24,128 bases of DNA from a virus: the IMG/VR virus record IMGVR_UViG_3300042298_002288, positions 1 to 24,128 of that record; one strand, 5' to 3'. A program made the position numbers and the translations under genes. Under the pieces are notes generated by a model, which was given only the letters and a program-made list of their open reading frames with translations, was not told where the DNA came from and ran no database searches. This document shows, piece after piece, positions 1-24,128 of this stretch; the stretch's first letter is position 1; each line of letters opens with the position of its first letter.

Positions 1-1
1 A

Positions 2-484
2 AATATGGACATGAATATTAAACTAATTGTTCGTGAGCCTTCAACAATGTCAGATGCAGTAAAGTTTATGGTGGGCGAGTATAACGATACAGTGCTTATT
101 GGAATGCCAGATACATATATATTAAACGCACCTGGAAATATATACAAGCCTCTATTTAAAGACAATACTGCCGACCTTGTTCTGGGAATTTGGGAATGCG
201 GAGAAGTATTAAAGGGACGTGTCGGTCAAGTTTTAGTATCCCAAGATAAAGTAATTGGTTCAGAAGACAAGGTAGATAATTGTGATTACCCAGATATGTG
301 GGGCACTATGCTATTCCGAAAGAATATGATAAGATACATAGATACAACACTAGATCATCCAGGAAAACAATTAAAGGAATGGATATCTAGGGGTTCTAAT
401 ATTAAGGCGGTAAGACCAGGCGGACAGTATATGGATATTGGAACGCTAAGAGGACTTAAACAATTATATAAAGAAATGGAATAG
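2..484 (+). CDS. Sugar nucleotidyltransferase-like protein, 5'-partial
   Basis: The reading frame is open to the left edge, so the ATG at 5 is probably an internal Met and the N-terminus, with the nucleotide-binding GxGxRxxP loop, lies outside the window. The visible 159 residues look like the C-terminal two thirds of an NDP-sugar pyrophosphorylase (NTP_transferase fold): a strand ending VLIGMPDT (the family's metal-binding Asp region, ~residues 30-36), a central sheet with repeated V/G strands, and the closing DIGTLRGLKQLY, which matches the family's D-I-G-T-x-x-x-L signature. Such enzymes join a sugar-1-phosphate to an NTP. The stop is followed after 2 nt by the next gene. With the carbamoyltransferase and SDR downstream it could supply an activated sugar, which is inference. 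The family call is reasonably firm; the substrate is unknown. Confidence 0.6.
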   Translation, partial: NMDMNIKLIVREPSTMSDAVKFMVGEYNDTVLIGMPDTYILNAPGNIYKPLFKDNTADLVLGIWECGEVLKGRVGQVLVSQDKVIGSEDKVDNCDYPDMWGTMLFRKNMIRYIDTTLDHPGKQLKEWISRGSNIKAVRPGGQYMDIGTLRGLKQLYKEME

Positions 485-486
485 TA

Positions 487-810
487 ATGCTAAAACCAGT
501 ATATAAAGATGTTAAAAATTTTCATTATGATGATTTATATCTACATGCCGTATCAGCGCCAGCTGGACATAAAATTTTAAATGCATGCTTAGAGGTTGCT
601 CAAATGCTTATTGAAAAAAACATATCTTATGGAAATTCAGCATTAGATCCCATTAGAATATTTTCAACGGCGGATTCAACAGAGCAATTAAAGGTTCGTA
701 TTGATGATAAATTAAATAGGGTTAAAAATAATCAAGGATTTGCAGGAGACAATGACATAGATGACCTAATTGGGTATCTATTGTTGTATAAAATAGCCAA
801 ATCTAATTGA
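487..810 (+). CDS. Small Nmad1/DUF1599-like phage protein
   Basis: A 107-residue soluble protein starting 2 nt after the preceding stop. Its centre carries the pattern K-N-x-x-Y-G-N-S-A-x-x-P, followed by a helix with R-I-x-D-K-L-x-R and a final acidic D-x-x-D-D-L-I-G-Y-L-L-L helix. This order resembles the phage family known as DUF1599 / nucleotide modification associated domain 1, small all-helical proteins often found near phage nucleotide metabolism or base-modification genes. The assignment is from memory of the pattern. The acidic and basic residues of the two helices would suit a nucleotide- or metal-binding site. No signal peptide or membrane segment. A strong promoter for the next gene begins at its stop codon. 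Confidence 0.5.
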   Translation: MLKPVYKDVKNFHYDDLYLHAVSAPAGHKILNACLEVAQMLIEKNISYGNSALDPIRIFSTADSTEQLKVRIDDKLNRVKNNQGFAGDNDIDDLIGYLLLYKIAKSN

Positions 811-835
811 CTTTTTAGTCAACTAGAATTATAAT
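807..835 (+). promoter_or_regulatory. Promoter of the terminase operon (leaderless)
   Basis: TTGACT at 807-812 and TATAAT at 830-835 are separated by exactly 17 nt. The start codon at 844 lies 8 nt after the -10 box, so the predicted transcription start falls on or next to the ATG and no SD site can fit. The -35 overlaps the stop codon of the preceding gene. Confidence 0.75.
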
Positions 836-843
836 ACATATAT

Positions 844-1386
844 ATGGAAATTGAATTATCAGATCATTTTGATCGAATGAATAAAGTTGTTGCCGAACTT
901 TTAAAGGGCAATAATCCGACCCAGATTGCCTCTCTAACGGGCTATAAGCGATCAGACGTAGTAGAACTTATAGACGAGTGGAAAACCGTCGTATACAACG
1001 ATACAAGCTCTAAGGAACGGGCTAAGGAAGCCATCTCAGGAGCGGACCAACATTATTCTATGTTAATTAAAGAAGCCTGGAAAACAGTAGAGGATGCAGA
1101 TCAGGCAGGCCAATTAAATGTTAAAGCCAATGCCCTTAAATTAATTTCAGATATTGAAACTAAAAGAATTGCCATGCTTAAAGAAGTTGGTCTATTAGAT
1201 AATGCCGAAATGGCATCCCAGATTGCAGAAACTGAAAGAAAACAAGAAATACTTGTTAATATATTAAAAGAAGTAACTTCTTCATGCCCTAAGTGCAAAA
1301 TGGATGTTGCGAAACGAATTTCACAAATAACTGGTGTAGTGGAATCAGTAGTAATTGATGTAGAAAATAATAAAAATGTTTCTTGA
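844..1386 (+). CDS. terS: Probable small terminase subunit
   Basis: A 180-residue, mostly helical protein directly upstream of the large-terminase cluster. Residues ~16-48 form a helix-turn-helix-like segment (LLKGNNPTQIASLTGYKR followed by a recognition-like helix), as expected for the DNA-binding domain of a TerS that recognises the packaging site. The middle (~65-140) is a long charged helical region suited to oligomerisation. Near the C-terminus a CPKC pair sits in a short basic helix (residues ~148-160), perhaps half of a metal site. The identification depends on position and HTH rather than on a clear family signature. The start follows a near-consensus promoter without an SD site. The last 11 nt overlap the next gene, suggesting translational coupling. 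Confidence 0.6.
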   Translation: MEIELSDHFDRMNKVVAELLKGNNPTQIASLTGYKRSDVVELIDEWKTVVYNDTSSKERAKEAISGADQHYSMLIKEAWKTVEDADQAGQLNVKANALKLISDIETKRIAMLKEVGLLDNAEMASQIAETERKQEILVNILKEVTSSCPKCKMDVAKRISQITGVVESVVIDVENNKNVS

Positions 1387-1891
1387 TTTAGGATTTACTG
1401 AATTAGGTAAAGATATATATTTATATAAAAAATTTGTTTCAAATGAGGAATGCAAACAAATTGTTAAAATTGTAGATTCAATGAAAAAAGATGAATTTAA
1501 TTGGCTAGATAGTGAAACATGTGTTACAAAACAAATACCAGAAATTGATAGTATTAAAAAAAGATTTATAAATATTTTAGATAATAAATTGAAAATTGGC
1601 GATAATTCAAACATTGTAATTATGTCGAAAGGCTCCTCTCTCGGCACACATTCAGACGATCACGACTTTAAGTATTCTTCAGAAAATATAATTTATGGGA
1701 TGGTAATATATTTTAATGAATTTGATGGTGGAGAAATATATTATCCTACACAAAATATAGAGTATAAACCACAACCTGGAGACTTAATTATTCATAGTGC
1801 AAAATCACATTGTTTACATGGAGTTAAAGAAGTAAAAAATAATGCTAGATATTGTCACTCAAATCATATATATGAAATTAAGGATATATAA
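1376..1891 (+). CDS. 2-oxoglutarate/Fe(II)-dependent oxygenase (prolyl-4-hydroxylase-like)
   Basis: A 171-residue dioxygenase of the P4H-like cupin fold. The Fe(II) facial triad is visible: H92-x-D94 in GTHSDD and H148 in CLHGV; R158, ten residues on, should bind the 2-oxoglutarate carboxylate. Between them lies the family motif FDGGEIYYP (116-124) and a K-P-x-x-G-D turn. These enzymes hydroxylate a protein side chain, nucleobase or small molecule using O2 and 2-oxoglutarate; the substrate cannot be read here. The gene overlaps terS by 11 nt and ends one base into the terL start (TAATG), so it is translated with the packaging genes although nothing about packaging requires it. It shares motif order with the oxygenase at 23477. 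All catalytic residues are intact. Confidence 0.85.
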   Translation: MFLDLGFTELGKDIYLYKKFVSNEECKQIVKIVDSMKKDEFNWLDSETCVTKQIPEIDSIKKRFINILDNKLKIGDNSNIVIMSKGSSLGTHSDDHDFKYSSENIIYGMVIYFNEFDGGEIYYPTQNIEYKPQPGDLIIHSAKSHCLHGVKEVKNNARYCHSNHIYEIKDI

Positions 1892-3690
1892 TGGATTTTA
1901 ATTTTAATGATCTTATTGATATTTTAGATGGCGAAGAATTTGAAGAAAGACCAGTAGACCTACAAACTTTTGTTACAAGCCCTAATTACTTAGCTTTACC
2001 ACCACTTTCAAATTATCAATATACACTAATTGAAAAGTCATCTCAAATATATAAAGAGTCTACATTAATTAAATTATTTGGAGAAGAAGAAGGCTCTAGA
2101 ATATTTAAACAAACCGCCAACGAAGTAATTGCTCAACTTGGTAAAGGTTCTGGTAAAGACTACTGCTCAACAATTGCAACAGCTTATATTGTGTATTTAT
2201 TGTTATGCTTAAAAGACCCAGCATCATATTACGGTAAGCCACCAGGAGATGCAATTGATATTTTAAATATTGCTATTAACGCACAACAGGCAAACAATGT
2301 TTTTTTTAAAGGTTTTAAAACACGTATTGAAAAATCACCATGGTTTACTGGAAAATACACAGACAAAGCTTCTGAAATGAAATTTGATAAATCTATTACA
2401 GTTCATTCTGGTCACTCTGAGCGTGAAGCTTGGGAAGGGTATAACGTTATTGTTGTTATCCTTGATGAGATTTCAGGTTTTGCTACAGAGAATACAACTG
2501 GACATGATCAAGCTAAAACTGCAGATGCTATATACGAAATGTACAGAGCATCAGTAGACTCACGTTTCCCAGATTTTGGCAAAGTAATATTACTTTCTTT
2601 TCCAAGATTTAAAAATGATCCTATACAAAAATTTTATGAATCTGTTATTGCTGAAAAAGAAACTATAGTAAGAAGCCATAATTTTAAAATGGATCTCGAT
2701 CTCCCAGACGGAACTGAAGGTAATGAGTTTGTAGTTGAATGGGAAGAAGACCATATTCTTTCTTATTCTATTCCAAAAGTATATGCATTAAAACGTCCAA
2801 CCTGGGAAATTAATCCAACTAGAAGCATTGATGATTTTAAAGTAGCATTTTATAAAAACTCTATGGATGCATTAGGAAGGTTTGCTTGCATGCCGTCAGA
2901 CGCAGTAGATGCATTTTTTAAATCAAGAGAAAAAATAGAAACAGCATTTAATAACACAGCAGTTGCTATTGATCAATTTGGAAGATTTGAAAATTGGTTC
3001 GCACCAGACCCAGATAAAGAATATTTTATACACGTAGACCTTGCACAAAAGCATGACCATTGTGCAGTTTCTTTAGCACATGTTCAAAAATGGGTTAATG
3101 TAAAAGTAAGTGATACTTATACCCAGCCAGCACCAATAGTAGAAGTAGATGCGGTAAGATTTTGGACTCCAACACCAGATAAGTCTGTAGACTTTACAGA
3201 AGTAAAAGATTACATATTGTCTTTAAGAACAAAAGGATTTAAAATAAGACTATGTACTTTTGACAGATGGAATTCTCACGATATGATGCAACAACTAAAA
3301 CAATACGGCATCAATACAGAAATTCTATCTGTCGCTAAAAAACACTACGACGATATGGCGATGATAGTTTTAGAAGAAAGACTAAAAGGGCCACACATTC
3401 CTTTACTTATAGATGAATTATTGCAATTAAAAATTATGAGAGATAAGGTAGACCACCCAAGAAAAGGATCAAAAGACTTGGCAGATGCTGTCTGTGGATC
3501 AATATTTAATGCAATACGTGGAACTAAATTTGATTCAAATGAAGAAATTAACATACATACATACGAATCAATGTCTTATGATAATGATTTTAGTAAAGAT
3601 AACCCAGATGTATCTTCAGTAAATATGATAAGGGCGCCAAGAATGCCAGAAGAACTTAAGGAGGCAATGGATAGGATGATGGTAATATGA
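1891..3690 (+). CDS. terL: Terminase large subunit (packaging ATPase/nuclease)
   Basis: A 599-residue TerL, full length for the family. The N-terminal ATPase has a Walker A-like loop GKGSGKD (84-90) and Walker B VIVVILDE (186-193) with catalytic E193. The C-terminal RNase H-like nuclease shows three acidic positions spaced as in other TerL proteins: D383 in HVDLA, D458 in TFDRW and D532 in KDLADAVCG. It drives DNA translocation into proheads and cuts the concatemer. The Walker A strand is preceded by QL rather than the common R-x-x-G-K-[ST], a variant seen in several phage lineages. The start overlaps the oxygenase stop by one base and the stop overlaps the next start (ATGA). No intein or frameshift is visible. 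Confidence 0.93.
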   Translation: MDFNFNDLIDILDGEEFEERPVDLQTFVTSPNYLALPPLSNYQYTLIEKSSQIYKESTLIKLFGEEEGSRIFKQTANEVIAQLGKGSGKDYCSTIATAYIVYLLLCLKDPASYYGKPPGDAIDILNIAINAQQANNVFFKGFKTRIEKSPWFTGKYTDKASEMKFDKSITVHSGHSEREAWEGYNVIVVILDEISGFATENTTGHDQAKTADAIYEMYRASVDSRFPDFGKVILLSFPRFKNDPIQKFYESVIAEKETIVRSHNFKMDLDLPDGTEGNEFVVEWEEDHILSYSIPKVYALKRPTWEINPTRSIDDFKVAFYKNSMDALGRFACMPSDAVDAFFKSREKIETAFNNTAVAIDQFGRFENWFAPDPDKEYFIHVDLAQKHDHCAVSLAHVQKWVNVKVSDTYTQPAPIVEVDAVRFWTPTPDKSVDFTEVKDYILSLRTKGFKIRLCTFDRWNSHDMMQQLKQYGINTEILSVAKKHYDDMAMIVLEERLKGPHIPLLIDELLQLKIMRDKVDHPRKGSKDLADAVCGSIFNAIRGTKFDSNEEINIHTYESMSYDNDFSKDNPDVSSVNMIRAPRMPEELKEAMDRMMVI

Positions 3691-3926
3691 GTATATATCA
3701 AGAAAAAGCTAAAGAGTGTAAGTGTTGTGGAAAGCATGTCCCTCTACCAACAGTTTTAAAAGAGTATAATGGTATTATGGTTTGTCCAACAACATTTTCA
3801 AATATAATAGAATACACAAGAATATGGAATGCAATTGGATCAAGGCCACCTGGAAATGTTAGAAAACATTTTTCAGAATATGTCCAACAAATTGTGGAGA
3901 ACGAATTAAATAAAAGAAAAATTTAA
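3687..3926 (+). CDS. Small zinc-ribbon-like protein
   Basis: A 79-residue protein whose N-terminus holds CKCCGKHVPLPTVLKEYNG and then VCPTT, giving Cys pairs at ~11-14 and a further Cys at ~33 that could hold zinc. The C-terminal half is a basic amphipathic helix. It overlaps the terL stop by four bases (ATGA), so it is translationally coupled to packaging. Small zinc proteins beside terL are common in actinophages; some are HNH nucleases, but no His-Asn-His arrangement is visible here. No function is assigned. Confidence 0.6.
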   Translation: MSIYQEKAKECKCCGKHVPLPTVLKEYNGIMVCPTTFSNIIEYTRIWNAIGSRPPGNVRKHFSEYVQQIVENELNKRKI

Positions 3927-3928
3927 AA

Positions 3929-4990
3929 ATGAATTATAACGAAATGTTTTATTCTGGAATAATAGATGAAAAAAGTAATAAATCTTTTAATTTTTATCCA
4001 GGTATAATAGAATCAATTTATTATAATGATTTTATTAAATACTCTAAAAGAGATCATGCTATATTAGAAAATAGATTTTTGGCATTTAAAAAAATAGACC
4101 CAGAATTAGATTTTAAATTAAATAAAGAAGGATATAGGTCTCCTGAGTTTACAGAAAATGTTGATTTTTTAATAGCTGGGTGCTCTACTACAATGGGGGA
4201 TGCGCTAAAAATTAATAAAGTGTGGCATGAGTTATTGTTAAAAGAAACTGAATACAGTTATGCATCATTGGCTTTTTCTGGTGAAAGCGTAAATAGTCAG
4301 GTAGAAAAAATATTTAAGTATATTAAAAAATATAATAATCCAAAAAATATTTTATTTTTAATGCCCAATTTTGAAAGAATAAAAATATTTAATGTGCCAG
4401 ATTTATTTGTATCTGAAAGATTTGACTCATATGTAAAATACAATTACGATTCAAGTTATAAGGCATTTTATAAAAATATGGCTGACGTGCCTTTATTTAA
4501 AACAATAGGTAGGACAATCGAAGATCTTTCGGTAATAACAGTATTGCCAAACCAACAAGAAATAACATATTTCAAGAGACCTTTAAGAGCAGAAGAGGCT
4601 ATTCCAATAGAAATGGCACACATGTATTCTGCCCAAAGTATTCATATTTTAGATTTATATTGTAAGCAGGCCAACATAAATTTAATATATGGAACTTGGG
4701 ACGGCAATACTAATTTACTTTTAAAAAAAATTTCAAACGAAAATAATTTTAAAAATTTTATAGACTTAGAATCAGAAAAATGGAGTAAATCTAAAAATAA
4801 TAAATATGATACATATATTTTAGATAAATGTCATACTGAATACGAAAAAGATATTTATTTTAATGCAGCTTTAGATGTCCACATTGAAGACATAGGCAGT
4901 GTACATTTTGGATTACATCGACATATTCACATTAGAGATCATTTTGCAAAACAATTAAATGAAAGGTATGGCTATGATTTTAAAATTTAA
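3929..4990 (+). CDS. SGNH/GDSL-hydrolase-like protein
   Basis: A 353-residue protein starting 2 nt after the previous gene. After a ~80-residue lead it has a hydrophobic strand running into IAGCSTTMGDAL (~residues 87-98), which resembles block I of SGNH hydrolases, where the nucleophilic Ser is in a GDS/GCS turn. Then LAFSGESVNSQ and ILFLMPNFER follow, resembling blocks II and III (conserved Gly and Asn). Near the C-terminus D-x-G-S-V-H-F-G (~331-338) fits the D-x-x-H block V. Such proteins remove or transfer acyl groups on glycans or lipids. It has no signal peptide, so it should act in the cytoplasm or on a virion component. The block I match is degenerate, so the catalytic claim is moderate. 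It begins the very A/T-rich cassette. Confidence 0.5.
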   Translation: MNYNEMFYSGIIDEKSNKSFNFYPGIIESIYYNDFIKYSKRDHAILENRFLAFKKIDPELDFKLNKEGYRSPEFTENVDFLIAGCSTTMGDALKINKVWHELLLKETEYSYASLAFSGESVNSQVEKIFKYIKKYNNPKNILFLMPNFERIKIFNVPDLFVSERFDSYVKYNYDSSYKAFYKNMADVPLFKTIGRTIEDLSVITVLPNQQEITYFKRPLRAEEAIPIEMAHMYSAQSIHILDLYCKQANINLIYGTWDGNTNLLLKKISNENNFKNFIDLESEKWSKSKNNKYDTYILDKCHTEYEKDIYFNAALDVHIEDIGSVHFGLHRHIHIRDHFAKQLNERYGYDFKI

Positions 4991-5053
4991 ATATTATATT
5001 TATAAGTTAAAATTAAAATTTAAAAAAAATAACAATCATGATCGTTTTATATA

Positions 5054-5878
5054 TTAATTATTTTTTATTGCTTTTATTGTAAAAAGTCCAGGATTAAATA
5101 TATTTTTTGAAATATCTATTTTTGCTTTAAGCAATAACTCATTTTCAATCTTATTAAAATTAATACTATCATCAATAAATTCATAATTATTTAAAGAAGT
5201 TTGTAAAATAGTACAGCCCAATTTATTTAATAAATTTTCAATCTCAATAAAAGAATATTGAGATTCAAATGGAGTTAAAACTTGATCATAAAAAATTGAT
5301 TTTATAATTTTATTATTTTTATTTTTAAAAATTAAATTTTTAAAACATTTGAATAATTTTTTATTTGAATAATTTTTATTTTTTAACTTCTGAAAATGTT
5401 CTAAAAATGGATATCTTTCATATTTATTATATAGTCCTAAAATTAATATTCCATTTTCATCTAAAAGATTTGTTACTATATCTTCAAGTACTTCTTCAAA
5501 ATTTTTAATGTGATGTAAAACTCCAAAAGAAATAATTGTTTTAAATTTTTCATTTTTATATTTTGAAAAACTTGAAATATCATTTTCAATAAAAAATGTA
5601 TTTAATTTTAATTTTTTTGATACTTTGTTTGACACATTAATACCATTTTTATTAAAATCAATTCCAACTCCAAATGCGTTATAATAATAAGACAGGCCAT
5701 TTAATAGCCAGCCAGACCCAGAGCCAAGCTCAAGAATTTTATATTCATAATTTATGTCTTTTAGAATTGGAATATCTTTAATTACATTAATATTTTTAAT
5801 TAAATTTATTTCTTTTTTTAAGCCAAATTGATTAAAATTAATATAATTATAAAAATTTTTTATATTCATATTATGCAT
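5054..5878 (-). CDS. Class I SAM-dependent methyltransferase
   Basis: This is the only convincing minus-strand gene. The 274-residue Rossmann-fold protein has motif I ILELGSGSGW (48-57), an acidic residue closing strand 2 in VGIDFN, END in motif II, and SFGVLHHIKNFEEVL as the post-motif typical of Methyltransf_11/25 small-molecule or sugar methylases. No DNA-methylase catalytic motif (DPPY or PCQ) is seen. It is extremely A/T rich and Lys/Asn/Ile/Phe rich, more than its neighbours, suggesting separate acquisition. It converges on the SGNH gene and diverges from the carbamoyltransferase with 27 nt between starts. The true start may be Met4 (5869): a TGCTACAAT box on the minus strand ends 7 nt before it and overlaps the upstream ATG. 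Confidence 0.8.
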   Translation of the reverse strand: MHNMNIKNFYNYINFNQFGLKKEINLIKNINVIKDIPILKDINYEYKILELGSGSGWLLNGLSYYYNAFGVGIDFNKNGINVSNKVSKKLKLNTFFIENDISSFSKYKNEKFKTIISFGVLHHIKNFEEVLEDIVTNLLDENGILILGLYNKYERYPFLEHFQKLKNKNYSNKKLFKCFKNLIFKNKNNKIIKSIFYDQVLTPFESQYSFIEIENLLNKLGCTILQTSLNNYEFIDDSINFNKIENELLLKAKIDISKNIFNPGLFTIKAIKNN

Positions 5879-5885
5879 TGTAGCA
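5877..5885 (-). promoter_or_regulatory. Extended -10 for the methyltransferase (divergent)
   Basis: Reading the minus strand, TGC precedes TACAAT (5882 down to 5877). The ATG at 5869 follows after 7 nt, the same spacing as the leaderless genes on the plus strand. No clear -35 is seen. Confidence 0.4.
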
Positions 5886-5889
5886 TATA

Positions 5890-5898
5890 TGATAGAAT
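5890..5898 (+). promoter_or_regulatory. Extended -10 for the carbamoyltransferase (leaderless)
   Basis: TGA followed by TAGAAT (5893-5898), with the ATG at 5906 after 7 nt. There is no SD. With the minus-strand box at 5877-5885 it forms a compact divergent promoter pair in under 40 bp. Confidence 0.5.
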
Positions 5899-5905
5899 GT
5901 AGTAT

Positions 5906-7342
5906 ATGATAATTTTAGGTATTAATGAGACATCTCATGATGCATCTGTATCTTTAATTAAAGATGGAGAGATATTATTTGCTGGGCATGCTGAAAGATA
6001 CAGCAAAGAAAAAAATGATTGGTATATTAATGATAGCTTAATTAATGATGCCATACAGTACGGATTTCCAGATAAAATAGCTTATTATGAAAAGCCATTA
6101 TTAAAAGCATCTAGATTATTATTAAAAGGTGGAGCAGCAGACTGGAAGCCAAAATATAAAATAAAAAATATATTTGGAAAACATTTGCCAACTCATTATT
6201 TTAAACATCATTATTCTCACGCTTGTGCTGGATACTATACTAGTAAATTTAATGACGCAGTTATAGTTGTATTAGACTCTATTGGAGAATGGAACACCTC
6301 AACAATATGGGTAGGAGAAAACGATAAAATAAAATTAAAAGAAAAAATTAACTATCCATTTAGTTTTGGACTATTTTATTCTGCATTTACTAAATTAGTT
6401 GGACTGAAGCCAAATGAAGAAGAGTATATATTTATGGGAATGGCTGGATATGGGGATCCTAAAAAATATTGGTCTAAAGTTAACGAATATTTTCCTTCTA
6501 TTAAAAATCAAAAATATAATTTTCATAAAGGAATTATAGATTGGGGTGAGGTTAACGAGCAAGATAAATTTGATATCGCAGCGTCAGTTCAAAAAGTATA
6601 TGAGTTAAGGCTATTTGAATTTATGCAATACGCAAAAAAAATAACAAATAAAGATAATTTAGTATTTATGGGTGGCTGTGCATTAAATTGTTCTGCCAAT
6701 ACTATACTTTGGAAAATATTTAAAGACATATGGATTATGCCAAATCCTGGAGACGCTGGCAGCTCTTTGGGTGCAGCATCAGCATTGTATGGAAAACATT
6801 TAAACTGGCAGTCTCCTTATTTAGGATATAATTTAAAAGGAGAATATCCTATAAATGATATTGTAGAAGGCATAAAAAGAAACGGTATAGTAGCAGTTGC
6901 GTCTGGCAGGGCAGAATATGGACCAAGGGCACTAGGAAACAGAAGCATACTTGCAGACCCAAGAGATCCAGATATTAAAAATAAAGTTAATTTAATTAAA
7001 CAAAGAGAACTATTTAGACCATTCGCCCCAGTAGTTTTAGAAGAGTTTGCTAGTGAATGGTTTGATATGGATTTTGTTTCTCCATACATGCAATATGCTG
7101 TGAAATGTAAATATCCAGAAAAGGTCCCATCAGTAGTTCATATTGACGGCACATCTAGAGTTCAAACCATAAATAAAGAACAGCATCCTGGATTACATAT
7201 GGTTTTAAGAAAATTTTATTGGGATACTGGCGTACCCATGCTGCTTAATACAAGTTTAAATATTAAAGGCCAACCGTTATTAAATGATATAAATGATATA
7301 AAAATGTGGCAAACTCAATATAAACAAAAAATTATTTTATAA
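5906..7342 (+). CDS. NodU/CmcH/TobZ-type carbamoyltransferase
   Basis: A 478-residue O-carbamoyltransferase. The N-terminus MIILGINETSHDASV is the hallmark opening of the family's Kae1-like domain (H11-D12). The metal-site motif HHYSH is at 101-105, GGCALNCSAN at 256-265, and the YrdC-like C-terminal part has EYGPRALGNRSIL (337-349), R-E-L-F-R-P-F-A-P-V and the closing NTSLNIKGQP. The enzyme makes carbamoyl-adenylate from carbamoyl phosphate and ATP and moves the carbamoyl group to a hydroxyl, typically of a sugar or antibiotic. In phages the family has been linked to base hypermodification or glycan decoration. The protein ends only ~25 residues after NTSLN, shorter than the usual 520-600-residue family members. 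Core motifs are intact. Transcription seems to start at the ATG. Confidence 0.92.
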   Translation: MIILGINETSHDASVSLIKDGEILFAGHAERYSKEKNDWYINDSLINDAIQYGFPDKIAYYEKPLLKASRLLLKGGAADWKPKYKIKNIFGKHLPTHYFKHHYSHACAGYYTSKFNDAVIVVLDSIGEWNTSTIWVGENDKIKLKEKINYPFSFGLFYSAFTKLVGLKPNEEEYIFMGMAGYGDPKKYWSKVNEYFPSIKNQKYNFHKGIIDWGEVNEQDKFDIAASVQKVYELRLFEFMQYAKKITNKDNLVFMGGCALNCSANTILWKIFKDIWIMPNPGDAGSSLGAASALYGKHLNWQSPYLGYNLKGEYPINDIVEGIKRNGIVAVASGRAEYGPRALGNRSILADPRDPDIKNKVNLIKQRELFRPFAPVVLEEFASEWFDMDFVSPYMQYAVKCKYPEKVPSVVHIDGTSRVQTINKEQHPGLHMVLRKFYWDTGVPMLLNTSLNIKGQPLLNDINDIKMWQTQYKQKIIL

Positions 7343-7370
7343 AAATTTAATAGATAAAATAATAAAAAAA

Positions 7371-7396
7371 TGATATAATGTATTGTATGAGGAAGG
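7371..7396 (+). promoter_or_regulatory. Extended -10 and SD for the 7403 oxygenase
   Basis: TGA then TATAAT at 7374-7379, followed by a ~17-nt leader containing GAGGAAGG (7389-7396), an SD site 6 nt before the ATG. Unlike its neighbours this gene has a normal leader. Confidence 0.55.
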
Positions 7397-7402
7397 TATA
7401 AA

Positions 7403-8002
7403 ATGGAAAATAAAATTATTTATAACGTATTTTCAAATGAAGAAATAAAAGACATATATCTAGCAGTAGATTTTAAAAAAGATGAAATACAAAATCAAAC
7501 TTTTTTAGGAAGAACAAGACTAGACTATGAAACAAATGATTTTCATTTACTTCCTAAAAGTATAATAAAAAAAGCAAATGATTTAATAAACCAGTTTTCA
7601 GATAAAGATAATAGAAATTATGAATTTCATTATTTTATGTTTGTAGAATATAATAATAAATTTGGAATCCCTAGCTTGGGTCCCCACAGAGACACTACAC
7701 CGTTTACTGGCAGCCTACTGTGTCAGATAGAATCAAATAAATCTTGGGATTTATATGTAGACGGTAATCCTTATACACTAATTGATAACAGCGCTCTTTT
7801 ATTAAATGTAAGAGATCAAGATCATTGGAGAATGCCTGAAGAATTTAAAGATGGAGAATATATTAAAATGTTATTTTTACATTATATAGATTTAAATGAC
7901 ATAAAAGAAAACATATCAACACCAGAACAATTGCATGAAATTAATACAAGATGGTCGCATATAACTGGGTACACACCAGATCAAAGAACATACGATATTT
8001 AA
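7403..8002 (+). CDS. Second 2OG-Fe(II) oxygenase-like protein
   Basis: A 199-residue protein with H95-R-D97 in GPHRDTTPF as the HxD iron motif and H141 in DQDHWRMP as the likely distal His, 46 residues later. The segment between them (strand-rich, with SWDLYVDGNPY and ALLLNV) fits the double-stranded beta helix. The usual 2OG-binding Arg about ten residues after the distal His is not obvious; R143 or K155 could serve. It is not closely similar to the oxygenases at 1376 and 23477, so it represents a different subfamily. It lies between the carbamoyltransferase and the SDR, so it may hydroxylate the group that is later carbamoylated or reduced; that is inference. Confidence 0.65.
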   Translation: MENKIIYNVFSNEEIKDIYLAVDFKKDEIQNQTFLGRTRLDYETNDFHLLPKSIIKKANDLINQFSDKDNRNYEFHYFMFVEYNNKFGIPSLGPHRDTTPFTGSLLCQIESNKSWDLYVDGNPYTLIDNSALLLNVRDQDHWRMPEEFKDGEYIKMLFLHYIDLNDIKENISTPEQLHEINTRWSHITGYTPDQRTYDI

Positions 8003-8037
8003 TATATTTTTAAATACTAGAAAAAAAAATATAAAAA

Positions 8038-8046
8038 TGATATACT
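8038..8046 (+). promoter_or_regulatory. Extended -10 for the SDR gene (leaderless)
   Basis: TGA plus TATACT (8041-8046), with the ATG at 8053 after 6 nt. There is no SD and no evident -35. Confidence 0.5.
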
Positions 8047-8052
8047 TAACAA

Positions 8053-8643
8053 ATGAATAATGTTTTGATAATTGGTGGAACTGCAAGATCTTGCAAAACT
8101 ATTATTAGCTATTTAGAAAAAGAAAATTTTAATATAGATTTAATAACATATAGGCAAAAAGATAAAATTTATGGTAAATATAAATGGACCTATTTAGATT
8201 TTGAAGACTTTAATTCTGTTAATAATTTTATTAAAAATTTACCAATAAATTATTACGATAAAATAATTTTTTTATCTGGAAATTCTATTTCAGAAAATAT
8301 AGAAAATATTGATTTAAAAGAATTAAAAAAATTTTATGACTCATATTTGTTTAATTATAATCTTTTGTTAACAAATTCAGTTAAATCATTAAATGAAAAC
8401 GGTAAAATAATTTTTATATCTTCTATTGCAGCAAATGAAGCAATTTTAGATGTGCATTATTCTGCTGTAAAGGCTGCAAATCAAGCATTAGTTAAATCTT
8501 TATCTTTATACGCAAAAGAAAACCAATCTATGGTATCCATAGCTCCAGGAACAATTACAGATGATATAAGAAAACAAATTGCTCAATTAATAATTGATAT
8601 AAATAAAATTGACAATGGAAAAATATTTAAGTTGGGGTATTAA
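8053..8643 (+). CDS. Short-chain dehydrogenase/reductase
   Basis: A 196-residue SDR. The N-terminal NVLIIGGTARSCKTII is a degenerate form of the TGxxxGxG dinucleotide loop. FISSIAA (~residues 115-121) holds the catalytic Ser and HYSAVKAANQA contains the YxxxK pair. APGTITDD follows, the post-catalytic P-G-x-x-x-T-[DE] segment. The family uses NAD(P)H to reduce a carbonyl or oxidise an alcohol, often on nucleotide sugars. It is about 40-50 residues shorter than typical SDRs, lacking part of the C-terminal substrate-binding region. The glycine-poor cofactor loop makes the cofactor preference uncertain. The next gene starts 4 nt after the stop. Confidence 0.75.
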   Translation: MNNVLIIGGTARSCKTIISYLEKENFNIDLITYRQKDKIYGKYKWTYLDFEDFNSVNNFIKNLPINYYDKIIFLSGNSISENIENIDLKELKKFYDSYLFNYNLLLTNSVKSLNENGKIIFISSIAANEAILDVHYSAVKAANQALVKSLSLYAKENQSMVSIAPGTITDDIRKQIAQLIIDINKIDNGKIFKLGY

Positions 8644-8647
8644 TAAA

Positions 8648-9400
8648 ATGTTATTTATTGTTGGAGATAGTCACACACTTAGATTAAGAAATTCAGCTGA
8701 AGGATTGCAAGATAACAAATATATTCCTTCTCAATATTGTGATTGGACATCTACTGATTATTTAACAGTAAATCAAAATAAAAATCATCCAGGAGCAGGC
8801 ACTCAAATTAAGGTTTCATCACAATGTAAAGAATCACATCTTAGCATGTATTCAAATAATAATAAAACAATAGCTTTTTCGGGTCACCCTGGCGGTACAG
8901 GATATAGCTCAACTTATTCTCAAGGAGAGTACCCATGTATAAAAAAAATATTAAATAAAGATTCTATAATAATGCCATTTTTTGGATACATAGATGTAAA
9001 GGCACATTTACCTCACACACATAATACAGAAGAAGCAGTAATTAGATATATTGAAAGAACTGTTAAATTTTTTGACAATGATAAAAACATTAAGTTTTTA
9101 GAACCAATGCCTCAGTTTGTTAATGCATTAGGAGGAGGATACCCTAACTATGAATTTGATATAAGATTTAAATATTATGAAGAATATAAGTATTATTTAA
9201 GAAAATATATTAAACATTATAAACTTGAAAGCCCTATATCGACGGAGGATATTTTTCAAACAGATAGATTTGATGAGTCTTACGAATGCCATGACTGCAT
9301 AGACTGCTTAAGACCACAATTTATAGACAAAAAATTAGACCATTTAAAACCAGAATTTAATAAAACAATATTAGACCATATAATGAAAAATTTCTTATAA
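8648..9400 (+). CDS. SGNH-hydrolase-like protein (GDSH type)
   Basis: The ATG at 8648 is preferred over an in-frame TTG at 8609 because it gives a protein opening directly with the core strand MLFIVGDSHTLRL and avoids a 35-nt overlap with the SDR. GDSH near the N-terminus is block I of one SGNH subgroup with a candidate nucleophilic Ser9. GHPGGTGYSS and IMPFFGYIDVK may correspond to blocks II and III, and KLDHLKPE near the C-terminus fits the D-x-x-H block. A CxxC-x-x-C cluster (ECHDCIDCLRP, ~213-223) just before it could bind metal. It is 250 residues, with no signal peptide. It closes the A/T-rich cassette. Substrate unknown. Confidence 0.5.
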   Translation: MLFIVGDSHTLRLRNSAEGLQDNKYIPSQYCDWTSTDYLTVNQNKNHPGAGTQIKVSSQCKESHLSMYSNNNKTIAFSGHPGGTGYSSTYSQGEYPCIKKILNKDSIIMPFFGYIDVKAHLPHTHNTEEAVIRYIERTVKFFDNDKNIKFLEPMPQFVNALGGGYPNYEFDIRFKYYEEYKYYLRKYIKHYKLESPISTEDIFQTDRFDESYECHDCIDCLRPQFIDKKLDHLKPEFNKTILDHIMKNFL

Positions 9401-9404
9401 GCTA

Positions 9405-9433
9405 TTGACCGTCTCAGATATAATATATATAAT
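9405..9433 (+). promoter_or_regulatory. Promoter of the tRNA gene
   Basis: TTGACC at 9405-9410 and TATAAT at 9428-9433, 17 nt apart. The predicted start is about 9440, a few bases before the mature tRNA 5' end at 9446. A second TATAAT at 9419-9424 is too close to the -35 to be used with it. Confidence 0.7.
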
Positions 9434-9445
9434 ATATTATTATGA

Positions 9446-9519
9446 GCAACAGTAGCTTAGTTGGTTAAAGCCCCGAACTCATAATTCGGTAATCGTAGGT
9501 TCAAGTCCTACCTGTTGCA
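9446..9519 (+). tRNA. tRNA with CAT anticodon (elongator Met or Ile2)
   Basis: A full cloverleaf folds by eye: acceptor GCAACAG/CTGTTGC (9446-9452 with 9512-9518), D stem GCTT/AAGC (9455-9458 with 9468-9471) with GG in the loop, anticodon stem CCGAA/TTCGG (9473-9477 with 9485-9489) with loop CTCATAA, T stem GTAGG/CCTAC (9495-9499 with 9507-9511) with loop TTCAAGT, and discriminator A9519. The 3' CCA is not encoded. The G1-C72 pair and the anticodon stem without three G-C pairs exclude an initiator tRNA. CAT could be read as Met, or as Ile if the wobble C is lysidinylated. Confidence 0.95.
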
Positions 9520-9534
9520 CAAGGAGATGATGCT

Positions 9535-9828
9535 GTGGAATATCCAGAGGATAATGACCTATTTGATTATTATATGGAGATTGGTGCTATAGAATTGTCT
9601 GGGATTGATGATTCTGGTGAAATAGTTTTTAAAGTTACCGATAAAGCCAAAGAGTTGGCCCCAGAACTGTGGAATGCTCATGCAGACTATGTAGACCAAA
9701 CACTACTTGATCTTTATAATAAAGATTTAATATCTGTTGAGTATGATGAAAATCTACAAGCAACAATAAGTCTTACAGAACAAGCTCAAAAAATTATTGA
9801 AGATAAAGGAATTATGCCACTTGATTAA
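9535..9828 (+). CDS. Hypothetical winged-helix-like protein
   Basis: A 97-residue acidic protein starting at GTG 9535. The choice is supported by AAGGAG at 9521-9526, 8 nt upstream; the ATGs at 9527 and 9530 are in another frame. It has two similar halves, each with a helix then a short hairpin (GEIVFKVTDKAKEL and LQATISLTEQAQKII), like the repeated helix-wing layout of MarR/winged-helix proteins, but with few basic residues, so DNA binding is doubtful. The SD begins two bases after the tRNA 3' end, so it must share the tRNA transcript. Function unknown. Confidence 0.7.
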   Translation: MEYPEDNDLFDYYMEIGAIELSGIDDSGEIVFKVTDKAKELAPELWNAHADYVDQTLLDLYNKDLISVEYDENLQATISLTEQAQKIIEDKGIMPLD

Positions 9829-9831
9829 AAA

Positions 9832-9840
9832 TGGTATAAT
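9832..9840 (+). promoter_or_regulatory. Extended -10 of the hsp20 gene
   Basis: TGG followed by TATAAT (9835-9840). The predicted +1 near 9847 coincides with the first base pairs of the hairpin at 9846-9866. No good -35. Confidence 0.55.
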
Positions 9841-9845
9841 ATACA

Positions 9846-9866
9846 TAGGTCGCCAAATGGGACCTA
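9846..9866 (+). promoter_or_regulatory. 5'-terminal hairpin in the hsp20 leader
   Basis: TAGGTC (9846-9851) pairs with GACCTA (9861-9866) around a 9-nt loop at the predicted 5' end of the mRNA. It has no U tract, so it is not a terminator. AAGGAGG lies downstream, just before the ATG at 9898. Confidence 0.45.
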
Positions 9867-9897
9867 ATTTAACTTATTCGCTTGAAGGAGGAATAAA

Positions 9898-10323
9898 ATG
9901 GTAAGTACATTCTCTATGGATCTTTTTAAAGATCCATTTTTTATTGGTTGGGATTCTTTTTTTAAAGAAATTGAAAGCCTTCCAAAAAACACATCAAACT
10001 ATCCACCATATAACTTAATCAAATTTACTGATGATACCTATATGATTGAACTAGCATTAGCTGGATTCTCTAAGGATGACATTGAAGTATCTCAAGAAAA
10101 AAATAATTTAACTATTAAGGGAAATATTGAAGAAGATGGTCAAGGAGAACATATCCACAAGGGTATTGCAACCAGAAGCTTTACAAGAACTTTTTCTCTT
10201 GCAGAAAATATTGAGATTAAACATGTTACATGGATGAATGGTATTTTGGCTGTTTCTTTGTTTAGAAACACCCCAGAAGATCAAAAACCAAAAACATTTA
10301 AGATAAAAGATATAAACGACTGA
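9898..10323 (+). CDS. Hsp20-family small heat-shock protein
   Basis: A 141-residue alpha-crystallin-domain chaperone. Residues ~38-135 hold the domain: D-x-Y-M-I-E-L-A-L-A-G-F-S-K-D-D-I-E-V (53-71), a short loop with N-N-L-T-I-K-G, then TRSFTRTFSLAENI and NGILAVSLFRN, the counterpart of the conserved A-x-x-x-n-G-v-L. The C-terminal I-x-I motif is weak (FKIKDI). Layout and length match IbpA-like proteins. Hsp20 genes occur in T4-like cyanophages and other large phages, where they may hold folding intermediates during capsid assembly. An SD (AAGGAGG) sits 7 nt before the ATG. The stop overlaps the next promoter region. Confidence 0.92.
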   Translation: MVSTFSMDLFKDPFFIGWDSFFKEIESLPKNTSNYPPYNLIKFTDDTYMIELALAGFSKDDIEVSQEKNNLTIKGNIEEDGQGEHIHKGIATRSFTRTFSLAENIEIKHVTWMNGILAVSLFRNTPEDQKPKTFKIKDIND

Positions 10324-10329
10324 TATAAT
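10324..10329 (+). promoter_or_regulatory. -10 box of the structured leader
   Basis: TATAAT immediately after the hsp20 stop codon. No convincing -35 or TGn extension. The predicted +1 is near 10336, inside the 5' arm of the first stem of the leader RNA. Confidence 0.45.
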
Positions 10330-10331
10330 AT

Positions 10332-10453
10332 AAGTCTGCACCCCTTCATCGGGGAGTCGCAGATTTGTCGGGGGAGACAGCGACGTTAAATACCTGGTAT
10401 AGTCCTGAGCATGACTTCTTAAAAAACTGCTCATTATAAATGAGAGGCACAAA
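10332..10453 (+). ncRNA. Structured leader RNA, possible cis-regulator
   Basis: The ~120 nt between hsp20 and the nuclease gene fold into several helices and are locally more G/C rich than the surroundings. P1 pairs AAGTCTGC (10332-10339) with GCAGATTT (10359-10366), one G-U included, and encloses CCCC/GGGG (10341-10344 with 10351-10354). P2 pairs GTCG (10367-10370) with CGAC (10381-10384). P3 pairs TGAGCA (10406-10411) with TGCTCA (10428-10433). A competing helix pairs CTCAT (10430-10434) with ATGAG (10440-10444), the latter abutting the SD GAGAGG (10442-10447). P3 and the SD helix cannot coexist, which is how a translational riboswitch or thermosensor would be built. It matches no riboswitch class I recognise. 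No U-tract terminator. Confidence 0.5.
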
Positions 10454-10858
10454 ATGTTTGAATACTATGTAAAAAAAGTAAGCAAGGTTGTTGACGGAGA
10501 TACAATTGATGTAGACATTGATCTTGGTTTTGATATTTCATTTAGCTCAAGAGTAAGGTTGGCAGGGATTGACACTCCTGAAAGCCGTACCACAGACAAA
10601 ATGGAAAAAGCGTTAGGTCTTGAATCTAAAGAATATTTAAAAAAAGCAATTGATTCCTCTAAAACTGTTGTAATTAAAACAGAAAAAATGGACTCATCAG
10701 AAAAGTATGGACGCATCCTTGGATGGGTATTTTTAGACGGATCAGAAGTTTCAATAAATCAAAAAATGATTAACGAAGGATATGCTTGGGGATACATGGG
10801 GGAGACTAAAGTAAAAGATTTTGATGCTTTAGCAAAACAAAGAGCAAAGAAGAAGTAA
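10454..10858 (+). CDS. Staphylococcal-nuclease-like (SNase) endonuclease
   Basis: A 134-residue SNase-fold (OB-fold) nuclease. VVDGDTI opens the barrel, then VRLAGIDTPES and EKYGR follow. D21, R35, D40, E43 and R87 fall at the same residue numbers as the metal-binding and catalytic residues of S. aureus nuclease, so an active Ca2+-dependent enzyme cleaving DNA or RNA is expected. There is no signal peptide; it would act inside the infected cell, for example in host DNA degradation. It has a structured leader and an SD (GAGAGG) 6 nt before the ATG. The FmdB-like gene follows without a gap (stop 10856-10858, ATG 10859). Confidence 0.9.
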   Translation: MFEYYVKKVSKVVDGDTIDVDIDLGFDISFSSRVRLAGIDTPESRTTDKMEKALGLESKEYLKKAIDSSKTVVIKTEKMDSSEKYGRILGWVFLDGSEVSINQKMINEGYAWGYMGETKVKDFDALAKQRAKKK

Positions 10859-11041
10859 ATGCCAATATATGAATACTCATGTGTAACATGTGACAAATCA
10901 TTAGAAGTTACTCGTAAGTTTGATGAAACAGAAGTTGTGCCACCCTGTCCTTCTTGCGGATACGGAATGGCAAGATCATATGGAACAGTTGGAATACAAT
11001 TCAAAGGAAATGGTTTTTACAAAACAGATAATCCTAAGTAA
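10859..11041 (+). CDS. FmdB-type zinc-ribbon protein
   Basis: A 60-residue protein beginning MPIYEYSCVTCDKSLEV, the characteristic opening of the FmdB family, with a four-Cys zinc ribbon C8-C11-C30-C33 and the usual tail FKGNGFYKTD. The family is annotated as putative regulatory proteins; its molecular role is unknown. It abuts the nuclease stop directly, so it is co-translated with it. FmdB-like genes are frequent in actinobacteria and their phages. Confidence 0.85.
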   Translation: MPIYEYSCVTCDKSLEVTRKFDETEVVPPCPSCGYGMARSYGTVGIQFKGNGFYKTDNPK

Positions 11042-11066
11042 CTAAAATTATTTAAATAAACAAACA

Positions 11067-11075
11067 TGATATAAT
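11067..11075 (+). promoter_or_regulatory. Extended -10 of the exported-protein operon
   Basis: TGA plus TATAAT (11070-11075), with predicted +1 at about 11082, the first base of a perfect inverted repeat. Confidence 0.6.
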
Positions 11076-11081
11076 CTCTAT

Positions 11082-11100
11082 GTAACAAAAATTTTGTTAC
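11082..11100 (+). promoter_or_regulatory. Perfect palindrome at +1 (operator or 5' hairpin)
   Basis: GTAACAAAA and TTTTGTTAC form 9-base arms around a single A. The element starts at the predicted transcription start and ends just before the SD GGAG (11103-11106). It could bind a dimeric repressor as DNA, or shield the mRNA 5' end as a hairpin. Confidence 0.55.
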
Positions 11101-11112
11101 TTGGAGATCCAA

Positions 11113-13719
11113 TTGCATAGAAAGTTAAAACTATTTTTAGCTAGCCTTTTTGTAACAGGTTGGCTATTTTTTATTGGTCCAAGTTATGCATGGGCAACAG
11201 ACAATAGCGGACAAGAACAAGTAGTTGTTAGTCCTGCTCAACAAGCAGTAAACACGGCGCTTGGGGTCGCTACCACGGAAGTTCAACAGGCTATTGCAGC
11301 CACAGACTCATCTACAGCATTAGTATCAGTAGCACAAACAGAATTATCTCAAGCTCAAGCAGCAGTTACACAAGTAACTCAAAGTATTTCAACGGCTACA
11401 ACAGCAATTAATTTAGTTGATACTGCAACTGCTACAATAAATAATATTAATATAGTAACAACACCAACAGATCAAAGCTCTCAAATAGTTCAGGATGCTA
11501 AATTAACTGTTACAGCTGCTCAAACATCAATAGACAGCATTACTGTTACCGCAGCACAGACTGAAATATCTCAAGTTACTGCAGCGAAAACAGCAGCCTC
11601 TACAGCACAATCAACTGCACAGACTGAATTGACTCAGGCTAATATTGCAATTGATAATGCTCAAACAGCAGTAAATAATTTACAAGCTACTATTGGAACA
11701 ACTGTTAATGTTTTGGCTGGCGTAGATGATGCTGGCGTTCAAATGAATCTTCCGTTTGGAATGCAAATGGGTGGCACTGTTTATAACAATGTTTACGTTG
11801 GATCTAATGCAACCGTAACATTTGGTGTCAACGAAGGTCCTAATTATTATTCTACTCCAAATGCACCATCTGTATCTATTGCTGGATGGGACTGGACAAC
11901 TTGGAGTACTGGAACTGGAATTACATATTCAACTACTGGAACAAGTTTAGATATTGCTTGGGATTTAAGACCTTATCCACAACAAGATGCTTCTACACAA
12001 ATGGTTCAAATTAGATTTAATGCAGATGTAAATCCAAATGATGGCGCATGGATGGCAAACGTAACTGCAGTTGGACCAATACCAGGCGGAGCAAGATTTA
12101 ATTATAGAGAAACAACTAATGGAGCGGTAACAGAAATTACTGATACTAATACTGGCACTGGATTTGCTGGACAAATTAGTCAGGGTGCAACATTTACTCC
12201 ATATGTAGATCCAAATACTTCTACAATACAGGCAGCGGTGGATACAGCAAATGCAACTATTACACAATTAAATCAAAGCCTTTCTCCAGTTGTTGCACAA
12301 AATACAACAAATACTTCCAATATAAATGCAATTAATACAACATCTTTAACTAATACCGTAAACTCAGCGGTATCAACAAAGACTTCTTTACAGTCAACAT
12401 TAAACACTAAAGCAGGACAACTTGTCTCTGCTATTAATAACAACATTCCAACACCTGCCCCAATAATATCTCAAGCAGTAGTAGATGGATCAACAGTAAC
12501 TGTTATGCCAGAATTGCCATCTGGATATACACCAAACACATGGTTCTATCAAGTAGTAACTGAAGATGAAAATGCAGAAAATCCATATGAAGGACAAACA
12601 TTAAACACAGACGGGGCGCCAGAATTTATTCAATTAACTGGATTAACAGAAGGTGCTTCATATACAATTAGAATTGCAAACTGGTCTGGTCCAGTAAGCC
12701 AGTATGTTGAAACTATTATTACAATTCCACAAGAAGAAATAATTAGTGTGCCGTCACAGCCATCTTACATAACACCAATAGAGCCAATCATTGATGAACC
12801 TGTTATAGAAGAACCAATCATTGATGAACCTATTATAGAAGAACCTATTATTGATGAACCTGTTATAGAAGAACCAATCATTGATGAACCTGTTATAGAA
12901 GAACCTATTATTGAGGAACCTGTTATAGAAGAACCATCTAACGAAGAAATTTCTGTTAGCGAAGAAGCAGAAATTGTATTTGAAGAAAGCGAAGCCTTTA
13001 TTGAAAACATATCCGAAAGCGGTGCAAACCTTTCCGTAGAAGATGTTCAAGAAATTATTACTGATTTAATTAGCGATAGCGGTTTAGATGCATTTGAAGT
13101 TTCTGCAGTGCTAGAAGCAATTGCTGAAGGCGGAGAGGTGTCTGCAGAAATCGCTGCTGAAGTATCTGAATCTTTATCGGAGGGTGGACTGACAGGAGCA
13201 GAAGCAGAATTTATTACAGAAATGCTTTCTGCAGATGGAGAAATAACAACTGCAGAAGTTGTTAATTTATCTGAAGCCTTATCTGAAGACGGTAAATTTA
13301 CTTTAGTGGAAAAAGATTTAGTTGCAGATGTACTAGTAACTTCAGCAGAGGGAGCACCTGTAACTGCTGCCAACATAGAAGCAGCGGGACTTGAATATCG
13401 TGATCTTCCTCCAACAATTCCAGTAGAGGTAAGAGAAGACTCTAATGGTAATCCAGTAGTTATTCAAGCAGAAGTTGCTTCCGCATTACTTGTTTTAGAA
13501 AGCCCAGCAGCAATAGCAAATGCAATTGCCACTTGCTTCAATCCAGAAGAGGCAATTGAAGGTTTAACAGAAGAACAAAAATGTGAATTAGGCAAAGCAC
13601 TACTTAACATGGGTGCCGATATGTCTATTCCAGAACGTGAAAAAGCAGAAGATATCGTAGTAGTAACAATAATAGCTGGCCAGATAGTTCTTGGCACAGC
13701 ATATAGAAGGAAGGTATAA
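11113..13719 (+). CDS. Large exported modular repeat protein
   Basis: The TTG at 11113 is chosen because GGAG (11103-11106) lies 6 nt upstream; an in-frame TTG at 11101 lies before that SD. The 868-residue product has a Sec signal peptide (basic MHRKLK, hydrophobic core, cut after AWA ~28), an Ala/Thr/Gln-rich helical region (~35-195), a beta-rich Gly/Asn/Trp domain (~199-366), a Thr/Asn/Ala coil, a fibronectin-III-like domain (~450-540), a 10-residue PIIDEPVIEE repeat (~557-606), six ~18-residue acidic repeats (~633-741), and a hydrophobic helix (~848-864) ending RRKV. It should be membrane-anchored with most of the chain outside. There is no LPxTG. A virion protein would not need a signal peptide, so a surface role in the infected cell is likelier than a tail fibre. 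Family unknown. Confidence 0.75.
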   Translation: MHRKLKLFLASLFVTGWLFFIGPSYAWATDNSGQEQVVVSPAQQAVNTALGVATTEVQQAIAATDSSTALVSVAQTELSQAQAAVTQVTQSISTATTAINLVDTATATINNINIVTTPTDQSSQIVQDAKLTVTAAQTSIDSITVTAAQTEISQVTAAKTAASTAQSTAQTELTQANIAIDNAQTAVNNLQATIGTTVNVLAGVDDAGVQMNLPFGMQMGGTVYNNVYVGSNATVTFGVNEGPNYYSTPNAPSVSIAGWDWTTWSTGTGITYSTTGTSLDIAWDLRPYPQQDASTQMVQIRFNADVNPNDGAWMANVTAVGPIPGGARFNYRETTNGAVTEITDTNTGTGFAGQISQGATFTPYVDPNTSTIQAAVDTANATITQLNQSLSPVVAQNTTNTSNINAINTTSLTNTVNSAVSTKTSLQSTLNTKAGQLVSAINNNIPTPAPIISQAVVDGSTVTVMPELPSGYTPNTWFYQVVTEDENAENPYEGQTLNTDGAPEFIQLTGLTEGASYTIRIANWSGPVSQYVETIITIPQEEIISVPSQPSYITPIEPIIDEPVIEEPIIDEPIIEEPIIDEPVIEEPIIDEPVIEEPIIEEPVIEEPSNEEISVSEEAEIVFEESEAFIENISESGANLSVEDVQEIITDLISDSGLDAFEVSAVLEAIAEGGEVSAEIAAEVSESLSEGGLTGAEAEFITEMLSADGEITTAEVVNLSEALSEDGKFTLVEKDLVADVLVTSAEGAPVTAANIEAAGLEYRDLPPTIPVEVREDSNGNPVVIQAEVASALLVLESPAAIANAIATCFNPEEAIEGLTEEQKCELGKALLNMGADMSIPEREKAEDIVVVTIIAGQIVLGTAYRRKV
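12781..12930 (+). repeat. Five 30-bp tandem repeats encoding Pro/Glu decapeptides
   Basis: Five head-to-tail 30-bp units, each encoding a variant of E-P-I-I-D-E-P-V-I-E. They differ by a few third-position or I/V changes (CCAATC versus CCTATT; GATGAA versus GAGGAA). The result is a rigid acidic spacer. Such repeats change copy number by slippage. Confidence 0.9.
13009..13335 (+). repeat. Six ~18-residue protein repeats with EF-hand-like half loops
   Basis: Six units of 17-20 residues share S-x-x-G-x-[LVI]-[ST]-x-x-E, then a hydrophobic helix ending L. Examples are SADGEITTAEVVNLSEAL and SEDGKFTLVEKDLVADVL. D-G-x-I-x-x-x-E equals the second half of an EF-hand calcium loop. The DNA has diverged far more than in the Pro/Glu repeat. 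Confidence 0.7.
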
Positions 13720-13720
13720 T
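13691..13720 (+). promoter_or_regulatory. Promoter for the 13727 membrane protein (leaderless)
   Basis: TTGGCA (13691-13696), 18 nt, TATAAT (13715-13720), then 6 nt to the ATG at 13727. The -10 box overlaps the stop codon of the exported-protein gene. Confidence 0.5.
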
Positions 13721-13726
13721 AAGAAT

Positions 13727-13912
13727 ATGAAATGGTTAAAAAAATGGAGCCTAGCCGCTCTAAATGAAAACTTTACATTCCTTGGATTTTTTGTAGCCTG
13801 GGTAGTATTAGAGGGTAGCGCAAAAACCGTTGTAGGTTATGTAACCCTAGCCTCAGTAGCCTTATGGTTTATGACTATAGGCATTAGAGAAAAAGCAGAA
13901 AAAGAAGAGTAA
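13727..13912 (+). CDS. Small two-helix membrane protein
   Basis: The ATG at 13727 gives a 61-residue protein. A longer version from TTG 13691 would overlap the previous gene, and GAAGGAAGG (13706-13714) and a -10 box both lie after it. Two hydrophobic segments, NFTFLGFFVAWVVLEG and VGYVTLASVALWFMTIGI, are joined by a short SAKT loop, with basic residues at the N-terminus and a charged tail. This is holin-like in size and topology, but another two-helix protein adjoins the endolysin, so this one may be an antiholin, a second holin or unrelated. No family recognised. Confidence 0.7.
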   Translation: MKWLKKWSLAALNENFTFLGFFVAWVVLEGSAKTVVGYVTLASVALWFMTIGIREKAEKEE

Positions 13913-13932
13913 TAGCATACTAACCCTACATT

Positions 13933-13941
13933 TGCTATAAT
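13933..13941 (+). promoter_or_regulatory. Extended -10 of the lipoprotein-lysis operon (leaderless)
   Basis: TGC plus TATAAT (13936-13941), with the ATG at 13948 after 6 nt. No -35 or SD. Confidence 0.6.
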
Positions 13942-13947
13942 AGACTT

Positions 13948-14145
13948 ATGAAAAAAATAAAGGTGTTTTTAGCATCTAGCCTTTTAGTATTGTCTATTAG
14001 TGGATGTGGCTATGATGGTCATTATAGATATCCATGTCAAGATCCTACTAATTGGCAAAGTGCAGAATGCAAACCACCAATCTGTACGGCTAATGGAGCA
14101 TGTCCAGAAGATCTAGCAGAAACAAAGGAAACAGTAAATGGCTAA
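13948..14145 (+). CDS. Small secreted lipoprotein
   Basis: A 65-residue protein with a basic N-terminus (MKKIKV), a hydrophobic stretch and the lipobox I-S-G-C with lipidated C20. The mature peptide is only about 46 residues with four further Cys (33, 41, 45, 51 approximately) and several Pro, suggesting a disulfide-knotted exterior domain. It overlaps the holin-like gene by 8 nt, so it belongs to the lysis operon. In Gram-negative phages such a gene would suggest an outer spanin, but an actinobacterial host normally lacks that role. A superinfection-exclusion lipoprotein, as in several phages of Gram-positive hosts, is another possibility. Function not established. Confidence 0.75.
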   Translation: MKKIKVFLASSLLVLSISGCGYDGHYRYPCQDPTNWQSAECKPPICTANGACPEDLAETKETVNG

Positions 14146-14545
14146 AGAAAGATTATCCCCTCAAGATTTAGATGCAAGATTAAAGTTTATTCTAGGAATT
14201 ACTTTAGGATCAATTTTATTTATAACTTCAACAGGCATTATGTATGCTTTAATATTTGTTACACAACCAATCACTGGACAATCCGAAAATGATAAAATGT
14301 TCTTTAACGTATTAGGTAGCGTTGCTACATTTATTACTGGAACATTGGCTGGACTTCTTATTGGTTCATCTGGCGCTAAAGATGTTATGGCAGCACAAAT
14401 TGCAAACAAAGAAATTGATGCAAAAAATACACAAGCAGATAAAAAATTAGAAGCTGAAATTGATGATGCAAAGTCACGTAGATTGGCTAAACCAGATGGC
14501 GCAATGCCAGCAGAGCAACCAGTAGACACTAGCTGGGACAAGTAA
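14138..14545 (+). CDS. Putative holin (two-helix membrane protein)
   Basis: A 135-residue protein with membrane segments at ~17-42 (ILGITLGSILFITSTGIMYALI) and ~57-78 (VLGSVATFITGTLAGLLIGSS), then a long charged, helical cytoplasmic tail. It lies immediately before the CHAP endolysin, overlapping it by one base (TAATG). Position, topology and size are those of a holin, which opens the cytoplasmic membrane at lysis time. The tail is longer than in many holins. The assignment rests mainly on context. Confidence 0.6.
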   Translation: MAKERLSPQDLDARLKFILGITLGSILFITSTGIMYALIFVTQPITGQSENDKMFFNVLGSVATFITGTLAGLLIGSSGAKDVMAAQIANKEIDAKNTQADKKLEAEIDDAKSRRLAKPDGAMPAEQPVDTSWDK

Positions 14546-15129
14546 TGTCAGAGCAAGGAACTGCAGCAAAATTAGTTGAAATTGCAACAGCAGAAATAGG
14601 TACCGTAGAAGGTCCTAAAGACAATGAAACTAAATATGGTAAATTTACCAAAGCAGATTTTCAACCTTGGTGTGGATCATTTGTTAATTGGTGTGCAAAC
14701 GAAGCTGGAGTAAAGATTCCAAATACGGTATATACTCCTGGTGGCGCACAAGCATTTAAGAAAGCAAACTCATGGATCGATGGAGACCTCGCAGATCCAG
14801 AGCCAGGAGATATTGCTTATTTTGATTTCCCATCAGACGGTGTTGATAGAATATCACACGTAGGAATAGTTGCAATAGATAACGGTGATGGAACTGTTTG
14901 GTGCATTGAAGGTAATACTTCTGGAGATCCTAAAGGAAGCCAAAGAAATGGCGGAGAAGTTTGTAAAAAGCTTCGTGCATATAAAAAAAATAAAAAGAAT
15001 ATAATGGTTTCAATTGTTGGATTTGGAAGACCTAAATTTGGAGCAAGCATTGCTAAAAAATCTGAGCCTGCTGCAAAAACAACTAAAAAGGTAAAGACTT
15101 GTTCAGAGTGTGGTCAAGTAGTTAAATAA
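14545..15129 (+). CDS. CHAP-domain peptidoglycan hydrolase (endolysin)
   Basis: A 194-residue NlpC/P60-related CHAP amidase/endopeptidase. The catalytic Cys is C43 in QPWCGSFVNWC and the His is H105 in RISHVGIV; the following strand WCIEGNTSG supplies the third polar residue. The core spans residues ~5-160. A Lys-rich linker leads to CSECGQVVK at the C-terminus, a half zinc knuckle that may aid wall binding. No signal peptide: release depends on the holin encoded just upstream, with which it is translationally coupled. It should cut peptide cross-links of the host wall at lysis. Confidence 0.9.
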   Translation: MSEQGTAAKLVEIATAEIGTVEGPKDNETKYGKFTKADFQPWCGSFVNWCANEAGVKIPNTVYTPGGAQAFKKANSWIDGDLADPEPGDIAYFDFPSDGVDRISHVGIVAIDNGDGTVWCIEGNTSGDPKGSQRNGGEVCKKLRAYKKNKKNIMVSIVGFGRPKFGASIAKKSEPAAKTTKKVKTCSECGQVVK

Positions 15130-15273
15130 ATGAATATTTATAGAGTAAAATTAGAAGTAGAGGTAGAAGTAGAAGCCTTTGACGAAAATGATGCTCTAGA
15201 CTATGCAAATGATATATTTGGCGTAGATGACGAAATAAAAAACGTTAAAATAATTAACGTTAAGGAGAAATAA
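15130..15273 (+). CDS. 47-residue acidic protein
   Basis: A short gene that begins on the last base of the endolysin stop (TAAATG context) and ends in a TAATG overlap with the next gene. The product MNIYRVKLEVEVEVEAF... has an alternating V/E beta strand, then DENDALDYANDIFG, a short helix, then a closing strand of I/V/K residues. This beta-alpha-beta layout with F-D-E-x-D-A resembles small proteins seen in many actinophages. AAGGAG at 15262-15266 near its end serves the following gene. No function assigned. Confidence 0.75.
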   Translation: MNIYRVKLEVEVEVEAFDENDALDYANDIFGVDDEIKNVKIINVKEK

Positions 15274-15935
15274 TGGCAAAAGAAGGATATAAGCCAACGT
15301 CAGGAATGCAATCAGCAGCACGTCGTGCTATTAAATTAAAAGAGCAAGGCAAAGCAAAAGGTGCTGGCACAGCAGTAGGTTGGACTCGTGCAGGACAACT
15401 AGCAAGAGGCGAAACTCTAAGTTTATCTACGGTTAAAAGAATGTATTCTTATTTTTCACGCCATGAAGTAGATAAAAAAGGTAAAGACTGGAATAATGCA
15501 GAAAGCCCATCTAATGGAAAAATTATGTGGTTAGCATGGGGTGGGGACGCAGGGTTCTCATGGTCCAGAAAAATAGTTAACAGGGAGAAAACAATGAAAA
15601 AGAATTTAGAATTAAATGAAATCGTAGAAGAAATTAAAGATATACTTGATGATGTAGTAAATCCAATTACTAAGGTAATTGAGATTGAAGACGATATAGT
15701 AAAGTCAATTGATTCTAAGCTAGAAGATCTTACAGATGAAGAGATTTCAAAGTCTTACGAATCAGATAATGAAGATGAAGATAAATGGGATAATATGGAA
15801 AAAGCTTGCTGGTCTGGATACAAGCAGGTCGGAATGAAAGATAAAGGCGGAAAACGAGTACCTAATTGTGTACCAATTAAAAAGTCTTTATTTGGCACAG
15901 ATGGACCTCAAACATTAATACCTAAAAATAAATAA
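15273..15935 (+). CDS. Two-module phage morphogenesis-associated protein (putative)
   Basis: A 220-residue protein of two distinct parts. Module 1 (~1-106) has SAARRAIKLKEQGKAKG, GTAVGWTRAGQLARGETLS, YSYFSRHEVDKKG and IMWLAWGGDAGFSWSRKI. From memory, this signature recurs in phage proteins encoded near portal and protease genes. Module 2 (~108-220) is an acidic helical region followed by ACWSGYKQVGMKDKGGKRVPNC, a motif I recall at the ends of marine phage structural proteins. An in-frame ATG at 15594 preceded by GGGAG (15583-15587) could start module 2 separately. It starts in TAATG overlap with the small gene before it. The role is inferred, not proven. Confidence 0.55.
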   Translation: MAKEGYKPTSGMQSAARRAIKLKEQGKAKGAGTAVGWTRAGQLARGETLSLSTVKRMYSYFSRHEVDKKGKDWNNAESPSNGKIMWLAWGGDAGFSWSRKIVNREKTMKKNLELNEIVEEIKDILDDVVNPITKVIEIEDDIVKSIDSKLEDLTDEEISKSYESDNEDEDKWDNMEKACWSGYKQVGMKDKGGKRVPNCVPIKKSLFGTDGPQTLIPKNK

Positions 15936-15944
15936 TAAAATCAG

Positions 15945-15974
15945 TTGACAAGGACTAAAAGATCCCTGTATAAT
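15945..15974 (+). promoter_or_regulatory. Consensus promoter upstream of the WhiB operon
   Basis: TTGACA (15945-15950) and TATAAT (15969-15974) are both perfect, with an 18-nt spacer. It should drive the 16011-17256 operon, which includes the whiB-like gene. The -10 box is inside the inverted repeat at 15962-15987. Confidence 0.8.
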
Positions 15975-15987
15975 AGTATACAGGGAT
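15962..15987 (+). promoter_or_regulatory. 11-bp inverted repeat centred on the -10 box (operator-like)
   Basis: ATCCCTGTATA (15962-15972) and TATACAGGGAT (15977-15987) are exact inverted repeats around ATAG. Bound protein would block RNA polymerase. As RNA it could also fold into a hairpin, but the following T-rich stretch is interrupted (TCGCCTTTTATATTT), so it would be a poor terminator for the gene upstream. Confidence 0.65.
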
Positions 15988-16010
15988 TCGCCTTTTATAT
16001 TTAAGGAAAA

Positions 16011-16241
16011 ATGTTACATTTAAATGAACGTGGTGTAGAAGTATTTATAAATAAATATAAATCAATTACCAATGATGCATATTGGAACAATTATGATTTA
16101 ATTATTTGGAAAAAAAATAATAATGCATTTTTTAATATAAAAGGAATATTTAATAAAGCTTGGGGAATGGCAGATAGAGTATCTGTAGATAATAAAGGAA
16201 TGTGGGTTCTACCTAAACAATATGTCAAATATTTTAAATAA
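16011..16241 (+). CDS. Hypothetical protein (76 aa)
   Basis: A 76-residue basic protein, first gene of the WhiB operon, with AAGGA (16003-16007) just before the ATG. It is rich in Asn, Lys, Trp and aromatic residues, with short strands (YDLIIWKK, FFNIKG) and a WGMADRVSVDNKGMWVLP turn, suggesting a small beta-rich domain. No membrane segment or Cys pairs. Its last 20 nt overlap the whiB-like gene. No family recognised. Confidence 0.65.
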   Translation: MLHLNERGVEVFINKYKSITNDAYWNNYDLIIWKKNNNAFFNIKGIFNKAWGMADRVSVDNKGMWVLPKQYVKYFK

Positions 16242-16533
16242 TTTAGGGGTAGACAAAGACGATTTAGACTGGTGGCACCTTGCAGTTTGTAGAGGCATGG
16301 ACACTAACTTATTTTATGATAAATATGAAAATGATCCTAAAATTGCAAAAAATGTTGACGAAGCATGTCTAGCTTGCCCAGTTATAGCAATGTGTTATAA
16401 ATCTGGATCTGATGGCGATGAGTATGGCGTATGGGGCGGAGTTTATTTAAACTCTGGATCGATTGATAAAACTAGAAATTTACATAAGACAACTGATACA
16501 TGGAAAAGATTGAAAAAGAAAAATGTTTATTGA
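16222..16533 (+). CDS. WhiB-like Fe-S transcription regulator
   Basis: A 103-residue WhiB-family protein. The four Fe-S ligands are C23, C49, C52 and C58 (C-x25-C-x2-C-x5-C), followed by the family turn GVWGG at 69-73 and a basic C-terminus (TWKRLKKKN) for DNA contact. WhiB proteins hold a [4Fe-4S] cluster, bind the principal sigma factor and tune transcription. The phage TM4 homologue represses host whiB2 and blocks division and superinfection. This gene is the strongest host marker in the window. It overlaps genes on both sides (20 and 11 nt) in an operon with a palindromic operator-like element. Confidence 0.93.
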   Translation: MSNILNNLGVDKDDLDWWHLAVCRGMDTNLFYDKYENDPKIAKNVDEACLACPVIAMCYKSGSDGDEYGVWGGVYLNSGSIDKTRNLHKTTDTWKRLKKKNVY

Positions 16534-16843
16534 TAAAGATAAAAATCATTTTAAACATGGGATTAATCAATGGACTGGGGAACCCAACAAGCCAGTATTT
16601 TATACACCAGAAATGTCAAAAGCAATAAGAGGAATTACCAAACCAGCAAACAACTTACAAATGGATATAGTAAAGTATCCAGAATTTTTAGCAATAAGAT
16701 TATATGAAGACAACTTTGTACAATTTGAAGGCGTTAAAAAAGAAATGGTCATAGATTATGTAGCAAAAGTAAAAAAGCTACTTGAGTCATATGGAGTAAG
16801 ATGTGAGCTGGAAGGAGTGCCTAGTGAAAGAATACTACGATAG
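16523..16843 (+). CDS. Hypothetical protein (106 aa)
   Basis: A 106-residue protein overlapping whiB by 11 nt. The first ~55 residues are loop-rich with Trp, Pro and His; the second half looks alpha/beta: AIRLYEDNFVQF, EMVIDYVAKVKKLLESYG, then RCELEG. The last part resembles a beta-alpha-beta unit without a recognisable active site. No signal peptide, TM helix or metal motif. Function unknown. Confidence 0.65.
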   Translation: MFIDKDKNHFKHGINQWTGEPNKPVFYTPEMSKAIRGITKPANNLQMDIVKYPEFLAIRLYEDNFVQFEGVKKEMVIDYVAKVKKLLESYGVRCELEGVPSERILR

Positions 16844-17027
16844 AGTATTAATTGTATTTATTCATGATCTAGGAGTTTATGGAACTACAGAAAAACTAGG
16901 AGCATTTGCCTCTATAGTAAAATATAAGAAAGATGAAATGGAGTACGAAGAAATGATAGATAATTCAGAATTTTCAATTATGGATGAAATTGTATTTTCA
17001 CATGTAGAAGAGGAATATAATGGATAA
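16824..17027 (+). CDS. Hypothetical protein (67 aa), GTG start
   Basis: The GTG at 16824 is preferred over GTG 16803 because GGAAGGAG (16810-16817) lies 6 nt upstream of it and inside the longer version. It still overlaps the previous gene by 20 nt. The 67-residue acidic product begins MKEYYDRVLIVFIHDLG and ends in a Glu-rich helix, EYEEMIDNSEFSIMDEIVFSHVEEEYNG. The N-terminal hydrophobic strand is too short for a membrane helix. The last 8 nt overlap the next gene. No family recognised. Confidence 0.6.
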   Translation: MKEYYDRVLIVFIHDLGVYGTTEKLGAFASIVKYKKDEMEYEEMIDNSEFSIMDEIVFSHVEEEYNG

Positions 17028-17256
17028 GGTTCTTTGCTATTCTTGTAATAAAACTAAAAATAAGTTAAATCTTAAAAAGTCTACATTGCTTCCAATAAAT
17101 TTATTTATGTGTGATGGATGTATAGAATCAAAATTTGAACCAAGATGGCTAGTAATCATTACTGGTAGACAAAACGGGCCAGAAAGCGTTAGAGAATTTG
17201 TTTTAAAAAAGAAATATGTTGGAGATGAAATTTCTGCTTCTGAGTTATTAATTTAG
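17020..17256 (+). CDS. Small zinc-ribbon protein
   Basis: A 78-residue protein with two CxxC pairs, CYSC (~6-9) and CDGC (~31-34), separated by a Lys-rich stretch: a typical treble-clef/zinc-ribbon. The second half (RWLVIITGRQNGPESVREFVLKKKYVGDEI) looks like strand-turn-helix and is basic, suiting nucleic-acid contact. It resembles small zinc proteins common in actinophages, from memory. It overlaps its upstream neighbour by 8 nt. It is the last gene of the WhiB operon before a new promoter. Confidence 0.65.
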   Translation: MDKVLCYSCNKTKNKLNLKKSTLLPINLFMCDGCIESKFEPRWLVIITGRQNGPESVREFVLKKKYVGDEISASELLI

Positions 17257-17270
17257 TATACATTCTACGG

Positions 17271-17276
17271 TATAAT
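17271..17276 (+). promoter_or_regulatory. -10 box for the 17287 membrane protein
   Basis: TATAAT 10 nt before the ATG at 17287. A second TATAAT (17283-17288) overlaps the start codon. No -35, TGn or SD is clear. Confidence 0.35.
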
Positions 17277-17286
17277 ATGATATATA

Positions 17287-17598
17287 ATGAATCTGGATCT
17301 GAACTCTATAATTATTGCAATATCTGCTGCGATATTGTCTGGCATGGGGACGGCAATTATTGCTGGTCTGAACGAAAATAAAAGAGAAAAAAATAGAAAA
17401 CAAGAGCGTGAGCAGGACCATTTAAAATTAGAAGTAAAAGACCTAAAAATTGAATTGTATCAAATAGAAAAAGAATTAACTGAATGGAAAGATAAATATT
17501 ATAATGCTATTCAGGAATTAATTTTAATTAAATCTGAGCTAGAAGATGCCCTGAGAAACCTTTCAGAAATGGATTCAAACGAGGTTTTGGACAGATAA
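17287..17598 (+). CDS. Membrane-anchored coiled-coil protein
   Basis: A 103-residue protein. Residues ~7-28 (SIIIAISAAILSGMGTAIIAGL) form one membrane helix; from ~30 on, a highly charged K/E heptad pattern (LKIELYQIEKELTEWKDKYY and beyond) predicts a continuous cytoplasmic coiled coil. Small phage proteins with one N-terminal TM and a coiled coil include spanin-like, antiholin and superinfection factors. No specific family is recognised. It sits between the WhiB operon and the Ntn hydrolase. Confidence 0.7.
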   Translation: MNLDLNSIIIAISAAILSGMGTAIIAGLNENKREKNRKQEREQDHLKLEVKDLKIELYQIEKELTEWKDKYYNAIQELILIKSELEDALRNLSEMDSNEVLDR

Positions 17599-17616
17599 TT
17601 TTTAATTTAGTATACT
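17587..17616 (+). promoter_or_regulatory. Promoter of the Ntn hydrolase (leaderless)
   Basis: TTGGAC (17587-17592), 18 nt, TATACT (17611-17616), then 7 nt to the ATG at 17624. No SD. The -35 lies in the last codons of the previous gene. Confidence 0.55.
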
Positions 17617-17623
17617 AGTCTGT

Positions 17624-18193
17624 ATGACAGCAGTGGTAGCCCTTATTCATGAAAATAAAGTCCTTCTAGGAGGAGATTCTGCTGCATCCGATGATAAAAC
17701 AGGATTAATTTTTTCACGCACAGATCCAAAAGTTTTTAGAGTAGGTCAGTTTGGAATTGCATTTGTTGATAGCTTTAGAATGGGACAAATTCTTCAATAT
17801 AACTGGACGCCACCAATTTACAAACCAACAGCAGGATTTAAAAATTTAGAAAAATTTATGCGTACCAAGTTTGTTGAATCAATTAAAGAAACATTTAAAG
17901 AACAAGGATATGGCAATCAAACTGCAGGCTCTACAGAAGATGGCGATGAAGGCGGAGTTTTCTTAATAGCAGTTCAGGGTGCAGGTAGAATATTTACTAT
18001 GGATAGCGATTTTCATATAGGAGAAGCAGACATTCAATACATGGCAGAAGGCGCTGGGCAAGAGTTGTCTTTAGGATCACTATACTCAACATCATCTATT
18101 AAAACACCCCGTAAACGGGTCAGGATGGCTCTAGAAGCGGCTGCAAAATTTAACATGGCAGTTAGAGCACCATTTACAATAATTGAAATTTAG
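17624..18193 (+). CDS. Proteasome/HslV-type Ntn hydrolase
   Basis: A 189-residue protein starting M-T-A-V-V-A-L, then VLLGGDSAAS. Once Met is removed, Thr becomes residue 1, the Asp of GGDSA is residue 17 and a Lys in PKVF is residue 35. This closely follows the T1/D17/K33 catalytic arrangement of 20S proteasome beta and HslV subunits. GIAFVDSFRMGQIL matches the G-x-x-G/S-x-x-R-x-x-x-L region, and MAEGAGQELSLGSLY the family's C-terminal G-S-G-x-x-x-A turn. It has no propeptide, so the nucleophile would be exposed by simple Met cleavage. It may be a self-assembling peptidase or a non-proteolytic amidohydrolase. No ATPase partner or alpha subunit is seen nearby. Such genes occur in some phages. 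Confidence 0.75.
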   Translation: MTAVVALIHENKVLLGGDSAASDDKTGLIFSRTDPKVFRVGQFGIAFVDSFRMGQILQYNWTPPIYKPTAGFKNLEKFMRTKFVESIKETFKEQGYGNQTAGSTEDGDEGGVFLIAVQGAGRIFTMDSDFHIGEADIQYMAEGAGQELSLGSLYSTSSIKTPRKRVRMALEAAAKFNMAVRAPFTIIEI

Positions 18194-18201
18194 AGTATAA
18201 T
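18173..18201 (+). promoter_or_regulatory. Promoter for the 18209 gene (leaderless)
   Basis: TTTACA (18173-18178), 17 nt, TATAAT (18196-18201), then 7 nt to the ATG at 18209. Confidence 0.65.
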
Positions 18202-18208
18202 TAAATAT

Positions 18209-18412
18209 ATGGACATTAATAATCTTAAGCCAGAAAATTATAACATGGCTATGGATTTAAGAGGAACACCAACTCATGTTTGTCCTTGTGGATGTTTTAT
18301 ATGGAATCTAAAAGTAATCTTTGAAGATTTTGATATTGCAACATATTTTTTAGATATGGAATGTGCAAACTGTGGTAGTTTAGCAACGGCTCCCACCCCA
18401 ACAGACAGGTAA
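18209..18412 (+). CDS. Small zinc-ribbon protein
   Basis: A 67-residue acidic protein with CPCGC (~25-29) and CANC (~51-54) flanking a hydrophobic beta-rich segment (WNLKVIFEDFDIATYFLDME). The pattern is that of a rubredoxin-like or zinc-ribbon fold. No catalytic features. It has its own promoter and no SD, and the next small gene starts 3 nt after its stop. Confidence 0.7.
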   Translation: MDINNLKPENYNMAMDLRGTPTHVCPCGCFIWNLKVIFEDFDIATYFLDMECANCGSLATAPTPTDR

Positions 18413-18415
18413 AAA

Positions 18416-18586
18416 ATGAGAAAATCAGAAAGATTACGATTGTTAGAAATGCAAATAATCAAACTAGAGTTTGAGATAGATTTATTAAACAACATGCTTG
18501 CTGCATTATTAGAGGCAAACAATTTACCACAACCTCAATTAGACGCTGGTAAGTGGTACCAGAGACGGATAGATAGAAACTCTTGA
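18416..18586 (+). CDS. 56-residue leucine-zipper-like protein
   Basis: A short gene starting 3 nt after the zinc-ribbon gene. The product opens MRKSERLRLLEMQIIKLEFE and continues IDLLNNMLAALLEANNL, with hydrophobic residues at heptad positions over ~35 residues and a basic start, so a dimeric coiled coil is likely. The tail GKWYQRRIDRNS is basic and could touch nucleic acid. The -35 of the following protease promoter is built over its stop codon. No family recognised. Confidence 0.65.
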   Translation: MRKSERLRLLEMQIIKLEFEIDLLNNMLAALLEANNLPQPQLDAGKWYQRRIDRNS

Positions 18587-18612
18587 CAGATTTAGGTATG
18601 TTTTAGTAAAAT
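18583..18612 (+). promoter_or_regulatory. Promoter of the S8 protease operon (leaderless)
   Basis: TTGACA (18583-18588), 18 nt, TAAAAT (18607-18612), then 6 nt to the ATG at 18619. No SD. Confidence 0.65.
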
Positions 18613-18618
18613 GTACCT

Positions 18619-19752
18619 ATGAATAAAAAACTAATAACTGCAATATCAATACTATCACTAACACTATCTACTACATTTATTGCTGTAGAGGCGAAAGCTA
18701 ATCAAGTACCCTCAACAATAGCAATTCTAGACACTGCATTAGACACTTCCCTACCAATTTTTAAAGATAAAATTGCATATGAAGTTTGTGTTTTAGAATT
18801 GGCCTCATGTCCAAATGGACAAAAGTTCATGGAAGGCCCAGGATCTACTGTACTTCCATTTGATATTATTTCTAAAAATGGTTTCGATCACGGAACACAA
18901 ATGGCATCAGTTGCAGTAGCAACCAATCCAAATATTAAAATTGTTTTTGTAAGAATTATTGGAAACAATCCATCTGGTTCAAGACAAGCAACTGGAGAAA
19001 CTGGTGTTTCTTTAGCATTAAAATGGGTATTAGATAATAAGTCTCGTTTTAATATACAGAGTGTTGCAATGTCTCAATCAAATCATGCAATACTAACAAC
19101 ATTAACAGACTATTGCCCTACAACACCAATGTTGCGTGGAGTAGTATCTTCATTAGTTTCTTCAGGCACACCAGTGTTTTTTCCAGCAGGAAACAACAGA
19201 GACCTTTCAAGGTTATCTTGGCCAGCATGTATTAACGATTCAATATCAGTTGGAATGGCAGACCAGTATGAGCAAATAGATAACTTTTCTAACTTTGATA
19301 AAGATAGATTAGACTTTTATGCTCTTGGAAATATGAAAGTTGCGGTTCCAGGAGGTTCTGTAAAAAATGCAGCAGGGTCATCAATTTCTACGCAAGTTGC
19401 TGCTGCTACATGGGCTGGAATTAAAATTTCAAATCCTTCTTTAACTTATCAACAAGTTTTAGATATGCTAAATAATGCTTCAAAGCCAATCCGTGGTGCT
19501 AGGGGGCAATATGGTAAACTTATCTCTAGTGCCCCTATTGAAATTGCACCAAGTGCTCCAATAGTAACAAAACCAGTCGCTCCAGTAACTAAAACTGCAG
19601 AGCAATTGGCTGCCGAAGCAAAGGCTGCTCTTACAATTGAGGCTAACAAAGCAATTTCAGAGGCGGAAGCAAGATATCAAGCTGAAGTTAAACTGGCTGC
19701 AGATAAACTGGCTGCAATTAAATTGGAGTGGGCTAAAAAAATAAATGGCTAA
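18619..19752 (+). CDS. Secreted subtilisin-like (S8) serine protease
   Basis: A 377-residue protein with a signal peptide (MNKKLITAIS... cut near AKA-N28) followed almost directly by the S8 domain, with no obvious pro-domain. The catalytic triad is D38 in AILDTALD, H91 in FDHGTQMASV and S255 in AAGSSIS; PAGNN supplies the oxyanion Asn. The usual G-T-S-M-A is G-S-S-I-S here. Several Cys occur outside the core and may form disulfides. The last ~60 residues form an Ala/Glu/Lys coiled coil (EQLAAEAKAALTIEANKA and on). It should act outside the membrane on host surface or exported phage proteins. Actinobacterial mycosins are the best-known relatives with a similar layout, but they have a C-terminal TM helix, absent here. 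It overlaps the next gene by 8 nt. Confidence 0.9.
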   Translation: MNKKLITAISILSLTLSTTFIAVEAKANQVPSTIAILDTALDTSLPIFKDKIAYEVCVLELASCPNGQKFMEGPGSTVLPFDIISKNGFDHGTQMASVAVATNPNIKIVFVRIIGNNPSGSRQATGETGVSLALKWVLDNKSRFNIQSVAMSQSNHAILTTLTDYCPTTPMLRGVVSSLVSSGTPVFFPAGNNRDLSRLSWPACINDSISVGMADQYEQIDNFSNFDKDRLDFYALGNMKVAVPGGSVKNAAGSSISTQVAAATWAGIKISNPSLTYQQVLDMLNNASKPIRGARGQYGKLISSAPIEIAPSAPIVTKPVAPVTKTAEQLAAEAKAALTIEANKAISEAEARYQAEVKLAADKLAAIKLEWAKKING

Positions 19753-19951
19753 CATGACAGTGCTAGAAGAAATAATTAAAGAAATCGGTGAGGAGTTGTA
19801 CCAGAAATGGTACAACGCCCTTGCAATAGAAGACAGAACAGAAGAATCTTCTAAGGCTATGTCTATAAATGCTGGAGAAACAACATTTTGGGTAGTTCAA
19901 ACATTTATGAATAAATTTAATGCAGCAGCAGAGGAACTAAAAGACAAATAA
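19745..19951 (+). CDS. Hypothetical helical protein (68 aa)
   Basis: A 68-residue, acidic, almost wholly helical protein (VLEEIIKEIGEELYQKWYNAL, then TTFWVVQTFMNKFNAAAEELKDK). It overlaps the protease gene by 8 nt and the thioredoxin gene by one base (TAATG), so all three are co-translated. An 8-bp inverted repeat lies in its 5' part (19795-19816). No recognisable family. Confidence 0.65.
   Translation: MANMTVLEEIIKEIGEELYQKWYNALAIEDRTEESSKAMSINAGETTFWVVQTFMNKFNAAAEELKDK
19795..19816 (+). repeat. Intragenic inverted repeat
   Basis: GTTGTACC (19795-19802) and GGTACAAC (19809-19816) are exact inverted repeats with a 6-nt loop AGAAAT, within the coding sequence of the 68-aa protein. It would form a stable mRNA hairpin about 50 nt after the start. 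Confidence 0.6.
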
Positions 19952-20256
19952 TGCTAGAGATCAATGACCAAAATTTTGATAAAACATTAACTCTTCACAA
20001 TGTTTTAGTTGTTGATTTTTGGGCAACATGGTGCAGGCCATGTAAAATGTTTTCTCCTATTTTAGAAGAAATTTCTAAAGAAAATAATATTTGGATTGCC
20101 AAAATAGATGTAGATCAAAATCCAATACAGGCTTCAAAATACAACATAACCTCAGTTCCAACAACAATTATATTTGAAAATGGTAAAGAGGTTAAAAAAA
20201 TACTTGGCGCAAAACCTAAACATCAAATGATTGAGGAGTTAAGTAAATGGCTATAG
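19951..20256 (+). CDS. Thioredoxin
   Basis: A 101-residue thioredoxin-fold protein with the active site W-C28-R-P-C31 after VVDFWATW, and cis-Pro in ITSVPTTIIFENG. Family length and all core elements are present. WCRPC differs from the common WCGPC, which may shift redox potential. It reduces disulfides in the cytoplasm; in phages thioredoxins support ribonucleotide reductase or DNA polymerase processivity, but neither partner is in the window. Being in one operon with an exported protease is unusual, but there is no signal peptide. One-base overlap upstream and 10-nt overlap downstream. Confidence 0.93.
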   Translation: MLEINDQNFDKTLTLHNVLVVDFWATWCRPCKMFSPILEEISKENNIWIAKIDVDQNPIQASKYNITSVPTTIIFENGKEVKKILGAKPKHQMIEELSKWL

Positions 20257-20423
20257 ATTTTTTAGATGTTCAATCTTGGTATGAGTATGGTCGTGAAAAA
20301 AATTGGGTATCAGAGGTATTTTGCGACACACATGAAGGACCACCACTTTCTGATGAAGAAATGGAAGAATGGGAAGAGGGCGGAGATCCTTGTAGCTTTC
20401 ATGTAAAACTTTGGGATCAATAA
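20247..20423 (+). CDS. 58-residue acidic small phage protein
   Basis: It starts 10 nt before the thioredoxin stop. The product contains WYEYGREKNWVSEVFCDTH, then EGPPLSDEEMEEWEEGGDPCSFHVKLW: a Cys-x-x-His, an acidic helix and a G-G-D-P-C turn. From memory, the pattern C-x-T-H-x-G-x-P-x-[ST]-x-E-E...W-E-x-G-x-D-P-C recurs in small proteins of many actinophages. C, H and C could form a metal site. No known function. Confidence 0.75.
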   Translation: MAIDFLDVQSWYEYGREKNWVSEVFCDTHEGPPLSDEEMEEWEEGGDPCSFHVKLWDQ

Positions 20424-20459
20424 AGACAACAAATTGCTTGGTTAAACGTTTATATATAT

Positions 20460-20471
20460 GGGTGTACACCC
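20460..20471 (+). promoter_or_regulatory. Perfect 12-bp palindrome upstream of the exported 337-aa protein
   Basis: GGGTGTACACCC, preceded by a TATATATAT run (20451-20459) that may contain the -10. It is G/C-rich in an A/T-rich gap and has no coding overlap. Likely an operator. Confidence 0.5.
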
Positions 20472-20482
20472 AAAATAGAATT

Positions 20483-20501
20483 CCATTTTGTAAAAAAATG
20501 G
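20483..20501 (+). promoter_or_regulatory. Hairpin in the leader of the 337-aa protein
   Basis: CCATTTT (20483-20489) pairs with AAAATGG (20495-20501), about 20 nt before the ATG and upstream of AAGGAG (20507-20512). It leaves the SD free. Confidence 0.4.
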
Positions 20502-20523
20502 ATAAAAAGGAGAAATAAAAAAT

Positions 20524-21537
20524 ATGAAGTCATTAAAAAAGATTGCCGTTGCTTCGGCTGCAGCCCTAGCATTACTAGGCATTCAATCAATTAATGCATC
20601 AGCGGCACCGTTAGCAGTAACAGTTGCTGGTTCAGCAAATACTACAACATCTACAGCGCCTGCGACTGCGAACGTTCCAGCCGACAACACAGTAGATTCA
20701 GCAGATGCCATTGCTCTAGCAGCAACAGCAGATACTGGAACTGTAGTTACATTTACAGCAACAGGTGGCGTTAAGCTAGTCACAGCTTTAAGCGCAACAA
20801 ATGCAGTAGTTAGTTCTTCTGCAGGTTCAACGTCGTATTCAGTAACTTCTGCAGGATCTGCAGTAACTGTTTATGCATTCACAACATCAACAGCAACAGG
20901 TTCAGTTACAATTGTAAATGGATCTTACTCTACAGTTGTTTTTGTTAAAGGAATTGCAGGTTCTGTATCAAACGTCGGAGTTTCAGTACCAACTTCAGTG
21001 GCAGTAGGAACCATTCCAGCAATTACAGTAAGCACAACAGACGTGTTTGGAAACGCAGTTTCTGATACCGTAACAGCAACATTAATTGGTGGAACTTGGG
21101 CAGATGGCTCAATTTCTAAACAAATTGTAACATCTACTGCAGCTCAGGTTGCAGCGGATTCTACATTAATTTTAGGATCTAAAAAAGAGAATACTTCAGT
21201 TGCAACAATTGGTAATGTAACAATTGCAGTAACTGGTGCGACAACAGCAACAGCAGTCACTGGACTAAAAGTTCCAGTAAAAGCCGTAGTTGCGTCATAC
21301 ACAGTTACTGATTTGAATGGCACAATTGCACAACTTCAATCTCAAATTAGCTCATTGTCAGCAGATTTAAATTCAGCAAAAGCTGATGCTGCTTCAAAAC
21401 AATTAGTTATTGATTCCGCAACAGCAGCAAAAATTATTGCTGATGCAGCAGTAATTAAGGAAAAGGCTGATTATAATAAATTAGCTACAGCCTGGAATAA
21501 GGCATTTCCTAAAAAGAAGGTTGCTTTAAAGAAGTAA
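20524..21537 (+). CDS. Exported Ser/Thr/Ala/Val-rich surface-type protein
   Basis: A 337-residue protein with a clear signal peptide (MKSLKKIAVASAAALALL, cut after ASA ~27). The mature part is low-complexity and beta-rich: T/S/V/A repeats with several Ig-like strand patterns (VVTFTATGG, TVTATLIGGTW, NVTIAVTGAT) to ~residue 255, then a coiled coil (TIAQLQSQISSLSADL onward, ~262-300) and a basic tail NKAFPKKKVALKK. This layout resembles S-layer or surface-adhesion proteins. AAGGAG is 10 nt before the ATG, and the gene has its own terminator and uses more Ala/Val GC-containing codons than its neighbours, all consistent with high expression. No lipobox or C-terminal TM helix, so it is secreted or wall-associated. 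Function unknown. Confidence 0.75.
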   Translation: MKSLKKIAVASAAALALLGIQSINASAAPLAVTVAGSANTTTSTAPATANVPADNTVDSADAIALAATADTGTVVTFTATGGVKLVTALSATNAVVSSSAGSTSYSVTSAGSAVTVYAFTTSTATGSVTIVNGSYSTVVFVKGIAGSVSNVGVSVPTSVAVGTIPAITVSTTDVFGNAVSDTVTATLIGGTWADGSISKQIVTSTAAQVAADSTLILGSKKENTSVATIGNVTIAVTGATTATAVTGLKVPVKAVVASYTVTDLNGTIAQLQSQISSLSADLNSAKADAASKQLVIDSATAAKIIADAAVIKEKADYNKLATAWNKAFPKKKVALKK

Positions 21538-21548
21538 GTTATAAAATT

Positions 21549-21577
21549 AAGGGCAAGGGAAACCTTGCCCTTTTTTT
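21549..21577 (+). terminator. Rho-independent terminator
   Basis: AAGGGCAAGG (21549-21558), loop GAAA, CCTTGCCCTT (21563-21572), within a run of seven T (21571-21577). A GNRA-type loop on a 10-bp stem makes this the only textbook terminator in the window. Confidence 0.95.
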
Positions 21578-21593
21578 ATTTAAATGGTAGAAT
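21565..21593 (+). promoter_or_regulatory. Promoter for the 21600 gene (leaderless GTG)
   Basis: TGG-TAGAAT (21585-21593) with a weak -35, TTGCCC (21565-21570), 17 nt upstream inside the terminator arm. The GTG at 21600 follows after 6 nt. Confidence 0.45.
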
Positions 21594-21599
21594 ATATAT

Positions 21600-21740
21600 G
21601 TGGAGTACATTGAAGATCAAATAAGAGAAAAAATATTAAACGAAATTAAATATTTAGAATTACCATATGAATGGAAACCTAACGAAGTAATTAATTATGT
21701 ATATAATAAATTAAGTAGAGGGAATGATGGAATCAAATAA
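21600..21740 (+). CDS. 46-residue helical protein, GTG start
   Basis: A short ORF from GTG 21600 to 21740, directly after a -10 box at leaderless spacing. The product (VEYIEDQIREKILNEIKYLE, then LPYEWKPNEVINYVYNKLSRG) is charged and helical with two amphipathic helices. It overlaps the DUF2061-like gene by 17 nt. The ATG at 21598 opens only an 8-codon frame. Coding support is moderate. Confidence 0.5.
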   Translation: MEYIEDQIREKILNEIKYLELPYEWKPNEVINYVYNKLSRGNDGIK

Positions 21741-21945
21741 AAGAAGTTTATTAAAAACCCTTAGCTGGGAAATAGTTCATCTTGTAGGAGTAGCAGGAAT
21801 TATTTCTACAATTACCTGGATTTTAACTGGACATATTGAATATGAGTACGCAACTTTTGGAGCTCTTGCCTATATTGCTTTTGAATCTGCTGGGTACTAT
21901 ATACATGAAAGAATTTGGGCTAAATTTGGAAAAAAGGTTAAGTGA
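21724..21945 (+). CDS. DUF2061-like small membrane protein
   Basis: A 73-residue protein: KRSLLKTLSWEIVHLVGVAG and IISTITWILTG form the first membrane region, then YATFGALAYIAFESAGYYIHERIW the second. S-L-x-K-T-x-x-[WY] at the start and E-x-x-x-Y-Y-x-H-E-R-x-W at the end are the signature of the DUF2061 family of two-helix inner-membrane proteins of unknown function. The family is common in phages and aquatic bacteria. Two consecutive Met codons open it. The next gene starts at GTG within its stop (GTGA). Confidence 0.8.
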   Translation: MMESNKRSLLKTLSWEIVHLVGVAGIISTITWILTGHIEYEYATFGALAYIAFESAGYYIHERIWAKFGKKVK

Positions 21946-22094
21946 CAAATATATCTAAAAAAGAATTAGATTCTCCATATGTAGAGAGTTTATGTGAAAA
22001 TGGGGAATGTCAAAATAAGGCTACTAGAATAGTTAAGCATTTTAATGCATATTCTTGGGTCTGTGAGTCCTGCTACAGCCAATACAAGATTTAA
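21942..22094 (+). CDS. 50-residue zinc-finger protein, GTG start
   Basis: It starts at GTG 21942 overlapping the previous stop (GTGA). The product has C-x4-C (LCENGEC) and CESC separated by 17 residues that include a His, giving a four-Cys zinc finger: LCENGECQNKATRIVKHF, then YSWVCESCYSQYKI. The layout matches the stand-alone small zinc ribbons found elsewhere in the window. No function assigned. Confidence 0.65.
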   Translation: MTNISKKELDSPYVESLCENGECQNKATRIVKHFNAYSWVCESCYSQYKI

Positions 22095-22103
22095 TTTAAA
22101 AAA

Positions 22104-22112
22104 TGCTATAAT
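22104..22112 (+). promoter_or_regulatory. Extended -10 of the small-protein cluster
   Basis: TGC plus TATAAT (22107-22112). The predicted +1 near 22119 is the base before a 7-bp hairpin. Confidence 0.6.
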
Positions 22113-22119
22113 GGGTAGA

Positions 22120-22143
22120 TAGATGGATTTCTAGACCCATCTA
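22120..22143 (+). promoter_or_regulatory. 5'-terminal hairpin with a competing pairing
   Basis: TAGATGG (22120-22126) pairs with CCATCTA (22137-22143). ATGGGT (22111-22116) can instead pair with ACCCAT (22135-22140) in DNA or in read-through RNA. No U tract follows. AGGAG (22159-22163) is the SD for the ATG at 22171. Confidence 0.5.
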
Positions 22144-22170
22144 AATACAACAACCTATAGGAGAAATAAA

Positions 22171-22329
22171 ATGTCAGACGGAAAAGACTTAAAAGGATTT
22201 AACGAAACAAAGCCAGCGGGATCATCACCATGGCCAACAGAATCATACACAGAGGCACCAAAAGCTGCATTCCCATCAACTGATAAGTCATCACAAGATG
22301 GCGCAGGCGTAAACAACGGCGGTAAGTAA
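22171..22329 (+). CDS. 52-residue Ser/Pro-rich protein
   Basis: It has a strong SD (AGGAG) and its own promoter with a hairpin-capped leader, so it is probably well expressed. The product is low-complexity: KPAGSSPWPTESYTEAPKA, then a tail with S, D, G and N, lacking hydrophobic segments and predicted to be disordered. Such small disordered proteins can be structural or decoration proteins. No homologous family is recognised. Confidence 0.6.
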   Translation: MSDGKDLKGFNETKPAGSSPWPTESYTEAPKAAFPSTDKSSQDGAGVNNGGK

Positions 22330-22331
22330 TA

Positions 22332-22481
22332 ATGTGTTTTGAATGCGGATGTGAATCAGTAGGAAGTTCAACTGGTATTATTCCAGTTACAATTACTGAC
22401 GTTTCAAGAGATGGTGAAGCAGGTTTAAACTTTAGCATGACCTCAACACCAGAGCAGACAAGACAATTCATTAATGAGTGA
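22332..22481 (+). CDS. 49-residue Cys-rich small protein
   Basis: It begins 2 nt after the previous stop. The N-terminus MCFECGCESVGSS has three Cys within six residues, followed by two beta strands (GIIPVTITDVS and GEAGLNFSMTS) and an acidic tail. The clustered Cys could bind a metal, alone or as a dimer. It overlaps the next gene by 8 nt. Confidence 0.6.
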   Translation: MCFECGCESVGSSTGIIPVTITDVSRDGEAGLNFSMTSTPEQTRQFINE

Positions 22482-22692
22482 AAATGGCACAGGTATGGCG
22501 ACACCGCCAAACAATGAACCAGCAGGCGCAGTAACTTCTCAAGAAGCTACTCGTAAAAATCCAAATCAAGGTAAATTTAGATCTGGAATTGCAAGTAAAA
22601 AACCATTAACAAGAATTGATCGCAATAAACATGGAATCCGTAGAGAAGTAAATATGGGTCCTAAAAAAACAGGTAGACCAAAGAAGGTTTAA
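22474..22692 (+). CDS. Basic disordered protein (72 aa)
   Basis: A 72-residue protein rich in Asn, Pro, Gly, Lys and Arg with no hydrophobic core; the C-terminus R-R-E-V-N-M-G-P-K-K-T-G-R-P-K-K resembles an AT-hook (G-R-P-K), which binds the minor groove of A/T-rich DNA. It overlaps the preceding small gene by 8 nt. An alternative start is ATG 22495. It may be DNA-associated, but this rests on the tail alone. Confidence 0.6.
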   Translation: MSENGTGMATPPNNEPAGAVTSQEATRKNPNQGKFRSGIASKKPLTRIDRNKHGIRREVNMGPKKTGRPKKV

Positions 22693-22694
22693 AA

Positions 22695-22796
22695 ATGTGT
22701 AAACAATCAATATGCAATTCTTCTGAGTTGCATATTGATATTTTAAGAACAATTGATGATCATATAGATAAATTTGAAGAATCTTCGTTGCTTTAA
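22695..22796 (+). CDS. 33-residue micro-protein
   Basis: A very short ORF beginning 2 nt after the previous stop, MCKQSICNSSELHIDILRTI followed by DDHIDKFEESSLL: two Cys near the N-terminus and an acidic amphipathic helix. Tight spacing and same-strand packing support it; the length makes it uncertain. Confidence 0.4.
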   Translation: MCKQSICNSSELHIDILRTIDDHIDKFEESSLL

Positions 22797-22813
22797 TTAG
22801 AGAAAGAATTTTT

Positions 22814-23458
22814 TTGAGTAGAAAACCTTATATAAGAGTTGCAGACATTTTATTTGAAAGATCCGTAAAAGACTCTGCAGATTATGCTGAAAAAAATATG
22901 AAAGATGCTTTGCTGTTTTTTGACGAAAGCAAAGAGTCAATGTGGAAATATTGTTTAAAACAAATAAAGTTTAATGGAATTATGGCAGAGTTTGGTGTAT
23001 TTAATGGAAAATCAATAAACTATATAAGTTCTTTATTGCCACAATATAAATTTTATGGATTTGATTCATTTACTGGATTAAAAGAAGATTGGAAAGGTTG
23101 GGAATGGTCTAAGGGAGACCTTTCAACTGGAGGGATTCTGCCTAAAGTAAATTCAAATGTAGAATTAATTTCTGGATATTTTGATCAGTCGTTGCCAAAA
23201 TGGTTGTTAGAAAATAATAAACCATTTTCATTTATAAATATTGATTGCGATACGTATGAATCTACATCTACTGTTTTAAATTTACTTGGAACAAGCAAAA
23301 TAGTGTCGGGAACCGTAATAATCTTTGATGAATATTTTGGCTATAACAATTGGAAATCTCACGAATTTAAAGCGTGGCAAGAATTTGTGTCTAAAAATAA
23401 CCTTAAATACACTTATATTGCCATTAATCATCTACAAGTAGGTATATTAGTAAATTGA
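22814..23458 (+). CDS. TylF/Methyltransf_24-type SAM methyltransferase
   Basis: A 214-residue Rossmann methyltransferase of the TylF/MycF group. SAM motif I is E59-F60-G61-V62-F-N-G65-K; FYGFDSFTGL follows, then NIDCDTYEST (metal-binding Asp region), and IIFDEYFGYNNWKSHEFKAW, the family's D-E-[YF] metal/substrate stretch. TylF enzymes O-methylate sugar hydroxyls in a Mg2+-dependent way. This fits glycan or sugar-modification work together with the carbamoyltransferase, though in phages the true substrate is unknown. The start codon is TTG with only a weak purine run (AGAAAGA) upstream. It is unrelated in motif detail to the methyltransferase at 5054. Confidence 0.85.
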   Translation: MSRKPYIRVADILFERSVKDSADYAEKNMKDALLFFDESKESMWKYCLKQIKFNGIMAEFGVFNGKSINYISSLLPQYKFYGFDSFTGLKEDWKGWEWSKGDLSTGGILPKVNSNVELISGYFDQSLPKWLLENNKPFSFINIDCDTYESTSTVLNLLGTSKIVSGTVIIFDEYFGYNNWKSHEFKAWQEFVSKNNLKYTYIAINHLQVGILVN

Positions 23459-23467
23459 TAAATTTTA

Positions 23468-23476
23468 TGATAAAAT
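23468..23476 (+). promoter_or_regulatory. Extended -10 before the right-edge oxygenase
   Basis: TGA plus TAAAAT (23471-23476), 9 nt before the ATG at 23486 and abutting the ATG at 23477. No SD. Confidence 0.35.
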
Positions 23477-24128
23477 ATGAGTATAATGTTCTATAACCGC
23501 CCAGACTGTATTAAAATTGCTGAGGGAATATATGTTTTTAAAAACTATATTCCAGAAGAAATGTGTAATAGGTTTTCTGCAATATTAGATAAATTTGAAG
23601 AAGATAGATTTAAAGAAGACAAAAACTATATTCCTTGGTATGATGACAAAATGAGTCCATCCGTACCAGAAGCTTTAGATTTATGGGAACATGTTTCAGA
23701 GTTGATTTATCCAGAATATGTTATAAATCCACAATCTCAATTTATATGTTCAAAACCAGGACAAGAAGGAATGTTTGTTCATTGTGATAGTCCTGGCAAA
23801 GAACATGCTCATGAATTAACTCAAGAAGATAGCTACTCAACTTGTAGCATAATTGATTTTGGAGTTGTTGGATATATTTCAAATTTTGAAGGAGGGGAAA
23901 TATTCTACCCAGCCTTTTCAAAAAATGGAAACCTAAAATCAGAAAATAATTTAAATGACTCAGATGAATTAGTTTATAAACCTGGACTTGGGGATATAGT
24001 AATCCATAAGTCAGAAGCTCCGTACTATCATGGCACAAAACCAGTAACTTCTGGAATTAGGTATGCATTTTCTTGTTTTGCTACAAATGTAGCACAAGCC
24101 CCAGGAACTTTTTATTCTTATAAAAGTT
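23477..24128 (+). CDS. Third 2OG-Fe(II) oxygenase, 3'-partial
   Basis: The frame is open from ATG 23477 (or Met4 at 23486, favoured by the -10 position) to the right edge; 217 codons are visible. The iron triad is H102-C-D104 in MFVHCDSPG and H185 in YYHGTKPV; R195 in GIRYAF should bind 2-oxoglutarate. FEGGEIFYP and Y-K-P-x-x-G-D-I-V-I-H repeat the motif order of the oxygenase at 1376, so the two are probably paralogues, this one with a longer insert between the strands and the distal His. The stop lies beyond the window. A protein, nucleobase or small-molecule hydroxylase; substrate unknown. Confidence 0.85.
   Translation, partial: MSIMFYNRPDCIKIAEGIYVFKNYIPEEMCNRFSAILDKFEEDRFKEDKNYIPWYDDKMSPSVPEALDLWEHVSELIYPEYVINPQSQFICSKPGQEGMFVHCDSPGKEHAHELTQEDSYSTCSIIDFGVVGYISNFEGGEIFYPAFSKNGNLKSENNLNDSDELVYKPGLGDIVIHKSEAPYYHGTKPVTSGIRYAFSCFATNVAQAPGTFYSYKS

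Follow-up and report, generated by a model that had tools for sequence, protein, structure and literature searches.

A carbamoyltransferase linked to an SGNH-fold protein at an exchangeable locus of freshwater actinophages: a probable tailoring-enzyme cassette

O-Carbamoyltransferases with the same two domains and conserved motifs as the enzyme described here are known from antibiotic pathways, in which NovN, GdmN, and TobZ (576-702 aa) serve. Phages carry members of the family as well. In the cyanophages P-SSM2, S-SSM7, S-CAM1, and S-SCSM1, "Nol-like" carbamoyltransferases stand beside 2OG oxygenases and sugar genes (PMC3037559); the recorded neighbours are HldE, GmhA, nucleotide-sugar epimerases, O-FucT, 2OG, and a halogenase, and some of these clusters lie near tRNAs. 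A phage-associated carbamoyltransferase acting on 5hmC DNA was reported from MetaGPA (eLife 2021, PMC8670742). An SGNH-fold protein (CgnD), a dioxygenase (CgnC), a methyltransferase (CgnL), and a carbamoyltransferase (CgnI) are united in the crocagin RiPP cluster (PMC10070186). Variable stretches set against conserved backbones are known from marine metaviromic islands, in which Fe(II)-dependent oxygenase and terminase genes are frequent, and from whose table of frequent genes carbamoyltransferase and SGNH proteins are absent (PMC3909814).

The DNA analysed here (the window, 24,128 nucleotides) derives from a virus related to Streptomyces phages of the Stanwilliamsviridae; its features are collated in Table 1. 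A reading made from the sequence alone had proposed an A/T-rich cassette of six enzyme genes followed by a tRNA. All six genes read as proposed, SGNH2 tentatively: the interval 3929-9400 is filled by six long open reading frames, the tRNA was found by ARAGORN, and the G+C content is 19-31%, versus about 30-40% in the remainder of the window.

Table 1. Features of the window (positions in nucleotides).
Feature	Position	Strand	Evidence or remark
C-terminal part of nucleotidyltransferase-like protein	2..484	+	accessory, outside island; longer homologues match PF12804
Conserved small protein, formerly "Nmad1-like"	487..810	+	backbone, adjoins small terminase; label unsupported
2OGa oxygenase	1376..1891	+	lies in a further variable spot, flanked by TerS and TerL; PF13640 5.5e-7
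Large terminase subunit, TerL	1891..3690	+	backbone; 62-65% identity to Streptomyces-phage terminases, e.g. Gilson
Conserved backbone gene (g3687), left border of island	3687..3926	+	relatives median 74%, up to 92% identity
Exchangeable island	~3899..9395	.	hypervariable-site allele between g3687 and tRNA-Met/g9535; DNA-identity breakpoints
SGNH1, SGNH-fold esterase/acyltransferase-like	3929..4990	+	AF2 + Foldseek; conserved partner of CT
Class I SAM-dependent methyltransferase (MT)	5054..5878	-	PF13847 1e-16
O-Carbamoyltransferase (CT; NodU/TobZ/NovN type, phage "Nol-like")	5906..7342	+	Pfam, PHROG, structure matches
2OGb, Fe(II)/2-oxoglutarate oxygenase-like	7403..8002	+	metal triad HxD...H
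Short-chain dehydrogenase/reductase (SDR)	8053..8643	+	adh_short 4.7e-9
SGNH2, second SGNH-like protein, unrelated to SGNH1	8648..9400	+	GDSH motif; listed ORF from TTG 8609
tRNA-Met, right border of island	9446..9520	+	ARAGORN
TylF-like methyltransferase	22814-23458		near right end of window
2OG oxygenase	23477-24127		plausible, below Pfam cut-off

The borders of the exchangeable unit were located by comparison with close relatives. DNA identity to two relatives (mostly 92-98% for L011, 77-95% for L084) ends at 3899 and restarts at 9395; between these points the CT gene alone aligns with L011 (74%, DNA), and nothing aligns with L084. On both sides of this interval close relatives match the backbone at 93-98% DNA identity, and backbones stay 93-99% identical where islands are swapped; the contents inside the interval differ, so that conserved flanks enclose a hypervariable island. 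In close relatives the site is frequently occupied by one lone 2OG gene; in Gilson, a related Streptomyces phage of the Stanwilliamsviridae that is in culture and has a gene at the position equivalent to the left border gene, it is empty. The exchangeable unit is thus the segment from ~3900 to 9395, and the flanking genes belong to partly separate variable spots.

CT matches PF16861 (7e-52, 175.8 bits, cut-off 27) and PF02543 (4e-39, 135.4 bits, cut-off 24) within one protein, and phrog_1601 ("Nol-like carbamoyltransferase") at 1.5e-106. Its nearest solved structures are NovN and GdmN, with NovN of novobiocin biosynthesis being the nearest; TobZ is likewise among the best structural matches. 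NovN acts on a hydroxyl group of a deoxysugar. Judged by family membership, CT would use carbamoyl phosphate and ATP to place a carbamoyl group on a hydroxyl. CT is 71-80% identical among the relatives, while the identity of TerL spans 41-98%. The cellular context of CT is thin, because few loci were found, and the loci L163-L165 and the contig G030 resemble viruses inside MAGs. At a Collimonas locus, a DegT aminotransferase and a Mur ligase are neighbours of the related gene. In Streptomyces parvus a related CT adjoins an NRPS gene, and peptides or small molecules are therefore possible acceptors.

SGNH1 was modelled with AlphaFold2 (pLDDT 90.3), and Foldseek matched the model to the TesA/GDSL fold (TesA prob 1.00, E 3e-4). 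The block I Ser (S86) and the block V Asp and His (D316, H326) are invariant in 57 homologues; the block III Asn (GxND) of classical SGNH enzymes is missing, and P146 and R150 are conserved there instead. No evident signal peptide was seen in SGNH1. The family is highly divergent, relatives being mostly 18-42% and at most 62% identical to the copy in the window. CT and an SGNH1-family protein lie no more than five genes apart in 42 of the 59 dereplicated relatives, and are adjacent in 39 of them. When loci were anchored on the terminase, SGNH1 was present at 22/25 sites with CT and at 0/23 sites without it (p=8.5e-11).

The constant core of the island is accordingly CT with an SGNH1-family protein; MT, SDR, 2OGb, and SGNH2 are optional. 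Co-occurrence in relatives, on which the proposal of a joint pathway depended, is thus strong for the core pair and mosaic for the remaining genes. Some sub-arrangements recur: an MT orthologue (55%) has the same divergent placement next to CT in L051, and an SDR orthologue (73%) is found immediately 3′ of CT in L007 and L130. In 2OGb the triad H95xD97...H141 is invariant in nine homologues; its Pfam search gave no match, and its PHROG match (phrog_2954, 4.8e-5) is to a family labelled "ferrochelatase". The GDSH motif and the D-H pair of SGNH2 are invariant in four homologues; its model (pLDDT 71) gave weak matches to GDSL/acetylxylan-esterase folds, none below E 0.001, and a search of viral contigs returned no relatives. 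Translation of SGNH2 probably starts at ATG 8648 rather than at TTG 8609, because the homologues begin there.

Further genes had been assigned to the pathway from the flanks, with mixed outcome. The 2OG oxygenase on the left (2OGa) and the TylF-like methyltransferase on the right are real, the former being present in some relatives and missing from others, the latter showing a weak match to the sugar methyltransferase CalS11. The sugar nucleotidyltransferase is represented in the window by a fragment only, although its longer homologues pass the threshold of PF12804 (MobA-like NTP_transf_3; 1.1e-6 and 2.8e-6, barely above cut-off). The label Nmad1/DUF1599 had to be abandoned for the small protein at the left: PF07659 was matched by 0/20 members of its family (E 0.5) and in 0/15 genomes, and the family occurs in relatives both with and without CT. 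A role in defence or counter-defence was considered and rejected, since PADLOC yielded just a generic CRISPR-associated "2OG" model, on the flanking 2OGa.

The reading that we consider probable, if only just, is that the island is an allele of tailoring enzymes in Stanwilliamsviridae-like freshwater actinophages, built on CT and SGNH1, with a glycan sugar as the likeliest acceptor and escape from recognition as the likely benefit. CT would carbamoylate a hydroxyl group, teamed with the co-selected SGNH-fold esterase/acyltransferase, and the optional partners (2OG hydroxylase, MT, SDR, SGNH2) may make or edit acceptor groups. The acceptor would most likely be a sugar of a glycan on the envelope of the infected cell or on the virion, and the phage could profit through receptor masking, superinfection exclusion, or a changed virion surface. 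We infer the glycan target from neighbouring genes: numerous relatives have sugar-nucleotide or glycosyltransferase genes close to the site, and cyanophages have such genes too. At the site or near CT, the relatives carry glycosyltransferase 61, a GlcNAc-GT, a DXD sugar GT, sugar nucleotidyltransferases (NTP_transferase+HAD), a GDP-mannose-dehydratase-like epimerase, an APS kinase/sulfotransferase, and a Trp halogenase, a set that fits tailoring of glycans or small molecules. In Gilson, two glycosyltransferases and an HldE-like gene lie a few genes upstream of TerL. The deoxysugar acceptor of NovN and the weak CalS11 match of the TylF-like methyltransferase point the same way. Against this reading, the island itself contains no glycosyltransferase, and the presence of glycosyltransferases at the site is uncorrelated with CT (GT61 at 1/25 sites with CT versus 1/23 without); the NRPS neighbour in S. 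parvus and the block III Asn missing from SGNH1 also count against it. As suggested from the window alone, a multi-enzyme decoration cassette is supported; a glycan is a better fit for its target than a DNA base.

Were the product a hypermodified DNA base, the 2OG oxygenases would hydroxylate the base and CT would carbamoylate it, conferring restriction resistance as in 5-carbamoyloxymethylcytosine phages. The existence of the 5hmC-DNA enzyme and the position of the cassette beside the packaging genes speak for such a scheme, as does the ability of virus-encoded glycosyltransferases to hypermodify DNA (cited in PMC12619734). The window CT, however, is 24% identical to the proven 5hmC-DNA carbamoyltransferase and is not a member of its clade, as judged from the phylogeny: the characterised enzyme groups with the CTs of Xp15, Acinetobacter, and Bacteroides phages (100/100), and the window family is separate (100/99). 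At the three specificity positions (TobZ 408/421/423, PMC8670742; numbering mapped via the GPRAL motif), the window enzyme has V/G/R and the DNA-type rows have I or V, C or G, and T or S; two of its three residues, the Gly and the Arg, are thus the canonical ones, in place of which Cys and Thr predominate in the DNA clade. A TS/dCMP-hydroxymethylase is annotated within about 3 kb of CT in all three DNA-type phages examined, whereas none of the thymidylate-synthase/hydroxymethylase family was detected in 29 relatives of the window (~1.9 Mb; control genomes positive; the window itself is a fragment). The Tet/JBP search gave no match above cut-off, Nmad1 fared as described above, and CT is missing from many close terminase relatives. 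After searches for TS, Tet/JBP, DUF1599, and ThyX, together with the phylogeny and the specificity residues, hypermodification of DNA was rejected as the best reading and is considered very unlikely.

Tailoring of a peptide or small natural product in the manner of crocagin, which would yield an effector made by the phage or alter a protein of the host or of the virion, is less improbable than this but still unlikely. CgnD is among the Foldseek matches of SGNH1, related CTs adjoin the NRPS gene mentioned above and, in marine virus-like contigs, radical-SAM/SPASM proteins, and the Trp halogenase is an occasional neighbour; against this, gaps of no more than 63 nt within the island leave no room for a precursor peptide, the resemblance to CgnD is that of the general SGNH fold (TM about 0.3), and general annotation brought up no homologue of the peptide-binding CgnB/E. 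It is rather unlikely that the genes are unlinked cargo, sharing no pathway, of a hotspot that gathers host metabolic genes of the "stuffer" or auxiliary kind. MT, SDR, 2OGb, and SGNH2 do seldom recur with CT, lone 2OG genes occur at the site, and the LPS genes of cyanophages have been suggested as possible stuffer DNA (PMC3037559); yet the linkage of CT to SGNH1 is far above chance, the sub-pairs MT-CT and CT-SDR are conserved, and purifying selection acts on each gene for which it was estimated, namely CT, SGNH1, SDR, and MT (dN/dS 0.10-0.25). More speculatively, and with similarly low probability, the near-invariant CT and the divergent SGNH1 may act as a dedicated module of two enzymes: CT would supply constant carbamoyl chemistry, SGNH1 would set or edit the acceptor, and phages would swap the module as a variable "signature" borne by a surface or a small molecule.

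Actinobacteria of fresh waters rank with the most abundant bacteria of lakes, and the ways in which phages manipulate them are poorly known. If the tailoring-enzyme reading is true, the recurrent, swapped CT-SGNH module would provide a tangible point of entry to the surface or metabolite chemistry that phages drive. For annotation, a phage CT accompanied by 2OG oxygenases should be taken to indicate DNA hypermodification only where the CT belongs to the DNA-type clade and a TS-type hydroxymethylase is present as well. The claim that such a pathway had not been described before is partly true: no paper was found on a CT-SGNH pair that is conserved in freshwater actinophages within an exchangeable island, but phage CTs with 2OG oxygenases and sugar genes were already known from cyanophages. 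The cyanophage CTs are only about 30% identical to that of the window and belong to other branches of the tree; annotated heptose and epimerase genes accompany them, and no SGNH partner is annotated. The phage CT (478 aa) is shorter than its antibiotic counterparts, and the crocagin cluster differs in having a precursor peptide. With the metaviromic islands the locus shares a variable stretch between conserved backbones, those islands being defined by under-recruitment of metavirome reads (PMC3909814) and the present one by genome comparison.

The six island genes are real, and their identities were recovered independently of the sequence-only reading. The O-carbamoyltransferase (CT) scored well over the cut-off for both family domains, and its nearest solved structures are NovN and GdmN. 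SGNH1 gave no match to Pfam; its predicted structure (pLDDT 90) matches TesA/GDSL hydrolases, with Ser86, Asp316, and His326 invariant in the family and the classical block III Asn missing. SGNH2 is probably another SGNH protein, although its structural model is weak. CT, SGNH1, the SDR, and the methyltransferase (MT) are under purifying selection, as dN/dS values of 0.10-0.25 were obtained.

Features of the window and of two related loci, with remarks on those outside the island
Locus	Positions	Feature	Remark
window	487-810	backbone gene	
window	1376-1891	2OG oxygenase	second variable spot, between the small (TerS) and large (TerL) terminase genes; in relatives empty or with an NTP-transferase+HAD protein
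window	3929-4990	SGNH1	
window	5054-5878	MT, class I SAM methyltransferase	
window	5906-7342	CT	
window	7403-8002	2OGb, 2OG oxygenase	
window	8053-8643	SDR	
window	8648-9400	SGNH2	
window	9446-9520	tRNA-Met	
window	11101-13719 and 20524-21537	two long proteins	signal-peptide-like starts, bodies rich in Ala/Thr/Ser; resemble exported surface or S-layer-like proteins, families variable among relatives
window	17624-18193	HslV-like peptidase PHROG protein	homologue matches phrog_1040; kept in many relatives
window	18619-19752	phage-encoded subtilisin-like protein	N-terminus signal-peptide-like, judged by eye
L017	12560-13318	fusion of an APS-kinase and a cytidylyltransferase-like domain	20 relatives, CT in 18 of them; could supply sulfation
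L042	7406-8950	DUF6065 protein	near CT

The borders of the island are sharp at the DNA level. Similarity to the related loci L011 and L084 stops at 3899 and restarts at 9395, immediately upstream of the tRNA. Outside these borders L011 is mostly 92-98% identical to the window and L084 mostly 95%; inside them, CT alone aligns in L011 (74%), and L084 carries a single 2OG gene in place of the entire island. In the cultured Streptomyces phage Gilson, assigned to Stanwilliamsviridae, the counterparts of the flanking genes adjoin each other and are followed by tRNAs. Sequence comparison of TerL (62-65% identity to Gilson-type phages) points to a low-G+C actinophage, probably of freshwater origin, as the source of the window, which is an IMG/VR virus record of 24,128 bases. 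The CT of relatives is 71-80% identical to that of the window whether TerL identity is 98% or 41%: CT moves among phages independently of the backbone.

CT and SGNH1 form the constant core of the cassette; MT, SDR, 2OGb, and SGNH2 are optional. A gene of the SGNH1 family lies within five genes of CT in 42 of 59 dereplicated CT loci and is directly adjacent in 39 of them. Among terminase-anchored loci, SGNH1 was found in 22/25 with CT and in 0/23 without it (p=8.5e-11). Many loci had been retrieved through their CT, which biases prevalence, yet this does not account for the conditional association; in loci fetched by terminase, many of them short, CT was seen in 14/80. Two distant virus-like contigs of marine origin, L164 and L165, each have an SGNH-like gene immediately upstream of CT as well; that of L164 matches DUF6071. 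Pairs that recur are MT-CT (L051) and CT-SDR (L007, L130).

Several other gene combinations were observed. DUF6065 proteins occur near CT in 10/59 loci (including L042, L020, L024, and L049), at times with a tryptophan-halogenase-like protein, and a second lineage repeats the operon c28-DUF6065-c45-GlcNAcGT-2OG-CT. Contig C3 of a Gammaproteobacteria MAG (G030; L190-L192) resembles a large marine virus and carries a CT, SGNH-like proteins, and sulfotransferase-like proteins together with many radical-SAM/SPASM-like proteins.

The sequence-only reading had proposed that the cassette could build a hypermodified DNA base or a glycan. The former is unlikely on sequence grounds, since several observations argue against it. 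The window CT is only 24% identical to the proven DNA carbamoyltransferase (PMC8670742) and keeps the canonical Gly and Arg at two of three reported specificity positions. The clade of the DNA enzyme (Xp15, Acinetobacter, and Bacteroides phages; support 100/100) has a thymidylate synthase or dCMP hydroxymethylase nearby in 3/3 phages, whereas neither was found in 29 relatives of the window (about 1.9 Mb, some genomes incomplete). There was likewise no above-cut-off Tet/JBP match in these relatives and no ThyX in the 13 tested. The Nmad1/DUF1599-like label once given to the gene at 487-810 proved unsupported; this gene belongs to the backbone and occurs with or without CT.

The chance that the cassette tailors a glycan, of the surface or of the virion, is put at about even. 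Two sets of neighbours favour sugars. In relatives, the genes around CT or in the corresponding spot include GT61, a GlcNAc glycosyltransferase, a DXD sugar glycosyltransferase, sugar NTP transferases, an epimerase resembling GDP-mannose dehydratase, APS kinase together with sulfotransferases, and Trp halogenase accompanied by DUF6065. In cyanophages, CTs are found alongside heptose and nucleotide-sugar genes. Glycosyltransferase presence at the site did not correlate with CT, however. Tailoring of a peptide or small molecule stays a candidate, albeit of low probability, on account of a parallel to crocagin biosynthesis and of the NRPS neighbour seen in S. parvus. That the genes are unlinked cargo is rated slightly lower, and a modified DNA base lowest of all.

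With respect to known systems, the island resembles those of marine phages, whose frequent members include Fe(II)-dependent oxygenases and terminase genes (PMC3909814).
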